Below are positions 1 to 64,000 of a DNA stretch of 64,000 bases, piece after piece. The position numbers and the translations under genes were made by a program. Where the stretch lies: positions 372,001 through 436,000 of the forward strand of contig NZ_JAHXGQ010000002.1 in the NCBI RefSeq assembly GCF_019375475.1. The letters run 5' to 3'. This stretch comes from Saccharothrix obliqua (GTDB lineage Bacteria > Actinomycetota > Actinomycetes > Mycobacteriales > Pseudonocardiaceae). Numbering within the stretch: the first letter of the stretch is position 1; each line of letters starts with the position of its first letter. The notes under the pieces are model-generated. The model did not search any database and was not told the origin of the DNA. It saw only the letters and a list, made by a program, of their open reading frames with translations.

Positions 1-1501
1 GCCAGTCCCGGGACGGACCGGCGCCCTCGGCCTTGGACGTGAATATCTCCACGACCTCGCCGTTCTCGAGCTTCCGCTCCAGCGCGACCAGCCGCCCGTT
101 CACCCGCGCGCCGATGCACCGGTGCCCGACCTCCGTGTGCACGGCGTACGCGAAGTCGACCGGCGTGGAACCCGTCGGCAACGTCACCACGTCGCCCTTC
201 GGCGTGAAGACGAAGATCTCGCGCGCCGCGAGGTCGAACCGCAGCGACTCCAGGAACTCGCCGGGGTCGGCGGCCTCGCGCTGCCAGTCGAGGAGCTGGC
301 GCATCCACGCCATCTCGTCCACCTCGACGCCCTTGCCGCTGTGCGTGCCGCGGGTCTCCTTGTACCGCCAGTGCGCGGCGATGCCGTACTCGGCCGTGCG
401 GTGCATGTCGTAGGTGCGGATCTGCACCTCCAACGGCTTGCCGTCCGGTCCGATCACGGTCGTGTGCAACGACTGGTACACACCGAACCGCGGCTGCGCG
501 ATGTAGTCCTTGAACCGGCCGGGCATCGGCTGCCACAACGCGTGCACGACGCCCATCGCGGCGTAGCAGTCGCGTACCTCGTCGACCTGTATGCGCACGC
601 CCACCAGGTCGTGGATGTCGTCGAAATCGCGACCACGCACGATCATCTTCTGGTGGATCGAGTAGTAGTGCTTGGGCCTGCCCTCGACCTTCGCCGTTAT
701 CCGGGCGGCCTCCAGCTGCCCGGCCAGCTCGTTGATCACACCGCTGAGGTACGTGTCGCGGGACGGCGCGCGGTTGGCCACCAGCCGCACGATCTCGTCG
801 TACTTCTTGGGCTGGAGGATGGCGAACGCCAGGTCCTCCAGCTCCCACTTCACGGTCGCCATGCCGAGGCGGTGCGCGAGCGGGGCCAGCACCTCCAGGG
901 TCTCGCGTGCCTTGCGGGCCTGCTTCTCGGGCGGCAGGAAGCGCATGGTGCGCATGTTGTGCAGCCGGTCGGCCAGCTTGATGACCAGGACCCGCGGGTC
1001 CTTCGCCATCGCGATGACCATCTTGCGGATCGTCTCCGCCTCGGCCGCCGCGCCCAGCTTGACCTTGTCCAGCTTCGTCACGCCGTCGACCAGCAGGGCG
1101 ACCTCGTTGCCGAAGTCCTCCCGCAACTGGTCCAGCGAGTAGTCGGTGTCCTCCACCGTGTCGTGCAGCAGGGCCGCCACGAGGGTGGTGGTGTCCATGC
1201 CCAGCTCGGCCAGGATCGTGGCCACGGCGAGCGGGTGCGTGATGTACGGGTCACCCGACTTCCGCCGCTGCGGGCGGTGCTTCTCCTCGGCCACGTCGTA
1301 GGCGTGTTGGAGGAGGGCGAGGTCCGCCTTGGGGTGCAGGTCCCGGTGTACCGCGGCCAGGGGTTCGAGGACCTGCTTCACCGGGGCCGCCCGCTGGGCG
1401 GTGATCCGGCGGGCCAGGCGGGCACGCACACGACGGGTGGCCGACGGCGGCCGTGCCGGCACGGGTTGCGTCGTCGCTGCGGGTTCGGTGTCCTGGCTCA
1501 A
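1..1501 (-). CDS. rel: Bifunctional (p)ppGpp synthetase/hydrolase Rel, 3' end cut by window
   Basis: Makes and degrades the stringent-response alarmone (p)ppGpp from GTP/GDP and ATP in the cytoplasm. About 500 of the usual 750-800 residues are present. The HD hydrolase domain has His-Asp at residues 113-114 (LLHDTVEDT), followed by a synthetase domain with YYSIHQKM and a quasi-conserved QSLHTT stretch. The TGS domain starts near residue 440 (FVFTPKGDV) and is cut by the window edge. The TTG start is chosen because GAGGAG lies 6 bases upstream; no better in-frame start is visible. It lies downstream of apt in the usual actinobacterial order, but a long hairpin sits between them, so it may have its own transcript. 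Function is secure by family; only the C-terminal regulatory part is missing. Confidence 0.96.
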
Positions 1502-1881
1502 CCGCGCTCCTCGGGGCGTTGCGCCTAGGGCGGGGGGACCCTAGGAATCGAGGATAGCTCCGTGTGGCGGGGAGGCTGGGATGTCAGCCGATGAGCGGCG
1601 CAGTTCACACGGTGAGTTGCATGTGAAAAGTTCTGCTCAGGGGTAGGGCCAAGCACGGGGGCTCTGGGTTAAAAGACTGCGCTCGCCGCGCGGCAGGCCG
1701 CCAAGGATGACGTTGAGGGCTGCGTGTCATCCCCGTATGGCCTGGTCAAGACAACCACCCTTGGTCAGGGAGGGCAAGCGAAAAGCGTGCTTGCCCTCCC
1801 TGACCAAGCGCGGTTCGCTGGCGCGCAGGCCATACGGGGATGACACGCAGCGGGGCTTGGTGTGTGCGGGCTGTGCCCTGG
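1502..1881. other. apt-rel intergenic region
   Basis: No convincing gene lies here. The stretch holds the rel ribosome-binding site (GAGGAG close to the TTG start), a more AT-rich segment around 1590-1680 that could carry the rel promoter, and a 133-base hairpin element annotated separately. Open frames crossing it on both strands are products of the inverted repeat. Confidence 0.7.
1719..1851. repeat. Long two-tier hairpin (palindromic element)
   Basis: The outer arms 1719-1744 and 1826-1851 are 26-base perfect inverted repeats. The inner arms 1760-1779 and 1789-1808 are 20-base perfect inverted repeats around a 9-base loop (gaaaagcgt). Between the two tiers is an unpaired 15/17-base internal loop. 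It lies 30 bases after the apt stop on the transcribed strand and about 220 bases before rel. It could end or process the secDF-apt transcript, or be a small non-autonomous palindromic element. There is no T-tract and I saw no second copy in the window. Confidence 0.85.
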
Positions 1882-2400
1882 TCAGATCGACAAGAGTGCG
1901 TTTACGGAGCGGCCTGGTAGGCGGTCTCGGCCGGCCAGGTCGGTGATCTCCAGCAGGACCGCGATGCCGGTTACCACGCCGCCCGCGCGTTCCACCAGGG
2001 TGCACGCCGCCGCCGCGGTGCCGCCGGTTGCCAGCACGTCGTCCACGACCACCACCTGCTGACCGGGGCTGATGGAGCCGGCCGGCAGTTCGAGGGTCGC
2101 GGTGCCGTACTCCAGGTCGTAGGAAACCCGGTGGGCCACCGCGGGCAGCTTGCCCGGCTTGCGGAGCGGGACGACGCCGTAGCGCCAGCCGTAGCCGAGG
2201 GCCGCGCCCAGCAGGAAGCCGCGGGACTCGATCGCGGCTACCAGCTGGGTGTCCGGGTGGATCTTGTCCTGGAGGGCGTCCACCACGGCGCGCAGGGCGT
2301 CCGGGTCGGCCAGGACGGGCGTGAGGTCCCGGAAGACGACCCCCGGTTGGGGGAAGTCCGGGACCTCACGCAACAGCCCCAGGGCCCGGTCCAGCTTCAA
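1882..2400 (-). CDS. apt: Adenine phosphoribosyltransferase
   Basis: Converts adenine and PRPP to AMP in purine salvage. The 172 residues match the family length. The PRPP-binding loop is intact (VVVVDDVLATGGTA, residues 117-130) and the N-terminal part shows the flexible-loop region LRKPGKLP. The start is a TTG whose last two bases and the following A form the secF stop (TTGA overlap), so translation is coupled to secF. The residues before it belong to another frame of secF. Placement between secF and rel is the standard actinobacterial arrangement. The ribosome-binding site is weak (AAGAAG), fitting coupling rather than independent initiation. Confidence 0.95.
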   Translation of the reverse strand: MKLDRALGLLREVPDFPQPGVVFRDLTPVLADPDALRAVVDALQDKIHPDTQLVAAIESRGFLLGAALGYGWRYGVVPLRKPGKLPAVAHRVSYDLEYGTATLELPAGSISPGQQVVVVDDVLATGGTAAAACTLVERAGGVVTGIAVLLEITDLAGRDRLPGRSVNALLSI

Positions 2401-3575
2401 CGGTGCTTCTTGCCGGTCGGGCGCCTGCGCGCGTCCGACGCCTTGCCGGTGCGGGCCGGGACGCCGGACGCCGCGGTCAGCGCCTTCTCCCGCCGCAGCT
2501 CGGCCTGCACCGCCTCGTCGTCGGTCGACTCGACGATGTCGCCACCGGACACCACCTCGCCACCCGACTTGCGCGCCAGGTTGTCGCGGCGCGCCCGGAC
2601 GCGGGCCGCCTGCGCCTGGTAGCGCGGGTCGCGCATCTTCAGGTCCACGGCCACGGGGGTCGCGATGTAGATGGACGACAGGGCGCCGATGGCCATACCG
2701 GTCAGCTGCACCAGGGCGAGGTCCTTCAACGTGCCGACGCCGAGCAGGCCGACGCCGATCGCCAGCAGGCCCAGCACGGGCAGCAGGGCGATGAGCGAGG
2801 TGTTGATGGACCGCATCAGGGTCTGGTTGACCGCCAGGTTGGCCGCCTCGGCGTAGGTGCGCCTGGTGAGGCCGAGCAGTCCTCTGGTGTTCTCCTTGAC
2901 CTTGTCGAACACGACGACTGTGTCGTACAGCGAGAAGCCCAGGATCGTCAGCAGGCCGATGACGGTCGCGGGCGAGACCTCGAAGCCGACGAGCGAGTAG
3001 ATGCCCGCCGTGATGATCACGTCGTGCAGCACGGCGACGAGCGCCGCGACGGCCATCGACCACTCGAAGTACAGCGCCAGGAAGATCGCCACGGCCAGGA
3101 AGAACACGCCGAGCGCGATCAACGCCTTGGTGGTGATCTCACCGCCCCAGGACGCGGACACGGCGCTGTCGCTGATGTTGTCGATGCCGCCGTTGGGCTT
3201 CAGGTCGTTGTTGAGACCGTTCTTCAGCTCGGTGATCTTGGCGGTGTCGAGCGTCTCCGACCGGATCTGGATGGTCGCGGCCTGGCCGGTGCCGACGACC
3301 TGGATCGACGTCGGCTCCTCGTTGAGGGCCTTGGTGAAGCTGTCCTTCACCGCCTCGCTGGAGATCTCGCCGGACGCGCTCTGCGCCGACATCTGGATCC
3401 GCGTGCCGCCCGTGAAGTCGATGCCGAGGTTGAAGCCCCGGAACACGATCGACCCGATGCAGACCAGCAGGATCAGGCCGAACAGCACGTACCAGCGCTT
3501 GCGCTTGCCGACGATGTCGAACGCGCCGTTGCCGACGTACAGGCGGTGGAACACGTTGCCCTTGGACTGCGCCAT
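2397..3575 (-). CDS. secF: Protein-export membrane protein SecF
   Basis: Membrane subunit of the SecDF accessory complex, which uses the proton gradient to pull preproteins out of SecYEG. At 392 residues it has a first membrane helix near residues 27-46, a periplasmic domain starting with FNLGIDFTGGTR, and five later helices (for example AVFLALYFEWS and TVIGLLTILGFSLYDTVVVFDKV). The C-terminal tail is charged and lysine/arginine rich. It starts with ATG four bases after the secD stop. Expression with secD and apt as one transcript is inferred from spacing. No anomalies are seen. Confidence 0.97.
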   Translation of the reverse strand: MAQSKGNVFHRLYVGNGAFDIVGKRKRWYVLFGLILLVCIGSIVFRGFNLGIDFTGGTRIQMSAQSASGEISSEAVKDSFTKALNEEPTSIQVVGTGQAATIQIRSETLDTAKITELKNGLNNDLKPNGGIDNISDSAVSASWGGEITTKALIALGVFFLAVAIFLALYFEWSMAVAALVAVLHDVIITAGIYSLVGFEVSPATVIGLLTILGFSLYDTVVVFDKVKENTRGLLGLTRRTYAEAANLAVNQTLMRSINTSLIALLPVLGLLAIGVGLLGVGTLKDLALVQLTGMAIGALSSIYIATPVAVDLKMRDPRYQAQAARVRARRDNLARKSGGEVVSGGDIVESTDDEAVQAELRREKALTAASGVPARTGKASDARRRPTGKKHR

Positions 3576-3578
3576 GGG

Positions 3579-5396
3579 TCAGACCTCCTTCACGGCGGCG
3601 CTCTTGCCGGCCGCGGCGGCGCGGTCTCGGGCGCCTTCCTGGACGGCCCCACCGAGACCGGACAGCTTCGGGCCGGACAGGGACTTCGACTTGGAGACCA
3701 GCGCGACCAGCGGGTGCGTGACCAGGAAGACCACGATGAGGTCGAGGATGGTCGACATGCCGAGGGTGAACGCGAAGCCCTTGACCTGGCCGACCGCGAT
3801 CACGTACAGGATGGCCGAGGCGAGGAAGCTGACCGCGTCCGCCGAGAGGATGGTGCGGCGCGACCGGACCCAGGCGCGCGGCACGGCCGAGCGGAACGTC
3901 CGGCCCTCGCGAACCTCGTCTTTCAGCCGTTCGAAGAAGACGACGAACGAGTCCGCCGTGATACCGATGGCGACGATGAAACCGGCGATGCCCGCCAGGT
4001 CGAGGGTGAACCCGATCATCCGGCCGAGCAGGACCAGCACCGCGTACACCACGACGCCGGACAGGATCAGCGACAGGATCGTCAGCAGGCCCAGCAGCCG
4101 GTAGTAGAACAGGCAGTACACGAACACCAGGATCAGGCCGATGCCGCCCGCGATGAGGCCCGCCTCCAGCGAGGCGAGGCCGAGCGTCGCGGACACGGTC
4201 TCCGCCTCGGACGCCTCGAACGACAGCGGCAGCGAGCCGTACTTCAGCACGTTCGCGAGGCCGTCGGCGTCCTTCTGGGTGAACTGGCCGGAGATCTGGG
4301 TGTTGCCGCCCAGGATCGGCTCGTTGATGTTCGGCGCGGACACGACCTGGCTGTCCAGCACGACCGCGACCTGCTGCGACACGTTCGCCGAGGTGAACTT
4401 GCCCCACTTGTCGCCGCCCTCGCTCTTGAAGGTGAGGTTGACGATGAAGCCCGCGCCCTGCGGGTCGGTGCCCGAGGTGGCGTTGCTGATGTCCTCACCG
4501 GTGAGCCGGGAGTACAGGGTGAAGTCGTCGTCCTTGACGCTGCCGTCCTTCGGCGGGGTCACCGGCGCGAGGACGTACTTGAACTCGTTCTTCTGGTCGC
4601 ACGTCAGCAGCGGCAGCGCCGGGTCGTCGTTGCCCAGCAGCGGGTCCTTCTGCGGGCAGGTGAAGGCGGTGAGCGCCTGCGACACGGTCTGCGCGTCGAG
4701 CGTCGTCAGCGACGGGTCCTGCCGGCAGGTCTTGGACTCGTGGATCGCGTCCTCGGGCTTCTCGCCGTACTCGCCGGCGAACACCTTGCGGCAGTCGACC
4801 TCGGGCTTGGCCGGCGCGGACGTCGTCGTGGCGGGCGTCGTCCCGGACGCGGGCGGCGTCGTGGTCGTCGGCTGGGCCGCCAGCGCCGGGGCCGGGCGGC
4901 CCTGGGCGGTGGTGGGCGCGACGGCCGTCTCGGTGCCGCCGGCGGCCGTCGTGGTCGGCGCGGCCGAACCCGACGTGGGCGCGGCCGAACCGGTCGTCGG
5001 CGCGGGCTGCGCGTTCGGCTGCGGCTGGCCGACGACCTTGCGGAAGTTCAGCTTGGCCGTCTGGCCGAGGCGCTTCGCGTTTTCGCCGTCCGTGCCGGGG
5101 ACCGTGATCACCAGGTTGGTGCCGTCGCGGAGCACCTCGGCACCGCTGACGCCGAGGCCGTTCACGCGGGTCTGGATCAACTCGCGCGCCTGGTTCAGCG
5201 CCTGGTCCGTGGGCGTCTCCCCGTCCGGCGCGCGCGCGGTGAGCGTCACCCGCGTGCCACCCTGGAGGTCGATGCCGAGCTTGGGCGTCGCTTTGCCGTT
5301 CCCGGTGAAGAACACCAAGGAGTACAGCGCGACCACGATGAGGACAAACGCGCCCAGGTACTTCATGGGGCGGATTTGCCCGGCCGGAGGTGCCAC
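3579..5396 (-). CDS. secD: Protein-export membrane protein SecD
   Basis: Partner of SecF in the Sec translocase accessory complex. At 605 residues it is long because of a Pro/Thr/Ala-rich insertion in the first periplasmic domain (around residues 170-250), common in actinobacterial SecD. An N-terminal helix (YLGAFVLIVVALYSLVFF) is followed by the hallmark LGIDLQGGTR, and the C-terminal half carries five helices including IAGFIVAIGITADSFVVFFERLKDE. I chose the GTG giving VAPPAGQIRP because AGGAG precedes it and homologues begin this way. An ATG ten codons later (MKYLGAF) lacks a ribosome-binding site. The open frame continues upstream but without family resemblance. Confidence 0.96.
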   Translation of the reverse strand: MAPPAGQIRPMKYLGAFVLIVVALYSLVFFTGNGKATPKLGIDLQGGTRVTLTARAPDGETPTDQALNQARELIQTRVNGLGVSGAEVLRDGTNLVITVPGTDGENAKRLGQTAKLNFRKVVGQPQPNAQPAPTTGSAAPTSGSAAPTTTAAGGTETAVAPTTAQGRPAPALAAQPTTTTPPASGTTPATTTSAPAKPEVDCRKVFAGEYGEKPEDAIHESKTCRQDPSLTTLDAQTVSQALTAFTCPQKDPLLGNDDPALPLLTCDQKNEFKYVLAPVTPPKDGSVKDDDFTLYSRLTGEDISNATSGTDPQGAGFIVNLTFKSEGGDKWGKFTSANVSQQVAVVLDSQVVSAPNINEPILGGNTQISGQFTQKDADGLANVLKYGSLPLSFEASEAETVSATLGLASLEAGLIAGGIGLILVFVYCLFYYRLLGLLTILSLILSGVVVYAVLVLLGRMIGFTLDLAGIAGFIVAIGITADSFVVFFERLKDEVREGRTFRSAVPRAWVRSRRTILSADAVSFLASAILYVIAVGQVKGFAFTLGMSTILDLIVVFLVTHPLVALVSKSKSLSGPKLSGLGGAVQEGARDRAAAAGKSAAVKEV

Positions 5397-5709
5397 GGTC
5401 CGTCCGTCTCCTAGAACTCCGAAGATGCTGTCGAACGCCGCCGCGTCCGCGGGCCGCAGGTCAGGGGGCCCACAGATCAGGGCAGCGCTTGCCCGCCCGG
5501 CACTGCCCTGCCGGGTGATTGCGCAGCGTACCCCGCACCGCGTGAGTTGTCTGTCACCGGTTCCGCCATGGCCCCGAAGCCGCGTACCCCGCAACCCGGC
5601 GGACATAATCCGTCCACCAGGCGGTCAATACCCGCCGATCGGCGTTCACACTTGACCACGCGTTCGGTGACGTGCAATTCAACCGGAACAATTCCGCCGC
5701 CGTGCGAGT

Positions 5710-5766
5710 GGTGTCGCTGATCGGGGCGGGCGGTGTCGCTGATCGGGGCGGGCGGTGTCGCTGATC
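5710..5766. repeat. 22-bp tandem repeat, about 2.6 copies
   Basis: Two exact copies of a 22-base unit (5710-5731 and 5732-5753) are followed by a partial copy of about 13 bases that diverges at ATCAGG. Each copy contains GCTGATCGGGGCGGG. It lies between the yajC terminator and the secD promoter region. It may be slippage or clustered protein-binding sites; nothing else supports a function. Confidence 0.85.
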
Positions 5767-5851
5767 AGGAACGGCCGGGCCGCGACTGCCGAACGCGCGG
5801 GTCATGGCCACGCGGCCCGTCGTGTCGCGTGGCGGATTCCCGCCGGACGAA

Positions 5852-5888
5852 AACGGGGTCGCGCCACGTGAAGTGGAGCGACCCCGTT
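5852..5888 (-). terminator. Intrinsic terminator after yajC
   Basis: On the minus strand an 11-bp stem (AACGGGGTCGC paired with GCGACCCCGTT) with a 15-base loop is followed by TTTTCG. It begins 27 bases after the yajC stop. This is one of the few hairpins here with a run of T, and it implies that yajC is not cotranscribed with secD. Confidence 0.75.
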
Positions 5889-5915
5889 CCCACGCCGGAA
5901 ACGCGCCGGCGGGAG

Positions 5916-6284
5916 TTACTTCTTGGTGTCCTGCTGCACCGGCTTGTCGTCGGCGACCGCGGGAGTCACGTCGGCGACGTCGTCCACCACGACGTCCTCG
6001 ACCTCTTCGACCTCGTCCGCGACCTTCTCGCGGATCGCCTGGCGCAGCCACGTGGTGACCACGCCGTCCGCGATCTCCAGGTCGATCGTGGTGTCGTCGC
6101 TCGCGTCGGCGACGGTCGCGTACAGCCCGGAGGTGGTCATCACCCGGTCGCCCTGCTCAAGCGAGTTGAGCAGCGCCTGCTGCTCGGCGACCGCCTTCTT
6201 CTGCTTGCGCGCGCTGAGGAACAGCGGCACGGCCAGCAGCACGAGCAGCAGCGGGAACATCAAGGAAGACAGGTTGCCCATCAT
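5916..6284 (-). CDS. yajC: Preprotein translocase subunit YajC
   Basis: Small Sec accessory membrane protein associated with SecDF. A single N-terminal helix (MFPLLLVLLAVPLFLSA) is followed by the family core (RKQKKAVAEQQALLNSLEQG then DRVMTTSGLYATV). The tail is a long acidic Glu/Asp/Val-rich extension, which makes it 122 residues rather than about 110. Two ATG codons stand in tandem. GGAG lies only one base before the first and four before the second, so the protein may really start at the second ATG. A terminator follows the gene, so it is probably transcribed apart from secDF. Confidence 0.93.
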   Translation of the reverse strand: MMGNLSSLMFPLLLVLLAVPLFLSARKQKKAVAEQQALLNSLEQGDRVMTTSGLYATVADASDDTTIDLEIADGVVTTWLRQAIREKVADEVEEVEDVVVDDVADVTPAVADDKPVQQDTKK

Positions 6285-6377
6285 TCTCCGATCAACCGGG
6301 CGCGCGGGACATGGTGTGCCCGGAACGTCCGGATTTCTGGGGTGCCGCCGCCGATTGTGCCAGGTCAGCCATCCGGG

Positions 6378-7421
6378 TCAGTCGCCGGCGTCGTCGAACA
6401 GCGTGCGGTTGGCCTCGCCGGGGGCCTTGGCGGGCGGCTGGAGACCGAGGTGCAGCCACGCGGTGGCGGTCGCGACCCGGCCTCGCGGCGTCCTGGCCAA
6501 CATACCGGCCCGGACGAGGTACGGCTCGCAGACCTCCTCGACCGTGGTCGGCTCCTCCCCCACCGCGACGGCCAGCGTGGACACGCCGACCGGTCCACCG
6601 CCGAACGACCGGACCAGCGCGCCGAGCACCGCCCGGTCCAGCCGGTCCAGGCCCAGTTCGTCCACGTCGTAGACGGCCAGGGCGTCCCGCGCGACGTCCC
6701 GGGTGACCGCGCCGTCGGCACGCACCTCGGCGAAGTCGCGCACCCGGCGCAGCAGCCGGTTCGCGATGCGGGGCGTGCCGCGCGACCGGCCCGCGATCTC
6801 CCGCGCGCCGTCCTCGCGCAGGTCCACCCCGAGGATGCGCGCCGAGCGCCGGATGATCAGCTCCAGCTCCTCCGGCGCGTAGAACTCCATGTGGCCGGTG
6901 AAGCCGAACCGGTCGCGCAGCGGACCGGTCAGCGCGCCGGACCGGGTGGTGGCCCCGACCAGCGTGAACGGCGCGATGTCCAGCGGGATGCTGGTCGCAC
7001 CCGGCCCCTTGCCGACTACCACGTCGACCCGGAAGTCCTCCATCGCCAGGTACAGCATCTCCTCGGCGGGCCGGGCCATCCGGTGGATCTCGTCGATGAA
7101 CAGCACGTCGCCCTCGACCAGGTTGGACAGCATCGCGGCGAGGTCGCCCGCGCGCTCCAGCGCCGGACCGGACGTGATGCGCAGCGACGCGCCCAGCTCG
7201 GCGGCGATGATCATGGCGAGGCTGGTCTTGCCGAGGCCGGGCGGCCCGGACAGCAGCACGTGGTCGGGTGGCGCGCCGCGCCGCAACGCGCCGTGCAGCA
7301 CCAGCTCCAGCTGCTCGCGGACCTTCGGCTGCCCGACGAACTCCTGGAGGTCCTTCGGCCGCAGCGTCGACTCGACGTCCCGCTCGGCCGGGTCGGGCAA
7401 CGGGTCGAGTGGTTCGCTCAC
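6378..7421 (-). CDS. ruvB: Holliday junction DNA helicase RuvB
   Basis: AAA+ motor that drives branch migration of Holliday junctions with RuvA and hands them to RuvC. At 347 residues it shows Walker A GPPGLGKT (59-66), Walker B FIDEIHR (DEIH 110-113), sensor 1 GATTRSG and the arginine-finger region GPLRDRFG. The C-terminal winged helix begins near [22 protein letters not shown]. The start is a GTG overlapping the ruvA stop by four bases (GTGA), so the two are translated together. Gene order ruvC-ruvA-ruvB is conserved in actinobacteria. Confidence 0.97.
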
Positions 7422-8008
7422 CGCTTGCGCCCCAGCGCGGCCAACGCCCGGCGCAGGACCTCGGACGTGCCCAGCGCGCCGTCTTCGGCGAGCACCGCGT
7501 CCACGGCCTGCTCGGCCTGCTTGGCGGCGAACCCGAGGCCGAGCAACGCCTCCGCGACCTGCGTGCGGACCCGGCCCGCGGTGTCGCCGGCCGTGGGCGC
7601 GGCGGGCAGCTGCCCGACCTTGTCCCGCAGCTCGATGATCAGGCGCTCCGCGCCCTTGCGGCCGATGCCGGGCACCTGGGTGAGCACGGTGATGTTGCCG
7701 TCCGCCAGCGCGGCGCGCAGCTTGTCCGGCTCCAGCACGGCGAGGGTCGCCAGCGCGAGCCGCGGCCCGATCCCGGACACCGTCTGGAGCAGGCCGAACA
7801 GCTCGCGGGACTCGGCGTCGGCGAACCCGAACAGGGTCAGCGAGTCCTCCCGCACCACCAGCGAGGTGGCCAGCGCGATCTCCTCGCCGCGGCGCAGCGT
7901 GGCCAGCGTGGCGGGCGTGGCCTGCACGGCGAAGCCGACACCGCCGACCTCCACCACGACGTGGTCGAGCCCGATGGACAGCACCTGCCCGCGAAGCGAC
8001 GAGATCAC
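7418..8008 (-). CDS. ruvA: Holliday junction DNA helicase subunit RuvA
   Basis: Tetrameric junction-binding protein that loads RuvB. At 196 residues it has the OB-fold start ([26 protein letters not shown]), helix-hairpin-helix motifs ([12 protein letters not shown] and [16 protein letters not shown]) and the C-terminal RuvB-binding domain ([18 protein letters not shown]). It begins with GTG, overlapping the ruvC stop by four bases (GTGA). Nothing unusual. Confidence 0.97.
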
Positions 8009-8586
8009 CTGGACTTACCTCCGGTCGTGCGTGCACTGGCCTCGGCAAGTCTCGCGCGGTGCGTCCGGGCGAGTTCGGCCGCCCTCGCCCGCGCCTCCTC
8101 CAGGCGCGACCGCATGGGCGCGCGCCACAGGTGGCAGATGGCCAGCGCCAGGGCGTCCGCCGCGTCGGCGGGCTTCGGCGCGGTGCGCAGCCCGAGCAGC
8201 TTGGTCACCATCGCGGTCACCTGCGCCTTGTCCGCCCGGCCGGAACCGGTGACGGCGGCCTTGACCTCGCTGGGCGTGTGGAACACCACGGGCAGGTCGC
8301 GGCGAGCGGCGGCGAGCGCGACCACGCCACCGGCCTGCGCGGTGCCCATCGCGGTGCGCACGTTGTACTGGCTGAACACCCGCTCCACGGCCACCACCTG
8401 CGGCTCATGGCGGTCCAGCCACTCCTCGACCGCGTTGGACAGCAGCAGCAACCGCACCGCGAGGTCGGCGTCCACGGGGGTGCGCACGACGTCCACCGCG
8501 ACCGGGCGCACGGTGCGCCCCGGGCCGCCGTCGACCACCCCGAACCCGCACCGGGTCAGGCCCGGGTCGACTCCGAACACACGCAC
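8005..8586 (-). CDS. ruvC: Holliday junction endonuclease RuvC
   Basis: Resolves Holliday junctions by symmetrical cleavage. At 193 residues it carries the RNase H-like catalytic carboxylates Asp7, Glu68, Asp141 and Asp144 ([23 protein letters not shown]). It starts with GTG: AGGGGG lies eight bases upstream and VRVFGVDPG fits the family N-terminus. A second GTG two codons on has GAGG seven bases before it and is a possible alternative. It is first in the ruvCAB operon; a -10-like TACGGT lies about 40 bases upstream on the minus strand. Confidence 0.97.
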
Positions 8587-8767
8587 GCCTCAGGCCCCCT
8601 ACCCACGACCACGAACACCAGTTCGAACCGTACCCGGTGATCGTGGGCGTTCCCGTACCGACACGCGCCGGTGACCTACGGATACCCTCAGGTCGACACA
8701 GCGTTACCGGGTCATTACAGTGACTCGGTCCACTGATCGACTCCAGTCGCGGCATAGGCGGGGTGCC

Positions 8768-10291
8768 ATGACCCTGAGACGGTTCAGCCTCATCGCGGCT
8801 GCCGTCTGCGCCCTGCTGGCCGTGCTGGTCGTGGTCGTGCTGTCCGGGCTGCTGGACCGCCAGACGGCCGTGGCGGTGGACAAGTTCACCCAGCTCGCGG
8901 GCGCCGCGGCGGCGATGGTCTGCTACTGGCGCGCGGGCCTGCGCCGCCAGGGCACGGCCCGCCGCTGGCGGCTGTGGATGGCCGCCGCGATGGCGAGCCT
9001 CGTGGTGGGGCTGGGCACGTGGACGTGGGGCCGGGTCTTCCTCGGCGTGCCGCTGCCGTCCACGACGGTCGCGCCGCTGGGCTTCATCCTGGTACCGGTG
9101 CTGGTGCTGTGCGCGGTGCTGGTCCTCGGGCACGGCGCGGCGGGCTCGCTGCCCAACCACCGCAGCCGGCTGGTGATCGTGCTGGACGGACTGATCGTGG
9201 TCGGCTCGCTGTTCGTGCTCACCTGGGTGTCGCTGCTGGAGTCGATGGTGCGCGCGTGGGCCGCGTCCGGCCCCGGTTTCGCCACCGTGGTGGCGCACCC
9301 GGCGGCGTACCTGGTCATGCTCGTGGTGCTGCTGGTGTCCTCGTGGTCGCACCGGTCGGTGCGCCAGTTGCCGATGCTGTTCGTGGCGCTCGCCGGCCTG
9401 GGCCAGTCGGCGTCCGGCTGGGTGTTCGCCTACCTGGTCAGCAAGGGCGTGACGGACGTGCCGGTGGCGGCGGACATCGGGTTCATGGTGTGCCCCGGCC
9501 TGTACTTCCTGTCCTCGATCGCGCCGAGCGGCCCCGGCCGGGAGCGGTCGGCGTCCGGCCGGCTGCGCGCGGGCGAGATGCTGCACATCCTGGTGCCGTA
9601 CCTGCCGATGCTGGTCACCGGCCTGTTCATCGTGGTGGGCACGGCGACCGGCGTGCGGCTGAACCCGTTCGAGATCTACGTGGGCCTGGGCGTCGTGCTG
9701 CTGGTGATCGCCCGGCAGCTGTTCACGCTGATCGACAACGTGCGGCTGCTGGAGCAGCTGCGGGACAGCCGGGAGCGGCTGCGGCACCAGGCGTACCACG
9801 ACCCGCTGACCGGGGTGGCGAACCGCGTGCTGTTCCGGGAGCGCCTGACCGGCGCGCTGGACGGCGGTGATCCGCTGGTCGTGTTGTTCATCGACGTGGA
9901 CGGGTTCAAGGACGTCAACGACAACTACGGCCACGCGGAGGGCGACGAGGTGCTGCGGATCGTCGCGCAGCGGCTCCAGCACTGCGTGCGCCCGCAGGAC
10001 ACGGTGGCCCGGCTGGGCGGCGACGAGTTCGGCGTGCTGGTCGACGGCTACCCCGCGCCGCCGGACGAGATCGGCAGGCGCGTGCTGGAGGCCATGTCCG
10101 CGCCGCTGCGCACGGCGGCGGGCGAGCACCGCATCCGGGGCAGCGTCGGCATCGCGCACCGCGCCGCGGCCGGGCCGGAGCTGAGCGCGGACGACCTGCT
10201 GGGCAGCGCGGACGCGGCGATGTACACGGCGAAGCGGCTGGGCAAGGGCCTGGTCGTGGTGCACGGATCGGTGGAGGCGGAGCTGTCGTGA
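8768..10291 (+). CDS. Multipass membrane diguanylate cyclase (GGDEF)
   Basis: Predicted to make cyclic di-GMP from two GTP at the membrane. At 507 residues, roughly the first 330 form many hydrophobic segments (from RRFSLIAAAVCALLAVLVVVVLSGLL) with no recognised sensory motif. A linker then leads to a GGDEF domain opening with YHDPLTGVANR. The signature RLGGDEF is intact (GGDEF at 417-421), and the inhibitory site RxxD (RPQD, 407-410) sits five residues before it, so an active, product-inhibited enzyme is likely. No EAL domain is present. I chose the ATG preceded by GGCGGGG rather than a GTG 16 codons upstream. The stop overlaps the next start (GTGA). Confidence 0.9.
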   Translation: MTLRRFSLIAAAVCALLAVLVVVVLSGLLDRQTAVAVDKFTQLAGAAAAMVCYWRAGLRRQGTARRWRLWMAAAMASLVVGLGTWTWGRVFLGVPLPSTTVAPLGFILVPVLVLCAVLVLGHGAAGSLPNHRSRLVIVLDGLIVVGSLFVLTWVSLLESMVRAWAASGPGFATVVAHPAAYLVMLVVLLVSSWSHRSVRQLPMLFVALAGLGQSASGWVFAYLVSKGVTDVPVAADIGFMVCPGLYFLSSIAPSGPGRERSASGRLRAGEMLHILVPYLPMLVTGLFIVVGTATGVRLNPFEIYVGLGVVLLVIARQLFTLIDNVRLLEQLRDSRERLRHQAYHDPLTGVANRVLFRERLTGALDGGDPLVVLFIDVDGFKDVNDNYGHAEGDEVLRIVAQRLQHCVRPQDTVARLGGDEFGVLVDGYPAPPDEIGRRVLEAMSAPLRTAAGEHRIRGSVGIAHRAAAGPELSADDLLGSADAAMYTAKRLGKGLVVVHGSVEAELS

Positions 10292-10734
10292 CCCCGGACG
10301 AGGTGATCCGGGCCCTGGGCCTGGTGGAGCTGCCGGTGGAGGGCGGCCACTTCGGGCAGTCGTGGCGCTCCGCCGAGGCGTCCGCGATCTACTACCTGCT
10401 CCGGGCGGGCGAGTTCTCCGGGCTGCACCGGCTGGCGAACCTGGAGATCTACGCGTGGCACGCGGGCGCGCCGCTGCGGATGCTGCTGCTGCACCCGGGC
10501 GGCGTGGTGACCGAGCCGGTGCTCGGCCCGGACCTCGCCGCCGGACAGCGGCCCCAGGTGGTCGTGGAGCCGGGCGTGTGGCAGGCGTCCGAACCGGACG
10601 GCGCGTGGTCCCTGGTGGGCACGGTCGTCGTGCCGCCGTACACGGACGACGCGGTGCGGTTCGGCGAGGCCGGCGAACTCGTCGCGCGCTACCCGGAGCA
10701 CGCGGAGCGCATCCGCCGGCTCGCCCGGTGCTGA
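10288..10734 (+). CDS. Cupin-fold protein of the DUF985 family
   Basis: Small 148-residue single-domain protein related to DUF985 (YML079-like) cupins: LGLVELPVEGGHFGQSWRS, IYYLLRAGEFSGLHRL and AWHAGAPLRMLLLHPGG are family-like segments, with Glu/His residues that could hold a metal or ligand. Its biochemical role is unknown in the family; sugar or nucleotide-sugar binding has been suggested. Its GTG start overlaps the diguanylate cyclase stop by four bases, so the two proteins are made together. Whether it has a part in c-di-GMP signalling cannot be told. It converges on fgd with a four-base gap. Confidence 0.85.
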   Translation: MTPDEVIRALGLVELPVEGGHFGQSWRSAEASAIYYLLRAGEFSGLHRLANLEIYAWHAGAPLRMLLLHPGGVVTEPVLGPDLAAGQRPQVVVEPGVWQASEPDGAWSLVGTVVVPPYTDDAVRFGEAGELVARYPEHAERIRRLARC

Positions 10735-10738
10735 CCCC

Positions 10739-11743
10739 TCAGCCCAGCTCGCGCAGCAGCGGCACGACGTCCGCGGCGAACTGGGTGAGGAACCGCTCCT
10801 GGTCGTGGCCGGGGCCGTGGAACACCAGGTGGTTGAGGCCCGCGTCCAGGTAGGGCTTGATCTGCCGGACCGCCTCCTCCGGGTCGGAGGCCACGATCCA
10901 GCGCTTGGCGACCTGCTCGATGGGCAGCTCGTCGGCCAGCCGCTCCATCTCCTCCGCGCTGTCCACGCTGTGCTTCTGCTCGGGCGTCAGCGACAGCGGC
11001 GCCCAGAACCGGGTGTTCGCCAGGGCCGCGTCCGGGTCGCGGTCGTAGGACAGCTTGATCTCGATCATCCGGTCCAGCTCGGCCAGGTCGCGCCCGGCGG
11101 CCTCCGCGCCGGCGGCCACGGCGGGCAGCAGCTGCTCGGTGTACAGCTCCATGCCCTTGCCGGAGGTGCAGATGAACCCGTCGCCCGCGCGGCCCGCGTA
11201 CTTGGCGACGGTCGGGCCGCCGGCCGCGACGTACACCGGCACCGGCTGCTCCGGCCGGTCGTAGATGCGGGCGTTGACCAGCTTGTAGAACTCTCCGTCG
11301 AAGTCGACCGAGTCCTTGGTCCACAGCTCCCGGATCAGCCGCACGGCCTCGCGCAGCCGGGCGAAGCGCTCCTTGAACTCCGGCCACTCGCGGCCGGACA
11401 CGGCGATCTCGTTGAGCGCTTCGCCGGTGCCGACGCCGAGCAGCACGCGACCCGGGTACAGCAGCGCCGCGGTGGCGAACGCCTGCGCGATCACCGCCGG
11501 GTTGTAGCGGAACGTCGGCGTCAGCACGCTGGTGCCGAGCTGCACGCGGCTGGTCCGCTCCCCCACGGCGGCCAGCCAGGACAGGGCGAACGGCGCGTGC
11601 CCGCCCTCGTGCCGCCAGGGCAGGAAGTGGTCGGACACGGTGACGCTGTCCAGGCCCACCTCCTCGGCGCGCACGGCGTACTCGACCAGGTCACGCGGCC
11701 CGAACTGCTCCGCGGACGCCTTGTAGCCGATCTTCAACCCCAT
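10739..11743 (-). CDS. fgd: F420-dependent glucose-6-phosphate dehydrogenase
   Basis: Oxidises glucose 6-phosphate to 6-phosphogluconolactone while reducing cofactor F420, supplying F420H2 to the cell. At 334 residues it is close to mycobacterial Fgd1 along its whole length. It has the active-site pair Asp38-His39 (TVSDHF), Trp43, and Glu108 in [12 protein letters not shown], plus the conserved blocks [16 protein letters not shown] and [22 protein letters not shown] precedes the ATG, and a -10-like TAGAGT lies further upstream on the minus strand. It implies an F420-producing host. Confidence 0.95.
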
Positions 11744-11813
11744 TGCCGCTCCCTCGTGGCCGATCCCCTTTCCGCACTCTACGAGAACGCGCGGGTCCGG
11801 CGGTGGCGGCAGC

Positions 11814-12302
11814 TCACCCCATGGTCTTCTGCCCGTCGATGGTCTCGCGGATGATGTCGGCGTGCCCCGAGTGCTGCGCGGTCTCGGCGATCAGGTGCAG
11901 CAGCACGTGCCGCACGCTCCACGACGCGCCCGGCTCGAACCAGGGCGCCGGGGGCAGCGGGTGCTCGGCGTCCAGGTCGAGGTCCGCGACGGCCTCCTCC
12001 GTGTGGCGGGCGGTCGCGGCGTAGGCGGCGAGCAGGCCCTCCAGGGTCTCGCCCTCGTGCATCCGGAAGTCGCTGACCCAGTCGCCCTTCCCGCTCGCCA
12101 TCGCGTCCGCGCCGCCGACGGCGAACCGCACCCAGTCCTCCTCGGTCTCCCGGACGTGCTTGATCAGGCCGCCCAGGCACAACGCGCTCGCGGTGGGCGT
12201 GGCCGCGGCCTGCTCGTCGGTCAGCCCGCGCACGGTGTAGCGCAGGAACTCGCGGTGCCGGGCCAGGACGGTCAGCAGGTCGGTGCGTTCGGCGGTGCTC
12301 AT
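11814..12302 (-). CDS. DinB/DUF664-like four-helix protein
   Basis: 162-residue member of the DinB-like superfamily (DUF664 branch), which includes mycothiol- or bacillithiol-dependent transferases and many proteins of unknown function. The potential metal-binding histidines are seen in GGLIKHV and in [20 protein letters not shown], spaced as in the family. The ATG has AAGG eight bases upstream. It is a single gene; a thiol-transferase role would fit an actinomycete but cannot be read from the sequence. Confidence 0.85.
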
Positions 12303-12406
12303 CGGGGTGCCTTCGTTCTCTCGTCGGGTCTGGGACGAGCCTAGATCGCATCGCGGACAGGTCCGGTCCTGATTGCTCCGGACGAGTGCGGGCCGCGGTT
12401 CCGGCT

Positions 12407-12412
12407 TACGCT
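12407..12412 (+). promoter_or_regulatory. -10 box of a probable leaderless promoter
   Basis: TACGCT lies six bases before the GTG of the DNA ligase, with no Shine-Dalgarno sequence between. The transcript would start at or next to the start codon. Confidence 0.55.
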
Positions 12413-12418
12413 CGGCCC

Positions 12419-13441
12419 GTGGACCTGCCCGTGCTGCCGCCGGTGCGCCCGATGCTCGCCAAGGCCGTGCCTTCGGTGCCGCGTGGCGAGGGCCTGGTCT
12501 ACGAGCCGAAGTGGGACGGGTTCCGGTGCGTGGTGTTCCGCGCGGGTCCGGAACTCGAACTGGGCTCCCGCAACGACCGCCCGCTCACCCGCTACTTCCC
12601 GGAGCTGGTGGCGGTGCTCGCGCGGGGGCTGCCGGAGCGGTGCGTGGTGGACGGCGAGATCGTCCTGGTCACCGCCGGGGGGCTGAGCTTCGACCTGCTC
12701 CAGCTGCGCCTGCACCCGGCGGCGTCGCGGGTGCGCGTGCTGGCCGCCGGGACGCCCGCGTCGTACGTGGCGTTCGACCTGCTCGCCCTCGGCGACCGCG
12801 ACCTGACCGGCGAGCCGTTCGGCGAACGCCGCCGCCTGCTGGCGAGCGTGCTGGGCGACGTGCCGGGACTGCACCTGACGCCCGCCACGGACGACCCGGA
12901 CGTGGCACAGGACTGGTTCACCCGGTTCGAGGGCGCGGGGTTCGACGGTGTGGTGGCCAAGCGCACCGACCTGCCGTACATGCCGGACAAGCGGGTGATG
13001 TGGAAGGTCAAGCACGAGCGGACGGCGGACTGCGTGGTCGCGGGTTACCGGTCGCACAAGGACGGCGAGGGCGTCGGGTCGCTGCTGCTCGGCCTGTACG
13101 ACGACGGCGTGCTCCGGCAGGTCGGCGTGGCCAGCGGGTTCAGCGCGGCCCGGCGGCGGGAGCTGGTGGCCGAGCTGGCGCCGTACCGGGGCGTGGTCGA
13201 CCACCCGTGGGCGGAGCACGGCGGCGGCCAGAGCCGGTGGGCCCCCGGCAAGGTGCTCACCTGGGAGCCGCTGCGGCCGGAGCTGGTCGCGGAGGTGCGT
13301 TACGAGCACGTGCGGGGGATGCGGTTCCGGCACATCGCGCGCCTGGTCCGGTTCCGGCCCGACCGGACGCCGGAGTCGTGCACCTACCAGCAGCTCGAAG
13401 AGGTGCCGCCGGTCGAGCTGGCGACGATCTTCGGCCGCTGA
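12419..13441 (+). CDS. ATP-dependent DNA ligase, LigC type
   Basis: Seals nicks in DNA using ATP; related to mycobacterial LigC, a ligase linked to base-excision repair and alternative end joining. At 340 residues it has the adenylation lysine in motif I EPKWDGFR (Lys31), motif III-like SYVAFDLLAL, motif IV EGAGFDGVVAKR and motif V MWKVKHERTADCVV, then an OB fold. There is no added polymerase or nuclease domain as in LigD. The GTG start is supported by the -10 box directly upstream and by the N-terminus DLPVLPPVRPMLAKA. No ku gene is nearby. Confidence 0.93.
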   Translation: MDLPVLPPVRPMLAKAVPSVPRGEGLVYEPKWDGFRCVVFRAGPELELGSRNDRPLTRYFPELVAVLARGLPERCVVDGEIVLVTAGGLSFDLLQLRLHPAASRVRVLAAGTPASYVAFDLLALGDRDLTGEPFGERRRLLASVLGDVPGLHLTPATDDPDVAQDWFTRFEGAGFDGVVAKRTDLPYMPDKRVMWKVKHERTADCVVAGYRSHKDGEGVGSLLLGLYDDGVLRQVGVASGFSAARRRELVAELAPYRGVVDHPWAEHGGGQSRWAPGKVLTWEPLRPELVAEVRYEHVRGMRFRHIARLVRFRPDRTPESCTYQQLEEVPPVELATIFGR

Positions 13442-13482
13442 CTCCGCCGAAATCTCCAAGCCCCGGTGGTTCGTTCGGCACC

Positions 13483-14253
13483 ATGCTCACCGGCATGTAC
13501 CTGATCACCGGCGCGACCGGCACCACCGGCGGACTCGTCCGCGAACTCCTGCTCGCCCGGGGCGAGGCCGTGCGCGGCATGACCCGACGTCCCACCCGGC
13601 CCGACGACGTGCACGGCGACTACGCGGACCCGGCGTCCCTTGTCGGGGCGTTGGACGGCGTGAAGGCCGTGTACCTGGTCACCGCGACGATGAACGCGGA
13701 CCACGACCTCGCCCTGCTGGCCGCCGCACGTGAGGCGGGCGTGCGGCGGATCGTGCGGCTGTCCGCCATCGCCACCGGTGAGCGGTGGGAGGGCGAGGTG
13801 ATCGCGCCGTGGCACCTGGCGGCCGACGAGGCCGTGCGGGACAGCGGCCTGGGGTGGACCGTGCTGCGGCCGTCGGCGTTCGCCACGAACCTGCTGCGCG
13901 ACCCCGTGGTGAACCTGACGGGCGACACGCGGCAGGGCGTGATCGACCCGCGGGACGTGGCCGCCGTGGCGGTGGCCGCGTTGACCACCGACGACCACGA
14001 CGGGCAGGTGTACGACCTCACCGGTCCGGAGGTGTTGAGCGTGCCCGAGCAGGCCGCCGTGCTGGGTGAGGTGCGTGGCCGGCCGGTGCCCGTGGTGGAC
14101 GCCGACCCGGACGCGGTGGACGCCCGGTGGCGTGCCGGGTTGAGGTGGGCGTTGGCCGGGCGCAACGCGGTCGTGACGGACCACGTGTCCCGCGCCCTGG
14201 GCCGCCCGCCGACGACGTTCCGGCAGTGGGCGGAGGAGGTTGGCCGGTGGTAG
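13483..14253 (+). CDS. NmrA-like NAD(P)-binding protein
   Basis: 256-residue atypical short-chain dehydrogenase of the NmrA/NAD(P)H-quinone reductase-like family. The N-terminal Rossmann motif is YLITGATGTTGG, followed by the strand AVYLVTA and the block RIVRLSAIATG. There is no YxxxK pair, so it may sense nucleotides or reduce small quinones rather than act as a classical reductase. The ATG is chosen with GGTGG about ten bases upstream; a second ATG four codons later is possible. Substrate unknown. Confidence 0.85.
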   Translation: MLTGMYLITGATGTTGGLVRELLLARGEAVRGMTRRPTRPDDVHGDYADPASLVGALDGVKAVYLVTATMNADHDLALLAAAREAGVRRIVRLSAIATGERWEGEVIAPWHLAADEAVRDSGLGWTVLRPSAFATNLLRDPVVNLTGDTRQGVIDPRDVAAVAVAALTTDDHDGQVYDLTGPEVLSVPEQAAVLGEVRGRPVPVVDADPDAVDARWRAGLRWALAGRNAVVTDHVSRALGRPPTTFRQWAEEVGRW

Positions 14254-14340
14254 CCCGGCGTCGGCCGCCGCGGGGTCGTGCCGGTGTCGGGCGGTCCCGG
14301 GGCGGCTCGGGACGGGGTCGCCCGGTGCGTGGCGGGGCCC

Positions 14341-14550
14341 TCAGGCGGCCAGGGCCGCTCGGCCCGCGGCGGTGAGGCGTGCCGGGCCGCCCGCTCCGGC
14401 GATCAGGCCGGCGCGGGTCAGGCGTGAGCCCGCGAACTGGTCGCAGCAGCCGATACCGTCGACCAGCAGCGTGCCGCCCTCGAACGCGCAGCGGCCCGCC
14501 TCGACGGCACGCAGCACCGCCCGGTCGCGGTGGGTGAGCGGAGTGGTCAT
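14341..14550 (-). CDS. Small hypothetical protein, winged-helix-like
   Basis: 69 residues, not recognised. The composition (DRAVLRAVEAGRC then SRLTRAGLI then LTAAGRAALAA) resembles a small winged-helix or MarR-like fragment ending in the common pattern LTxxGRxAL. GGGAG lies ten bases before the ATG. The third codon positions are GC rich as in real genes here. It sits alone between two unrelated genes; it is probably real but without a predicted function. Confidence 0.55.
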   Translation of the reverse strand: MTTPLTHRDRAVLRAVEAGRCAFEGGTLLVDGIGCCDQFAGSRLTRAGLIAGAGGPARLTAAGRAALAA

Positions 14551-14671
14551 GGCACGCGAACTCCCGTCCTTCGGGTGCTCTTTTCACCCGAACGACGCAA
14601 GCCTGCCGAAGGCGGGCCGCAGCGCGCGCCGCCAACGGCGCGGCGCACCCGACTCCGTGCACTACCCGCCG

Positions 14672-15313
14672 CTACTTGATGGCCTCCGCCGCCTGCCGGA
14701 ACGCCTCCACCAGCTGCGGCCACCGCGTGGCGCGGTCGCGGTTGATGGAGTGCGGCGCGGGGTGGGGCGCGTTGAACACCTTCAACCCGTAACCACGCCC
14801 GGAGAGGTTCCAGCCGGTGCCGGCGGGCGTGCCGAGCACGACCACCGCCTTGAGTTCCTTGAGGATGCGCAGCAGCTCCACCAGGTACGGCACCGCGGCA
14901 CGCAGGTCGGCGGGCGTCGGGGCGTGCCCCTTGAGGTACCAGGGGACGATGTTCCAGCTCAGGCACGCGCTCCGGGCCAGCCCCGACTCCTTCAGCGCGG
15001 TGAACGTGTTGACCGCGGTCGGGTCCTCGTTGTCCAGGGAGTGGAGGCCGGACGCCGCGCGCCCGGTCTCCGGGCCCGGCGACTCCAGCAGCAGCAGGAC
15101 CTTGGACTTCACGCCGCCGCTCGCCGGGTCGAACAGCGGGACGTCCGCCTTGCGCTCACCCGCGACCTTCTGCGCGAACTCGGTGAGGGGCTTCATGTCC
15201 GGGGTCTGGAGGAGGGCCTTCTTCCGGGCGACGAGACGGGGGTCGCGGTGGCCTTTGGGTGACGCCGGGAACACGTTGGTGGGCACCAGGCGACTTTCCA
15301 CCGGAAGGGTCAC
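14672..15313 (-). CDS. Uracil-DNA glycosylase superfamily protein
   Basis: 213 residues with UDG-fold features: a motif-1-like ESPGPE after VLLLL, an aromatic-rich SWNIVPWYLKG, the strand VVVLGTPAG and the C-terminal motif HPAPHS. The usual GEAPG of family 4 and 5 enzymes is replaced by ESPGP, so base specificity is uncertain. No cysteine set typical of an iron-sulfur cluster is seen. The GTG start (VTLPVESRLVPTN) has GGAGG about ten bases upstream; the open frame extends far beyond it but out of family context. Probably DNA base-excision repair. Confidence 0.75.
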   Translation of the reverse strand: MTLPVESRLVPTNVFPASPKGHRDPRLVARKKALLQTPDMKPLTEFAQKVAGERKADVPLFDPASGGVKSKVLLLLESPGPETGRAASGLHSLDNEDPTAVNTFTALKESGLARSACLSWNIVPWYLKGHAPTPADLRAAVPYLVELLRILKELKAVVVLGTPAGTGWNLSGRGYGLKVFNAPHPAPHSINRDRATRWPQLVEAFRQAAEAIK

Positions 15314-15387
15314 GGCCGACCATCCTCCGTCCGGGCGGATCAGGTCGTCGCGGAGCGTTCCCACCCCGCGACGACCGGCGCCACGCC

Positions 15388-16140
15388 TCAGCCGAAGTTG
15401 GTGCGCGGGCGCTCCTCGCGCTCGCCGTCCACGTAGATGTCGACCTTCTCGTTGTAGAACGACACCAGCCCGGCGATCCGCTGGCTCTCCGGCAACGGCG
15501 TGCGGTAACCCCACACGACGTTCTCGTGCACCTCTCCCCCGACCTCCACCGACCAGTATTCGGCCGTCCCCTTGTACGGGCAGCTCGTGCGCAGCTCGGT
15601 GGACCGCAGCAGGTCCTGCCGCACGTCGGTCGGCGGCAGGTAGTACCGCGCGGGCAGGCCGGTCTCGAACAGGATCACCGGCCGCGTCGACTCGGCCACC
15701 GTCACGCCGCCCACCTCGACCCGGATGTGCCTGCTGCTGGGCAGCGCGTCGACCCGCGTGTACGGGTCGCGCGGGTGCACGTAGACCCGCTCGTCCTCCT
15801 CGAACCACTCGTCGAGGGCGTCCCACTCCAGCCGCACCAGGCCGCGCAACGCCTCCAGCGGCGAGTCCGGGTAACGCAGCCCGGCGCCCGCCGCGACCGC
15901 GTCGCCGACCCGCACGTCCAGCACCTCGCCGTCGCCCCGGCTCGGCGAGCGCCGCGACTCGCCGGTGGCCGCGAGGTCGGCCACCACGTCCCCAGCGGGG
16001 AAGTAGTACGTCGGGTAGTACGGCTTCTCCCACACCAGCACGGGCCGCACCGTGTCCACGACCAGCGCGCCCGCCAAGTAGGCCCGCACCCTCTTGATCC
16101 CCGTCTCGACCCGCACCCGTCCGCGTTCCGCAGCAGTCAT
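15388..16140 (-). CDS. Tandem DUF427 protein
   Basis: 250 residues made of two DUF427 units, each with the family pattern of an Arg-Pro-Val-Leu stretch followed by a Tyr-rich Pro turn: VRPVLVWEKPYYPTYYFP in the first and TRPVILFETGLPARYYLP in the second. The second unit ends in the typical TSCPYKGTAEYWSV. The biochemical role of DUF427 is not established. The ATG is chosen because a TAGCGT box sits seven bases upstream, indicating a leaderless mRNA; the frame stays open about 14 codons further. Confidence 0.88.
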   Translation of the reverse strand: MTAAERGRVRVETGIKRVRAYLAGALVVDTVRPVLVWEKPYYPTYYFPAGDVVADLAATGESRRSPSRGDGEVLDVRVGDAVAAGAGLRYPDSPLEALRGLVRLEWDALDEWFEEDERVYVHPRDPYTRVDALPSSRHIRVEVGGVTVAESTRPVILFETGLPARYYLPPTDVRQDLLRSTELRTSCPYKGTAEYWSVEVGGEVHENVVWGYRTPLPESQRIAGLVSFYNEKVDIYVDGEREERPRTNFG

Positions 16141-16147
16141 GCCCACG

Positions 16148-16153
16148 ACGCTA
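16148..16153 (-). promoter_or_regulatory. -10 box of a probable leaderless promoter
   Basis: On the minus strand TAGCGT stands seven bases before the ATG of the DUF427 gene, with no ribosome-binding site between. Confidence 0.55.
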
Positions 16154-16273
16154 CGCGGCGACGCCGGCGAGCGGCAGCCCACCGCATCCGTCCACAGTGG
16201 ACGGAGCAGTCATGCCGATCGGCTATCACCGCGGTTATTGGACGGCCGCCCGCCACGCTGGTTGGGTGGCCGC

Positions 16274-16699
16274 GTGACCGCTGAACCGCACCCCAACGTG
16301 GCGTTGATCCACCGCTTCTACCAGGCGTACGGCGGCGACGACGTGGCCGCGCTGGCGGAGTTCTTCGCCGACGACATCCGGTGGACCATCCCCGGCCACC
16401 ACCCGCTGGCCGGCACGAAGGTCGGCGCCGAGGAGGTGCTGGCGTTCTTCGGCCAGCTCGCGAAGGCGGGGTTCAAGGCGGAGCCGATCTTCCTGGCCGC
16501 CGACGGCGACTGGGTGGTCGACCTGCACCGCGGGTGGAGCACCGACCCCGAGGGCCTGGACGTCACGTGGGCGCTGGCGTTCCGCATCCGGGACGGCCGG
16601 ATCGCGGAGGCGATCAACTTCTCGGCGGACCAGCACGCGGCCGACGCGTACTTCTGGGCGAAGTACCCGCTGGCCGCCGTGCCGGACCGCCTCGCGTGA
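16274..16699 (+). CDS. SnoaL-like (NTF2-fold) protein
   Basis: 141-residue single-domain NTF2-fold protein of the SnoaL-like group: NVALIHRFYQAYGGDDVAALAEFFADDIRWTIPG is a typical opening and RIRDGRIAEAINFSADQ a typical close. Such proteins range from polyketide cyclases and isomerases to binding proteins; nothing nearby identifies a substrate. The GTG start is preceded by a GGGTGG stretch. The gene is convergent with the DUF418 gene, their stop codons abutting in TGATCA. Confidence 0.85.
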   Translation: MTAEPHPNVALIHRFYQAYGGDDVAALAEFFADDIRWTIPGHHPLAGTKVGAEEVLAFFGQLAKAGFKAEPIFLAADGDWVVDLHRGWSTDPEGLDVTWALAFRIRDGRIAEAINFSADQHAADAYFWAKYPLAAVPDRLA

Positions 16700-17812
16700 T
16701 CAGACGGCCGCCGGGCGTCGTTGCGGCGCCCGGTAGGCCCAGTTCCACAGCGTTTCCACCGGTCCGCGTTCGTGCCTGCCCATCCACCAGGACGCGCCGA
16801 GCACCAGCAACGTGGACACCACGAGCCACATGGCGGCGGTGAACCACACGCCGAGGTGCCCGAACCGCCCGGTCAGGTCGAGGCCCCACCGGTAGCACAG
16901 CACGGACGCCACGAGGTTCTGCGCGATGTAGCAGGTGAGCGCGGACCGCCCGACCGCCGTCACGCCGCGCCGCAGCGGCCCGGCCTCGGCACGCATCCGG
17001 TGGACCAGCGCGGTGATCGCGCCGAGCAGCCCGAACGCCACCAGCGGCGCGCAGACGTAGCGGTCCACGGCGAACCACCCGCTGCCCGCGAGCGCGGTCA
17101 GCACGTTCAGCGGCAGGCCGAGCCCGAGACCCCACGCCATCAGCCGTCGTTGGACGCGTCGCCCGTGCGGTGAGTCCTCCAGCGCGCCGCCGCGCAGCAG
17201 CATCGCGCCGGCGAGGAACAGTACGGTGCTCAACGGCAGCACGAACACCGCTTCCAGGCGGAACACGACGAAGTTGTCGAGCCGCGAACCGACGTGCGCG
17301 AGCCACGAGGACGTGTCGATCACCAGTCCGCCGTCGGTCGAGGCGTTGCCGGTCATCAGCCCCAGCGTCACCACGCCGACGAGCGCGGTGTGCAGCACCG
17401 CCGCCCCGACCAGCCAGCCCCACCGCGTCCGGTCACCGCGCCCCACGAGGTACGCCACGAGCACGGACACCAACGCGTAGAACATCAGCACGTCGAACTC
17501 GAAGATCAGGATGAAGTGCAGGAGCCCTTCGAACAACAGCAACGCCGACCGCCACAGGTACCAGCCGGGCCAGCGCAGGCCGCGCCGCACCGCGGACCGG
17601 TGCTGGACGGCGAGCCCGATGCCGAACAGGATGCTGAGCAGGGCGAGGAACTTGCCGTTGCTGAGCATCCGGAGCAGCGCCTCGCCGGTCCCCGACGCGC
17701 CGGTGAGGAAACCACCCGGCCCGGCCGGGTCGGTGAAGATCCAGATGTTGGTGCCGAGCGTGCCCAGGATCGCCACGCCACGCAGCACGTCCAGGGCCGT
17801 GATCCGACTCAA
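16700..17812 (-). CDS. DUF418 (YeiB-like) membrane protein
   Basis: 370-residue polytopic membrane protein. The start TALDVLRGVAILGTLGTNIWIF is the family signature seen in YeiB/DUF418 and related acyltransferase-like proteins. About nine or ten helices follow, and the DUF418 C-terminal block is seen in RSALTCYIAQNLVASVLCY. It may transfer acyl groups at the envelope, but this is not proven for the family. It starts with TTG; a G-rich GAGGGGGGA lies just upstream. No operon partner. Confidence 0.88.
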   Translation of the reverse strand: MSRITALDVLRGVAILGTLGTNIWIFTDPAGPGGFLTGASGTGEALLRMLSNGKFLALLSILFGIGLAVQHRSAVRRGLRWPGWYLWRSALLLFEGLLHFILIFEFDVLMFYALVSVLVAYLVGRGDRTRWGWLVGAAVLHTALVGVVTLGLMTGNASTDGGLVIDTSSWLAHVGSRLDNFVVFRLEAVFVLPLSTVLFLAGAMLLRGGALEDSPHGRRVQRRLMAWGLGLGLPLNVLTALAGSGWFAVDRYVCAPLVAFGLLGAITALVHRMRAEAGPLRRGVTAVGRSALTCYIAQNLVASVLCYRWGLDLTGRFGHLGVWFTAAMWLVVSTLLVLGASWWMGRHERGPVETLWNWAYRAPQRRPAAV

Positions 17813-17956
17813 TGTCCCCCCTCGGGTGTGATCGCACCCGAAGCTAGGGCCGGCTACCCGGTCCGCGAGTCGGCCGATGGTCGCCGCGGGGTCCGCACTT
17901 CGGAGGACACCGAGGTCGGTGGTGCGGTCGACACGCCCCTCGCGGCGGGCGGGAGC

Positions 17957-18012
17957 GGCGGAGCCGGGGCGGCGCGGAACGGGGTGGGGCGGCCCGGCGC
18001 GGCGGCTCCGCC
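17957..18012 (-). terminator. Possible terminator hairpin
   Basis: Nine-base inverted repeats GGCGGAGCC (17957-17965) and GGCTCCGCC (18004-18012) lie immediately after the stop of the propeller-like gene on the minus strand. The loop is long and GC rich, and no T-tract follows. Confidence 0.35.
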
Positions 18013-18019
18013 TCGGGGA

Positions 18020-19228
18020 TCAGCGGCGGCGGGCGTGCATCCTGGCCATCGCGCCGGCGGCGAGGATCAGGATTATCGCCACCAGGCTCCACCGGCGTTG
18101 GTCGCGCACGGTGCGGTGCCTGCTCGCCACCGCCTTGGCACGTGCCTCGGGCAACCGCATCCGCGTGCTCGGCCGCGTCGGGTCCTGGGTCGAGTCCCGG
18201 GTCGGTTCCGGCGTCGGCGCCGGTTGCGGCGGGGCCGCGGGTGGCACGCCCGGCGGCGGGATCCGACCGGGCACGGGTGGCACGGCCGGTAGCCGCGGGT
18301 CGTCCGGGGGCGGTGGGTCCCGGGTGGGCGGCTGGTCGGACGTCGGGGGTGCCGGGGGCTCCGAGGTGGGCGGCTCCGAGGTGGGCGGCTCCGACGTCGG
18401 CGGCTCGGGCGCGGGTGGCTCCGACGTGGGTGGTCGGGGTGTCGGCGGTTCGGACGTCGGCGGGTCCGGGGTCGGCGGTGTGGTCGGGTCGGGTGGCACG
18501 GGCGGCACGGAGAGGCAGCCCGCGGCGTCCGACGTGTGCAACCGCGCGCCGACGGACACCTCCGCCACCCCGCCGCTGCCGTCCAGCGCGACCCGGTACA
18601 ACACGCTCCGGCCGTCGACGTCGTTGTTCGTCGCGTACAACGCGCCGTCCCGGCCGAACACGGCCGCGCCGTACGTGGAACCACCGGGCAGCCGCCCCGC
18701 GTCGGCCACCCGCCGCACCCGGCCGCTGCCGGGGTCGATGCTCACCACGTGGGCGTGGCCGTGACCGGACGTCGCCACCCCGTACAGCAGGCCGTCCGCC
18801 GGGTTCACGTCGAAGTCGTCCACGGCGATCGACTCGCCGTGCGACCACAACGCGGTCTTGTCCACGATCTCCAGGTACCGCCCGCTCGCCGGGTCGACGT
18901 CCACCGCCAGCAGCAGGTGCCCGACCCGCACCAGCAGCCGCTCGCCGACCACCGCGCCCGCCGTGCCGTGCCGCAGCAGCACGGACGGGTGCGACACCAC
19001 GTCCAGCCGCTTCCCGGAGCTGTCCAGGACGACCACCCGCCCGTCGGCCCCCACGCCGTACACCTTGTCCTGCGGCGCGGAGTACCCGATCGCGTTGATC
19101 CGCTCGTCCAGCGCGCCCAGCGACGCCCGCTCGCCGGAGGGCAGTTTCACCGCCAGCACCTCGGACGGGCCGGGCTGACCCGCCTCGACCTGGATGGTCG
19201 AGCACACGAGGGCCAGGGCTTCGATCAT
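18020..19228 (-). CDS. Propeller-like protein with Pro-Thr-Ser stalk and C-terminal helix
   Basis: 402 residues in three parts. Residues 1 to about 230 look like repeated beta-propeller strands (KVYGVGADGRVVVLD, LYGVATSGHGHAHVVSIDP, ALYATNNDVDGRSVLYRV). A stalk of about 110 residues is built of PPTSEPP-type repeats. The C-terminus is one hydrophobic helix (WSLVAIILILAAGAMA) followed by RMHARRR. The layout suggests a surface domain on a stalk anchored at its C-terminus, but the start MIEALALVCSTIQVEAG is a poor signal peptide. Its ATG overlaps the stop of the DUF4239 gene by four bases, so the two probably work together. Function unknown. Confidence 0.75.
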   Translation of the reverse strand: MIEALALVCSTIQVEAGQPGPSEVLAVKLPSGERASLGALDERINAIGYSAPQDKVYGVGADGRVVVLDSSGKRLDVVSHPSVLLRHGTAGAVVGERLLVRVGHLLLAVDVDPASGRYLEIVDKTALWSHGESIAVDDFDVNPADGLLYGVATSGHGHAHVVSIDPGSGRVRRVADAGRLPGGSTYGAAVFGRDGALYATNNDVDGRSVLYRVALDGSGGVAEVSVGARLHTSDAAGCLSVPPVPPDPTTPPTPDPPTSEPPTPRPPTSEPPAPEPPTSEPPTSEPPTSEPPAPPTSDQPPTRDPPPPDDPRLPAVPPVPGRIPPPGVPPAAPPQPAPTPEPTRDSTQDPTRPSTRMRLPEARAKAVASRHRTVRDQRRWSLVAIILILAAGAMARMHARRR

Positions 19229-19983
19229 CCGAACCGCTCAAGGGCCGACTGGAAGGCGTGCGGCCCGATCTCCGCGCCGCCGCCGTAGGGGTTCTGGAGC
19301 TGGTACGTCGCGTACAGCAGCAACGTGATCGTGGCCGCGAGGGTGGCGACGATCAGCACGTGCGTGCGCATCAGCGGACCGCCGAACAGCAGCGGCAGGC
19401 CGATGGTCAGCACCGAGCCGATCACCAGGACGAACCACACCACCGCGCTGACCCCGCCGTCGGCGGCCTCCAGCCGCGTCTGCCGGGCCTGGTACACCTG
19501 CCAGAGCTGGTTCGCCGCCTCCTTCTTGCGGTCCACCTGCCACTCGTCGGTCGCGGGCGCGTCGGACACCACGCGGCGGATGCGGTCGAGCTGCGACCAC
19601 CCGTCGGTCTCGACCTTGTCGTGCGCGGCCATCTTCGGCCACTCCTCGTCGACGACGGTGCGCGCGTAGTCGCGGGACAGCCGGCGGACCTCCTCGCCGG
19701 TGCCCGGGGACAAGGCGTCGGCCGCCCAGGTCGCCGCGACCAGCCCGTCGGCCTCCTTGTACGCGGCGGAGTCGGCGTTGTTCACGGTGTCGAACAACGA
19801 GATCAGCACGAAGGCGATCAACACCGCGTGCAGGCCGCCGACGATGGTGAACACCTGCCCGGCGGCCTCGTTGTTGGCCGCGCGGCCTTCCTCCGGGCCG
19901 TACTTCCGGATGAGGTACGCCAGCACGGCGGCGGCCACCGCGGCGCCGCCCACCCACAGGAGTCCTGTGGTGTAAACGCTCAT
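19225..19983 (-). CDS. DUF4239 (bestrophin-like) membrane protein
   Basis: 252 residues with two N-terminal helices (LLWVGGAAVAAAVLAYLI and TIVGGLHAVLIAFVLISLF), a soluble middle part rich in Ala/Glu/Arg (KEADGLVAATWAADAL onward), and two C-terminal helices (VWFVLVIGSVLTIGLPLLF and VLIVATLAATITLLLYA). This matches DUF4239 proteins, which resemble bestrophin channels in topology; transport has not been shown. It is the first gene of a two-gene unit with the propeller-like protein. Confidence 0.85.
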   Translation of the reverse strand: MSVYTTGLLWVGGAAVAAAVLAYLIRKYGPEEGRAANNEAAGQVFTIVGGLHAVLIAFVLISLFDTVNNADSAAYKEADGLVAATWAADALSPGTGEEVRRLSRDYARTVVDEEWPKMAAHDKVETDGWSQLDRIRRVVSDAPATDEWQVDRKKEAANQLWQVYQARQTRLEAADGGVSAVVWFVLVIGSVLTIGLPLLFGGPLMRTHVLIVATLAATITLLLYATYQLQNPYGGGAEIGPHAFQSALERFG

Positions 19984-20248
19984 CGAGTCGAGGTCCTCTC
20001 ACCACCGCATGAATTCCACAGACGCGCGAATTCACCGCTTCCGAAAAGGTAGTGAGCGGTGCGGTCCGGCAACAAGACCGTTCATCCGTGTGCCAGGGAA
20101 CGCCAAGCCGACAGGTGAAATATCGCCCTGATCGAAGGACACCCATCCGAGCGAATCCGCGCGAATGCGGTCCTGTACCGCCGGTCGGGCGAGCGGCTTG
20201 GCCCGACCGTGTCCGCCGGCTTCACCATTCCGGTGACCATCCGTCGTG

Positions 20249-21346
20249 TTACCCGGCGAACAGCAGCGCCAGCCCTCCCGCCGTGTAGCCGACCATGAGC
20301 AGCAGCAGCGGGACCTGCCCCGTCAGGTGCCGCTCGGGCGGCAGCAGCCGCAGCGAGCGGTCGTGCGCGGCGACCACGGCCACGAGGTGTCCCGCGAGCA
20401 CGGCCACGACCTGCACGCAGGCCACGGTCACCGGACCGGCGAGGGTGGTGTCCGGCACGTGGTCGGTCCGGCCGAGCAGCAACGCCACCGCCCGCTGCCC
20501 CTCCACCACCAGCAGCGAGTAGTAGTGCGCCACCACGTAACCGGCGATGATCGGCAGCAGCGTGGGCGCCAGCGCGCCGCCGAACGCCCGGCACGCCAGC
20601 AGGTAGCCACCCGCGACCAGACCGACCGCGGCGACCAGGCCCACCCACTGCGGCACCGGGGACAACCGCGCCCACGCGGGCGTCGAGCCGATGCTGTCGA
20701 ACGCCGTGGAGCCCAGGCACACCGCCGCCACGGCCACCAGGCCGGGCCGGACGGGCACCGCGGCCAGCGCCCGGAACGGGTTGCCGCGCACCGGGGACAA
20801 CGCGCCCAGCAACGTCGAGTACACCTCGAACCCGTCCGCCCGCTCGAACCACACCGGCCCGAACACCACGCCGCCCGCCACGCCCAGCACCGCGTACCCG
20901 ACCAGGAACCACGGCAGCGCACCGGGTTCCACCAGCTCCACCCACGTGAAGACGAGCAGGCCCGCCGCGGCGGGCCAGTGGCCGAGCCGCTCCGGGTACG
21001 GCCGGCTCAGCGACCACCGCGCGGCCAGGCGCAACGGGTTCACCACCCGCCACACCGGGCCGAACAGCACCGACGCCACCGCCACCCCCACCCAGAACAA
21101 CACGAACACCAGGTGCGGCCAGGCGTTCGCCGGCACGAACGGCAACGCGAGCAGGACCAGGACCCGCAACGGCCACCACTCGCGTGGCGGACCCGCCGGC
21201 CGCGGGGTGAACCGGGGTTGTCGCCACAGCACGCCCAACGCGAGGAACGACGCCAGCAACGCCACCGCCGCGCCCTGGAGCACGAGGTCCAGCGGCAGCG
21301 GCAGGTCGTGGCGCTCGCCGACGCCGTGCGCGAGGACCGCCGTCAC
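20249..21346 (-). CDS. Polytopic membrane protein, last gene of a four-gene locus
   Basis: 365 residues, mostly hydrophobic, with roughly ten helices (for example DLVLQGAAVALLASFLALGVL, VLVLLALPFVPANAW, VPLLLLMVGYTAGGLALLFAG). Not recognised as a known transporter; charged and aromatic loop segments such as NPLRLAARWSLSRPYPERLGHWP may be functional. Its GTG overlaps the stop of the lipoprotein gene by four bases. All four genes from 23455 down to here overlap in this way and are best read as one operon. An envelope or copper-related role is only a guess from the cupredoxin-like partner. Confidence 0.75.
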   Translation of the reverse strand: MTAVLAHGVGERHDLPLPLDLVLQGAAVALLASFLALGVLWRQPRFTPRPAGPPREWWPLRVLVLLALPFVPANAWPHLVFVLFWVGVAVASVLFGPVWRVVNPLRLAARWSLSRPYPERLGHWPAAAGLLVFTWVELVEPGALPWFLVGYAVLGVAGGVVFGPVWFERADGFEVYSTLLGALSPVRGNPFRALAAVPVRPGLVAVAAVCLGSTAFDSIGSTPAWARLSPVPQWVGLVAAVGLVAGGYLLACRAFGGALAPTLLPIIAGYVVAHYYSLLVVEGQRAVALLLGRTDHVPDTTLAGPVTVACVQVVAVLAGHLVAVVAAHDRSLRLLPPERHLTGQVPLLLLMVGYTAGGLALLFAG

Positions 21347-21663
21347 CGCACCACCAACTGCACCAGCAGCGTGTCCGGGTGCGCCTCGACGTCGAACGTG
21401 CCGGTCTCGTCGGCGACGAACGCCAGCACGGCGGGCTTGTCCGGCTCCGCCTTGGCCAGCACGTCGAACCCGTGCACGTGGACGTCGACGGGTTTGCCGC
21501 TGGACACGGTGAGTTCAACGGACTGACCGCGCACGACGTCGACCCGGTGCGGCGACGGCTCGTCCGCGGACAACGCCAGCTCCAGCGGTCCGGGCGGCGC
21601 GGCGGGCGGGGACGAGCACGCCGCCACCACGAGCGGCAACACACACAGCAGGACTCTGATCAC
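21343..21663 (-). CDS. Cupredoxin-like lipoprotein
   Basis: 106 residues. The N-terminus is a lipoprotein signal (VIRVLLCVLPLVVAACSS) with cysteine after VAA. The mature part is beta rich: VDVVRGQSVELTVSSGKPVDVHVHGF, then AFVADETGTFDVEAHPDTLLVQLVV. This pattern matches cupredoxin-like or EfeO-type domains, with possible metal ligands His in VHVHGF and EAHPD, but the classical C-x-n-H-x-n-M ligand loop is not seen. GTG start, overlapping both neighbours by four bases. It probably stands on the outer face of the membrane beside the membrane proteins of the same operon. Confidence 0.75.
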   Translation of the reverse strand: MIRVLLCVLPLVVAACSSPPAAPPGPLELALSADEPSPHRVDVVRGQSVELTVSSGKPVDVHVHGFDVLAKAEPDKPAVLAFVADETGTFDVEAHPDTLLVQLVVR

Positions 21664-22436
21664 CGGGCGATTTCCTTCCTCATGAACGAGAACCCGCCGG
21701 CGGCGAGGCCCAGCCCGCCGCCGAGGGTCAGCGCGACCAGCCACCGGTCCAGGTCGGCCGGACCGGCGAACGGGAGTTGCGAGAAGCGGAAGCTGTCGAA
21801 GTCCGGGATGCCCGCCACGACCAGCATCGCGCCGACGACGGCCGCGACGAACGCCGCCGCGGGTTTGCCGCGTGCCGCCGCGACGACGGCGACGACGGCG
21901 AGCGGCCAGCACACCAGCCCGACCCCGCTCGCGCCCGCCAGCAGCGGCACGAACGGCTCACCGGTCACGGCGAGCGTCGACCCCGCGGCGTGCGCGACGT
22001 TGCCCGCCGTCACCACCAGCACCCCGGCAGCGAGCAACCCCTTGGCGCGCTTCAACTGGAACGCGGCGACCGCTATGCCCAGGGTGGCCGCCAACCACCA
22101 CAGCGGGTTCGGTCCGGGCGTCACGTCGACCCGCCCGCGCACCACCGCCGGGCCGAGCGGCACCTCCCACTCGGGCGCGGTGGTGCGGTCGTCGCGGAAC
22201 CGCCACACCTCGCCCGGCCGCACGGTGCGGCCGGCGACCTCCAGCGGCACGGGCCCGTCGTTGCGGATCTCCAACTGCGCGCCGTGGTTGACCATCCGCG
22301 CGGTCACGCCGGGCAACGGCGGCTCCACCCCGGTCACGGTGCTGAGGTGGTCCTGCGGTGTCAGGCCGCCGGCGTGCGCGTGCGCGGGTGGCGCCGCGCC
22401 GAGCAGGAGCACCAGCACCAGCAGCAACACCCTCAC
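21660..22436 (-). CDS. Exported beta-domain protein with C-terminal membrane helices
   Basis: 258 residues. A signal peptide (VLLLVLVLLLGAAPPAHAHAGG) is followed by a short beta-sandwich-like domain (LSTVTGVEPPLPGVTARMV, QLEIRNDGPVPLEVAGRTV, then RGEVWRF-like turns). About five hydrophobic helices begin near WWLAATLGIAVAAFQL, and the end is FSFMRKEIAR. The arrangement, an extracytoplasmic beta domain starting at a mature His plus membrane helices, recalls CopC-CopD-like copper proteins, but I cannot match it to that family. GTG start overlapping the upstream stop (GTGA). Confidence 0.7.
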   Translation of the reverse strand: MRVLLLVLVLLLGAAPPAHAHAGGLTPQDHLSTVTGVEPPLPGVTARMVNHGAQLEIRNDGPVPLEVAGRTVRPGEVWRFRDDRTTAPEWEVPLGPAVVRGRVDVTPGPNPLWWLAATLGIAVAAFQLKRAKGLLAAGVLVVTAGNVAHAAGSTLAVTGEPFVPLLAGASGVGLVCWPLAVVAVVAAARGKPAAAFVAAVVGAMLVVAGIPDFDSFRFSQLPFAGPADLDRWLVALTLGGGLGLAAGGFSFMRKEIAR

Positions 22437-23455
22437 CGGCGCGTCGGCACGAGCACCACCGCGAGCAGCAGCCCGTGCAGCGCGGCGACCAGCGGCGCGC
22501 CGGTCCACATCTCGGTGACGCTCGGCAACGCGCCCGCCCCGATCCCCGCCGCCGCGAAGAAGAGCACCCACGTCGCCAGCGGTGCGGTGAACGCGAACAC
22601 CCGGTACTCGCGCAACCGCTCCTCGGACGGCCGCAACCACCACAGCAGCACGTCGACCACCACACCGGACAACACGAAAGCCGCCGCCGTGCCCAGGTTC
22701 TCGTAGTTGGCGACGGCGGTGCTGAGCAGCGCCACGACGACCTGGAGCAGCGTGGCGACGCCGATCGGCAGGCGGAACCGCCGCGCCGCCAGCAGCAGCG
22801 GCGCGAGCAGCACCAGGTTGGTGATGGTGATGGCGGCGGCGAGCCGGTTCGCCGCGGCCGAGCCGCCTTGGGCCTTGTCGAAGCTGAACGACCGCAACAC
22901 GCCCTGCGGCCCGTAGACGGTCGCATCGGCGTACTGCACGAACAACAAAACCAACGCGGTGCTGAAGGACAACGCCAGCGCCGCCGGCAGGAACCGCCGC
23001 AGCGACGGGGCGACGACCGCGCGGTCCGACCACAACGCCCGCAGCGGCGTCGTGAGGATGACGATCATCGACGTGATGAGGCCGAGGTGGGTCGGGCTGT
23101 AGAGGATGTCGATGCCCTGCTCGATGCCGATGAACGTGTGCCACAGGTAGTCGCCGAACCCGCACACCGCGAACACCGGCAGCGCCAGCACCGCGAGCCC
23201 GTACCCCTCGGGCACCGCGGCGAGGCCGCGCCTGCCCTCCTGCACGTTGCGCCACACCACCCACAGGACCCACGCGGCCGTCGCCGCGAACCCCGAGTAG
23301 AAGACCGCGTGCCACGGCGTGAAGAACGTCTCCAGCTCGGGCACGTTCGAATGCGCCCAGGCGTCGAGGAACAGCCCCAGCGAGAACCACGTGCCGAGCA
23401 GCACGGTGACGAGGTCCGTGCGGTACGAAGCCCTGATCCGCTCCTGTTGCACCAT
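22433..23455 (-). CDS. Polytopic membrane protein, first gene of a four-gene locus
   Basis: 340 residues with about nine predicted helices. Histidines and aromatic residues cluster at the ends of early helices (FLDAWAHSNVPELETFFTPWHAVFYSGF, GFGDYLWHTFIGIEQGIDILYSPTHLGL), which suggests metal or cofactor binding. Not recognised as a named family. The ATG (MVQQERIRASYRTDL) has only a weak GGGA eleven bases upstream. A perfect 18-bp palindrome lies 58-75 bases before it, next to the response-regulator gene. It leads the operon with the exported, lipoprotein and polytopic genes that follow. Confidence 0.75.
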   Translation of the reverse strand: MVQQERIRASYRTDLVTVLLGTWFSLGLFLDAWAHSNVPELETFFTPWHAVFYSGFAATAAWVLWVVWRNVQEGRRGLAAVPEGYGLAVLALPVFAVCGFGDYLWHTFIGIEQGIDILYSPTHLGLITSMIVILTTPLRALWSDRAVVAPSLRRFLPAALALSFSTALVLLFVQYADATVYGPQGVLRSFSFDKAQGGSAAANRLAAAITITNLVLLAPLLLAARRFRLPIGVATLLQVVVALLSTAVANYENLGTAAAFVLSGVVVDVLLWWLRPSEERLREYRVFAFTAPLATWVLFFAAAGIGAGALPSVTEMWTGAPLVAALHGLLLAVVLVPTRR

Positions 23456-23512
23456 GCGGACGAGGTTCCCGGTCCGGTCGCCCGCGCCGGAACCGTGCCA
23501 CCACCCGCTCGT

Positions 23513-23530
23513 GGTGCGGTTAACCGCACC
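23513..23530. promoter_or_regulatory. Perfect 18-bp palindrome, candidate operator
   Basis: GGTGCGGTTAACCGCACC reads the same on both strands. It begins 58 bases upstream of the first membrane-protein gene and its last base is the final base of the response-regulator stop codon. NarL-type regulators bind such inverted repeats, so the adjacent regulator is the natural candidate; it could also be a weak terminator for that gene. Confidence 0.6.
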
Positions 23531-24168
23531 TATCCGTTGAGGTAACGCAGGACGGCCAGGACGCGGCGGTGGTCGTGCGGGCTCGCGGACAGGCCGAGCT
23601 TGGTGAAGATGCCGGTGCAGTGCTTCTCCACGGTGCGCTCGGCGATGTGCAGCCGCGACGCGATGGCCTGGTTGGTGCGGCCCTCCGCCATCAGCGCGAG
23701 CACCGCCCGCTCCCGCTCGGTCAGCCGGTCGTCGCCGCCACGCCGCCTGCCGATCAGCCGGGCCACCACCGCCGGGTCGAACGCCGAGCCGCCGGCGCCG
23801 ACGCGGCGGACCGCGGCGGTGAACTCGGCCAGGTCGGACACCCGGTCCTTGAGCAGGTAGCCCACGCCGTCCGCGCCCTCGTCCAGCAGTTCCGCCGCGT
23901 AGCTGACCTGGACGTACTGGGACAGCACCAGCACGCCCGTCGCCGGGTACCGGCGACGCAGCGACACCGCGGCGCGCAGCCCCTCGTCGGTGCGCGTCGG
24001 CGGCATCCGGATGTCCACCAGCGCGACCTCCGGCCGGTACCGGTCGACCGCCGCCACCAGGCCGTCCGCGTCCGGCACGGCCGCCGCCACCGCGAAACCC
24101 GCCTCGGTCAGCAGGCGGGCCAGCCCCTCCCGCAGCAGCGTCGAGTCCTCCGCGATCACGACCCGCAC
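23530..24168 (-). CDS. NarL-family response regulator
   Basis: 212 residues. The receiver has the acidic pocket after VRVVIAED, the phosphoacceptor Asp in VALVDIRMPP and the conserved Lys in GYLLKDRV. The LuxR-type helix-turn-helix is DRLTERERAVLALMAEGRTNQAIASRLHIAERTVEKH (given in part: key residues Glu, Gly, Asn, Val-Glu-Lys-His). The GTG start overlaps the end of the sensor-kinase gene by 13 bases, so kinase and regulator are made together. It faces the four-gene membrane locus in the same direction, with a palindrome between, and may control it. Confidence 0.9.
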   Translation of the reverse strand: MRVVIAEDSTLLREGLARLLTEAGFAVAAAVPDADGLVAAVDRYRPEVALVDIRMPPTRTDEGLRAAVSLRRRYPATGVLVLSQYVQVSYAAELLDEGADGVGYLLKDRVSDLAEFTAAVRRVGAGGSAFDPAVVARLIGRRRGGDDRLTERERAVLALMAEGRTNQAIASRLHIAERTVEKHCTGIFTKLGLSASPHDHRRVLAVLRYLNG

Positions 24169-25685
24169 GGCAGCACCACCCGCACACTCGTCCCCTCGCC
24201 CGGCACGCTGAGCACCGCCAGCGAACCCCCCGTCGCCGCCACGCGGTCGGCCAGGCCGCGCAGCCCGGAGCCACGCGCGTCCGCGCCGCCGCGCCCGTCG
24301 TCGTCCACCCGCACCTCCAGGGTGCCGGCGCGGGTCGTGACGACGACCCGCGCGCGAGTGGCCCCGGCGTGCTTCGTCACGTTCGCCAACGCCTCCGCCA
24401 CCACGTAGTACGCCGCCGTCTCCACCTGCGGCGGCACCGGTCCGGCCAGCTCCACCACCGGTTCCGCCGCCGGGTCGGCGAGCGCCGCCAGCTCGCGCAC
24501 CGCGCCGTGCAGCCCGCGTTCGGCCAGCACCGGCGGCAGGATGCCGTGGCACACCGCCCGCACGTCCTCGATGGTCGCGAGCACGGCGGACTTGGCCTCG
24601 CCCACCAGGTCCCGCGCGCGCTCCGGCGGCAGCGCCTCCGCCAGCCCGAGCGTCATCGCCACCGACAGCAGCCGCTGCTGCACGCCGTCGTGCAGGTCGC
24701 GCTCCAACCGCCGCCGCTCCGCCTCCGCCGCGCGCACCAGCCGGGCACGCGACTCGTCGAGCTGCCGCAGCCGGGCACGCAGCTCCGCGGTCAGCCGCTC
24801 GTTGTCCAGCGCCAGCGCGACCGCCGCGCACGCCGCGTCCACGAGTTCCACGTCCAGCCCGGGGTCGTGCAGCAGCAGGGCGACCGGTGACCCGCCGCGG
24901 TCCACGCGGGTCTGCACCCGGGAACCGTCCGCCACCACGGGCGCGCCGGACGCGTCCACGTACCGCTGCTGCGACGCCACCCAGTACCCCACGCGCAGCC
25001 CGGGATCGCGCAACGTCGCCGCCAACGCCTCGCGCACACCCGCCCGCGGCCCCTGCCCGTTGAGGCGCACCACCAGGTCCGCCACCCCACCCCGGTCCAC
25101 CCGGCGGCGCAACAGGCCCGCGAGGTAGGCGAGCGGGATGCCGGTGAGGGCGAGCATCAACGCCACCACGGGCGGGTTCAACCCGGCCCGCTCGACCGGC
25201 CGCCACGCCGCGAACACCAGCACCGCCACCACGGACGCGCCCAGCATCGCGGTCAGGGTGCGCCGCTGCGCCAGGCTGCTGCACGTCCAGCGGTGCAGTT
25301 GCAACCCGAGCATGGCCGACCCGATCGCCACCGTGAGCGGGGTTTCCGCGTCACGCACCACGTAGGCCCACTCCTCCCGCGACCGCGCCGCCGCCGTCAC
25401 GAGCACCACCGCCGCGTACCCGGACAACACGACGGCGCGGCGCGGCGCGGTGAGCAGCCGCCCCGTCGGGAACGCCACCACCAGGTGCCCCAGCACCGCG
25501 GGCCACGACTTCGCCACCAGGTGGTGCGCGAACGCCGGGCCGTCCCACAGGCGGTCGACCGACCACAGCACGCCCGCCAGCACCAGCAGCAGGCCGATCC
25601 GGTTGCGCGGCTGGGCTTTGCGGCTGAACGCGCCCGCGGTCACGTACACCGCGCTCACCGCGAGGACCGCGGTCGTCAGCAGCAT
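24156..25685 (-). CDS. NarL-type sensor histidine kinase
   Basis: 509 residues. The N-terminal half has about six membrane helices (from LLTTAVLAVSAVYVTAGAF). A weakly conserved GAF-like linker follows, then a HisKA_3 dimerisation domain with the phosphorylated His in RDLHDGVQQRLLS, and a HATPase domain with N-box VVAEALANVTKHAGA and G-box VDDDGRGG. It autophosphorylates and passes phosphate to the overlapping response regulator. The start is the ATG with TACGTT seven bases upstream and no ribosome-binding site. The signal sensed is unknown. Confidence 0.9.
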   Translation of the reverse strand: MLLTTAVLAVSAVYVTAGAFSRKAQPRNRIGLLLVLAGVLWSVDRLWDGPAFAHHLVAKSWPAVLGHLVVAFPTGRLLTAPRRAVVLSGYAAVVLVTAAARSREEWAYVVRDAETPLTVAIGSAMLGLQLHRWTCSSLAQRRTLTAMLGASVVAVLVFAAWRPVERAGLNPPVVALMLALTGIPLAYLAGLLRRRVDRGGVADLVVRLNGQGPRAGVREALAATLRDPGLRVGYWVASQQRYVDASGAPVVADGSRVQTRVDRGGSPVALLLHDPGLDVELVDAACAAVALALDNERLTAELRARLRQLDESRARLVRAAEAERRRLERDLHDGVQQRLLSVAMTLGLAEALPPERARDLVGEAKSAVLATIEDVRAVCHGILPPVLAERGLHGAVRELAALADPAAEPVVELAGPVPPQVETAAYYVVAEALANVTKHAGATRARVVVTTRAGTLEVRVDDDGRGGADARGSGLRGLADRVAATGGSLAVLSVPGEGTSVRVVLPCGS

Positions 25686-25692
25686 GGCGTCC

Positions 25693-25698
25693 AACGTA
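25693..25698 (-). promoter_or_regulatory. -10 box of a probable leaderless promoter
   Basis: TACGTT on the minus strand, seven bases before the ATG of the sensor kinase gene. It lies in the divergent region shared with the AraC-type gene. Confidence 0.55.
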
Positions 25699-25826
25699 GC
25701 GGCCGGGCGGGTGCGGGCCGCAGCGCCGACCGCCGGCGGGGTTGACGCCCGTCCGGCCCCTTCGGTAACGATGGATCGGCGACGCCGCCGGGGGAAGCGG
25801 CGGGCGCACGCCGGGGGTGACGACGC

Positions 25827-26768
25827 GTGATCGAAGCCGAGTACCACACCGAGGACCTGCCGAAGGCCGAGCGGTTCGCGTTCTGGCGGCGCATCGCCGA
25901 GCGGTCCCTGGCGCCCATGGCGATGCGCTCGGACCAGGCCGCGGACTTCCGCGCCGACGCGCACTGCCTGGACTTCGGCGCGGTGCGCCTGGCCGAGGTG
26001 ACGGTGCCGTCGCTGCGCACGGAGCGGACGCCCCGGCTGATCCGCCGCCACGACCCGGAGCGCTACTACCTGCTGCTGGACCGGGACGGCGGGTTCGGGG
26101 TCGCGCAGCACGGCCGCGAGGTGATGCTCGCGCCGGGCGAGATGACGCTCTACGACTCGTCGCGCCCGTTCCTGGGCTGGACCGGCGCGCGGCGTGGCGG
26201 CCGGGTGCTGCTCCAGTTCCCGAAGTCGTTGCTGTGCCTGCCACCGGCGCAGGTGGAGAAGGCGCTCGCCACGTGCCTGCCGGGCGACGCGGGTGTCGGC
26301 GCGTTGCTCGCCGGTTCGCTGCGCGAGCTGGCGGCGGGCGGCACGGGCGAGCACGCCACCCGCCTGGCGGGCATCTCGCTGGACCTGCTGGCCGCGTTGC
26401 TGGCGCGGCGGGTGGAAGCGCGGTTGCCGCCGGGCGCGCACGACAACGCGCTGGTGTCGCAGGTGCGGGTGTTCATCGACGGTCACCTGGCCGATCCCGG
26501 GCTGAGCCCGGCGGTGGTCGCCGCCGCGCACCACATCTCGACCCGGCACCTGCACCGGCTGTTCGCCGGCCAGGGTTCCGGTGTGGCGGCGTGGATACGC
26601 CGGCGTCGGCTGGAGCGCAGCCGCCACGACCTGACCGCGCGGCACGAGCCGGTGCACGTGGTGGCGGCCCGCTGGGGTTTCACCGACGCCGCCCACTTCA
26701 GCCGCCTGTTCCGCGACACCTACGGCATGTCGCCCACCGACTACCGGCAGACCTGGTGCACGGCTTGA
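25827..26768 (+). CDS. AraC-family transcriptional regulator
   Basis: 313 residues. The N-terminal part (to about 190) is an AraC_binding_2-like ligand domain (LIRRHDPERYYLLLDRDGGFGV, MLAPGEMTLYDSSRPF). The C-terminal AraC DNA-binding domain has two helix-turn-helix units, the first with ISTRHLHRLFAGQG and the second with AARWGFTDAAHFSRLFRDTYG, ending MSPTDYRQ. The GTG start has a G-rich stretch (CGGGGGTGACGACGC) before it. It is divergent from the sensor kinase and 32 bases upstream of the TetR gene. The target genes are not evident. Confidence 0.92.
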   Translation: MIEAEYHTEDLPKAERFAFWRRIAERSLAPMAMRSDQAADFRADAHCLDFGAVRLAEVTVPSLRTERTPRLIRRHDPERYYLLLDRDGGFGVAQHGREVMLAPGEMTLYDSSRPFLGWTGARRGGRVLLQFPKSLLCLPPAQVEKALATCLPGDAGVGALLAGSLRELAAGGTGEHATRLAGISLDLLAALLARRVEARLPPGAHDNALVSQVRVFIDGHLADPGLSPAVVAAAHHISTRHLHRLFAGQGSGVAAWIRRRRLERSRHDLTARHEPVHVVAARWGFTDAAHFSRLFRDTYGMSPTDYRQTWCTA

Positions 26769-26787
26769 CACCGGCCGACTGTGAGTG

Positions 26788-26797
26788 ATTGGTTAAT
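26788..26797. promoter_or_regulatory. Operator-like site at the TetR gene start
   Basis: The stretch GTGATTGGTTAATC contains half-sites GATT and AATC around four bases and shares ten of fifteen positions with the operator-like palindrome behind the same gene. It overlaps the expected promoter of the TetR gene, consistent with autorepression. Confidence 0.35.
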
Positions 26798-26800
26798 CTC

Positions 26801-27367
26801 GTGCCAGCCGCCGAACGCCGCCTCTCCACCGCCGAAGAACGCCGGGAAACGGTGCTGCGCACCGCGCTCGGCACGTTCGGCGCGAAGGGCTACTTCGGCA
26901 CGACCACCGGCGAGGTCGCGAAGGCCGCGGGCATCTCCCAGGCGTACGTGTACCGGCTGTTCCCCGACAAGGAAGCGTTGTTCCTGGCCGTGGTGGAGCG
27001 CTGCTTCACCCGCATCCGGGAGTGCTTTGGCGACGGTGTCGCGCGTGCGGAGGGCAGTTCGCCGGAAGCCGTCCTGGCCGCGATGAGCGACGTCTACGCG
27101 CGGCTCATCGCGCAGGACCAGGCCCTGTTGCTGGTGCAGATGCACGCCCAGTGCGCGGCCATCTCCGAACCCGCCGTGCGCGAGGTGCTGCAACGCGGTT
27201 ACGCGCGGACCGTGGAGTACGTGCGTGGCGTGTCCGGCGCGGACGAGGCACGGGTGCAGGACTTCTTCGCCCGCGGGATGCTGTGCCACCTGGTGATGGC
27301 CGTGGACGCCACCGGGGTCGACGCGCCGTGGGCCCGCACCCTCGCCGCGGGCATCCGCCACTACTGA
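26801..27367 (+). CDS. TetR-family transcriptional regulator
   Basis: 188 residues. The N-terminal TetR helix-turn-helix is typical (TVLRTALGTFGAKGYFGTTT, EVAKAAGISQAYVYRLF, then DKEALFLAV); the ligand domain is unremarkable. I prefer the GTG (VPAAERRLSTAEERRE); a TTG four codons upstream is possible, and neither has a clear ribosome-binding site. Operator-like sequences lie at both ends of the gene. The natural target is itself or the kinase-like gene downstream. Confidence 0.9.
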   Translation: MPAAERRLSTAEERRETVLRTALGTFGAKGYFGTTTGEVAKAAGISQAYVYRLFPDKEALFLAVVERCFTRIRECFGDGVARAEGSSPEAVLAAMSDVYARLIAQDQALLLVQMHAQCAAISEPAVREVLQRGYARTVEYVRGVSGADEARVQDFFARGMLCHLVMAVDATGVDAPWARTLAAGIRHY

Positions 27368-27384
27368 CGGCGTCCCCCAGGTGA

Positions 27385-27400
27385 GTGACCGATCAGTCAC
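27385..27400. promoter_or_regulatory. Imperfect 16-bp palindrome, candidate TetR operator
   Basis: GTGACCGATCAGTCAC has GTGAC/GTCAC arms and matches its own reverse complement at 14 of 16 positions, a layout common for TetR operators. It sits between the TetR stop and the -10 box of the next gene, placed to repress it. Confidence 0.5.
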
Positions 27401-27440
27401 GACACCCGCTAATTCGGTTCGCCGCCACCCGGACGTCCGC

Positions 27441-27446
27441 TAGCGT
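27441..27446 (+). promoter_or_regulatory. -10 box of a probable leaderless promoter
   Basis: TAGCGT lies seven bases before the GTG of the phosphotransferase gene and 40 bases after the TetR-operator-like palindrome. Confidence 0.55.
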
Positions 27447-27453
27447 CGGGGCG

Positions 27454-28203
27454 GTGGACGAGGAGTGGTTCACCGGCGGCACCGCGGAGGTGGTGCGGAT
27501 CGGGCCCACCGTGCGGCGGCCCGTGGGTCCGTGGAGCGAGGCCGTGCAGTGGCTGCTCGCCCGTCTCGCCGGCGCGCAGGTGCGCGGCGTGCCCCGCTGG
27601 CACGGCGTGGACGGCCAGGGCCGCGAGGTGCTGACGTTCCTGCCCGGCGCGACCGGCCCCGAGCACGCGCGGTCCGACCGCGCCGTGGTGAGCGCCGCGA
27701 AGCTCCTGCGCCGCGTGCACGACGCCACCGCCGATCTGCCCGGCGCCACCGCGCTCCGGTGGCGGCTCCCGGTCGTGGAACCGGTGGAGGTGGTGTGCCA
27801 CGGCGATTTCGCGCCCTACAACTGCGTGTTCCAGGGCGGTGCGGCGACCGGCGTGTTCGACTTCGACGCCGCCCACCCCGGGCCGCGGTCCTGGGACCTG
27901 GCGCACGCGGTCTACCGGTTCGCACCCATGTCCACAGAGGACGCCCCACCCGTGGCGGAACAAGCCCGCCGGGCACGGCTGTTCCTCGACGCCTACGGCC
28001 GCACGCGTGGTGAACGGCGCGACGTCGTGGACGCCGTCGCGCCCCGCCTGCACGCCCTGGTCGACTTCATGCACGCCGCCGCGGCCGGCGGTGAGGCCGC
28101 CTTCGCCCGGCACATCGCCGAGGGCCACGCCGACCTCTACCGGCGGGACATCGCGCACCTCGTCGCCCACCGGGCGACCTGGGACCGCGTCGTGGTGGGG
28201 TGA
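27454..28203 (+). CDS. Aminoglycoside phosphotransferase (APH) family kinase
   Basis: 249 residues with the APH/choline-kinase catalytic pair: Brenner motif VCHGDFAPYNCVF (HGDxxxxN) and the metal-binding GVFDFDAAHPGPRSWDLAHAV. The N-lobe is short, without a clear glycine-rich loop. Members phosphorylate antibiotics, sugars or small alcohols; the substrate here is unknown, and resistance should not be assumed. The GTG is placed by the -10 box immediately upstream (leaderless). It is probably under the neighbouring TetR. Confidence 0.85.
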   Translation: MDEEWFTGGTAEVVRIGPTVRRPVGPWSEAVQWLLARLAGAQVRGVPRWHGVDGQGREVLTFLPGATGPEHARSDRAVVSAAKLLRRVHDATADLPGATALRWRLPVVEPVEVVCHGDFAPYNCVFQGGAATGVFDFDAAHPGPRSWDLAHAVYRFAPMSTEDAPPVAEQARRARLFLDAYGRTRGERRDVVDAVAPRLHALVDFMHAAAAGGEAAFARHIAEGHADLYRRDIAHLVAHRATWDRVVVG

Positions 28204-28224
28204 GCCCGCACCGCTCCCGGGTGG

Positions 28225-28230
28225 AATAGT
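28225..28230 (+). promoter_or_regulatory. -10-like box of a probable leaderless promoter
   Basis: AATAGT stands six bases before the GTG of the pentapeptide-repeat gene. The first base departs from TANNNT, so it is weaker evidence than the other cases. Confidence 0.35.
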
Positions 28231-28236
28231 CCTCCC

Positions 28237-28851
28237 GTGGCCGAACGAAGAAGAGGCGTCCCGACGCCCAGCACCGACCGGACCGTCCGCGACCGGGACT
28301 GGACCACCAACGACATCACCGGCGAGCAGCACGAGCGCACCGAGTTCGTGGACGTCGACATGGCCGACCTCGCGAACCGGGGTTCCACGTTCACCGAGTG
28401 CGTGTTCCGGGGCGTGGAGTTCAACGCCTCCACGCACACCGAGGCGGCGTTCCTCAACTGCACGTTCATCCGGTGCGAGTTCTTCGACGCCGCGTTCACC
28501 GACTGCAAGCTGGTCGGCAGCATGTTCGACGGCGGCAGCTTCGACCTGCTCAAGGTCGTCGGCGGCGACTGGTCGTTCACCGGGATGCCGGGCCTGGACC
28601 TGCGTCGCGCCTCGTTCCGGGGAGTCCGGATGCAGGACGTCGACCTCACCGGCGCCCGCTGCCAGGGCGCCGAGTTCACTCACGTCGACCTGTCCGAGGC
28701 GTGGCTGCACAACGCCGACTTCAGCAAGGCCGACCTGCGCGGCTCCGACCTCACCGGCATCGACCCGACCGCGGTGAAGCTCGCCGGGGCCCGCATCGAA
28801 CCCGACCAGGCGCTCACCATCGCCGTGGCGCTCGGGCTGCGCATCGGCTGA
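28237..28851 (+). CDS. Pentapeptide-repeat protein
   Basis: 204 residues with a regular five-residue repeat of the A(D/N)LxX type from about residue 45 on: FVDVD-MADLA, FTECV-FRGVE-FNAST, then FLNCT-FIRCE-FFDAA-FTDCK-LVGSM-FDGGS, and later ADFSK-ADLRG-SDLTG. This folds as a right-handed quadrilateral beta-helix. Qnr and MfpA relatives mimic DNA and bind gyrase, but the protein lacks a diagnostic Qnr loop, so that role is only possible. Arg-rich N-terminus. It converges on the EF-hand gene with three bases between. Confidence 0.88.
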   Translation: MAERRRGVPTPSTDRTVRDRDWTTNDITGEQHERTEFVDVDMADLANRGSTFTECVFRGVEFNASTHTEAAFLNCTFIRCEFFDAAFTDCKLVGSMFDGGSFDLLKVVGGDWSFTGMPGLDLRRASFRGVRMQDVDLTGARCQGAEFTHVDLSEAWLHNADFSKADLRGSDLTGIDPTAVKLAGARIEPDQALTIAVALGLRIG

Positions 28852-28854
28852 CGG

Positions 28855-29331
28855 TCAACGGCCGTAGAGCCCGGACGGCGCGTCGTCGGCGAAGAAGGCC
28901 GTCACCAACCGCCCCACCGCCTCCGGCGGCAACCACGGCCCGTGCGGCTCCAGTGCCGCGCGGATCAGCGGAGCGTCACCGGGGTGCGCGCCCAGCGCGA
29001 CGACGAACTCCACGACGTGCCCCGCGCCGCCCGACGCGCATTCCCGGAACGCCACCACGTCCGCCGCGCCCAGGCGACGCGCCAACTCCGCACCGCCCGC
29101 CGCGAAAGCCGCCCGCTCCACCTGCCGGTCCGCACCGCCGCTCGCGACCACGAACAGCCACACCATCTCGTAGGCGGTCCGCACCCGTTCCGCGGGTGCG
29201 GGCGGCACGCGGAACCGCCGCACCAGGCGCTCCGCCGTGCCCGTGAAATCCCGCCGCCGCACCACGCCGTCGTCGTTGGCGTCGAACAGGTCGAACCGCC
29301 GCGCGAGCTTCACGTGCAACCCGGCACCCAT
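28855..29331 (-). CDS. EF-hand calcium-binding protein
   Basis: 158 residues. One canonical EF loop is clear near the N-terminus (FDLFDANDDGVVRRRDF: D-x-N-D-D-G-x-V-x-x-x-D); a second, degenerate one may follow the middle (VVAFRECASGG). The size and spacing resemble calerythrin-like actinobacterial proteins. It probably buffers or senses calcium. The ATG giving MGAGLHVKLARRFD is chosen for the strong GGAGGGG about seven bases upstream; the frame continues 13 codons further. The Shine-Dalgarno sequence lies in the 3' arm of a small hairpin. Confidence 0.8.
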   Translation of the reverse strand: MGAGLHVKLARRFDLFDANDDGVVRRRDFTGTAERLVRRFRVPPAPAERVRTAYEMVWLFVVASGGADRQVERAAFAAGGAELARRLGAADVVAFRECASGGAGHVVEFVVALGAHPGDAPLIRAALEPHGPWLPPEAVGRLVTAFFADDAPSGLYGR

Positions 29332-29335
29332 GAGC

Positions 29336-29357
29336 TGTCCCCTCCCCCGAGGGGACA
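29336..29357 (-). promoter_or_regulatory. Hairpin over the ribosome-binding site of the EF-hand gene
   Basis: Eight-base arms TGTCCCCT and AGGGGACA with a six-base loop. On the minus-strand mRNA the 3' arm holds the GGGG of the Shine-Dalgarno sequence, four bases before the ATG. Confidence 0.5.
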
Positions 29358-29408
29358 GCATCGCACCCATGCCCGCGCCGGGCAGTCCGAGCCGATCCGG
29401 TTACCGCC

Positions 29409-30716
29409 TCACGCCCGCATCACCGTGGCGATCGGGATGCGCGCCGCGCGGATCGCGGGGATCAGGCCACCCAGGACGCCCGCCACCAGACCCGCCACGA
29501 CACCCGCGACACCGGCCTGCCACGGGAACTCCACCCCGCTCAGCGACGGGTAGCGCGACCCGAACATGTCACCGCCCACGCGCAACGCCACCACACCCGC
29601 GCCGATCGCGGCCGCGGCCGTCAACAACCCGGTCAGCAACGTCTCCGCCAGCACGATGCCCGCCAGCAGCAGGCGTGGCGTGCCCACGGCCCGGCGCAAC
29701 GCGAACTCCTCGATGCGCTCGCCCACCGTGGCCAGGCCGACGTTCAGGATGCCCGCGACACCGATCAGCAGCACCAGCGCCGCCATGCCGAGGAAGATCC
29801 ACCGCATCAACGTCAACTGGGACGACATGCGCTCCAACGAGTTGATGGTGTTGAAGTGGATGCGGTCCTCCGGCGTGCCGCTCGCGACCAGCCGCGCCCG
29901 CAGCGTGTGCTCCACGTCCGTGGCACTCGGCGACAGCATCACCCGCAGCCCCGGTCCGCTGTCCCCGGAAGCCATGTCCCGCACCGGCAACCAGTTCCGC
30001 AGCTCGTCGGACCGCACGTACGCGGCGGGCATGAAGCCGCCGTCGTCCACCACGCCGACGATCTGCGGTGTGGCGTTCACGTCCGAACCCTGCACCCGCA
30101 TCTCGGCGGGCACCCGGTACCGCTCGAACGCGTCGGCCGCCTTCTTGTTCAGCACCAGGCGCGGCGCGAGCGACGGCTCACCGCCGAAGTCCAGCCACTT
30201 GCCGGAACTCGGGCGGAACGGGCGGAACGCCCGGATGTCACCGGTCATGCCCACCAGTTCGAGCTGGATCGCCTGACCCTTGGGTGAACCCCGCGTGCCA
30301 TCGTCGATCTCGTGGCAGCCGTTCTGGTCGCAGAACATCCGCGGCCCGTAACCGCCCGGCTGGTCCACCGGGCCGCCGCCCTCGTTGACCGGTTTCACGC
30401 CCGGCTCGCCGATGATCGCCGTCGCGTTGGTCAGCGCCACCGCGTCGGACCGGCCCGCCACGACCTCCAGGGTCGTCTCCACCGCCCCGCCCTCCGGGGG
30501 CAGGTAGAGCTGCCGGGTGCCGTCCTTGCCCTGCGACAGCTCGACGTCCTCCAGCATCGCGCGGTTCGCGATCTCCGAGCCCGCCTGCACCACCACCACC
30601 GCGAGCACGCCCATGAACAAGCTCACCATGGACAGGAACGTGCGCAGCTTCCGCGCGCGGATCCCCTGCCCGCCGATGATCACCGACGACCGCAGCCGCC
30701 CGGACAGCCGGATCAC
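29409..30716 (-). CDS. MacB/FtsX-like ABC transporter permease
   Basis: 435 residues in the MacB layout: an N-terminal helix (FLSMVSLFMGVLAVVVVQAGS), a large extracytoplasmic domain of about 250 residues (including the MacB_PCD-type stretch), then three helices at the C-terminus (LMRWIFLGMAALVLLIGVAGIL and two more, with FALRRAVGTPRLLLAGIV). It couples ATP hydrolysis to work on the outside face, typically export or release of peptides or lipids. Its GTG overlaps the ATPase stop by four bases. Third gene of an adaptor-ATPase-permease operon. Confidence 0.9.
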   Translation of the reverse strand: MIRLSGRLRSSVIIGGQGIRARKLRTFLSMVSLFMGVLAVVVVQAGSEIANRAMLEDVELSQGKDGTRQLYLPPEGGAVETTLEVVAGRSDAVALTNATAIIGEPGVKPVNEGGGPVDQPGGYGPRMFCDQNGCHEIDDGTRGSPKGQAIQLELVGMTGDIRAFRPFRPSSGKWLDFGGEPSLAPRLVLNKKAADAFERYRVPAEMRVQGSDVNATPQIVGVVDDGGFMPAAYVRSDELRNWLPVRDMASGDSGPGLRVMLSPSATDVEHTLRARLVASGTPEDRIHFNTINSLERMSSQLTLMRWIFLGMAALVLLIGVAGILNVGLATVGERIEEFALRRAVGTPRLLLAGIVLAETLLTGLLTAAAAIGAGVVALRVGGDMFGSRYPSLSGVEFPWQAGVAGVVAGLVAGVLGGLIPAIRAARIPIATVMRA

Positions 30717-31411
30717 ACGACCACCCGCTCCGGGGTCGGGCGCAGCAGGCCGTCGGACAACGTCAGCACGCGGCCCATCTTCGCCGCGTGGTGCCGGTCG
30801 TGCGTCACCAGCACCAGGCCGCAGCCCCGGTCCGTCGTGGCGCGCAACGCCTCCACCACCAGGTTGCCGGTCTCGGTGTCCAGCGCGCCGGTCGGCTCGT
30901 CCGCGAGCAGGATGCGTGGTTCCCGCACCAGGGCGCGCGCGATCGCCACGCGCTGCTGCTCGCCACCCGACAACCGCGGCGGCTTGTGCTTGGCGAGGTG
31001 CCCGATGCCGACCCGCTCCAGGGCGGCCAGCACCTTCGCGCGGCGCTTGCGGCGCGGCAGCCAGCCCTGGCCGTTCACCAGCGCCATGGCCACGTTCTGC
31101 GCGGCGGTGAGGTGCTTGAGGAGGAAGAACCGCTGGAACACGAACCCGAACTCGGCGCTGCGCAACGCCGCCGCCTTCCGCTCCGGGACGCGGGTGATGT
31201 CCCGGTCGCCCAGCAGGTACTCGCCGCCGTCCGGCCGGTCGAACAGGCCGATCACGCTGAGCAGCGTGCTCTTGCCCGACCCGGAGCGGCCGAGGATGGC
31301 CACGCTCTCACCGCTGTGCACGGCGAGGTCCACGCCGGCCAGGATGGTGCGGGGTTCCTGCTGACCCTTCAACGTCTTGGTGATCCCGGAGAGCCGGAGC
31401 AGCGGCGTCAC
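30713..31411 (-). CDS. MacB/LolD-like ABC transporter ATPase
   Basis: 232 residues: Walker A GRSGSGKST, Q-loop FQRFFLLKHLTAAQNV, signature LSGGEQQRVAIARAL, Walker B ILLADEPTGALD and H-loop VTHDRHHA are all intact. It powers the permease encoded next. It overlaps both neighbours by four bases (GTGA), so the three proteins are translated in step. Confidence 0.95.
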   Translation of the reverse strand: MTPLLRLSGITKTLKGQQEPRTILAGVDLAVHSGESVAILGRSGSGKSTLLSVIGLFDRPDGGEYLLGDRDITRVPERKAAALRSAEFGFVFQRFFLLKHLTAAQNVAMALVNGQGWLPRRKRRAKVLAALERVGIGHLAKHKPPRLSGGEQQRVAIARALVREPRILLADEPTGALDTETGNLVVEALRATTDRGCGLVLVTHDRHHAAKMGRVLTLSDGLLRPTPERVVV

Positions 31412-32406
31412 TTCGACCCGCCCTCGGGGTTGCCCTGGCCCTCCGGCGCGCGCGGCAGGTTCGGACCGGGCACCGCCAGCGTCTCGTCGCCGGTCAGGCC
31501 CTCCTTGATCTCCACCACCTTGCCGTCGGTGAGACCCAGCACGACGTCCGTGGTCTGCCGCGCGCCGTCCGCGCCGAGCACGTCCACCTTGCCCTTGCCC
31601 TGCCCGCCGGCCACGGCCTCCACCGGGACCACGAGCGCGTTGGAGGCCGACGCCGTCACCACTTCGAGGGTGGCCGACGCGCCGTTGATCAGCTTCACGT
31701 CGTCGGGCGCCGTGCAGACCAGTCGCAGGCCGGTCGGGTCCGAAGCGCCCTTGGACTGCTGCGGGTCGGGCATCGACGGCGGGCGGTTGCCGGTCGGCGT
31801 GGCACCCTCCTCCTGGTCCGGCTGCTGTGGCGGCGGCGGTGCGGGCACCGTGCCGGCGGGCAGCGCGGCGATCGTGCCGAGGAGCGCGCAGTCGAACGGC
31901 CCGGGGCCGTTCTTGATCTGGGCGCGGATCGTGCCCGTCGAGGCGTCGGAGATCTGGTACGCCTGCTCGCCGTTGAGGTCGGCGACGATGCCGTAGCCCG
32001 CGTACTTGGCGGAGGCGATCGGCATCCCGGCGGTCACCGTCGACCGGTCGTCGACCAGCCGGCCGCCGAACGTCGAGCCGGCCGGGGCCTCGACGTAGTT
32101 CGGCGTGCCGTCGGCCCAGACCGTGGCGACGCGCGTCGGTTTCGTCGGCGTGCTCTTGGCTTCCGGCACGTCGAAGTAGCGCACCTGGCCGGCCACGGGC
32201 GCGGTGAGCCCGAAGACCGGGTTCATCGTCACCTTGCCGGTGAGGCTCACCTTGTTGGTGAGGTCCTGGCGGGACGGTTTGGCGGTGGTCATCGTCGTGC
32301 CCCGGGGAGCGAATTCGGGATTGGCCGCCTCACCGCCCCCGGATGAACACCCTTGCGCGGCGACCAACACCGCGGCCACGCCGACCACAAGCCCCAAACG
32401 AGACAC
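31408..32406 (-). CDS. Periplasmic-adaptor-like (HlyD/MacA-type) exported protein
   Basis: 332 residues. An N-terminal signal (LGLVVGVAAVLVAAQGCSSG) has a cysteine but a weak lipobox (Gln at -2). Lipoyl/barrel-type segments of membrane-fusion proteins follow: NKVSLTGKVTMNPVFGLTAPVAGQV near the start, and SNALVVPVEAVAGGQGKGKVDVL and TTDVVLGLTDGKVVEIKEGL near the end, with a Pro/Gln-rich insertion between. It is probably the adaptor of the MacAB-like exporter. The GTG is chosen for GGGGG seven bases upstream; the frame stays open for 335 further codons, but these are low-complexity Arg/Pro/Ala and not family-like. Confidence 0.82.
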   Translation of the reverse strand: MSRLGLVVGVAAVLVAAQGCSSGGGEAANPEFAPRGTTMTTAKPSRQDLTNKVSLTGKVTMNPVFGLTAPVAGQVRYFDVPEAKSTPTKPTRVATVWADGTPNYVEAPAGSTFGGRLVDDRSTVTAGMPIASAKYAGYGIVADLNGEQAYQISDASTGTIRAQIKNGPGPFDCALLGTIAALPAGTVPAPPPPQQPDQEEGATPTGNRPPSMPDPQQSKGASDPTGLRLVCTAPDDVKLINGASATLEVVTASASNALVVPVEAVAGGQGKGKVDVLGADGARQTTDVVLGLTDGKVVEIKEGLTGDETLAVPGPNLPRAPEGQGNPEGGSK

Positions 32407-33477
32407 CGATTTACCCCCACCCAGAAAATCCGCCGGTCCGGCCAACCTACCGACATGACGCGCCACCCCCGCACGGGGTTGCTCCCGAGCCGCGCCGTCG
32501 CCGAACCTCCGCCGAATTGTCTCCGTTCCGACACCCACTTCCCATCTCCAATGCGATGGGCGGCCCGTCTGGTTTACCTGTTGCGGAGGGTTCACTACAT
32601 GAGGTGAAAGGGGCGTCAACCAGGCACTTTTCGGCCATGCTGGTCGTTGCCGGTGAAAAAACACGGCGCGGCGGCCCGGCGGCCCCCTCCGCTCGGATCG
32701 GCGCGTGCGAGCCCGATGCGTGGCGGGAGGTTGCTCGGGGGACGGGGACGAAGGAGAGGCCGGAGAGATCGGCGGCGCGGCCCGAGGTGACGGTGGCGCG
32801 ACCCGGGCTGCGCGGCCCGCGGCACAGCCCGGAGTGGCGGTGCTTCGCGGGACTCGGCGCGGCTCGCGGTCGGCACGGCCTCGCGGAGACCGCGGTCGGG
32901 TCGGCCTGACGTGGTCGGTGCGGTCCGGGGCAGTGTCCAGCCCGGTGCCCGGCGCGGCCTGGAGAGGTGTGGGTCGGGGGCGCATGGGGCGGCCCGGGGC
33001 TGGGGTGGCCCGGGGTCTGACTCGGTGGGCGATTGGCGCCGCGTACATCGCTGGCGCGTCCGGTCGCACGGTTGGCGGGCTGGCGCGTCCGGTGGGCGCG
33101 GCTCGCGACCGGGCGTGCGCGGTCCGACATGGGCCACGGTTCGACATGGACATGGCCGGGTTCGGGTTGGGCTCAGGTGTGGCTGCGGCGCGCTGCCGAT
33201 CGACGGGCCTGTGTGGTGCGACGGCGGCACGCGATGAGGAAGCCCGCGGTGGTGCGGGCTGCTTGCGTCCCCTGATGTGCCCGGTATGCGGCGAAGTCCA
33301 GCACGAGTCCAGCACGGGACCCGAGCGTCCCGAAGTGGTTGGTCGGAAGGGCGGACGGGGGGTGTTGGGCGGGAGGCGAGGCGTGGATGGCCGGTGGCGT
33401 GTGAGTGGCACGCGAGGCGCTGGGGGTGCGGCGTGGAGCGGGGCTAAGGGGTGGAGTGGGAGGTGTGGGGTTGTGGG
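32407..33477. other. 1.07-kb stretch without a convincing gene
   Basis: The first 230 bases are comparatively AT rich and likely carry the exporter-operon promoter. From about 32640 to 33470 the plus strand is strikingly G rich (runs such as CGGGGGGTGTTGGGCGGGAGG) and several frames on both strands stay open. All of these encode Arg/Pro/Gly/Ala low-complexity protein without ribosome-binding sites or family resemblance. I read it as non-coding or decayed. Confidence 0.6.
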
Positions 33478-33894
33478 TTACGGGGATTGGGTGCCGGCGA
33501 TGTTGACCATCCAGGTGATGCCGAACCGGTCGACGCAGGCGCCGAACTCGTCGCCCCACATCTGCTTTTCCAAAGGCACCGTCACCTGGCCGCCCGCGGA
33601 CAGTTGGTCCCAGTAGCCGTGCAGTTCGGGGGCGTCGTCGCCGCTCAGGCTGATCGTGATGTTGTCGCCCGGGTTGTGCGGCATGCCGGGCGGGGTGTCG
33701 GCGCCCATGAGCGTGAAGCCACTGGGGGTCTCCAGTTGGCCGTGCATGATGTTGTTCGCCTCTGGTGCCTCGGGTGGGCCGTAGTCGCCGAAAGTGCTCA
33801 AGGTCAGGGCTCCACCGAACACCTCCTTGTAGAACTCCATCGCCTCGCGCGCATTGCCCGCGAAGCTGATGTACGGGTTCAGCCGGGAAGCCAT
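33478..33894 (-). CDS. PhnB/glyoxalase-fold (VOC) protein
   Basis: 138 residues of the PhnB/DUF1338-like branch of the vicinal-oxygen-chelate superfamily: NPYISFAGNAREAMEFYKEVFGG at the start, HGQLETPSGFTLMGAD in the middle, and the close WGDEFGACVDRFGITWMVNI. Such proteins bind small molecules or metals; many lack a known reaction. The ATG has AGGAGGACCC upstream, one of the best ribosome-binding sites in the window. It is a single gene. Confidence 0.9.
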   Translation of the reverse strand: MASRLNPYISFAGNAREAMEFYKEVFGGALTLSTFGDYGPPEAPEANNIMHGQLETPSGFTLMGADTPPGMPHNPGDNITISLSGDDAPELHGYWDQLSAGGQVTVPLEKQMWGDEFGACVDRFGITWMVNIAGTQSP

Positions 33895-33959
33895 CGGGTC
33901 CTCCTCTGACTCGCCCCCTCCACGTGTCAGCCATCGTCGCAAGTGGTTGACCAACCCGC

Positions 33960-34009
33960 GACTGGAAGTGCACCGACCCGCGACTGGAAGTGCGGGGAAC
34001 TGGAAGTGC
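33960..34009. repeat. Three short direct repeats
   Basis: ACTGGAAGTGC occurs three times, at 33961-33971, 33983-33993 and 33999-34009, between the VOC gene and the end of the XRE regulator gene. It could be slippage or binding sites upstream of the VOC gene. Confidence 0.7.
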
Positions 34010-34018
34010 GGGGAACCG

Positions 34019-34834
34019 TTAGTGGTCGACCGGGGTGAGGGTTTCCGCCGCCACGTCCGCCGTCACCTCCGCCGCCACGTCCGCGGACGCCTCCGCCGCG
34101 GGTTGGCCGCTCAACCGGGCGAATCTCGCGATCGCCTGCCGGGCCAGCCTCGTCGCCTCCACGGCCAGCGCCCGCCGGTCCCCCACCCCGTCCACCACCC
34201 TCGCCGCCAACCGCGCCAACTCCTCCGCCTGCCGGGCGATCGCCACGTCCCCCTCATCACCGCCCAACGGAAACCGGTGCGACGGCGGCAACCGGACGCT
34301 CTCCCCCAACGCCCGCCGGTAGAGGGCACGCTCCAACGCCTCCACGGTGCGCGGCTCGGCAGGCCACAACTCGGCCTCCGCCACCGGATCCAGCAGCAGC
34401 TCCAGGCGAGCCCGCACGGTCGCGCCCAGGGTGCCCTCCGCCTGCCCGATGAACACGACCTCCCCATCCGGCCCGTACAAGGCGAAGCACCCCACCTCCA
34501 CATCCCCCCACCGCCGCCCGGCGTCGTCACGTGCCGCGAGGCCCCGGTCCAACGGGGTAGGGGTCGGCCGGGGACGGAGAACAGCCTGCTGCCACCTGCG
34601 CCGCCACCGGGCGACCTCGTCGTCGTGCCGCCGCAGGTCACCACCGTCGCGGTGACGCAGCACGGCACGCACGAAAGCCTGCACGAACTCGGCCTTGGGC
34701 ATCCGCTTCCCGGTGAGCACCTCGCTCACGGTGGCGGGCGGCAGGGCGGCCAGCTCGCGGATCCGCGCGTAGCTGGGTTTGCCGCACTCGACGTGGAGGG
34801 CGCGCAGGCTCTCCGCGAACTCGTAACCGGACAC
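34019..34834 (-). CDS. XRE-type regulator with a degenerate GIY-YIG-like domain
   Basis: 271 residues. Residues about 5-60 form a helix-turn-helix of the XRE kind (FAESLRALHVECGKPSYARI, ATVSEVLTGKRMPKAEFVQAF). After an Arg-rich linker, residues 112-175 resemble a GIY-YIG nuclease core: GCFALYGPDGEVVFIGQAEG (115-134), Arg141/Arg143 in VRARLE, and Glu165/Glu168 further on. The GIY and YIG tyrosines are replaced (GCF, FIG), so catalysis is doubtful and ligand or nucleic-acid binding more likely. The tail is Ala-rich with a DVAAE repeat. The GTG is supported by AAAGGAAG upstream, which lies inside an inverted repeat. Confidence 0.75.
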   Translation of the reverse strand: MSGYEFAESLRALHVECGKPSYARIRELAALPPATVSEVLTGKRMPKAEFVQAFVRAVLRHRDGGDLRRHDDEVARWRRRWQQAVLRPRPTPTPLDRGLAARDDAGRRWGDVEVGCFALYGPDGEVVFIGQAEGTLGATVRARLELLLDPVAEAELWPAEPRTVEALERALYRRALGESVRLPPSHRFPLGGDEGDVAIARQAEELARLAARVVDGVGDRRALAVEATRLARQAIARFARLSGQPAAEASADVAAEVTADVAAETLTPVDH

Positions 34835-34841
34835 TCCGCTT

Positions 34842-34892
34842 CCTTTCCGGATCGGTCGGTGCACCCGCACAACCGCCCGAGCGCCGGAAAGG
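34842..34892 (-). promoter_or_regulatory. Inverted repeat covering the XRE gene's ribosome-binding site
   Basis: CCTTTCCGG (34842-34850) and CCGGAAAGG (34884-34892) are perfect nine-base arms with a 33-base spacer. In the minus-strand mRNA the proximal arm includes the AAAGG of the Shine-Dalgarno sequence. As DNA it could be a two-half-site operator for autoregulation. Confidence 0.45.
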
Positions 34893-35081
34893 ATTCGGGC
34901 CTCCATTCGGGAACGTTCGGCGCGCCCACCCGCTGTTAACCGACGGTGATCAACCGGCACCACCCGCGAGCTGCGGAGTTAACAAACCGTTGCGAGAAGT
35001 TTCATCACCGACCACCAACCCGGTACGCCGTTCAGGGGAATCACGCAACCACCGGACGGCGTCCCACCCATTGGTCGCCGT

Positions 35082-35110
35082 TTGACACCCCGCAGGGCCG
35101 GCGCGACTAT
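35082..35110 (+). promoter_or_regulatory. Sigma-70-type promoter of the SBP56-like gene
   Basis: TTGACA (35082-35087), a 17-base spacer, then GACTAT (35105-35110). The mRNA would start near 35117, giving a leader of about 50 bases before the ATG. Confidence 0.6.
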
Positions 35111-35165
35111 TCCGGCCATTCGCCGCGCCCATTTCCCGACTCATTTCGGCAACCGAGGGGTGTGC

Positions 35166-36992
35166 ATGTTGTCCAACTCGCCGCCAAGGCGAAAAATCCT
35201 GATCAGCGCCGTCGCGGTCGTGCTGGCCGCCGGTGCGGTGACCTACCCCGGCGGCACGCCGAGCGCGTACGCCGACGTGCGGACCACGACCGACACGAAG
35301 ACCGCCTCCGACGGCAAGCAATACTGGGTGAAGAACCACCTGGTGGGCGGTTCGGCGGCGCCCGGTCAGCAGCGGAAGAAGTGGTTGCTGGTGTGGGCCG
35401 GTGACGAGAACGTCGCCGACACCCTGGTGAAGGACGTCAAGAACCTGCCGGGCTCGCTGGGCGGCGGCCTCGGGAAGGTCGTGAACGCCTTGCCGGGCCC
35501 CGATTTCCTGGCCGTCATCGACGCCACCGAGGGCTCGCCGTCGTACGGCAAGGTGGTCAACACCGCCACCGTCGGCCCGCTGGTCGAAAACGAGCCGCAC
35601 CACATGCAGTACGTGTGGCACAAGGGGGACACCGTCTACGCGGGCGCGTTGTTCGCCGCCGCGACGTACGCGTTCGACGTGTCGGCGCTCCCCGAGTTGC
35701 GGCTCAAGGGGATCAGCCTCCCGACGAACACGTTGGGCGGCTCGGTCCCGGACGCGTACTGGACGTTGAAGGACGGCACGGCGTACGGCACGTACATGGG
35801 CGGCCCGGTGGTGCCCGGACCGCACGTGTACGCGAACGGGCAATCCGTGGTGGGCAACGGTTTCGCGGGCAGTCCGGGCGCGCTGGTGCGGTTCGACCGG
35901 ACCGGCCGGGTGCTGTCCCAGACCTCGGCGGCCACGCCGCAGGGCGACAACGCGGAGCTGTGCGCGAACCTGCCCCGGCTGTCCGCGCCGACATGCGCCA
36001 ACCCGCACGGCATCCAGGCCCGCGAGGACCTGAACACGTTGGTCACCAGCGACTACGCCGAGCCGCGCAACATCATCCTGGACCCGGTGAAGCAGCCGTC
36101 GCCGTACCTGCGCCGCCCGACCGTGCGGACGTGGGACATCACCGACCGGGACAACCCGAAGCTGCGCGCGGTGTCGTACCTCCAGGACGGGCCGCGGGCG
36201 GATCCGGCGGACCCGCTGCACGCGGAGTCGCGTGCGGTCATGGAGACCACGGTGACGAACCTGCCGCACCACAAGGGCGCGTTCGCGCAGACCATGCAGG
36301 GCGGTGCGGTGCACTACACGCCGGACATCACGGCCGCCGAACCGCACTGGTACGAGGTGTTCGACGACGGCGCCGCGAACAAGGCGATCCACGCGGGCAA
36401 CGACAGCAACGGCGGCGGCTCGAACGGCGGCTGGATCCAGACCAGCCCGGATGACAAGTACCTGTACCGCGCGATCTCCGGACGGGCGAAGGGCGCGCTG
36501 GGTCCGAACGACCCGGGCACGACGGGCGGCGTGTACGTGCTGGACATCCAGCGGTTGCTGGCCGCCGGTCCGGACTTCCGGTGCCGCGTCGACACCTTGG
36601 CCGAGGCGCGCAACGGTGGTGCGGAGGCGGACTGCCCGACGTTGGCGGGCGCGGCCCCGATCAACCCGGGGCAGCCGGCCGCGGGACCGCACTGGGGCGC
36701 GTACGACAACTTCGAGCTGGACTCGGACGGCCTCTACCGGGAGACGTCGTCGCCGCGGCGGATCGCCGTGTCGAACTACTTCGTCGCGCGGTCCGGTTTG
36801 GACGGTGACCACCGGGTGAACGTGCTGTCGGTGGACCCGGACGGGAAACTGGCCCTGGACAACGACTTCAGGGACGAGTTCAGCGGCCAGGTAGGCGTGA
36901 ACTTCAACCGGCGGGACTGGCCGCACGGCCCGTTCGGCAACGCCAAGCCGCACTCCGAGCTGTTCGTCGTCGCCGACGCCGACGTGAAGTGA
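35166..36992 (+). CDS. Exported SBP56/methanethiol-oxidase-like beta-propeller protein
   Basis: 608 residues. The N-terminus is a long signal with twin arginines (PPRRKILISAVAVVLAAGAV, cleavage near SAYA), so Tat or Sec export is likely. The mature protein resembles SBP56/SELENBP1: FLAVIDATEGSPSYGKVV, then NEPHHMQYVWHKGD near residue 144 (family: DELHHSGWN), NPHGIQARED with LVTSDYAEPRN (family: PRHNVMVSSEW), and C-terminal HSELFVV. Family members oxidise methanethiol to H2S, formaldehyde and H2O2 with copper bound by histidines; this one is about 150 residues longer and divergent, so the substrate is unproven. GAGGGG precedes the ATG. First of a five-gene plus-strand series ending in a sulfur transporter. 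Confidence 0.75.
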   Translation: MLSNSPPRRKILISAVAVVLAAGAVTYPGGTPSAYADVRTTTDTKTASDGKQYWVKNHLVGGSAAPGQQRKKWLLVWAGDENVADTLVKDVKNLPGSLGGGLGKVVNALPGPDFLAVIDATEGSPSYGKVVNTATVGPLVENEPHHMQYVWHKGDTVYAGALFAAATYAFDVSALPELRLKGISLPTNTLGGSVPDAYWTLKDGTAYGTYMGGPVVPGPHVYANGQSVVGNGFAGSPGALVRFDRTGRVLSQTSAATPQGDNAELCANLPRLSAPTCANPHGIQAREDLNTLVTSDYAEPRNIILDPVKQPSPYLRRPTVRTWDITDRDNPKLRAVSYLQDGPRADPADPLHAESRAVMETTVTNLPHHKGAFAQTMQGGAVHYTPDITAAEPHWYEVFDDGAANKAIHAGNDSNGGGSNGGWIQTSPDDKYLYRAISGRAKGALGPNDPGTTGGVYVLDIQRLLAAGPDFRCRVDTLAEARNGGAEADCPTLAGAAPINPGQPAAGPHWGAYDNFELDSDGLYRETSSPRRIAVSNYFVARSGLDGDHRVNVLSVDPDGKLALDNDFRDEFSGQVGVNFNRRDWPHGPFGNAKPHSELFVVADADVK

Positions 36993-38827
36993 TGGAGCAC
37001 CCCCACGGCGGTCTCGACGTGGTCGGGACCTCTTCCTGGACGCTGGCGCTGCGCCTGGTCCTGTTGCTGGCGACGGCTTTCGTGGCGGGTGCCGGTCTGG
37101 TCACGCGAGTGCCGGTGCCGGGCGGGGCCACGACGCGGAACACGGCGCGGGAAAAGCGGAACACGGCGCGGGAAACGACCGAGACGCGCGAAACGTCCGA
37201 GGCGCGGCAAAGCACGGTGCCGGACACCATCGGTGCCGCGCAACCGCCCATGGCGCGAAGCAACACGGCCAACGCGGCGCGATCGACTGTGCTGCAACGG
37301 AACGCGGTGCGCGTCACGGTGGGCGCGGCGGCGGTTGCGGTCGTGTTGGCGGTGGTGTCGGTGGCGGTGCTGGGTGTGCACGTCGCGGGTGCGGCGGTGC
37401 ATGTCGGGCTGGTGGTGGCGGTGCCCGCGTTGTCGCGGTGGCCCGGGTTGGCGCGCGGAGCCGCGGTGCTGCTGGTGTTGCTGCTGGTGGTCGAGACCGC
37501 CGCCGGGGGTTCGGGTGTCGAGTTCGTGGTGGACACCGCGTACGTGGCGGCGGCAGCCGCGTGGTTCGGGGTGGCGCTGTCCGGTTCGGGCACCCGGCCG
37601 CTCGTGCTCACCCTCGGGGTGGCGCTGGTGGCGGCGGGCGTGACGCGGTTGGTCACGTCCGGCGTGGCGGTGGACCGGCGGCTCGTGACGACGCCGCTGG
37701 GCCTGGTGCTGCTGGCGGCGGTGGTGTCGCCGGTGGTGGCGGTCGCCCTGCGGGGACGTCGGGTCGCGGTGGTCGGCGTGGTGCTCGGGTTCGTGGCGTG
37801 GAGCGCGTTGGCCGCGGTGCCCCGGCCCGCGGAGCTGCCGACGCCGGGTGTGCCCGTGCTGGCGGAGGTCACCCTGGCCGGGCAACGGGTACCGGTCCTG
37901 GTGACGCCGCACCGGCCGGGCCGCAACCTGGTGCACCTGCCGGCGAGCGCGGTCGACGGCGTCCGGGTCGCGGCGGGTGGTCCACCTTCGCCCGCGCTGC
38001 CCCGGGTGGGCGCGGAGGGCACGTGGGCGGAGGTGGACCTGCCGGCGGGACGCGGTGACGTCGTGCTGTCGGTGGGCGACGACTCCGCCTCGGTCGACGT
38101 CGACACCGGTGACGGCCCGGCGGTCGTGGTCGACCCGGAGTGCGCGAGCGCCGCGTTGGGCGGCCTGATCGCCGGGCGGCGGGAACCGCTCACCACGTGC
38201 CCGGCCGACCGACTGCCCACCGAGGACGAGGAGTCGCTGCGGCGGCTGGTGGACTTCCTCCGGGACCGCGGCGCGCCCGGCGTCACGCTCGCCGCGGACA
38301 CCACCACGCGTGGCACGCGTGCCGCCGCCGCGGTGCGTGCCGCGGCGGCCGAAGCCGGTATCCGGGTCGACGCGGAACCGAAGGAGGACAACGCTTTGCT
38401 GGTCGTGTCGGGGTGGGAGGCGGCCCACGCGGCACTCGACACCGCCACCGCCCAGCAGGCGGAACGGCCCGTCTACGCGCACGGCCTGTACGTCGCGCCG
38501 TGGCTGCTGACCACACCGCTGGTCAGCGCGGTGACGACGGTGTCCGTACCACTGCGGTTCGACCCCCGGGAGCCGCTTCCGGTGGGGTACGCGGTGGCGC
38601 TGGGCAACGGGTTCGGCGGCGCGAACCCCACCCCGGCGGGGTTCACCGCGTGGCAGGGCGGACGACCGGCGGCCGGTGGTGTGCGGGTGTTCGCCGCCGC
38701 GCAGGTCACCGTGATGCCGATGGGTCCGGGTGAGCCGCACGCGCCCGGGATGCCGATGTCCGAGGAACTGGCCGGCCAGTGGGTGCCGAAGGCGACCGTG
38801 GTGCCGGTCAGCGAACTGCTCACCTGA
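36992..38827 (+). CDS. Large membrane protein with C-terminal extracytoplasmic domain
   Basis: 611 residues, family not recognised. After one helix (LALRLVLLLATAFVAGAGLV) comes a low-complexity Arg/Thr/Glu linker with two exact seven-residue repeats (RNTAREK/RNTARET). About eight helices follow (residues 110-275), then a soluble domain of about 330 residues ending MPMSEELAGQWVPKATVVPVSELLT. The Cys pair in DPECASAALGG and EPLTTCPADR and the Met/His-rich MPMGPGEPHAPGMPM could bind copper. Its ATG overlaps the preceding stop by one base, so it is cotranslated with the SBP56-like protein. Confidence 0.75.
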   Translation: MEHPHGGLDVVGTSSWTLALRLVLLLATAFVAGAGLVTRVPVPGGATTRNTAREKRNTARETTETRETSEARQSTVPDTIGAAQPPMARSNTANAARSTVLQRNAVRVTVGAAAVAVVLAVVSVAVLGVHVAGAAVHVGLVVAVPALSRWPGLARGAAVLLVLLLVVETAAGGSGVEFVVDTAYVAAAAAWFGVALSGSGTRPLVLTLGVALVAAGVTRLVTSGVAVDRRLVTTPLGLVLLAAVVSPVVAVALRGRRVAVVGVVLGFVAWSALAAVPRPAELPTPGVPVLAEVTLAGQRVPVLVTPHRPGRNLVHLPASAVDGVRVAAGGPPSPALPRVGAEGTWAEVDLPAGRGDVVLSVGDDSASVDVDTGDGPAVVVDPECASAALGGLIAGRREPLTTCPADRLPTEDEESLRRLVDFLRDRGAPGVTLAADTTTRGTRAAAAVRAAAAEAGIRVDAEPKEDNALLVVSGWEAAHAALDTATAQQAERPVYAHGLYVAPWLLTTPLVSAVTTVSVPLRFDPREPLPVGYAVALGNGFGGANPTPAGFTAWQGGRPAAGGVRVFAAAQVTVMPMGPGEPHAPGMPMSEELAGQWVPKATVVPVSELLT

Positions 38828-38840
38828 GGAGGGAAACGAC

Positions 38841-39029
38841 GTGAAACGCGTGACGGCAGTGGGTTTCGCGGTGCTGGCGCTGTGCCTCGCCGCGTCGGGT
38901 GTCGCGAGCGCCGACACCCCGGTCTGGGTGCTGCCCGGGGTGGACCTGGGCGGTGTGCTGGGCCCGACGACCGGTGTGCCCGGCGGGCTCGCCCCCGTGT
39001 TCGACCTGGTGAAGCTGATCGGCGGCTAG
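38841..39029 (+). CDS. Small secreted peptide A
   Basis: 62 residues. A clear signal peptide (VKRVTAVGFAVLALCLAASGVASA) leaves a mature peptide of about 38 residues beginning DTPVWVLPGVDLGG and ending FDLVKLIGG. It is rich in Gly, Pro, Leu and Val, has no cysteine, and is mildly amphipathic. The GTG has GAGGAGG ten bases upstream. It lies 13 bases after the membrane protein gene and 28 before a second peptide gene, so all are likely on one mRNA. Role unknown: a subunit, chaperone or signal are all possible. Confidence 0.7.
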   Translation: MKRVTAVGFAVLALCLAASGVASADTPVWVLPGVDLGGVLGPTTGVPGGLAPVFDLVKLIGG

Positions 39030-39057
39030 GAACCGCCACCGAGGGAGGAGAACCATC

Positions 39058-39264
39058 GTGAGGAAAGCCGCACTCGCCGCCGCACTCGCCGGGCTGCTGC
39101 TGACCGGGGCCGCGGCCCCGGCGTGGGCCGACCCGGCGGTCGTCGACGAACCGGACACCAGCGACCTGCACAACGTCTGGACGTTCACCCCGGTACTGGG
39201 CGTGCCCCTGCTCGGGCTCGTGCAGTCGGTGGTGAAGGCGCCCAACGGGATCATCCCCAACTGA
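39058..39264 (+). CDS. Small secreted peptide B
   Basis: 68 residues with a signal peptide (MRKAALAAALAGLLLTGAAAPAWA) and a mature part of about 44 residues: an acidic start (DPAVVDEPDTSDLHNVW) and a hydrophobic end (TPVLGVPLLGLVQSVVK, then PNGIIPN). No cysteine. It resembles peptide A in size and in a Leu/Val/Gly/Pro-rich core but is not a clear duplicate. GAGGGAGGAG precedes the GTG. It may assemble on the cell surface with the SBP56-like enzyme; this is inference from position only. Confidence 0.7.
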   Translation: MRKAALAAALAGLLLTGAAAPAWADPAVVDEPDTSDLHNVWTFTPVLGVPLLGLVQSVVKAPNGIIPN

Positions 39265-39273
39265 TGGCAGACC

Positions 39274-39300
39274 GGCCCGGTCGCCCCGCGCGGCCGGGCC
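39274..39300 (+). terminator. Weak hairpin between peptide B and the transporter gene
   Basis: GGCCCGG (39274-39280) pairs with CCGGGCC (39294-39300) around a 13-base loop. No T-tract follows, so partial termination or mRNA processing is as likely as a real terminator. Confidence 0.3.
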
Positions 39301-39319
39301 TCTCCCCAAGGAGCAAACC

Positions 39320-40570
39320 GTGGCGACGGTCAACAGGTTCCTCTCCTCACCCACGTCGTGCGCCGCACCCGTGCCGAAGCCGGAAGAACCGGTGCGCGTC
39401 GTGCCGCTCGCCGTCTCGGGCGTGCTCGCGGTCGGCCTCACCTGGTACGTGTGGGCCGCGCACGGCGGCCGGTACGGCGTGCTGCTGGCGCTCGGGCTGG
39501 GCCTGGGTTTCGCGTTGTTCCACTCCCGCTTCGGCTTCACCTCCGCGTGGCGGCAGCTCGTGGCGGTCGGCAACGGGCAGGGCGTGCGGGCGCACAGCCT
39601 CCTGCTGGGCACCGCGGCGACGTTGGTCGCGCTCGTCGTGTCCACGGGTTCGGGCTTGTTCGGCGCGACGCCGAAGGCCACCGCGGGACCGCTCGGGCTG
39701 GCGTTGCTGGTGGGCGCGGTGTTGTTCGCGGTGGGCATGCAGCTGGGCGGCGCGTGCGCGTCCGGCACGCTGTTCGCGGTCGGGGCCGGTCAGTCGGCGA
39801 TCGTGTTGACCCTGGGCGGGTTCGTGGCCGGTTCGGTGTTCTACACGTGGGCGTTCCCGGTGTTCGACGGGTGGCCCGCGATACCGGGCGTGCTGCTGGC
39901 GGACCACGTCGGCTGGTTCGGCTCGTGGGTGGTGACGGTCGTCGCGCTGCTCGGGATCGTCGCCGTGACGCGGGTCGTGCAGGCCCGCCGCAACCCGCCG
40001 CCGACGGACGTCGTGCCGACCGCGAGCGGTCTGGCGCGGGTGGTGCGCGGCTCGTGGCCGCTGCTGGTCGGCGCGGTCGTGCTGGGTGTGCTGGCGGGCG
40101 CGGTGTTCCTGGTGTCCGGCGGCACGTGGGGTGTCACGTTCGCGTTCGCCCTGTGGGGCGCGAAGCTGCTGCAACTCGTCGGGCTGCACCCGGAGACGTG
40201 GGAGTTCTGGCAGGCGCAGGCGAACGCGCGGTCGCTGGCCGCGCCGATCTGGACCGACCGCACCAGCCTCACCGACATCGGCATCATGGTCGGCGCGGCG
40301 GTGGCGGCGTCGGCGGCGGGCACGTGGCGGGCGCACCGCGACATCCCGTGGCGGACGGCGCTCGCGGCTGTGCTCGGCGGTGTGCTGATGGGCGTGGGCG
40401 CGCGGCTCGCGGGCGGCTGCAACATCGGCGCGTACCTGGGCGGGATCTCGGTGGGCAGCCTGCACGGCTGGTTGTGGGGCGCGTTCGCGCTCGGCGGCAC
40501 GTGGCTCGGGCTGCGGCTGCGCCCGTTGTTCGGGCTCGGCGTGCCGAAGCCCGCCGACAGCGTCTGCTAG
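39320..40570 (+). CDS. YeeE/YedE-family (TsuA-like) sulfur transporter
   Basis: 416-residue inner-membrane protein with about ten helices in two repeats. The family's conserved cysteine motifs are present: MQLGGACASGTLFAVGAG (Cys near residue 142) and GARLAGGCNIGAYLGGISVGS (Cys near 366), which in TsuA pass thiosulfate along the pore. Import of thiosulfate or another reduced sulfur compound is likely. The GTG has AAGGAG six bases upstream. No TusA-like partner follows. It ends convergently with the ATP-grasp gene, both stops lying in the same CTAG. Confidence 0.88.
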   Translation: MATVNRFLSSPTSCAAPVPKPEEPVRVVPLAVSGVLAVGLTWYVWAAHGGRYGVLLALGLGLGFALFHSRFGFTSAWRQLVAVGNGQGVRAHSLLLGTAATLVALVVSTGSGLFGATPKATAGPLGLALLVGAVLFAVGMQLGGACASGTLFAVGAGQSAIVLTLGGFVAGSVFYTWAFPVFDGWPAIPGVLLADHVGWFGSWVVTVVALLGIVAVTRVVQARRNPPPTDVVPTASGLARVVRGSWPLLVGAVVLGVLAGAVFLVSGGTWGVTFAFALWGAKLLQLVGLHPETWEFWQAQANARSLAAPIWTDRTSLTDIGIMVGAAVAASAAGTWRAHRDIPWRTALAAVLGGVLMGVGARLAGGCNIGAYLGGISVGSLHGWLWGAFALGGTWLGLRLRPLFGLGVPKPADSVC

Positions 40571-41358
40571 GCCAGGCAGGCACGGACGGCGGCCCGGTAC
40601 ACCGCCGTCGCGATGTCGTGGTGGCGGTCGCCCGCCTGGCTGAAGTGCTCCAGGGTCACCCCGCTGTTGACCTCCAGCACCGACAGCCCGCCCGCGACCG
40701 CCACCACGTCGACGCTCGCGAAGCGCAGGTCCAGCACGCGCATCGCGTTCCGCGCCACGGTGCTCAGCTCGGCGGTCGTGGCGGGGTCCACGGCGAGGTC
40801 CGGTCGCGCGCCGAACCGCAGGTTGTGCCGCCACTCGCCGGGTGCGATGGCCTTGCGGTACACCAGGAGCACCACGTCGTCGAGCACCACGACGCGGTAC
40901 TCCTCGGCGACGTCGAGGAACGGCGACACCGCGATGGCCCGGTAGCGGACCGACAGGTGGTGCAGGTGCTCACGGGCCTCGACGTCGTCACGGGCGCGCA
41001 GCACGTCCACGCCGCTGCTCTCGCGGTGTGGTTTCAGCACGGCGGGCAGGCCCACGGCGGTGCGGGTGAAGCCGAGCGGGTCGGCCAGGCCCGCGAACCG
41101 CAGCAGCCGGTGCGGCACGGCGCGCACGCCGCCCGCGGTGAGCAGTTCGAACGTCGCCACCTTGTCCGTGGCGATCTGCGCCGCCGCGGCGTTGTTGAGC
41201 GGGAACACCTGGCCGATGAGCAGCACGCGCCGGTCGCCCGCGACCAGTTCGGCCAACCAGTGGTCGGAGTGCCACCGGACCCGCGCCCCGGCCGCCGCGC
41301 CCGCCTGTTCGATCTGGGCCACGAATCGCCGCAGCCCGGTCTGCTGTCCGCCCGCCAC
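40567..41358 (-). CDS. ATP-grasp enzyme (RimK-like)
   Basis: 263 residues. After a short N-terminal domain (VLLIGQVFPLNNAAA, QIATDKVATFELLTAGGV) comes an ATP-grasp fold: LPAVLKPHRESSGVDVLRA (nucleotide-binding Lys and Ser/Gly loop), SPFLDVAEEYRVVVLDD, and the metal site SVDVVAVAGGLSVLEVNSGVTLEHF (Asp, Glu, Asn). It probably ligates an amino acid or carboxylate to an amine or thiol; the substrate is unknown. The GTG start (VAGGQQTGLRRF) lacks a ribosome-binding site, and a TTG four codons earlier is possible. It is read toward the sulfur locus. Confidence 0.78.
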   Translation of the reverse strand: MAGGQQTGLRRFVAQIEQAGAAAGARVRWHSDHWLAELVAGDRRVLLIGQVFPLNNAAAAQIATDKVATFELLTAGGVRAVPHRLLRFAGLADPLGFTRTAVGLPAVLKPHRESSGVDVLRARDDVEAREHLHHLSVRYRAIAVSPFLDVAEEYRVVVLDDVVLLVYRKAIAPGEWRHNLRFGARPDLAVDPATTAELSTVARNAMRVLDLRFASVDVVAVAGGLSVLEVNSGVTLEHFSQAGDRHHDIATAVYRAAVRACLA

Positions 41359-41426
41359 GGGCCAAGCCAAGCACGCGTGTGGTCGCGCGGCGTTTCGGGG
41401 GCGGTGCCGCGTGCCCCGGCCGAGGT

Positions 41427-41489
41427 GGGAGGGCGGTGGTGGGTGGGTGGTCCCCGGAACCGCGACGGGTGGGTGCCGCGGCGGGTGGG
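41427..41489 (+). other. Two G-quadruplex-type motifs in a divergent promoter region
   Basis: On the plus strand, GGGAGGG then GGGTGGG (41427-41447), and GGGTGGG then GGGTGGG (41467-41489), each give four runs of three G with loops of one to nine bases. They lie between the divergent starts of the ATP-grasp and epimerase-like genes. Confidence 0.6.
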
Positions 41490-41511
41490 TGCCACGCGGC
41501 ATGATCGTTTC

Positions 41512-42414
41512 ATGCGGATCGTCGTGGTCGGGGCGAGTGGGCTGGTGGGGCAACACGTGGTGGCCGCGGCGGGGCGCCGCGGGTGGGCGGTCACGGCGGT
41601 CGCCCGGACCAGCCGGGACGGGGTGGACCGGGTGCTGGACGCGACGTCCGCCTCCACCGCCGAGTGGCGGGAGGTGGTCGCCGGGCACGACGGCGTGGTG
41701 TTCGCCGCCGGGGTGGACGACCGGGACGTGCCCCGCCGGCCCGCCTACCCCGTGTTCCACCGGGGCAACGTGCGGCCGGTGGAGCGGCTGTTCGCGGCGG
41801 CGCGGGAGGAGGGGCTGACACGGGGCGTGGTGCTCGGCTCCTACTTCACGCACTTCCACCGCGCGCACCCGCGGTGGCGGCTCGCGGAGCACCACCCCTA
41901 CATCCGCAGCCGGGTGGAGCAGGCGCGGGCCGCGCGCGTGGCCGCCGGGTTCCCGGTCGCCGTGCTGGAGCTGCCCTTCGTGTTCGGCCGGGCGGGCGAC
42001 CGGCTGCCGAACTGGTCCGCTCCGCCGGCCCGGTGGGCGCGGTCGCGTTTCCCGCTGGTGGCGCCGCCCGGTGGGACGGCCGTGACCAGCGCCGGACTGG
42101 TGGCCGACGCGGCGGTCGAGGCGCTGGAGCAGGCGTCGGGCGCGGACGTGCCGGTCGGTGGTGAGGACATCACGTGGCGGGAGATGTTCGCGCGGGTCGC
42201 GGACGCCGTCGGCCGCCCGCGCCGCGTGCGTGGGCTGCACCCGGCGGTGCTGCGGGGCGCGTTGCGGCTCACGGGAGTGGCACACGCGCTGACCGGCCGG
42301 GAGTCCGGGCTGGACCCGCGCGTGCTGGGTGACCTGCTGACTCAGCCGCTGTTCCTCGGCGACGCGCGGCCGGGTGCGGTGGCGGACGCGTTCCGCGAGA
42401 CCTTCCGGGACTGA
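41512..42414 (+). CDS. NAD-dependent epimerase/dehydratase-like protein
   Basis: 300-residue atypical extended SDR: Rossmann motif RIVVVGASGLVGQHVV, strand GVVFAAGVDDRDVP, block RGVVLGSYFTHFHRAHP and substrate-side VLELPFVFGRAGDRLPNW. The catalytic YxxxK is not clear (HHPYIRSRVEQARAA stands in its place with Arg), so reaction and cofactor use are open. The ATG is preceded by a possible -10 box CATGAT six bases away and by two G-quadruplex-type motifs. It may belong with the following regulator and biosynthetic genes, but a 300-base gap separates them. Confidence 0.82.
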   Translation: MRIVVVGASGLVGQHVVAAAGRRGWAVTAVARTSRDGVDRVLDATSASTAEWREVVAGHDGVVFAAGVDDRDVPRRPAYPVFHRGNVRPVERLFAAAREEGLTRGVVLGSYFTHFHRAHPRWRLAEHHPYIRSRVEQARAARVAAGFPVAVLELPFVFGRAGDRLPNWSAPPARWARSRFPLVAPPGGTAVTSAGLVADAAVEALEQASGADVPVGGEDITWREMFARVADAVGRPRRVRGLHPAVLRGALRLTGVAHALTGRESGLDPRVLGDLLTQPLFLGDARPGAVADAFRETFRD

Positions 42415-42714
42415 CGTCCACCGATCGGCCCAATCTGACCGGGCAGGTTGAGTTGATCGCGCCGAACGTGAACCATTGGTTCCACCAGGGGGATTCCGGC
42501 ACGGGGAACTCGGGGGGGAACCATGGTCGGCGAACACGACGTCACCGGGTCGACCGCTATGGGCCGGGCCGCACGACGTCGTTCGCCGGAACACGGGGAG
42601 CTTTCCCGCTGAACGGCATCCGCACATCGAACCTCTCGTGCGCGCGGTCCCGGTGATGCGCCCGGACCTGCCTGAACGGTGTCGCGCGCACCTCGGGCTT
42701 GGGGGGCCGACGCT
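42415..42714. other. Leader region of the LuxR gene
   Basis: 300 bases without an established gene. It contains a 29-codon open frame with a strong ribosome-binding site (annotated below as doubtful) and an inverted repeat formed by GGCGAAC...GACGTC (42529-42543, two-base bulge) and GACGTCGTTCGCC (42575-42587), which could fold in the mRNA or bind a regulator. Confidence 0.5.
42523..42612 (+). CDS. Possible 29-residue leader peptide
   Basis: The frame begins MVGEHDVTGSTAMGRA and ends EHGELSR. It is preceded by GGGGGGGAACC, an unusually strong ribosome-binding site, and its coding part contains the inverted repeat described for this region. It stops about 100 bases before the LuxR gene. There is no homology I can recall; it could be a regulatory upstream frame or chance. 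Confidence 0.22.
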   Translation: MVGEHDVTGSTAMGRAARRRSPEHGELSR

Positions 42715-43353
42715 GTGGACGACGCGCCCATCGGCACGCGCACGAGGATAGTCCTCGCGGAACGCAGGACGCTTTTCCGGATAGGTATGCGGAAATTGCT
42801 CGACGAAGCACCGTGGGCCGAGGTGACGCACCAGGTCGACACGTTCGCCGGCCTCACCCGGCACACCACGCGACCACCCGACGTGGTGGTGCTGGGCTGC
42901 CTCGCCGACGTGCCGCGCCCACCGCTGGCCGCCCGCCGCTTCCTGGCCGGCCGACCGAGTTCCAGCGTCCTGCTGGTGGACGACCACGCGGACCTGCCGG
43001 ACACGCCGCGGGTCGGTGTGCTGCCGCTGTCGTCCGGCCCGGACGAGTTCCTGTGCGCGATCCGGCTGCTGGCCGCGGGTTACGCGTTCTCCGCCGCGCC
43101 CACCCCGCGCGACCGCCCGCCGCCGGAGCGCATCACGCGTCGCGAGACCGACGTGCTGCGCCTGCTGGTGTGCGGGCGGACGAACTCGGAGATGGCTCGG
43201 CAGCTCGCGCTGACCGAGAGCACCGTCAAGTTCCACGTGCAGAACCTGCTGCGCAAGCTGCGCCTGCCCAACCGGGCCAGCGCCGTCGCCTACGCCTACG
43301 AGACGGGCCTGATCAACGTGGGCGAGCTGTCCGACACCGCGCGGAGGCGGTGA
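42715..43353 (+). CDS. LuxR-type regulator with a degenerate receiver domain
   Basis: 212 residues. The C-terminal helix-turn-helix is normal (ERITRRETDVLRLLVCGRTN, SEMARQLALTESTVKFHVQN). The N-terminal part has the length and strand pattern of a receiver (RIVLAERRTLFRIGMRKLL, PPDVVVLGCLAD). The phosphoacceptor Asp is missing (Gly in VVLGC) and the acidic pair is reduced to one Glu. It is therefore probably an atypical, phosphorylation-independent regulator, and no kinase gene is adjacent. The GTG is chosen with GGGGGG about eight bases upstream. Position suggests control of the exporter and of the nearby biosynthetic operons. Confidence 0.85.
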   Translation: MDDAPIGTRTRIVLAERRTLFRIGMRKLLDEAPWAEVTHQVDTFAGLTRHTTRPPDVVVLGCLADVPRPPLAARRFLAGRPSSSVLLVDDHADLPDTPRVGVLPLSSGPDEFLCAIRLLAAGYAFSAAPTPRDRPPPERITRRETDVLRLLVCGRTNSEMARQLALTESTVKFHVQNLLRKLRLPNRASAVAYAYETGLINVGELSDTARRR

Positions 43354-43356
43354 GCC

Positions 43357-44250
43357 TTGGTCACCCTCACCGACGGGCAACGCGGCGCACTGGGCGCGGC
43401 GACCGCCATGTTCTGCGTGGGCACCTTGACCGGCGTGTCGCCCGCACTGCACCACTACCCGGTCTACGGGGGTCAAGCGGTCCGCTACCTGGTGGGCGCG
43501 TTGCTGCTGCTCGTCGTGGCACGGGTGTTCGGCAAGGGGTTCGTCCGGCTCACCCGGCGTGAGGTGTTGTTCCTGGCGGCACTGGCGCTGACCGGGTTGA
43601 CGGCGTTCAACGTGCTGATCGTGGAGAGCACCCGGCACGCCGACCCGGCCGCGGTGGGCACGGTGGTGGCGGCGGTCCCGATCGTGCTGGCCGTCGTGGG
43701 CCCGGCGGTGGAGCGGCGCAGGCCCGCGCCGCGGGTGCTGGTGGCGGCCGTGGTGGTCGTGGCGGGTGTCGTGGTCACCGGCGGGTTCGGCGGCGGTTCG
43801 CCGGTGGGGCTGCTGCTCGCGTTCGGCGCGCTGGCCTGCGAGGCGGGTTTCTCGCTGCTGGCGCTGCCGGTGCTGGGCAGGCTCGGCGCGATCCGGGTGT
43901 CCGCGTACTCGGCGGCGCTGGCCGTGCCGCAGCTCCTGCTGGTGGGTGTCGTGGTGGACGGCGCGGCGGTGCTGCGCGTCCCCACCGCCGCCGAGGCGCT
44001 GGCGCTGGCGCACCTCGCGGTGGTGGTCACGGTGTTCGCCTTCCTGTGCTGGTACGCCGCGCTGCCCCGGCTCGGCGCGGACCGCGCCGGGTTGTTCTCC
44101 GGTTTCCTGCCGGTCGGCGCGGTCGTGTCCGCGGTCGTGCTGGGCACGGGTCAGCCGCGGTTCGCCGACCTGGTCGGCGCGTGCCTGGTGCTGGTGGGGT
44201 TGGCGATCGGCCTGCGGCCGGCGCGGCGGCGGGCGGCGGTGGCCGCATGA
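43357..44250 (+). CDS. EamA (DMT superfamily) transporter
   Basis: 297 residues with ten helices in two EamA halves (ATAMFCVGTLTGVSPALHHY, FVRLTRREVLFLAALALTGLTAF, then LGADRAGLFSGFLPVGAVVSAVVLG in the second half). Members export amino acids and other small metabolites. The TTG start has GGAGG nine bases upstream and follows the LuxR stop by three bases. Its stop overlaps the antiporter start (ATGA). It is a plausible exporter of the product of the adjacent biosynthetic genes; that link is inferred. Confidence 0.85.
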   Translation: MVTLTDGQRGALGAATAMFCVGTLTGVSPALHHYPVYGGQAVRYLVGALLLLVVARVFGKGFVRLTRREVLFLAALALTGLTAFNVLIVESTRHADPAAVGTVVAAVPIVLAVVGPAVERRRPAPRVLVAAVVVVAGVVVTGGFGGGSPVGLLLAFGALACEAGFSLLALPVLGRLGAIRVSAYSAALAVPQLLLVGVVVDGAAVLRVPTAAEALALAHLAVVVTVFAFLCWYAALPRLGADRAGLFSGFLPVGAVVSAVVLGTGQPRFADLVGACLVLVGLAIGLRPARRRAAVAA

Positions 44251-45431
44251 CGTCCCACCAGGTGGTGGCGCTGCTGGTGGCGCTGGCGGCGGTGGTGTTG
44301 CTCGCGCGTGCGTTCGGCTGGCTCGCCACGCGGGTCGCGCAACCCGCTGTGGTGGGCGAGATCGTGGCGGGCGTCCTGGTGGGGCCGACGTTGTTCGGCG
44401 GCGCGTTGTCGGACGCGTTGTTCCCCGTCGACATCCGGCCGATGCTCAGCTCGCTGGCCAACGTCGGCCTGGTGTTCTTCATGTTCCTGGTGGGCCTGGA
44501 GTTCAACCGGGACCTGCTGCGCGACCGGGTCGGCACGATCACCGCGCTGTCGCTGGGTTCCATGCTCACGCCGTTCGTGCTGGGCCTGCTGCTGGCGACG
44601 GCGATCCGCCCGGCGGACGACCGGGTGGCGTTCGTGCTCTACCTGGGCACCGCGATGGCGGTGACCGCGTTCCCGGTGCTGGCGCGGATGATCTCCGACT
44701 GGGGCATGGGCGGCACGCGGGTCGGCGTGCTGGCGCTGGGCGCGGCGGCGCTGGGCGACCTGCTGGCGTGGTCGATGCTGGCGGTGGCGATCGCGGTGCT
44801 CGGCGCGGGCGGCGCGAGCCAGTGGCGGTTGCTGCTGGTGCTGCCGCTGGCGGCGGTGAGCGTGCTGGTGGCGCGCCCGCTGCTGGCGCGGCTCGCCCGC
44901 GCGCGGCGCGACATGTTCGCCGCCGTGCTGATCGGCCTGCTGGCGTGGAGCGCGTTGACCGAGTGGATGGGGCTGCACTTCATCTTCGGCGCGTTCCTGT
45001 TCGGGTTGATCATGCCGCACGGCACGGACCTGCGTGGTCACGTGACGCAGCGCATCGAGCAGGTCGGGAAGGTGTTGCTGCTGCCGGTGTACTTCGTGAT
45101 CGCCGGGCTCCAGGTGGACCTGTCCGGCGCCACGTGGTCGGGGCTCGCGGAGTTCGGCCTCGTCATGCTGGTCGCGGTGGGCGGCAAGTTCGCGGGTGCG
45201 GTCGGCGCGGCCCGGTTGTGCGGCCTGGACTGGCGGCGGTCCGCGACGCTCGGCGCGTTGCTCAACACCCGCGGCCTGACCGAGCTGGTGATCCTCGGCA
45301 TTGGCCTGCAACTGGGCCTGCTGGACCGGCCGCTGTACTCGCAACTGGTGCTGATGGCCGTGCTGACCACGGTGGCGACCGGACCGCTGGTGAAGCTCCT
45401 GCACCGGGAGCGGGAGCCGGTCGCGGTCTGA
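44247..45431 (+). CDS. CPA2-type cation/proton antiporter
   Basis: 394 residues with about twelve helices: QPAVVGEIVAGVLVGPTLFG, LANVGLVFFMFLVGLEFN, the Asp-containing core AAALGDLLAWSMLAVAIAVL, and LGALLNTRGLTELVILGIGLQLGLL are classical CPA2 (KefB/NapA-like) elements. No TrkA-N or universal-stress domain is attached. It exchanges Na+ or K+ for protons. It is cotranscribed with the EamA exporter (four-base overlap) and converges on the YbaK gene. Confidence 0.9.
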   Translation: MTSHQVVALLVALAAVVLLARAFGWLATRVAQPAVVGEIVAGVLVGPTLFGGALSDALFPVDIRPMLSSLANVGLVFFMFLVGLEFNRDLLRDRVGTITALSLGSMLTPFVLGLLLATAIRPADDRVAFVLYLGTAMAVTAFPVLARMISDWGMGGTRVGVLALGAAALGDLLAWSMLAVAIAVLGAGGASQWRLLLVLPLAAVSVLVARPLLARLARARRDMFAAVLIGLLAWSALTEWMGLHFIFGAFLFGLIMPHGTDLRGHVTQRIEQVGKVLLLPVYFVIAGLQVDLSGATWSGLAEFGLVMLVAVGGKFAGAVGAARLCGLDWRRSATLGALLNTRGLTELVILGIGLQLGLLDRPLYSQLVLMAVLTTVATGPLVKLLHREREPVAV

Positions 45432-45437
45432 GGTGGG

Positions 45438-45899
45438 TCAGCCGGCGACGTCGGCGAGCACCGGGTCGACCAGTGCCACCAGGCTCGCCGCCGCCACCTC
45501 GATGGTCTCGTCGGCACGCCCGCTGCCGCAGTACACCGTGCCCATGTCCGGCACGGAGGTGTGGAACACGACGGTGCGGTCGGCGACCTCGGTCAGCGGG
45601 CTGATGCCGCCGGGCGCCATGCCGAGCACCGCCAGGTCCTCCTCGTCCGCGCGACGCAGCCGGGCGCGGGGCACCCCGGCCGCCCTGGCGATCCGGCCGT
45701 AGTTCGCGGGCAGCGCCATCGGCATGGACACCAGCACGAACCGGCCGTCGGCGCGGAACGCCAACGTCTTGAGCAACTGCGCGGTGGGCAGCCCGAGTTC
45801 GCGCTCGACGTCCTGGTGGGTCCGGATCGGGGTGTGCCGGAAGGTCGCGAACGGCACGCCCGCGGCGGACAGGATCTGCGCCGGCGTGGCTCCGCTCAT
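45438..45899 (-). CDS. YbaK/ProX-type aminoacyl-tRNA deacylase
   Basis: 153-residue stand-alone editing domain: TFRHTPIRTHQDVERELGLP, LLKTLAFRADGRFVLVSMP, ALPANYGRIARAAGV and the Gly-rich MAPGGISPL. Such proteins hydrolyse mischarged Cys-, Ala- or other aminoacyl-tRNAs in trans. It is the last gene of the six-gene operon starting with the carrier protein, overlapping the MaoC-fold gene by four bases. As a free editing factor inside a biosynthetic operon it might protect the host from a noncanonical amino acid; this is inference. Confidence 0.85.
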   Translation of the reverse strand: MSGATPAQILSAAGVPFATFRHTPIRTHQDVERELGLPTAQLLKTLAFRADGRFVLVSMPMALPANYGRIARAAGVPRARLRRADEEDLAVLGMAPGGISPLTEVADRTVVFHTSVPDMGTVYCGSGRADETIEVAAASLVALVDPVLADVAG

Positions 45900-46348
45900 C
45901 GGCCGAGCATATCCGGCGCGGCCACCGGGACGCGGCGGCGCATCAGGCCGTCGAACACCAACCGCATGACCGGGCGGCCGGAGTCGTCGGCGAGGTCGCC
46001 GCGCTGCCGCACCACCCCGCGGTCCGGGCGGGCCAGCGCCGGCGCGACGCCGAGCACCGTCACCCGCCCGACCAGGAGGTCACCGGCCCGCACGGGGCGC
46101 AGCCAGCGCAACTGCTCGACACCGGGCGACACCTCGGCGGCGGAGTCCAGCACCACGGTCGCCACGTACAGGCGCATGAAGACAGCGGCCACGTGCCACC
46201 CGCTCGCGACAGGCGGTTCACCCGCACCGCCGACGTGCCGGGGTTGCGGGTCGTACTGGTGGGCGAACGCGTGGATCTCGGCCGCGGAGAACCGGTGGCC
46301 GCCCAGTTCGTGCACGTCGCCGACCCGGAAGTCCTCGAAGTACCGCAC
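45896..46348 (-). CDS. MaoC-like hotdog-fold protein
   Basis: 150 residues: YFEDFRVGDVHELGGHRFS opening, the hydratase-type catalytic motif FAHQYDPQPRH (Asp and His as in D-x-N-P-x-H), PPVASGWHVAAVFMRL, and LRWLRPVRAGDLLVGRV. This suits an enoyl-thioester hydratase or related thioester enzyme. I chose GTG (VRYFEDF) because GAGGGG lies six bases upstream; a TTG two codons earlier overlaps the amidohydrolase stop (TTGA). In this operon it may act on the carrier-bound or released acyl group. Confidence 0.85.
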   Translation of the reverse strand: MRYFEDFRVGDVHELGGHRFSAAEIHAFAHQYDPQPRHVGGAGEPPVASGWHVAAVFMRLYVATVVLDSAAEVSPGVEQLRWLRPVRAGDLLVGRVTVLGVAPALARPDRGVVRQRGDLADDSGRPVMRLVFDGLMRRRVPVAAPDMLGR

Positions 46349-46350
46349 CG

Positions 46351-47289
46351 TCAACCCCTCAGGCGCGGGAACAGCGCCGCGGCGGCGGCGCCGATGCCCG
46401 GCCGGTGCGCCGCCACCTCGCGCCGGGTCCGCTCGACCACGGGCGCGGTCATGAACGGGAAGTCGGTGCCGAACAACACGTGCCCCGGCGCGGCGACGGC
46501 GTCCACGCACGCCAGCGCGCCCGGTGCCGACGACTGGGCGGTCTCGTAGTAGAGCCGGGCGAGGTCGTCGGCGACCGGCGCGTCCCGGTCGGGCAGCACC
46601 CAGGTGCGGGCCAGTTCCAGCCGCCCGGCCAGGAACGGGATGGCGCCGCCGCCGTGGGCGAGCACGAACCGGATGCCGGGGAACCGCCGCAGCGCGCCCC
46701 GGAACAGCAGGTTCGCCACCGCGCGGGTGGTGTCCGCGACGAAGTCGACCAGCGGCGGCGGCACGGCGGTGGCGAAGTCCGGCGCACCCGTGCAGGAGCA
46801 CCGGTAGCCGGGGTCGGGGTGGACGAGCGCGACCGCGCCGCGCCGGTCGAGTTCGGCGAGCAGCGGGTCCAGGCCGGGATCGCCGAGCAGCGCGCCGTCG
46901 GCGAGGCTCGCGGGCAGCACCACGCCGTCCGCGCCGAGCACGTCGAACGCGTGCGCGACCTCGGCCAGCGCGGCGGGCACGTCGGGCAGCGGCAGGGTGG
47001 CGAGCAGGCCGAACCGGTCCGGGTGGGCACGCACCACGTCGGCGGTCCACCCGTTGACGACGCGGACCAGGCGTGCCGCGTCGGGCAGCAGCAGCGCCCG
47101 GTCCGGCAGGAGCACCGACAGCACGGCGGCGGCGATGCCGTGCTCGGCCATGACCCGCAGCGAGTCCTCGGCCGCCCAGCGCGGCACCGGCACGCCGGGT
47201 GCCAGGTGGGTGACGCCGCGCGCGGCCAGCTCGTCGGCCAGCCGCCCGTGGTAGGCGTGGTGGTGCACGTCCACCCAGCCGGCGGGCAA
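46351..47289 (-). CDS. Amidohydrolase-2 family protein (decarboxylase-like)
   Basis: 312 residues of the amidohydrolase_2 family, which includes ACMSD and gamma-resorcylate-type decarboxylases as well as hydrolases. Metal-site motifs are present: WVDVHHHAYHG at the N-terminus, ALVHPDP, FVLAHGGGAIPFLAGRLE and LFGTDFPFMTAP. The reaction cannot be fixed from sequence. A non-oxidative decarboxylase acting on an aromatic acid would fit the neighbouring pyrrole-carboxylate genes. The start is TTG with GGGGG six bases upstream, one base after the TrpB2-like stop. Confidence 0.82.
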   Translation of the reverse strand: MPAGWVDVHHHAYHGRLADELAARGVTHLAPGVPVPRWAAEDSLRVMAEHGIAAAVLSVLLPDRALLLPDAARLVRVVNGWTADVVRAHPDRFGLLATLPLPDVPAALAEVAHAFDVLGADGVVLPASLADGALLGDPGLDPLLAELDRRGAVALVHPDPGYRCSCTGAPDFATAVPPPLVDFVADTTRAVANLLFRGALRRFPGIRFVLAHGGGAIPFLAGRLELARTWVLPDRDAPVADDLARLYYETAQSSAPGALACVDAVAAPGHVLFGTDFPFMTAPVVERTRREVAAHRPGIGAAAAALFPRLRG

Positions 47290-47290
47290 G

Positions 47291-48667
47291 TCAGGCCCCC
47301 GCCGCCGTGACGTCGGGCAGTGCGGACAGGGCCGCCTCGATCTGCTCCGCCGGCAACGCGTAGTCCTCCAACCGCCCGGCCAGGAACTCGTCGAACGCGC
47401 CCATGTCGAAGTGGCCGTGGCCGGAGAGCCCGAACAGGACGGTGCGCGCCTCCCCCGCCTCCCGCGCGGCCAGCGCCTCGGCGACCGCGCCCCGCAACGC
47501 GTGCGCCGACTCCGGCGCCATCACGAAGCCCTCGGCGCGGGCGAACCGCACGGCCTCGGCGAACACCTCGTTCTGGTCGTAGGCGCGGGCCTCCACGTAG
47601 CCCTCGTCGTGCAGCAGGCACAGGGTGGGCGCGTCGCCGTGGAAGCGCAGGCCGCCCGCGTGGATGGGTGGCGGGATGAAGCCGTGGCCCACGGTGCGCA
47701 TGGGCAGCAGCGGGCCGAGACCGGCGGTGTCCGGGTGGTCGTAGGCGAGCCGGCCGCGGGTGAGCGTCGGGCACGCGGCGGGTTCGGCGGCGACGAACCG
47801 GGTGCCGGTGCGCGTGCCGGTCAGGGTGTCGGCGAGGAACGGGAACGCGAGGCCCGAGAAGTTGGAGCCACCGCCGACGCAGCCGACCACGACGTCCGGG
47901 TAGTCGTCCGCGATCTCCAGCTGCCGCTTGGCCTCCAGGCCGATCACGGTCTGGTGCAGCACCACGTGGTTCATCACGGAGCCGAGGGCGAACCTGGTGT
48001 CGTCGTGGGCGAGGGCGTCCTCCACGGCTTCGCTGATGGCGATGCCGAGGCTGCCGGGCGAGTCCGGGTCCCGCGCCAGGACGTCCCGCCCGGCGCGCGT
48101 GCGCGTGCTCGGCGACGGGTGCACCTCGCCGCCCCACGTCGCCATCAGCGTCTTCCGGTGCGGCTTCTGCCGGAACGACGCCCGCACCATGTAGACGGTG
48201 ACCTCGACGCCGAACAGGCTGCCCGCGAACGACAACGCCGAGCCCCACTGGCCCGCGCCGGTCTCCGTGGTCACCCGCCGCACGCCCTGCCGCGCGTTGT
48301 AGAACACCTGCGGCACGGCGGTGTTCGGCTTGTGCGAGCCGGCGGGCGACACCGCCTCGTACTTGAAGTAGATCCTGGCGGGCGTGTCCAGCGCCTTCTC
48401 CAGCCGGTCGGCGCGCACCAGCGGCGAGGGCCGCCAGATCCGGTAGACCTCGCGCACCTCGTCGGGGATGTCGATCCACCGGTGCGGGCTGAACTCCTGC
48501 GCGACGACCTCGTCCGCCAGCAGCGGCGCGAGGTCCTCGGGCCGGACCGGCCGGTGCGTGGCGGGGTGCAGCGGCGGCGGCAGCGGCCGGGGCAGGTCGG
48601 GCAGCACGTTGTACCAGCGGGTGGGCAGGTCGTCCTCGGACAGCAGGTACTTCTTCACGGCCAACAA
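47291..48667 (-). CDS. TrpB2-like PLP-dependent beta-subunit homologue
   Basis: 458 residues, the length and N-terminal extension of the TrpB2 group. The PLP lysine is in [11 protein letters not shown] (Lys113), the catalytic Glu in [13 protein letters not shown] (Glu135), and the phosphate-binding GGGSN at 265-269. These are the catalytic residues for beta-substitution of serine. No trpA or other trp gene is nearby, so a role in tryptophan synthesis is doubtful and use of another nucleophile plausible. Tandem TTG codons and a GTG offer alternative starts; GAGGGG precedes them. It lies seven bases after the halogenase gene. Confidence 0.88.
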
Positions 48668-48674
48668 CGTCCCC

Positions 48675-50018
48675 TCAGAACATCGGCGCCTGGCTGGGCG
48701 CGCGCAGGGTGCCCAGGTGCTTGTGCCACAGGTGGTCCGGGTTGTTCTCCACCTCCCGGGTGATCTCCCGCATCCGGGTCAGGGCCGCCGGCTCGTCGCC
48801 GTCGTAGACGTCGCCCTGGAGCATCCGGAGCACGTCGAGGCGGTAACGCGGGTCGGCGACGAACGCGGTGAACAGGATGTTGAGGCGGTAGTAGATCGAG
48901 ATGAACTCGTACCAGTTGCCGACCGCGCGACGCAGCTTCGACTCGTAGCGCCCGAACGAGGGCTTGCCGAAGTCGCCGGTCTCCGCCGCGTCGAGGATGT
49001 CGTGGGACGCCAGGCGCGCGCTGTTCATGGCGACGCTGACGCCGCTGGAGAAGATCGGGTCCACGAACCGGGCCGCGTCGCCGACCATCAGCCAGCCGTC
49101 GCCGCACACCTGCCGCATGGCGTAGCTGTAGTCGCCCTCGGGTCTGAACGGCCGGACGCGCTCGCTCGCGCGCAGCGCCTCCGCCAGCTCGGGCCGGGTC
49201 CGCACGGCCTGCTCGAAGAACGCGCCCCACTGCCGCCCGGCGGCGGTGAAGTGCTTCTTCTGCGTCACCACGCCCACGCTGGTGACCGTGTCCGTGATGG
49301 GTATCTGCCACACCCATGTGTCGGTTATCGGCAGGAAGTGGATGAAGATGAAGTCCGCCCGCGCGTGGTCCACCGCGAGCGCCGCGCGGTCCAGGCCCTC
49401 GAACCAGGTGTGGATGGCGTACTGGTTGAACACCGGGTCCGGCGCCTTGAGCCTGAGCTGCCTGCCGAGCAGCGTGCCGCGCCCGCTGGCGTCCACCACC
49501 AGGCGCACCCGCAGCCCCACCTCGCGCCGGCCCATGGCGAACACGACCCGCTTGCCGCGCCCGTCCGGTTCGACGCGCCGGACCCGCACGCCCTCGTACA
49601 CCTTCGCGCCCATGGACTCGCTGTGCTGCAACAGGAGCAGGTCGAACCGGCCGCGGTCCACGTGGTAGGTGTAGTCCTGGGAGACGCCCCGCTGGTCCCG
49701 TTCCCGGAACGCCACCTCGGCGGCCCGGAAGCCGTGCGCGAGCCGGAATCCCAGGGTCGGGACGTCACCGCTGGTCGCCGACGTCCACGCCGCGCCGTAC
49801 TTGCGCGGGAAACCCGCCGCGTCCACCTCCGCCAGGGCGCCGATGTCGGCCAGCACGGGCGTGGTGGCGGGTATCAGCGACTCGCCGACGTGCGGTCGCG
49901 GGAACAGCTCCGCCTCCAGCACCACGCAGGACAGCCCGGCGCGGGCGAGGTAGGAGGCGATGGTCGAGCCGGCGGGCCCACCGCCGACGACACCGACGTC
50001 GAAGTCGAACTCCGGCAC
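48675..50018 (-). CDS. FADH2-dependent halogenase, pyrrolyl-carrier-protein type
   Basis: 447 residues. FAD motif [21 protein letters not shown] (GGGPAGST, 12-19), GESLIP (45-50), the lysine of the active site most likely Lys73 in FPRKYGAAW, the halogenase signature WVWQIP (235-240), and [15 protein letters not shown] near the FAD-binding end. The overall form is that of PltA-like enzymes that chlorinate or brominate a pyrrole held on a carrier protein. They need FADH2 from a flavin reductase; none is encoded here. It directly follows a carrier-protein gene by six bases, fitting tethered substrate use. The number and type of halogens cannot be told. Confidence 0.88.
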
Positions 50019-50024
50019 CGCGCC

Positions 50025-50297
50025 TCACCCCCGGATCCCGCGGTGTTCCCCCGCCAGCTCCAGCACGAGCCGGGTGATGCCGTCCAGGTCCCGGAAGTGG
50101 TGGCCCACCATGCGCTCGGCGGGCACGTCGACGCCGAACCGCTCGCCGATGAACACCACCAGCGCCGTCGTGGTCAGGCTGTTCAGGATTCCCCACTCGA
50201 GCAGCGGGGTGCGCGGTCCGATCGTCACGCCGGGCGAGTCCAGCACCCGCTCCCGGATGAACGCCGTCAGCGCGTCGAGCACCTCTGCGTGTTCCAT
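50025..50297 (-). CDS. Free-standing acyl/peptidyl carrier protein
   Basis: 90 residues. Four-helix carrier fold with the phosphopantetheine serine at position 40 in EWGILNSLTTTALVVF; the usual Asp-Ser-Leu is Asn-Ser-Leu. Acidic helix II/III residues follow (VDVPAERMVGHHFRDLDGI). It should carry the prolyl and then pyrrolyl thioester between the adenylation enzyme, the oxidase and the halogenase. ATG start with GGAGA about ten bases upstream. First gene of the minus-strand operon. Confidence 0.87.
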   Translation of the reverse strand: MEHAEVLDALTAFIRERVLDSPGVTIGPRTPLLEWGILNSLTTTALVVFIGERFGVDVPAERMVGHHFRDLDGITRLVLELAGEHRGIRG

Positions 50298-50337
50298 GCG
50301 CGTCGTCTCCGTGTCCGCACCGCCGAATGGGCCTCGG

Positions 50338-50343
50338 ATGCTA
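50338..50343 (-). promoter_or_regulatory. -10 box of the carrier-protein operon (candidate)
   Basis: On the minus strand TAGCAT stands about 40 bases before the ATG in a locally AT-rich patch; no clear -35 box. Confidence 0.35.
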
Positions 50344-50473
50344 TGCAGTGTGGAAAACGGTTGTCTTCCTTCGAAGTGGTGGGCGACGCCGGCCGTTCGG
50401 CGGTGCGGGCACCTGTCCGTGCGGCCGGGTGCGGGCCGTTATTCCAGTGGAGGACAACGCCGACCGCCCCGCC

Positions 50474-50479
50474 TACGCT
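50474..50479 (+). promoter_or_regulatory. -10 box of a probable leaderless promoter
   Basis: TACGCT lies eight bases before the GTG of the acyl-CoA-dehydrogenase-like gene, with no ribosome-binding site. Confidence 0.5.
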
Positions 50480-50487
50480 TCCGTCGC

Positions 50488-51594
50488 GTGGACCTCGGGT
50501 GGCAGGCGGCGACGCAGGCCGAGCACGACCGCATCCGGGCGGAGGTCGCGGCGTGGCCGGACGACCGGTCCCGGTGGCGGCGCGCCGGGCACGCCGGGCT
50601 GCTCGGCTACAGCGTGCCGGTCGCGCACGGCGGGTCCGGGCGCGGTTTCCTCGACACCGCACGCGCGATGGAGGCGTTCGGCGCGGGTTGCGCCGACATG
50701 GGCCTGGTGTTCGCCGCGTTGGCCCATCTGTTCGCGTGTGCCATGCCGATCGCCGAGCACGGCACGCCGGCGGTGCGCGACCGGGTGCTGCCACGCCTGT
50801 CGTCGGGCGAGTGGGTGGGCGCCAACGCGATCACCGAGGCGGACGCGGGATCGGACGTGGGCGCGCTGCGCGCCACCGCGCGGCGCGCCGGCGACCACTA
50901 CGTGCTGGACGGCGTGAAGACGTTCGTCAGCAACGCTCCCCTGGCCGACGTGCTGGTGGTGTACGCGTCGACGGAACCGGCGTTCGGTCACCTGGGTGTG
51001 ACGGCGTTCATCGTGCCGCGGGACGCGCCGGGGCTGTCGGTGGAGCCGTTCGACAAGGCCGTGCTGGCCACGTGCCCGGCGGGCGAGGTGCGGCTGACCG
51101 CGTGCCGGGTGCCCGCGGACCACGTGCTGGGCGCACCGGGGCGGGGCGCGGCGGTCTTCCAGTCGGCCATGCGGTGGGAGCGGACGTGCTTGTTCGCCGC
51201 CTTCCTGGGCCGGGCGGACCGGTTGCTGGCGCGGTGCGCGGCACACGCGCGGGAACACCGCCGGTTCGGCCGGCCGATCGGCGCGAACCAGGCCGTGTCG
51301 CACGGCCTCGCGCGGCTGCGGGTGCGGCTGGAGGCCGCGCGGCTGCTGCTGTGGCGGGCGTGCGCGCGGCTGGACCGGGCCGAGCGGGCGGTGTTCGACG
51401 TGGCGGCGGCGAAGCTCGCGGTGAGCGAGGTGGCGGTGGACGTGGCGGCGTTCGCGCTGCGCCTGCTCGGCGGCGCGGGGGTGCGCGCGGGTTCCGGCGT
51501 GACGCAGGACCTGTTGGACGCCATGGCCGCCACCACGTTCTCCGGCACCACCGAGATGCAGTTGGAGCAGATCGCCGGGGAGACGGCGTGGTGA
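50488..51594 (+). CDS. Acyl-CoA-dehydrogenase-like oxidase (prolyl-carrier oxidase type)
   Basis: 368 residues of the acyl-CoA dehydrogenase fold: NAITEADAGSDVGALRATA and VLDGVKTFVSNAP (FAD/substrate site), FQSAMRWERTCLFAAFLGR, RRFGRPIGANQAV, and FSGTTEMQLEQIAGE with the catalytic-region Glu. Beside a proline-type adenylation enzyme and a free carrier protein it most likely performs the four-electron oxidation of prolyl-S-carrier to pyrrolyl-2-carboxyl-S-carrier, as PltE/RedW-type enzymes do. GTG start, leaderless. It is divergent from the carrier-halogenase operon and its stop overlaps the adenylation gene. Confidence 0.87.
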   Translation: MDLGWQAATQAEHDRIRAEVAAWPDDRSRWRRAGHAGLLGYSVPVAHGGSGRGFLDTARAMEAFGAGCADMGLVFAALAHLFACAMPIAEHGTPAVRDRVLPRLSSGEWVGANAITEADAGSDVGALRATARRAGDHYVLDGVKTFVSNAPLADVLVVYASTEPAFGHLGVTAFIVPRDAPGLSVEPFDKAVLATCPAGEVRLTACRVPADHVLGAPGRGAAVFQSAMRWERTCLFAAFLGRADRLLARCAAHAREHRRFGRPIGANQAVSHGLARLRVRLEAARLLLWRACARLDRAERAVFDVAAAKLAVSEVAVDVAAFALRLLGGAGVRAGSGVTQDLLDAMAATTFSGTTEMQLEQIAGETAW

Positions 51595-53051
51595 CGCTCC
51601 TGCACGACCTCGTCCGAGCGCACGCGGGCAGCACCGCGACCGCCGTGACCGCCGAGGACGGCCGCCTCACCTACGCGGAGCTGGACGCGGCGGCCGACCG
51701 GCTCGGGCACGCGCTGGCCGCCGCGGGCGTCGGTCCGGGTGACCGGGTGGCGTTGTGGCTGCCCAAGTCGCCGGCGGCCGTGGTCGCGACGCAGGCCGTG
51801 CTGCGGCTCGGCGCGGCGTACGTGCCGGTGGACCCGCTCAGCCCGCTCGACCGGGTCACGCGCGTGCTCCGGGACTGCGCGCCCGCGGTGGTGGTCACGA
51901 CACCGGACGGCGCGACCGCGCTGGGCGGCGGGTTCCCGACGCTGTGCCCGGAGCCGGGCGGCGGACCGGTCGACCCGCTCCCGGACGTCCGGTCGTCGCC
52001 CGACGACCTCGCGTACGTGCTCTACACCTCCGGCTCCACGGGCACGCCGAAGGGCGTGCGCATCTCGCACCGCAACGCGTTGGCGTTCGTGGACTGGGCG
52101 GCGGCGGAGCTGGCGGCCGGGCAGGCGGACCGGTTCGCCAACCACGCGCCGCTGCACTTCGACCTGTCCGTGCTCGACCTGTACGCGGCGTTCCGGGTCG
52201 GCGCGTCGGTGCACCTGGTGCCGCCGGAGACCGCCTACGCGCCCCGGCTGCTGGTCGACCTGCTGGCCCGGCGGCGGATCACCGTGTGGTACTCGGTGCC
52301 GTCGGTGCTCGTCCTGATGGCCCGCGCCGGCGGTCTGCTCACCGCCGACCTGCCGCACCTGCGTGCCGTGCTGTTCGCGGGCGAGCCGTACCCCGTCGAC
52401 CACCTGCGCGACCTGCGTGCGCACTTCCCGGCCGTGCGGCTGCTCAACCTGTACGGGCCGACCGAGACGAACGTGTGCACCTACCACGAGGTGGGCGACG
52501 TCCCGGACGGCTGGACGCGCCCGGCGCCCATCGGCCGGGCGTGCTCGGGCGACCGGGTGTGGGCCGTCCGGGACGACGGGTCGCCCGCGGCGGAGGGCGA
52601 GGAGGGCGAGCTGCTGGTGGCCGGGCCGACCGTGATGCTCGGCTACCACGGCGCGCCGCCGCACCGCGGCCCGTACGCGACGGGCGACCGCGTGGTGCTG
52701 CGTGACGGCGTCTACCACTACCTGGGCCGTCGCGACGGCATGGTGAAGGTCCGCGGCAACCGCGTCGAACTCGGCGAGGTGGAGGCGGTGGTGCAGTCCC
52801 ACCCCGACGTGAGCGAGGTGGCCGTGGCCGTCGTCGGCACCGGGGTGGACGCCCTGCTCACGGCGTACGTGGTGCCGGTCGAGGGCCGCGTGTTCGGCCT
52901 GCTGGACGCCAAGCGCCACTGCGCGGCCCGGCTGCCCCGCCACCTGGTCGTGGACCGCGTGCGCGTCGTGCCCGCCCTGCCCCGCACGGCGAACGGCAAG
53001 GTGGACCGCCGCGCGCTGGCGACCGGCGCGAGGTGCGGCGCGCCCCGTTGA
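51591..53051 (+). CDS. Stand-alone amino-acid adenylation enzyme, proline type
   Basis: 486 residues, one adenylation domain without carrier or condensation parts. Core motifs: A3 VLYTSGSTGTPKGVRISHRN, A4 HFDLSVLDLYAAF, A5 LNLYGPTETNVCTYHEV, A7 YATGD, A8 YLGRRDGMVKVRGNRVELGE, A10 PRTANGKVDRR. The size and close fit to PltF/RedM-type enzymes suggest L-proline:carrier ligase; I did not extract a specificity code to prove it. GTG start overlapping the oxidase stop (GTGA); a GTG one codon earlier is possible. It loads the carrier protein encoded divergently. Confidence 0.88.
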   Translation: MTLLHDLVRAHAGSTATAVTAEDGRLTYAELDAAADRLGHALAAAGVGPGDRVALWLPKSPAAVVATQAVLRLGAAYVPVDPLSPLDRVTRVLRDCAPAVVVTTPDGATALGGGFPTLCPEPGGGPVDPLPDVRSSPDDLAYVLYTSGSTGTPKGVRISHRNALAFVDWAAAELAAGQADRFANHAPLHFDLSVLDLYAAFRVGASVHLVPPETAYAPRLLVDLLARRRITVWYSVPSVLVLMARAGGLLTADLPHLRAVLFAGEPYPVDHLRDLRAHFPAVRLLNLYGPTETNVCTYHEVGDVPDGWTRPAPIGRACSGDRVWAVRDDGSPAAEGEEGELLVAGPTVMLGYHGAPPHRGPYATGDRVVLRDGVYHYLGRRDGMVKVRGNRVELGEVEAVVQSHPDVSEVAVAVVGTGVDALLTAYVVPVEGRVFGLLDAKRHCAARLPRHLVVDRVRVVPALPRTANGKVDRRALATGARCGAPR

Positions 53052-53083
53052 CCGGATACTGGTGGTCGTCGGGAGGAGCGGCG

Positions 53084-53821
53084 ATGCGGGTACTGGTCAC
53101 CGGCGGCACCGGTGTGCTCGGTGGGCGGGTCGCGGCCCGGCTGCGTGCCGCCGGGCACGACACGCGGGTGATGAGCAGGCGGCCCGGCACGGAGGCGACC
53201 GCCGACCTGCGCACCGGTGAGGGCGTGCGGCGCGCGGTCGCGGACGTGGACGCCGTGGTGCACTGCGCGACCGGGCTGCGGGGGCGCGTGGAGGTCGAGA
53301 TGGCGCGCAACCTGGTGACCGCCGCGCACGACACCTCGCCGCACCTGGTGTACGTGTCGATCGTGGGCGTCGACCGCGTGCCGCTCGGCTACTACCAGGG
53401 CAAGCTCGCCGCCGAGCAGGTGTTCGAGCGGTCCGGGCTGCCGGTCACGACGCTGCGCGCCACCCAGTTCCACCACCTGCTCAGCCGCCTGTTCGACGGC
53501 ATGTCCCGGCTGCCGCCCGCGGTGCCGCTGCCGCGGCTGCGGGTCCAACCGGTCGACCCGGGCGAGGTGGCGGACCGGCTGGTGGCGCTCGCCGTGGCCG
53601 GGCCGGCGGGTCGCGTCGCGGATTTCGGCGGCCCGGCCGTGCGGGACACCCACGACCTGGTGCGCGCGTTCCTGCACGCCCGCGGGCGGCGGCGGGTCGT
53701 GGTGCCGGTGCCCGCGGTGGGCCGGGTGTTCCAGGCGTTGCGGGCGGGCGGCAACCTGTGCCCGGAGCACACCGACGGCCGGCTCACCTACGAGCAGCAC
53801 CTCACCGGCGCGCAGCCGTAG
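53084..53821 (+). CDS. NmrA-like NAD(P)-binding protein
   Basis: 245 residues: MRVLVTGGTGVLGGRVAARL Rossmann start, DAVVHCATG, HLVYVSIVGVDRVPLGYYQGKLAAEQ (a YxxxK: Tyr-x-Gln-Gly-Lys), and RATQFHHLLSRLFDGM. It is similar to putative NAD-dependent reductases of actinomycetes. A strong GGGAGGAG precedes the ATG. It follows the adenylation gene by 32 bases and may be cotranscribed, but many genomes carry such genes outside clusters, so membership of the pathway is uncertain. Confidence 0.85.
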   Translation: MRVLVTGGTGVLGGRVAARLRAAGHDTRVMSRRPGTEATADLRTGEGVRRAVADVDAVVHCATGLRGRVEVEMARNLVTAAHDTSPHLVYVSIVGVDRVPLGYYQGKLAAEQVFERSGLPVTTLRATQFHHLLSRLFDGMSRLPPAVPLPRLRVQPVDPGEVADRLVALAVAGPAGRVADFGGPAVRDTHDLVRAFLHARGRRRVVVPVPAVGRVFQALRAGGNLCPEHTDGRLTYEQHLTGAQP

Positions 53822-53986
53822 CCGCCCTGGACCGTTCAGCGCACCGCCGTCGCCATTCCCACGCGCGGTGGCCGTAAACCCTACGTACGGATCTGTTCAT
53901 CAACTGCTACGCATGGTTACTTGGCTCCGGGAGCCACCCCCTGTTGCAAGGGCTCCCAGCAGTTCCCTGCCCACAAGGAGATCACC

Positions 53987-54556
53987 ATGCTCGTGCGAAA
54001 GGTCGCGCGCGCGGCCGTGCTGGCACTGGGCGCGATGTTGCCGCTCGTCGCGGTCACCGCGCCCGCCGCGAACGCGGCGGAGCCCCAGGTGTTGGTGCGG
54101 ACCCTGTACTACGACACCAGCCAGGCCCAGGAGTTCGTGGCCGACTGGGACAAGGCCGCGGAGAACTGGAACAACTCGGTCAGCAACGTCAAGCTGGCGA
54201 AGAAGGGCCCCGGCACACCGACCAACATCCGGATCTACGCGGACAACGGCTGGCCGCGGGCGATGCCGACCTCGCTCGGCAACGGGACCGTGTACATGGG
54301 CCGCCAGGCGGTCCAGCAGGGCCACTACCGGCCCCGCATCACGACCCACGAGATCGGCCACATCCTCGGCCTGCCCGACCGGCGGACCGGCCTGTGCACC
54401 GACCTGATGTCGGGTTCGAGCGCTCCGGCGACGTGCAAGAACGACCTGCCCAACAGCGCCGAGCGCGCCGAGGTGGACCGCAAGTTCCGCGGCCAGCTCG
54501 CGACCGCCGACGTCCGGGCGGCCGGCTACGCGAGCACGGAGTGCTTCGTGTACTGA
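53987..54556 (+). CDS. Snapalysin-type secreted metalloprotease 1
   Basis: 189 residues. A signal peptide (LVRKVARAAVLALGAMLPLVAVTAPAANA region) precedes a small M7-family zinc protease with HEIGHILGLPD (His121, Glu122, His125, Asp131: HExxHxxGxxD). Cysteines in GLCTDLMSG, TCKN and ECFVY could form disulfides. Such enzymes digest milk-type and other extracellular proteins. AAGGAG precedes the ATG. The region before it (53870-53940) is AT rich with TACGTACGG and TACGCAT motifs and likely holds the promoter; a strong hairpin follows the gene. Confidence 0.92.
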   Translation: MLVRKVARAAVLALGAMLPLVAVTAPAANAAEPQVLVRTLYYDTSQAQEFVADWDKAAENWNNSVSNVKLAKKGPGTPTNIRIYADNGWPRAMPTSLGNGTVYMGRQAVQQGHYRPRITTHEIGHILGLPDRRTGLCTDLMSGSSAPATCKNDLPNSAERAEVDRKFRGQLATADVRAAGYASTECFVY

Positions 54557-54577
54557 CCCGCCCCGTTCTCGGGACGG

Positions 54578-54612
54578 ACCCCGCGGGGCGGCCACCCGCC
54601 GCCCCGCGGGGT
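54578..54612 (+). terminator. Terminator-type hairpin after snapalysin 1
   Basis: Fifteen-base perfect arms (54578-54592 and 54598-54612) with loop CACCC, starting 21 bases after the stop codon. There is no T-tract, as is common for terminators in such GC-rich genomes. Confidence 0.65.
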
Positions 54613-54759
54613 TCCCGGCGGTCCGGACACCCGCCCTCCGCCCGGCTCGGCGGACACGGGGTTCACCGCCCGCGCCGGTCCACCCCGCGCCACAGGTCCC
54701 CGGCCGACGCCGGACCCCGCCGACACCGCAGGCCCCGGCCGCACCGGTCCTCCCCCGCG

Positions 54760-54797
54760 CCGAACCTCTCCGCGCCGAACCTCTCCGCGCCCCCGGT
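54760..54797. repeat. Short direct repeat
   Basis: CGCGCCGAACCTCTC occurs twice in tandem, followed by a third partial CGCGCC. It lies between two convergent genes; no function suggested. Confidence 0.6.
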
Positions 54798-54831
54798 CCC
54801 CCGCCTGCCCGGCTCGCCCGATGAGCGGCGA

Positions 54832-55347
54832 TCAGGCGTGCCACGCCTCCCGGCCGTGCCAGGGGGACGCGGCGACGTCCGCACGGGCGCGGCGCAGGGC
54901 CCGGCCGCCCAGGCGTTCCAGGTAGACCTTCCCGTCGAGGTGGTCGACCTCGTGCTGGAAGCACCGCGCTAGGTACCCCTCGGCGGTGATCGACAGCTCC
55001 TCCCCCGCCAGGTCCAGGCCGGTGCACCGGACGTGCATCGCGCGTGGCGTCGGGTAGGCCAGGCCGGGCGCGGACAGGCAGCCCTCCTCGCCGTCCTGGA
55101 GACCGCCGGGCAGCCGTTCCAGCACCGGGTTCACCACGCACCCGCGTGCGCCCGGCCCGCAGTCGTACACGAACACCCGCAGGTCGACACCGACCTGGTT
55201 GGCGGCCAGGCCCGCGCCGGGCGCGGCGTCCATCGTCTCGAACATGGCCTCGACGAGCCGGCGCAACCCGTCGTCCACCCGCTCCACCGGCCGGGTGGGC
55301 GTGTGCAGGACGGGTTGGCCGAACAGGACGATGGGCAGCCGGTTCAC
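54832..55347 (-). CDS. def: Peptide deformylase
   Basis: 171 residues. Removes the N-formyl group from nascent proteins. All three motifs are intact: GAGLAANQ (44-51), EGCLS (88-92, with the metal-ligand Cys) and QHEVDH (131-136, HExxH). The GTG start overlaps the stop of an ArsR-like regulator gene by four bases, an uncommon partner for def. Whether this is the main or an extra deformylase cannot be seen from the window; its location beside accessory genes favours an extra copy. Confidence 0.93.
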   Translation of the reverse strand: MNRLPIVLFGQPVLHTPTRPVERVDDGLRRLVEAMFETMDAAPGAGLAANQVGVDLRVFVYDCGPGARGCVVNPVLERLPGGLQDGEEGCLSAPGLAYPTPRAMHVRCTGLDLAGEELSITAEGYLARCFQHEVDHLDGKVYLERLGGRALRRARADVAASPWHGREAWHA

Positions 55348-55850
55348 CGCGGCAACTCCTCGGGCGTGACGAGCGGGAACAAGCGGGTGACCAGCGCGAC
55401 CGGCACGGCGTCCGGCGGGCGGGACGCGGGGTCGTCGGCGCGGTCGAAGTAGGGCGCGACCAGGTCCAGGATCGACGCGGCCAGGGCGTCCACCTCGTCG
55501 GGCGTGAGGTGCGCGGTGTACGCGGTCGCCGCCTGCCGCCGCCACCGCGCCGGGTAGCGGTCCCGGTCCGCGCGCCACCGCGCGTACCGCCGGTCGTCGC
55601 GGGCGTCCAGGGCGTCGGCCACGTCCGCACCGCCCACGAGCCGCCACGGCTTCTCGCGACCCGCGCCGTCGACCGCCTCCACCAGCCCGAACCGGGCGAG
55701 CCGACGCAGGTGGAACGACGTCGCGCCGCTGTTGGTGCCCAGTTCGGCGGCGGCGCGCGTGGCGGTCAGCGGTCCGCCGGCGAGCAGGTCGAGCAGCGCG
55801 AGCCGCACCGGGTGGCTGTGGGCGCGGGCCAGGTCCTCCTCGGTACCCAT
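55344..55850 (-). CDS. ArsR/HTH_20-like transcriptional regulator
   Basis: 168 residues. N-terminal winged helix-turn-helix (HSHPVRLALLDLLAGGPLTAT, AAELGTNSGATSFHLRRL, FGLVEAVDGAGREKPWRL) then a helical C-terminal part (RRYARWRADRDRYPARWRRQ). No metal-binding cysteine pair, so not an arsenic sensor. The ATG (MGTEEDLARAHSHP) is preferred; upstream in-frame codons lie in the palindromic operator. It is cotranscribed with def and divergent from a sensor kinase, and it probably controls both directions from the palindromes between. Confidence 0.85.
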   Translation of the reverse strand: MGTEEDLARAHSHPVRLALLDLLAGGPLTATRAAAELGTNSGATSFHLRRLARFGLVEAVDGAGREKPWRLVGGADVADALDARDDRRYARWRADRDRYPARWRRQAATAYTAHLTPDEVDALAASILDLVAPYFDRADDPASRPPDAVPVALVTRLFPLVTPEELPR

Positions 55851-55854
55851 GACC

Positions 55855-55888
55855 GCAAAGTACACTTTGCAAAGAAAACTCTGCAAAC
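55855..55888. promoter_or_regulatory. Overlapping palindromes, candidate ArsR-type operator
   Basis: GCAAAGTACACTTTGC (55855-55870) matches its reverse complement at 14 of 16 positions. CTTTGCAAAG (55865-55874) is a perfect 10-base palindrome overlapping it, and a further TGCAAA follows near 55883. This AT-rich island begins five bases before the regulator's ATG and ends about 30 bases before the kinase -10 box. Confidence 0.65.
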
Positions 55889-55917
55889 CCGGCGGGCTCC
55901 CGACCTCGGGCGCAAGC

Positions 55918-55923
55918 TACGTT
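55918..55923 (+). promoter_or_regulatory. -10 box of a probable leaderless promoter
   Basis: TACGTT lies seven bases before the ATG of the sensor kinase gene; the palindromic operator lies just upstream where a -35 region would be. Confidence 0.55.
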
Positions 55924-55930
55924 CTCGGTC

Positions 55931-57190
55931 ATGACGCCCAGCCCCGACGTCGACCCCGACTGGAGCCAGTGGCGGCGTCCGGGCCCCACCGCCGCCCAGC
56001 GGCGGCGTGACGGGTGGCTCGCGCTCGCCGTCGTGGCCGGGTCCGCCACGGCCACCGTGCTGGTCAACAGCACGGGTGCGACCGCCGTGCCCGCGCTGCC
56101 CGAGCAGCTGCTGCTCGGCATCGCCGTGGCCGCGCCGCTGGCGGTGCGCCGGCGTTACCCGCTGGTGGTCCCGGTGCTGGTCGGCATCGCGTTCATCGCC
56201 GCGCAGTGGCGGCAGGTCGGCGACAACCTGCTGCCGTCGATCGCGTTGTTCATCGCCATCTACACGGCGGGCGCGTGGGGTGCCGACCGGGTCGCCGCGC
56301 GCCGCGTGCGGATCGCGGTCATCGTGGCGATGTTCGCGTGGCTCGGGTTCGGGCTGGTGCGGTTCCTGGTGCGGCCGTCGCCGTTCGAGGGCGTGGTCGG
56401 ACCGCTCGACCCGGTGCTGGCCTCGGTGCTCTACAGCATCGGGTTCAACATGATGTTCTTCCTGTCCGCGTACTACTTCGGCGGCATGGCGTGGCTGTCC
56501 GCCCGGCGGCAGGCCGAGCTGGCGCACCGCGCCGAGCAGCTGCGGCTGTCCCAGGAGCAGAACACGCGTGGCGCGCTCGTCGCCGAACGCGTCCGCATCG
56601 CCCGCGACCTGCACGACGTGGTCGCGCACCACGTGTCCGTGATGGGCGTGCAGGCGGGTGCGGCCCGGCGGGTGCTGGACCGCGACCCCGAACTCGCCCG
56701 CTCCGCCCTGCACACCGTGGAGGAGACGGCGCGCACCGCGATCGGCGAGCTGCGCGGCCTGCTCGGCGTGCTGCGCGACGAGCCGGACGAGGACCCCGGC
56801 ACCCCCGACGAGTCGCCCGGCCTGGCGCAGCTCCCGGAGTTGGCGGCGCTGGCCCGGTCCACCGGGCTGGAGGTGGCGCACGGCGTGTACGGCGACCCGC
56901 GCCCGGTGCCCGAGGGCGTGGCGTTGTCGGCGTACCGGATCGTGCAGGAGTCGCTGACCAACGTGGTGAAGCACGCGCACGCCCGCAAGGCCGACGTGCG
57001 GGTCCGGTACCTGGAGGAGGCGCTGGAGGTGGAGGTCGCCGACGACGGCCGCGGACCGTCGGGCGCGCCCGGGCGCGCCGGGTTCGGCCTCGTCGGGATG
57101 CGTGAACGGGTCGCCGTGCACGGCGGCAGGCTGGAAGCCGGCCCGCGGCGCGGCGGCGGCTACCGGGTGCGCGCGAGGTTCCCGGCATGA
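55931..57190 (+). CDS. NarL-type sensor histidine kinase
   Basis: 419 residues. About five or six membrane helices in the first 170 residues (DGWLALAVVAGSATATVLV onward), then a HisKA_3 domain with RDLHDVVAHHVSVMGVQAGA (phospho-His in DLHD) and a HATPase domain with YRIVQESLTNVVKHAHA (N-box) and VADDGRG (G-box). It has no large external sensor loop, a form common in kinases that watch membrane stress or an adjacent ABC exporter. It overlaps the response regulator by four bases (ATGA). Leaderless ATG. Confidence 0.92.
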   Translation: MTPSPDVDPDWSQWRRPGPTAAQRRRDGWLALAVVAGSATATVLVNSTGATAVPALPEQLLLGIAVAAPLAVRRRYPLVVPVLVGIAFIAAQWRQVGDNLLPSIALFIAIYTAGAWGADRVAARRVRIAVIVAMFAWLGFGLVRFLVRPSPFEGVVGPLDPVLASVLYSIGFNMMFFLSAYYFGGMAWLSARRQAELAHRAEQLRLSQEQNTRGALVAERVRIARDLHDVVAHHVSVMGVQAGAARRVLDRDPELARSALHTVEETARTAIGELRGLLGVLRDEPDEDPGTPDESPGLAQLPELAALARSTGLEVAHGVYGDPRPVPEGVALSAYRIVQESLTNVVKHAHARKADVRVRYLEEALEVEVADDGRGPSGAPGRAGFGLVGMRERVAVHGGRLEAGPRRGGGYRVRARFPA

Positions 57191-57852
57191 GCGCGTTGCG
57201 GGTGGTGCTCGCCGACGACCAGGAGCTGGTGCGGGCGGGTTTCCGGGTCATCCTCGGCACGGAGGACGACATCGCGGTGGTCGGCGAGGCGCGGGACGGC
57301 CTGGAGGCGGTCGACGTGGTCGACCGGCTGTGCCCCGACGTGGTGTTGATGGACGTGCGGATGCCCGGTGTGGACGGGTTGGAGGCGACCCGCCGCATCC
57401 TCGGCCCGGCGGGCGCGGAGCACCCCGTCAAGGTGGTCATCCTGACCACGTTCGACCGGGAGGACTACCTGTTCGAGGCGTTGCGCGCGGGCGCGAGCGG
57501 TTTCCTGCTGAAGAACTCGTCGCCGGAGGACCTGGTCGAGTCGGTGCGCGTCGTGGCGCGTGGCGACGCCCTGCTCTCCCCCGAGGTGACCCGGCGGGTG
57601 ATCGCGCGGTTCTCCGCGCCCGGCCCGGCGGCGGGGCGGCGGCCCGACGAGCTGACCGACCGCGAGTTCGAGGTGCTGGTGCACCTCGCGCGTGGCGCGA
57701 GCAACGCGGAGATCGCGAGCGCGTTGTTCCTCGGCGAGACGACGGTCAAGACGCACGTGTCGCGCATCCTCGCGAAGCTGCGGCTGCGCGACCGGACGCA
57801 CGCCGTGGTGTTCGCCTACGAGCACGGGATCGTCGCTCCCGGGCAGCGGTGA
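57187..57852 (+). CDS. NarL-family response regulator
   Basis: 221 residues. Complete receiver: LADDQELVR acidic pair, phosphoacceptor Asp in VVLMDVRMPGVDG, Thr in ILTTFDRED, Lys in FLLKNSSPED. LuxR-type helix-turn-helix with ELTDREFEVLVHLARGASNA and FLGETTVKTHVSRIL. It pairs with the kinase just upstream and probably controls the ABC exporter genes that follow, although a terminator lies between. Confidence 0.94.
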   Translation: MSALRVVLADDQELVRAGFRVILGTEDDIAVVGEARDGLEAVDVVDRLCPDVVLMDVRMPGVDGLEATRRILGPAGAEHPVKVVILTTFDREDYLFEALRAGASGFLLKNSSPEDLVESVRVVARGDALLSPEVTRRVIARFSAPGPAAGRRPDELTDREFEVLVHLARGASNAEIASALFLGETTVKTHVSRILAKLRLRDRTHAVVFAYEHGIVAPGQR

Positions 57853-57858
57853 CCGGGC

Positions 57859-57882
57859 GGGGTCCTCCGCGCGGAGGACCCC
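57859..57882 (+). terminator. Terminator hairpin after the two-component system
   Basis: Ten-base perfect stem GGGGTCCTCC / GGAGGACCCC with loop GCGC, seven bases after the response-regulator stop. No T-tract. Confidence 0.6.
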
Positions 57883-57926
57883 GGGTGTCGATCGCGCGCC
57901 GGACGTGCGGAGCACCACCCGCCGCA

Positions 57927-57932
57927 TAGCGT
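57927..57932 (+). promoter_or_regulatory. -10 box of a probable leaderless promoter
   Basis: TAGCGT lies six bases before the ATG of the ABC ATPase gene, just after the terminator of the two-component genes. Confidence 0.55.
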
Positions 57933-57938
57933 CGGGCC

Positions 57939-58820
57939 ATGCTCACAGTGACGTCGATCGGTCGCAGCTTCGGCGACCACCGGGTCCTGGACGGGGTGTC
58001 GTTCGAGGTCCGGTCCGGGCGGATGACCGGGTTCCTCGGCGCGAACGGTTCCGGGAAGACCACCACGATGCGGATCGTGCTCGGCGTGCTCGCCGCGCAC
58101 AGCGGCACCGTGACCTGGCGCGGCGAGCCGATCACCGGCGCCGTCCGGCAGCGGTTCGGGTACATGCCCGAGGAGCGCGGCCTGTACCCGAAGATGGGTG
58201 TGGCGGAGCAGATCGCCTGGCTGGGCCGGCTGCACGGCCTGGACACCGCCGCCGCGCGCCGCAACACCGACCGGCTGCTGGACCAGCTCGAACTCGCGCA
58301 CCGCGCCAAGGACAACCTGGAGGAGCTGTCGCTGGGCAACCAGCAACGCGCCCAGGTCGCCGCCGCGCTGGTGCACGACCCGGAACTGCTGATCCTGGAC
58401 GAGCCGTTCTCCGGCCTCGACCCGATCGCCGTGGAGACCGTGCTCGGCGTGCTGCGCGACCGCGCGGCGAGCGGCGTGCCCGTGTTGTTCTCCAGCCACC
58501 AGTTGTCCGTCGTGGAACGCCTGTGCGACGACGTGGTCATCATCTCCGGCGGCCGCATCGCCGCCGCCGGGGCCCGGGACGAACTCCGCACCCGGTACGG
58601 CAAGCCGCGCTACGAGCTGGTCGTGGCGGCCGACGCGGGGTGGGTGCGGGACGTCCCGGGCATTTCCGTGTCCGATGTGGACGGACCGCGGGCCGTGTTC
58701 GAGGTGGTCGCCGAGGGCGCGGAGCAGACCGTGCTCGACGCGGCACGCCACCGCGGACCGGTCCGCGGTTTCACCCCCGTCGTGCCGACGCTCGACGAGA
58801 TCTTCCTGGAGGCGATCTAG
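57939..58820 (+). CDS. NatA-like ABC transporter ATPase
   Basis: 293 residues: Walker A GANGSGKTT, Q-loop FGYMPEERGLYPKM, signature LSLGNQQRAQVAAALV (Gly-Asn in place of the usual Gly-Gly/Gly-Glu), Walker B LLILDEPFSGLD and H-loop SSHQLSVVERL, with a C-terminal DUF4162-like extension ending PTLDEIFLEAI. It powers the permease encoded immediately downstream (stop and ATG adjacent). Likely a sodium, drug or peptide exporter in the NatAB/YhaQ group. Confidence 0.92.
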   Translation: MLTVTSIGRSFGDHRVLDGVSFEVRSGRMTGFLGANGSGKTTTMRIVLGVLAAHSGTVTWRGEPITGAVRQRFGYMPEERGLYPKMGVAEQIAWLGRLHGLDTAAARRNTDRLLDQLELAHRAKDNLEELSLGNQQRAQVAAALVHDPELLILDEPFSGLDPIAVETVLGVLRDRAASGVPVLFSSHQLSVVERLCDDVVIISGGRIAAAGARDELRTRYGKPRYELVVAADAGWVRDVPGISVSDVDGPRAVFEVVAEGAEQTVLDAARHRGPVRGFTPVVPTLDEIFLEAI

Positions 58821-59918
58821 ATGGCGGACGGCAACCGGGGCTTCGTCGCGGCGACCCGGCTGGTGGCCGAGCGCGAGGTCCGGACGTTCCTGCGCGCCAA
58901 GGGTTTCTGGATCGGCCTCGCCGTGGTGGTGGTCGGCCTGTTCGCGTTGTCGGTGCTGCCCTCCGTGCTCGGCGGCGGGCCGACGAAGGTCGCCGCGGTC
59001 GGCGCGAAGGCCGCGGCGGTGCTGGCGGACAGCGGGCTGGAGGTGCGTGCCGCGGACGACGTCGACGCCGCGCGGGAGCTGGTGCGGTCCGAGGAGGTCG
59101 TGGCTGCGGTCGTGCCGGACGACGCCGGGCAGTCGGCGACCGGGTTGCGGGTGGTCGCGTTGAACGACCCGCCGGTGGACGTGCTGGCGTCGCTGCGCAC
59201 CGCTCCCCCGGTCGACCTGCTCGACCCGTCCGCCGTCAGCCAGGGGCAGCGCCAGCTCGCGATCATGGTGTTCGCGCTGGTGTTCCTGCTGTTCGGGATG
59301 AGCGGGTCGGCGATCGCGCAGAGCACGGTCACCGAGAAGCAGACCCGGATCGTGGAGATCCTGGTGTCCACCATCCCGGTGCGCGCGCTGCTCGCGGGCA
59401 AGATCGCGGGCCACACCCTGCTCACCCTCGGGCAGGTGGTGGTGGTCGCGGTCGTCGGACCGGTGGCGTTGAGCCTGGGCGGGCACGCCGAGCTGCTGCA
59501 CCTGGTCGCGCCGGCGCTCGGCTGGTTCGTGCCGTTCATGGTGCTGGGCTTCGTGCTGCTGGCCGGGATGTGGGCGGTCGCGGGCTCGCTGGTCAGCAGG
59601 CAGGAGGACCTGGGCTCCAGCATGGGCCTGGTGATGCTGCTGGTGTTCGGGCCGTACTTCGCGGTGATGTTCCAGTCCGACAACGCGGGCCTGATGACCG
59701 TGCTGTCCCACGTGCCGTTCTCGGCGGCGATCGCCATGCCCGTGCGGATGTTCGCGGGCCAGGCGCAGGCGTGGGAGGCGGTCGTGTCGCTGGGCGTGCT
59801 GGCGGCGACGGCGGTGGTCGTCGTGCTGCTGGCGAGCCGGCTCTACGCCGGTTCCGTGATGCACACCGGCGGCAAGATGGCCCTGGCGAAGGCGTGGGCC
59901 GGCCGCGACCAGGCGTGA
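58821..59918 (+). CDS. NatB-like ABC transporter permease (ABC-2 type)
   Basis: 365 residues: an N-terminal helix (GFWIGLAVVVVGLFALSVL), an external domain of about 110 residues, then five C-terminal helices including IMVFALVFLLFGMSGSAIAQ and the family block VTEKQTRIVEILVSTIPVRALLAGKI. It forms an exporter with the ATPase encoded before it. Controlled, by position, by the upstream two-component system. A strong hairpin separates it from the convergent protease gene. Confidence 0.9.
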   Translation: MADGNRGFVAATRLVAEREVRTFLRAKGFWIGLAVVVVGLFALSVLPSVLGGGPTKVAAVGAKAAAVLADSGLEVRAADDVDAARELVRSEEVVAAVVPDDAGQSATGLRVVALNDPPVDVLASLRTAPPVDLLDPSAVSQGQRQLAIMVFALVFLLFGMSGSAIAQSTVTEKQTRIVEILVSTIPVRALLAGKIAGHTLLTLGQVVVVAVVGPVALSLGGHAELLHLVAPALGWFVPFMVLGFVLLAGMWAVAGSLVSRQEDLGSSMGLVMLLVFGPYFAVMFQSDNAGLMTVLSHVPFSAAIAMPVRMFAGQAQAWEAVVSLGVLAATAVVVVLLASRLYAGSVMHTGGKMALAKAWAGRDQA

Positions 59919-59922
59919 CGCG

Positions 59923-59965
59923 ACGCGTGCGCGGGTGGGCGACACCAGCCCACCCGCGCACGCGT
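59923..59965. terminator. Bidirectional terminator hairpin
   Basis: Eighteen-base perfect arms (59923-59940 and 59948-59965) around loop GACACCA. It lies between the convergent permease and snapalysin 2 genes and ends seven bases from the latter's stop. Confidence 0.75.
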
Positions 59966-59972
59966 GCCGTGA

Positions 59973-60536
59973 TCAGGCCGCGGCGAGCACCGGCGCGGGC
60001 CACGAGTCGACGGCCCACTCCACCGGCCCGTCGGCCGCCCGCGCGTCGAAGCCGCGCGCGAAGCTCTGGTTGACCCAGTTCGCCTCGGCCGCGCTCGGGT
60101 TCGGGTTGCGGCACGCCGTGCCCGCGCTGCCGCCCGACATCAGGATCGAGCAGTCGCCGTTGTAGTTGTCGCGCAGGCCCAGCGAGTGGCCCATCTCGTG
60201 CACGACCACCCGCAGCGGCGAGTAACCCTGGTTGATCTGGTTGCGGTCCAGGTAGATGACGCCGGAGCCGTGGCCGATGGAGGCCCGCGACCCGCCACCG
60301 CTGACCACGTAGATCTTGATGTTGCCGCTGCCCTGGGTCTGCGACATGCGGATGTTGGGCACGTGGCTGTTCCAGATCTGGATCGCCTCCGGCAAGTACG
60401 AGGCGTACTCGCCGCCGCCGCTGACGGTGATCGCGCGTGGCGCCGCCGCCGACGCGGACGGCGCGACGACCACCAGCGCCGCCAGGGCGACGCCCACCGC
60501 CGCACCGAGAACTCTGCGAAGCAATGCAGGCTCCAT
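59973..60536 (-). CDS. Snapalysin-type secreted metalloprotease 2
   Basis: 187 residues. Signal peptide (LLRRVLGAAVGVALAALVVV, cleavage near SASA) and an M7-like zinc site HEMGHSLGLRD (His113, Glu114, His117, Asp123). Cysteines in GDCSILMSG and TACRNP match a disulfide pattern like that of protease 1, but the rest is divergent, so the two are distant paralogues. ATG start; the region before it (60537-60660) is the likely promoter. It digests extracellular protein by family. Confidence 0.9.
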   Translation of the reverse strand: MEPALLRRVLGAAVGVALAALVVVAPSASAAAPRAITVSGGGEYASYLPEAIQIWNSHVPNIRMSQTQGSGNIKIYVVSGGGSRASIGHGSGVIYLDRNQINQGYSPLRVVVHEMGHSLGLRDNYNGDCSILMSGGSAGTACRNPNPSAAEANWVNQSFARGFDARAADGPVEWAVDSWPAPVLAAA

Positions 60537-60793
60537 TCATTGCAGGGAATCGACACCGGTGGTTCTCCCGCACCAGCCGGGGAAATCGGCCGGGAACCAC
60601 CGGGAAACGCAGGGACGACTTCACCGTAGCGAGCCGGTCCGGTGGCGCAAGGAGCCGTGCTCCCACCACGCGGACTCGTCGGAGCGGCCGTTCGGCGCGG
60701 GTCCCGTCGGCCCAGGTCCGCTACCCTGCTCCGGGTCGGCTGCCCGGAAAAACCCTGGAATTCCGGGGCGGATCGGTGCGACGGAGGTGCGGC

Positions 60794-61684
60794 GTGGGAC
60801 CGGACACCGGTACGGCGTTCAGCGGCGCGCTCAGGTCCGCCATCCGCGCCAGCGGGCTCACCCTCCACGGCGTGCAGGCCAGGCTGGCGCGTCGGGGCGC
60901 GCGGGTGTCGGTGGCGGCGTTGAGCAGCTGGCAGTCCGGCCTCAACCGGCCCGAGCGGCCGGGCTCGCTGCGCGCGGTGGCGGAGCTGGAGGACCTGCTC
61001 GGCCTCGCGCCCGGTGAGCTGGTCGCGCTGCTCGGCCCGCGCCGGCCACGCGGCAGGCGGTCACCCGGGCGGCCCCGCGTCGACGTGCTGCCGCAGTCCG
61101 CCGCGGTGACCGCGATCGTGGACGAGATCAGCCCGGACCGGTTCGACGGCGTCCGCCTGCTGTACGTGGAGGAGCACGTGCGGGTCAACCCGGACCGCTC
61201 CCTGCGCGAGGTCACCACCCGGTCGGTCGTCCAGGCCCGGCGCGACGGCGTCCGCCGCTGCTTCGCGGTGAACTTCGCCGATTCCGCCGCCGACCTGGAC
61301 CTGGTGCGCACCGTACCGCTGCACCGCTGCCGGCTGGGCCGGGTGCGCCGGGACCACGCCCGGCGGGTGGTCGGCGCGGAACTGCTGCTGGACCGCGCCT
61401 ACCGCGCGGGCGAGGTCTTCACCATCGAGTACAAATCGGTCATGGGCCAGCCGGTGTTCGACGCCGAATACTTCCGGGCGTTCACCACACCGGTTCCGCT
61501 CTACGTGCTGCAAGTGGATTTCGCGCGGTCCATGCTGCCGGTGCGCTGCCACCGGTTCGAGACCCCGACCTGGGCGCACCCGCGGGCCGACCGGGAGATC
61601 GACCTGCTGGACCAGCACAGCGCGCTGGTCGCCGCGGAGGACATCACGGCCGGCATGTACGGCGTCCGCTGGGAGTGGTCGTAG
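60794..61684 (+). CDS. XRE-like regulator with an unknown C-terminal domain
   Basis: 296 residues. An N-terminal helix-turn-helix is seen in ALRSAIRASGLTLHGVQARL, VAALSSWQSGLNRPERPGSL and ELEDLLGLAPGEL. Residues about 100-296 are a beta-rich domain (RLLYVEEHVRVNPDRSLREV, EVFTIEYKSVMGQPVFDAEY, AEDITAGMYGVRWEW) not recognised. This two-domain form is common in actinomycetes as an uncharacterised regulator. The GTG has GGAGG about seven bases upstream. It is a single gene. Confidence 0.8.
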   Translation: MGPDTGTAFSGALRSAIRASGLTLHGVQARLARRGARVSVAALSSWQSGLNRPERPGSLRAVAELEDLLGLAPGELVALLGPRRPRGRRSPGRPRVDVLPQSAAVTAIVDEISPDRFDGVRLLYVEEHVRVNPDRSLREVTTRSVVQARRDGVRRCFAVNFADSAADLDLVRTVPLHRCRLGRVRRDHARRVVGAELLLDRAYRAGEVFTIEYKSVMGQPVFDAEYFRAFTTPVPLYVLQVDFARSMLPVRCHRFETPTWAHPRADREIDLLDQHSALVAAEDITAGMYGVRWEWS

Positions 61685-61801
61685 CCGGGCTTCCCGGGCA
61701 CGTCACCACCCGCGTCGCGTGGCGTGTGCGGCGGGTCACCCGATCGACGGGACGCGGGTGGCCCGCCGCCGACCCGGGCCTTCCGCCACGCCGCTGTTGC
61801 G

Positions 61802-61807
61802 TATAGT
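61802..61807 (+). promoter_or_regulatory. -10 box of the Gtr glycosylation operon (candidate)
   Basis: TATAGT in the otherwise GC-rich gap, about 68 bases before the glycosyltransferase GTG. No convincing -35 box. Confidence 0.5.
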
Positions 61808-61875
61808 TCGGGCGGATTCCGCTGGCCTGGTGGCCGAGCGCCCCCCACGTCACGAACACGAAGGACGGTTGGCTT

Positions 61876-62883
61876 GTGACCGCCGAGGCGACCTCGACCG
61901 GCGAGAGACGCACCATCACGTACGTCTTCCCGATCTACAACGAGGCCGGGAACATCGACCTGCTGCACAAGACCGTGTCGGCGGTCGTCGAGCCGCTGTC
62001 CGACCGGTACCACGTGAACTTCATCTACGTGGACGACGGCAGCAAGGACGACTCGCTGACCCGCCTCCGGGCGCTGGCCGACGTGGACGACCGGGTCACC
62101 GTGGTCGAGCTGGCCCGCAACTTCGGCCACCAGATGGCGGTCACGGCCGGTCTCGACCTGGCCGACGCCGACGCCGTGGTCATCATGGACAGCGACCTCC
62201 AGGACCCGCCGCGGGTCAGCCTGGAGCTGGTGGCCAAGTGGGAGCAGGGCTACGAGGTGGTGTACGCCCAGCGGCGCTCCCGGCAGGACACCGCGTTCAA
62301 GAAGTTCACCGCGAGCGCGTTCTACTGGCTGCTGCGCAAGGTGGCGTCCATCGACATCCCGCGCAACACCGGCGACTTCCGGCTGATCGACCGCAAGGTC
62401 GTGGACGAGCTGCGCAAGTTCCGCGAGCGCGACCGCTTCCTGCGCGGCCTGGTCAGCTACATCGGGTTCCGGCAGACCGGCGTCCTGTTCGACCGCGACG
62501 AGCGGCACTCGGGCGTCACCGGCTACCCGCTGAGCAAGATGGTGCGGTTCGCCGCGGACGGCATCCTCGGCTTCTCCGTCGCGCCGCTGCGGCTGATCAG
62601 CCGCATGGGCTACTTCATCTCGTTCCTGAGCTTCCTCGGCATCCTGTACGTGGCCGGGGTGAAGCTGTTCGCGCCGGAGACGGCCGTGCCGGGCTGGGCG
62701 TTCATCACCATCGGCATGTTCTTCCTGGGCGGCATCCAGATCACCATGCTCGGCGTGCTCGGCAGCTACATCGGCCGCACCTACGCGCAGGTGCAGGGCA
62801 GACCGCTCTACAGCGTCGCTTCCGTGTGGACCGCGGCGAAACCACCCGCGCCCGCCGTGAGCGCGGAAAGCCTCGTGCCGTGA
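61876..62883 (+). CDS. GtrB-like family 2 glycosyltransferase
   Basis: 335 residues. Cytosolic GT-A domain with YVFPIYNEAGNI, IYVDDGSKDDS, and the metal site MDSDLQDPP, plus RNTGDFRLIDRKV and the Arg/Lys-rich RERDRFLRGLVSYIG. Two C-terminal membrane helices follow (GYFISFLSFLGILYVAGV and FITIGMFFLGGIQITMLGVLG). It fits DPM1/GtrB enzymes that move a sugar from a nucleotide to polyprenyl phosphate on the inner face. GTG start. First of three overlapping genes with a GtrA-like and a GT-C-like protein. Confidence 0.92.
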   Translation: MTAEATSTGERRTITYVFPIYNEAGNIDLLHKTVSAVVEPLSDRYHVNFIYVDDGSKDDSLTRLRALADVDDRVTVVELARNFGHQMAVTAGLDLADADAVVIMDSDLQDPPRVSLELVAKWEQGYEVVYAQRRSRQDTAFKKFTASAFYWLLRKVASIDIPRNTGDFRLIDRKVVDELRKFRERDRFLRGLVSYIGFRQTGVLFDRDERHSGVTGYPLSKMVRFAADGILGFSVAPLRLISRMGYFISFLSFLGILYVAGVKLFAPETAVPGWAFITIGMFFLGGIQITMLGVLGSYIGRTYAQVQGRPLYSVASVWTAAKPPAPAVSAESLVP

Positions 62884-63290
62884 CGCCGGGACTCGCGACC
62901 AAGCTCCGCTTCGGACTGGTGGGCGTGGCCAACACGCTGGTCGACCTCGCCCTGTACGCGGTGCTGTCGCTGGCGGGCGTGCCGCTCTTCCCGGCCAACC
63001 TGGTGTCCACGACGGCGGGCATGGCGTGCAGCTTCACGCTGAACCGCGGCTTCACGTTCCGCGCCCGCGCCGGTGACGTGCGCGCGCAGGCGGTGTTGTT
63101 CTTCGCGGTCACCGCGTTCGGCCTGTGGCTCGTGCACCCGGTCGTGATCGCCCTGACGGCCGACCTGTTCACCGGCGCACACCCGGTGGTCGCGACCACC
63201 GGCCCCAAGATCTGCGCGCTGGTCTTCGGCCTGGCGTGGAACTACCTCCTCTACAGCAAGGTCGTCTTCAGACCGAAGGAAGCCGCCTGA
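62880..63290 (+). CDS. GtrA-like membrane protein
   Basis: 136 residues with four helices, typical of GtrA: LRFGLVGVANTLVDLALYAV, FPANLVSTTAGMACSFTLNRGFTF, a third from LFFAVTAFGLWLVHP, and ALVFGLAWNYLLYSKVVF. Members are thought to flip polyprenyl-phosphate sugars across the membrane. GTG start overlapping the glycosyltransferase stop (GTGA). Confidence 0.9.
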   Translation: MTPGLATKLRFGLVGVANTLVDLALYAVLSLAGVPLFPANLVSTTAGMACSFTLNRGFTFRARAGDVRAQAVLFFAVTAFGLWLVHPVVIALTADLFTGAHPVVATTGPKICALVFGLAWNYLLYSKVVFRPKEAA

Positions 63291-64000
63291 TGACGGACTT
63301 GATCACGCCCGCGCCGACCGCGGCGGAAGCGCGCCGGCCCGCGACGCGGTGGCACGCCCTGGCTGCCTCGGACTGGGCGCGGACCCTCGCGCTGGTGCTC
63401 GCCTGGCACGCGGTGCTGACCGCGGTCGCCGTGTTGTTCCAGGGTTCCCTGCCGATCGGCGAGGGCTACCCGGTGCGGGTGCTCGGCCCGGACGCCACGC
63501 TGCTGTCCCACACCTACCGGTGGGACGCCGAGAACTTCCACCAGATCGCCAACGGCGGCTACGCGAACCCGGCGACGCCGTGGGTGCACGCGTTCTACCC
63601 GTTCTTCCCGTTCTGCGTGTGGCTGGTGGAGACGGTCACGTTCGGCGCGCTCGGCTTCCTCGCCGCGGGCATGGTGGTCAACCTGGTGGCGACGTGGCTC
63701 GCGGCCACCGCGCTGCTGCGGATCGCCCGGCACTTCACGGCGGGCGAGCGTGCCGCGTGGCTGACCGTGGCGGCGTTCCTCACCGCGCCGACCGCGTTCT
63801 TCCTGCACGCGTTCTACAGCGAAGCGGTGTTCTGCGCGCTCGGGTTCTGGGCGTTCCTGTTCGCGCTGCGCAGGCAGTGGGTGTGGATGGGCCTGTGCCT
63901 GATCCCGCTGACCGCCACCCGGATCACGGCCGTGCTGTTCGTCGGCCTGTGCTTCCTGGAGTTCTGGCGGTCCCGGGACTGGCGGTGGCGCGGCCTGCTG
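63290..64000 (+). CDS. GT-C/PIG-V-like membrane glycosyltransferase, 3' end cut by window
   Basis: The first 237 residues are present. After a cytosolic start (MTDLITPAPTAAEARRPA) come a first helix (TLALVLAWHAVLTAVAVLFQ), an external loop with the acidic motif SHTYRWDAENFHQIANGGY, HAFYPFFPFCVWLVETVTF, and further helices. The Trp-Asp and FYPFFP pattern resembles PIG-V-type mannosyltransferases using lipid-linked sugars on the outer face. Its ATG overlaps the GtrA stop by one base. It would complete a donor-flippase-transferase set that decorates an envelope polymer or protein. Confidence 0.82.
   Translation, partial: MTDLITPAPTAAEARRPATRWHALAASDWARTLALVLAWHAVLTAVAVLFQGSLPIGEGYPVRVLGPDATLLSHTYRWDAENFHQIANGGYANPATPWVHAFYPFFPFCVWLVETVTFGALGFLAAGMVVNLVATWLAATALLRIARHFTAGERAAWLTVAAFLTAPTAFFLHAFYSEAVFCALGFWAFLFALRRQWVWMGLCLIPLTATRITAVLFVGLCFLEFWRSRDWRWRGLL

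Follow-up and report, generated by a model that had tools for sequence, protein, structure and literature searches.

In the pyoluteorin pathway, a halopyrrolyl thioester feeds a polyketide synthase (PKS). The PltF, PltL, PltE, and PltA proteins of this pathway, together with the marinopyrrole halogenase Mpy16, share with the locus analyzed here proline adenylation, a free carrier protein, oxidation by an acyl-CoA-dehydrogenase-like enzyme (ACAD), and dihalogenation of a carrier-bound pyrrole, and both the adenylation pocket code and the halogenase specificity residues are kept in the locus. However, the locus has no assembly line nearby, and genes for a TrpB2-like enzyme, a decarboxylase-like amidohydrolase, a MaoC-like protein, and a YbaK-type protein share its operon. 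Another stand-alone proline-to-halopyrrole cassette is the Bmp1-4 set of the tetrabromopyrrole and pentabromopseudilin pathways, which frees a decarboxylated halopyrrole after four brominations by Bmp2, release by a thioesterase domain, and spontaneous decarboxylation (PMC5577590). Unlike this set, the locus has dihalogenase residues, Pfam and NCBIfam profile searches found no thioesterase family in it, and its free pyrrole would enter an amino acid. A description of this gene cluster was not found in the open-access literature searched.

The locus occupies positions 45438–53051 of a 64,000-nt stretch of Saccharothrix obliqua DNA, hereafter the window (assembly GCF_019375475.1, contig NZ_JAHXGQ010000002.1, positions 372,001–436,000), and consists of two divergent operons with eight genes in all (Table 1). 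The plus-strand operon encodes the ACAD and the proline adenylation enzyme, and the minus-strand operon encodes, in order of transcription, the carrier, the halogenase, the TrpB2-like enzyme, the amidohydrolase, the MaoC-like protein, and the YbaK-type protein. Spacing between same-strand neighbors ranges from −7 to +7 bases, and 190 bases separate the two operons. All the enzymes named in the original prediction, as well as this two-operon layout, were recovered where it had placed them.

Table 1. Coordinates in the window and main matches of the locus genes and their companions.
Feature	Position	Strand	Match
LuxR-type regulator, possible companion	42787..43353	+	GerE 60 bits
EamA-family exporter, conserved companion	43357..44250	+	PF00892 76.5 bits
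Na+/H+ (CPA2-type) antiporter, frequent companion	44247..45431	+	PF00999 165.6 bits; 8/11 loci
YbaK/ProX-type aminoacyl-tRNA deacylase, proposed trans-editing self-protection	45438..45899	-	PF04073 68.2 bits
MaoC hot-dog protein, proposed acid release from carrier	45896..46354	-	predicted structure, best PDB match 3exz
Amidohydrolase-2, proposed halopyrrole-2-carboxylate decarboxylase	46351..47289	-	PF04909 (Amidohydro_2) 71 bits
TrpB2-like PLP enzyme, proposed halopyrrole + L-serine coupling	47291..48667	-	PRK12391 697 bits; TIGR01415 630 bits
Putative flavin-dependent halogenase, carrier-bound pyrrole, PltA/Mpy16-type	48675..50018	-	PDB matches
Free-standing carrier protein, PltL-like	50025..50297	-	PF00550 (PP-binding) 26.1 bits
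Putative ACAD-type prolyl-S-carrier oxidase, PltE/RedW/PigA-like	50488..51594	+	NCBIfam and PDB matches
Putative stand-alone L-proline adenylation enzyme, PltF-like	51588..53051	+	PDB 6o6e 501 bits; code DLLYLALVCK

The original prediction had proposed looking for the same gene set in other genomes. Seven core genes, those for the adenylation enzyme and the ACAD on one strand and for the carrier, halogenase, TrpB2, amidohydrolase, and MaoC-like protein on the other, are arranged identically, in order and in strand, in 11 loci (the window and 10 further loci), a recurrence that is more than chance. The gene set, most of it in fixed order, was found across several actinomycete families, and the full set is present in five named genera. 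Of 80 amidohydrolase loci that were fetched, the 9 orthologues with at least 55% identity are accompanied by the set. The next locus (L011, 53% identity) is without the set: it has an adenylation enzyme and the amidohydrolase, and searches of its genome returned neither a TrpB2 nor, at E 1e-60, a halogenase. In the 70 loci with amidohydrolases of 44% identity or less, some of them on short contigs, tblastn detected no halogenase, carrier, TrpB2, or MaoC.

The first three enzymes of the proposed pathway fit the predicted likeness to PltF/PltL/PltE/PltA-type sets in every part: adenylation code, carrier serine, ACAD group, and halogenase residues. The ten pocket positions of the adenylation enzyme, placed by the GrsA pocket positions, carry the same letters as the solved L-proline ligase 6o6e in the alignment, as expected for a proline-type rather than a non-proline pocket. 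This code is common to 10 of the 11 loci, and the remaining one (L010) reads DLFYAAFVCK. The phosphopantetheine serine of the carrier (S40, within GILNSL) is kept in all 11 loci. For the ACAD, PigA (380.5 bits) and RedW (370.1 bits) scored highest among 21 NCBIfam models, both short of their curated equivalog cut-offs (500 and 650, respectively), and the prolyl-carrier dehydrogenases 5zw0, 6af6, and 4irn ranked second to fourth among PDB matches behind 6cxt, which is named butyryl-CoA dehydrogenase. By these sequence matches, the ACAD is assigned to the prolyl-S-carrier oxidase group.

The halogenase is closest to ChlB4 (668 bits), which works on a carrier-bound substrate, Mpy16 (653 bits), and PltA (617 bits), and the next solved halogenase scores 157 bits. 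RadH (108 bits), the tetracycline 7-halogenase (62 bits), PltM (54 bits), and PrnA (22 bits), which act on free substrates, are far more distant, in line with the carrier-dependent type that had been predicted. The WVWQIP motif (residues 235–240) is kept in 11/11 loci, as are S325, V329, and W369, which, with positions assigned from spacing in the alignment, match S/V/W in the dihalogenase Mpy16; the tetrabrominase Bmp2 carries Y/F/A instead. Judged by these residues, the enzyme belongs to the carrier-dependent group and has a predicted dihalogenase pocket. Thus far the proposed steps are supported by sequence and residue-level matches to characterized enzymes: the adenylation enzyme would load L-proline onto the free carrier, the ACAD would oxidize the prolyl-carrier to pyrrolyl-2-carboxyl-S-carrier, and the halogenase would halogenate the carrier-bound pyrrole, by analogy with two chlorines at C4 and C5. 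Formation of a halopyrrolyl thioester by the locus is, on these comparisons, well supported.

No PKS, NRPS, or coupling enzyme was identified downstream of this cassette when the contig was searched for condensation and ketosynthase domains: the nearest condensation domain lies ~220 kb and the nearest ketosynthase ~242 kb from the locus, so the likeness to pyoluteorin-type pathways is claimed up to the thioester and not for the whole pathway. PKS and NRPS families were also absent from 30 scanned flanking ORFs of related loci, including ten longer ORFs (some from L011, and with the L124 flanks left out). The predicted absence of large assembly-line genes just outside the cluster therefore stands, and the co-conservation of TrpB2, the amidohydrolase, and the MaoC-like protein in the 11 loci lends weight to the suggestion that they lead to a product of another class.

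The later steps, for which characterized homologues with the proposed substrate are lacking, we infer from fold, co-conservation, and chemical logic. The acid might be freed from the carrier by the MaoC-like protein, which is the weakest assignment among the parts. Its Pfam match is under the family cut-off (20.4 versus 27 bits), but the structure predicted for it, with a mean pLDDT of 94, matches MaoC dehydratases. D35 and H40, the hydratase dyad (D-x4-H), do not vary across an alignment of 39 sequences that includes distant ones of unexamined context. The model is thus that of a hot-dog fold with the dyad of MaoC hydratases, and because this dyad is kept, thioesterase action is a guess.

The metal-dependent amidohydrolase-2 would then decarboxylate the acid to 2,3-dihalopyrrole. 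Its predicted structure (pLDDT 93) resembles aromatic-acid decarboxylases: among the 50 PDB matches listed, all are titled decarboxylases except 2f6k, 3s4t, and 6jqx. It shares the amidohydrolase fold and the metal-ligand set with ACMSD-type enzymes (gamma-resorcylate, isoorotate, and dihydroxybenzoate decarboxylases) but differs in its proposed substrate, a halopyrrole carboxylate, and has 17–25% identity to the 50 solved chains listed. Residues H9, H11, H157, H212, and D276, kept in 11/11 loci, are by homology presumably the metal ligands (HxH, H, and D) and the catalytic histidine. The family also holds hydrolases, among them PtmU3, which appeared among the sequence matches (41.5 bits). Moreover, a decarboxylase may not be needed, since the Bmp acid decarboxylates spontaneously once released (PMC5577590).

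In the final coupling, TrpB2 would add 2,3-dihalopyrrole, an indole isostere because its halogens sit where indole has the benzo ring, to the aminoacrylate formed from L-serine. In the resulting dihalopyrrolyl-alanine, the attachment point would be C4 if indole is mimicked, or C5 if the outcome follows intrinsic reactivity. Like TrpB2/TIGR01415 enzymes, whose family chemistry is C-C bond formation, the locus protein matches the family over its full length, clears the curated cut-offs of PRK12391 and TIGR01415 (519 for the latter), and keeps the ETGAGQWG motif and, in 11/11 loci, K113 (PLP lysine) and E135 (catalytic glutamate), with roles assigned by homology. The locus TrpB2s differ from the others in forming a single clade (support 99/100) with a long stem (0.76), all 11 members found sit in a halopyrrole operon, and 37 positions set them apart from 28 ordinary TrpB2s. 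One of these is F342, aligned to a tyrosine of 5ey5 that corresponds to F306 in the indole pocket of Salmonella TrpB; the active-site mapping is by alignment rather than from coordinates. To our knowledge, the role of TrpB2 in cells already having TrpA and TrpB is unsettled. In the host and in all 10 genomes checked (9 with the set and that of L011), a further TrpB-like protein, 33–38% identical to the locus TrpB2 and taken as the canonical TrpB, is present, so the locus TrpB2 is an extra copy. Tryptophan synthase converts thienopyrrole into thienopyrrolyl-alanine, and TrpRS accepts the product (PMC12123629).

On this evidence, we consider it somewhat probable that the product of the locus is a halogenated pyrrolyl-alanine in free form. 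Besides the points raised above on the MaoC-like protein and the amidohydrolase, the L011 locus, the deviating adenylation code of L010, and the loci that lack the YbaK-type gene speak against it. Three other outcomes were weighed. The pathway may instead end once halopyrrole or halopyrrole-2-carboxylic acid is free, as a small antibiotic or a signal comparable to tetrabromopyrrole, with TrpB2 performing another beta-replacement on it, for example N-alkylation at the ring nitrogen or seryl ester formation. We regard this as unlikely: C-C bond formation is what the family does, and TrpB2, with its group-specific changes, is present in every one of the 11 loci, which argues for the pathway intermediate as its substrate. 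Its nucleophile specificity is, however, not readable from sequence, and tetrabromopyrrole provides a precedent for a stand-alone prolyl/pyrrolyl cassette freeing a halopyrrole (PMC5577590).

Alternatively, the cassette could supply a dihalopyrrolyl-S-carrier in trans to a PKS or NRPS encoded elsewhere in the genome, for which TrpB2, the amidohydrolase, and the MaoC-like protein would make another building block. Outside this locus, the host does encode many NRPS and PKS genes (44 condensation and 59 ketosynthase-family matches), and it carries two additional PltA-like halogenase loci. On the contig, however, none of these genes is closer to the locus than ~220 kb, and the scanned flanks show no assembly-line gene that accompanies the set in the 11 loci, and we judge this reading quite improbable. 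Least credible to us is that TrpB2 makes tryptophan or an indole-derived partner that is joined to the halopyrrolyl acid, with the amidohydrolase or the MaoC-like protein in joining or release. The retained TrpB catalytic residues and ETGAGQWG would allow it, but the set conserved across the 11 loci includes no enzyme for amide formation or ligation, the presumed indole-contact position is changed relative to the 28 ordinary TrpB2s, and the hosts already own a canonical-type TrpB.

If halopyrrolyl-alanine is the product, EamA (or LysE) would export it and the YbaK-type protein would strip it from mischarged tRNA. The EamA gene occurs in 10/11 loci and scores 47.9 bits against TIGR00950 (carboxylate/amino acid/amine transporter; cut-off 230); in L010 it is replaced by a LysE-type exporter with 97 bits to a homoserine/threonine efflux model, below its cut-off. 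The gene at 45438–45899 (minus strand), left unnamed in the original prediction, encodes a YbaK/ProX-family aminoacyl-tRNA editing protein. It is far under the YbaK equivalog cut-off (48 versus 153 bits) and is therefore not YbaK itself. It is found in 7/11 loci, and K44, presumably the catalytic lysine, is kept in 7/7 copies. The four genomes missing it hold only distant relatives elsewhere (29–33% identity). The canavanyl-tRNA deacylase is a B3/4-type protein, whereas this one has the YbaK/INS fold and its gene lies inside a presumed biosynthetic operon. Both are free-standing, and the known protein protects against the toxic amino acid canavanine (PMC10018355).

We tentatively propose, with somewhat less than even confidence, that dichloropyrrolyl-alanine, derived from proline and serine, mimics tryptophan and serves as its antimetabolite, with 2,3-dichloropyrrole as a substitute indole, a dedicated TrpB2, and a YbaK-type deacylase from the same operon keeping the producer's proteins clear of it. 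The deacylase could also be a generic editing protein that joined the operon by chance, with EamA and the antiporter equally incidental, a view that would fit each of the pathways considered here. Its absence from 4 of 11 loci and the Streptomyces relatives of ~50–54% identity, whose genomic context is unexamined, fit such a view, but we find it rather doubtful: of 396 sampled genomes from the phylum, the host alone gave a match that reached E 1e-20, so the subtype is rare, other YbaK-like proteins of related genomes are just 26–34% identical, and in the window ybaK overlaps maoC by 4 bases.

If the proposed pathway is true, assembly lines are not the only outlet of the proline-to-halopyrrole cassette, which can also be redirected to make amino acids, a TrpB2 lineage gains a natural function, and a biosynthetic operon is tied to tRNA editing as immunity. 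The pathway would also offer a candidate enzyme that can be tested for the synthesis of chlorinated aromatic amino acids. The antimetabolite reading, if true, would bring to light natural amino acids of a new class, together with self-resistance of a new kind to an antibiotic that is an amino acid. Finally, the LuxR-type regulator was matched in all 10 other loci at 33–80% identity, with a fragment as the best L007 match, and the low-identity matches may reflect just a shared helix-turn-helix.

The locus comprises two operons that diverge across a gap of 190 bases. The rightward operon encodes an acyl-CoA-dehydrogenase-like oxidase and an adenylation enzyme, whose genes overlap by 7 bases, and the leftward operon encodes a free carrier protein, a flavin halogenase, a TrpB2-like PLP enzyme, an amidohydrolase-2 protein, a MaoC hot-dog protein, and a YbaK-type tRNA editing protein, with intergenic gaps of -4 to +7 bases. 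This eight-gene layout agrees with the original prediction, in which all enzymes except the YbaK-type editing protein had been named. The neighboring SDR gene was rejected as an operon member, as among related loci it was matched only in L005 and elsewhere in position. A simple purpose-written codon-usage gene caller called 67 genes in the window, the longest of at most 612 codons. The DNA is high in GC (69% to 77% in 2-kb steps) and contains no tRNA genes, and its proteins have their closest relatives in Saccharothrix and Actinosynnema.

Positions of the locus, its neighbors, and the compared regions
Feature	Position	Strand
Window in host contig C12	C12:372001-436000	forward
Locus (window)	45438-53051	
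Locus (host contig)	C12:417438-425051	
Locus TrpB2	47291-48667	-
Acyl-CoA-dehydrogenase-like oxidase	50488-51594	+
Adenylation enzyme	51588-53051	+
SDR gene	53084-53821	
Snapalysin-type M7 metallopeptidase genes	53987-54556; 59973-60497	
Peptide deformylase gene overlapping ArsR-type regulator	54832-55865	
Histidine kinase, response regulator, DrrA-type ABC exporter	55931-59918	
Nearest condensation domain on C12	ends 196644	
Nearest ketosynthase on C12	starts 667166	
Host locus L122 (PltA-like halogenase)	C23:838500-858400	
Host locus L123 (PltA-like halogenase)	C48:219000-238900	
L011, adenylation enzyme divergent from amidohydrolase orthologue	L011:8310-10915	

An alignment of 24 amidohydrolase sequences was used to scan GTDB contigs, 80 of the 253 relatives were kept, and conservation of the gene set was analyzed by tblastn of 14 window proteins against those 80 loci and two host loci. 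The genes for the adenylation enzyme and oxidase on one side, and for the carrier, halogenase, TrpB2, amidohydrolase, and MaoC protein on the other, were found in one order in 9 of the 80 loci (three Saccharothrix, two Sphaerisporangium, two Streptosporangium, one Actinoallomurus, and one Nocardiopsis). Surveying the order gave a tenth related locus, in genome G118, for a total of 11 with the window. YbaK is present in 7 of these 11 loci, the four without it being those of Sphaerisporangium and Streptosporangium. EamA is encoded in 10 of the 11; in the Nocardiopsis locus (L010), a LysE-type and an MFS transporter take its place. In the 70 loci with an amidohydrolase at most 44% identical, some of them on short contigs, tblastn detected no halogenase, carrier, TrpB2, or MaoC protein. 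The tenth close amidohydrolase orthologue (53%), in Actinomadura rayongensis (L011), has a proline-code adenylation enzyme as its only companion, and searches of this genome found neither a PltA-like halogenase (E 1e-60) nor a TrpB2, just a 35% identical TrpB-like protein. This pair may be a relic or part of a different, halogen-free pathway. A MocR-like (GntR-aminotransferase) regulator lies 3' of the operon in all five loci scanned (L006, L007, L008, L009, and L012), which suggests sensing of an amino acid or a PLP-linked signal. This PLP-binding regulator is convergent with the operon and follows maoC (ybaK in L009); it is YczR-like, below the curated cut-off, in the four loci scanned with NCBIfam, L009 having been scanned with Pfam only.

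The first half of the pathway would form the halopyrrole. The best solved match of the adenylation enzyme was 6o6e, an L-proline--[L-prolyl-carrier protein] ligase (501 bits), probably PltF. Its pocket in the window, located through the ten GrsA positions, reads DLLYLALVCK, with identical letters in the 6o6e alignment. The same code occurs in 10 of the 11 loci, with DLFYAAFVCK in L010; a search for the code string in the open-access literature found nothing. The pocket is of the proline type, as had been predicted, which rules out an enzyme for another amino acid. The oxidase is closest to PigA, RedW, and other prolyl-carrier dehydrogenases, with scores under the curated cut-offs. The halogenase scored 668 bits against ChlB4, 653 against Mpy16, and 617 against PltA, the next solved halogenase reaching 157, and these scores rule out a halogenase of the free-substrate type. 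According to one review, Bmp2 brominates pyrrole four times and the Y302S/F306V/A345W exchange to Mpy16 residues limits it to mono-halogenation (PMC5577590), while another review describes this triple mutant (5BUL) as not going beyond dibromination (PMC8407142). The Mpy16-type positions, located by spacing in the alignment, are S325, V329, and W369 in the window halogenase, with the same letters in the Mpy16 and PltA rows. Because S, V, and W are kept in all 11 loci, the enzyme is expected to dihalogenate a carrier-bound pyrrole, with a halogen yet to be predicted only by analogy. Of 396 genomes sampled from the phylum, 5 encode PltA-like halogenases (E 1e-100), among them the host, which has three copies. 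The two further host loci, L122 and L123, have halogenases 69% and 61% identical, their own proline-type adenylation enzymes (48% to 49%; codes DLFYAAFVCK and DLFYLALVCK, respectively), and their own oxidases (44% to 45%); the L123 halogenase has T/I/W where the window has S/V/W.

A halopyrrolyl thioester could be passed to an assembly line encoded nearby, which the original prediction had regarded as absent. When the whole host assembly (49 contigs, 96.8% complete) was searched for condensation and ketosynthase domains, none was placed near the locus on C12, and this possibility was rejected. None of the three results that would have contradicted the original prediction (a non-proline pocket, a free-substrate halogenase, or an adjoining assembly line) was obtained. 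Thirty ORFs scanned in the flanks of related loci other than that of G118 included no PKS or NRPS and encode regulators, transporters, DNA polymerase, UvrB, RecA, RNase Y, TPR proteins, and similar.

TrpB2-like proteins occur in 55 of 298 sampled genomes of the order (E 1e-80), and among those 55 the locus type is present only in the host and G118 (83% identical), the others being 43% to 63% identical. G118 and G682 encode both the locus-type and an ordinary TrpB2. In a maximum-likelihood tree of the 11 locus TrpB2s, 28 ordinary TrpB2s, and the other TrpB of the host, the locus proteins formed one clade (99/100). Its stem, at 0.76 changes per site, is longer than any other inner branch except the split to the outgroup. 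A further TrpB2-like group, 43% to 49% identical, was seen in G687 (contig C95), G168, G215, G224, and G252. At 37 positions the locus and ordinary proteins either share no residue or differ in that a residue invariant among the locus proteins is found in no more than one of the ordinary ones. These include F342 (Y in the ordinary proteins), D345 (M), F381 (I), M232 (L), W178 (F or Y), and M383 (I in two locus proteins; P in the ordinary ones). F342 aligns with the Y of GLDYPGVGP in the solved TrpB 5ey5, presumably the position of F306 in Salmonella TrpB that touches indole. The PLP lysine and catalytic glutamate are retained. Judged by sequence, the pattern is that of an enzyme that would keep the serine half-reaction and have its nucleophile changed.

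The amidohydrolase model (mean pLDDT 93.3) had 2f6k, a protein of unknown function, as its top PDB neighbor, followed, among the best 50 of 127 matches at E 0.001, by gamma-resorcylate, isoorotate, ACMS, 2,3-dihydroxybenzoate, and 5-carboxyvanillate decarboxylases, and its metal ligands are retained in all 11 loci. The MaoC model (mean pLDDT 94.4) matched MaoC dehydratases; D35 and H40 are invariant in 39 aligned sequences, some of them distant and of unexamined context. We infer a scheme of decarboxylation, isostere coupling, and tRNA editing, in which 4,5-dihalopyrrole-2-carboxylate would be decarboxylated to 2,3-dihalopyrrole. This compound would be an indole isostere, with two halogens where indole has its fused ring and with the reacting carbon of indole among its free ones (C3 of indole being C4 here), which would explain both the recruitment of a TrpB and the adjoining putative decarboxylase. 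Release from the carrier is a weak point of the scheme, as no convincing enzyme was found for it. As a parallel, a published study describes the conversion of thienopyrrole to thienopyrrolyl-alanine by tryptophan synthase in cells, and acceptance of the product by TrpRS (PMC12123629).

A product of the halopyrrolyl-alanine type might likewise become attached to tRNA, which a stand-alone editing protein could counter. Such a protein is a known answer to the amino acid antimetabolite canavanine (PMC10018355); a literature search on self-resistance by editing gave nothing useful among the matches listed. In the window, ybaK overlaps maoC by four bases, which ties YbaK to the operon, and the locus type is rare: among 396 genomes sampled from the phylum, it turned up in the host alone (E 1e-20). 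Genomes whose locus lacks ybaK contained only distant relatives elsewhere, so that the absence from four loci is another weak point of the scheme. Immunity could instead come from a second, resistant TrpRS, and a family search found two TrpRSs in 10 of the 12 genomes covered, G680 and G683 having one each; G678, without the set, also has two, so that this count does not discriminate and the candidate was dropped. Co-conservation of the tail genes makes it most likely that the locus encodes a pathway dedicated to a halopyrrolyl amino acid; product identity, halogen, and attachment point are predictions. The locus is a variant of the known halopyrrole cassette and apparently a new one: searches of the open-access literature (few subscription papers, no bioRxiv preprints) showed, among the matches listed, no description of it and no earlier case of pyrrolyl-alanine biosynthesis or of a TrpB2 acting in a halopyrrole pathway. 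Adjoining the locus, the deformylase gene that overlaps an ArsR-type regulator could be a resistance-type second copy, and M7 metallopeptidase genes flank this pair and the block with the DrrA-type exporter.
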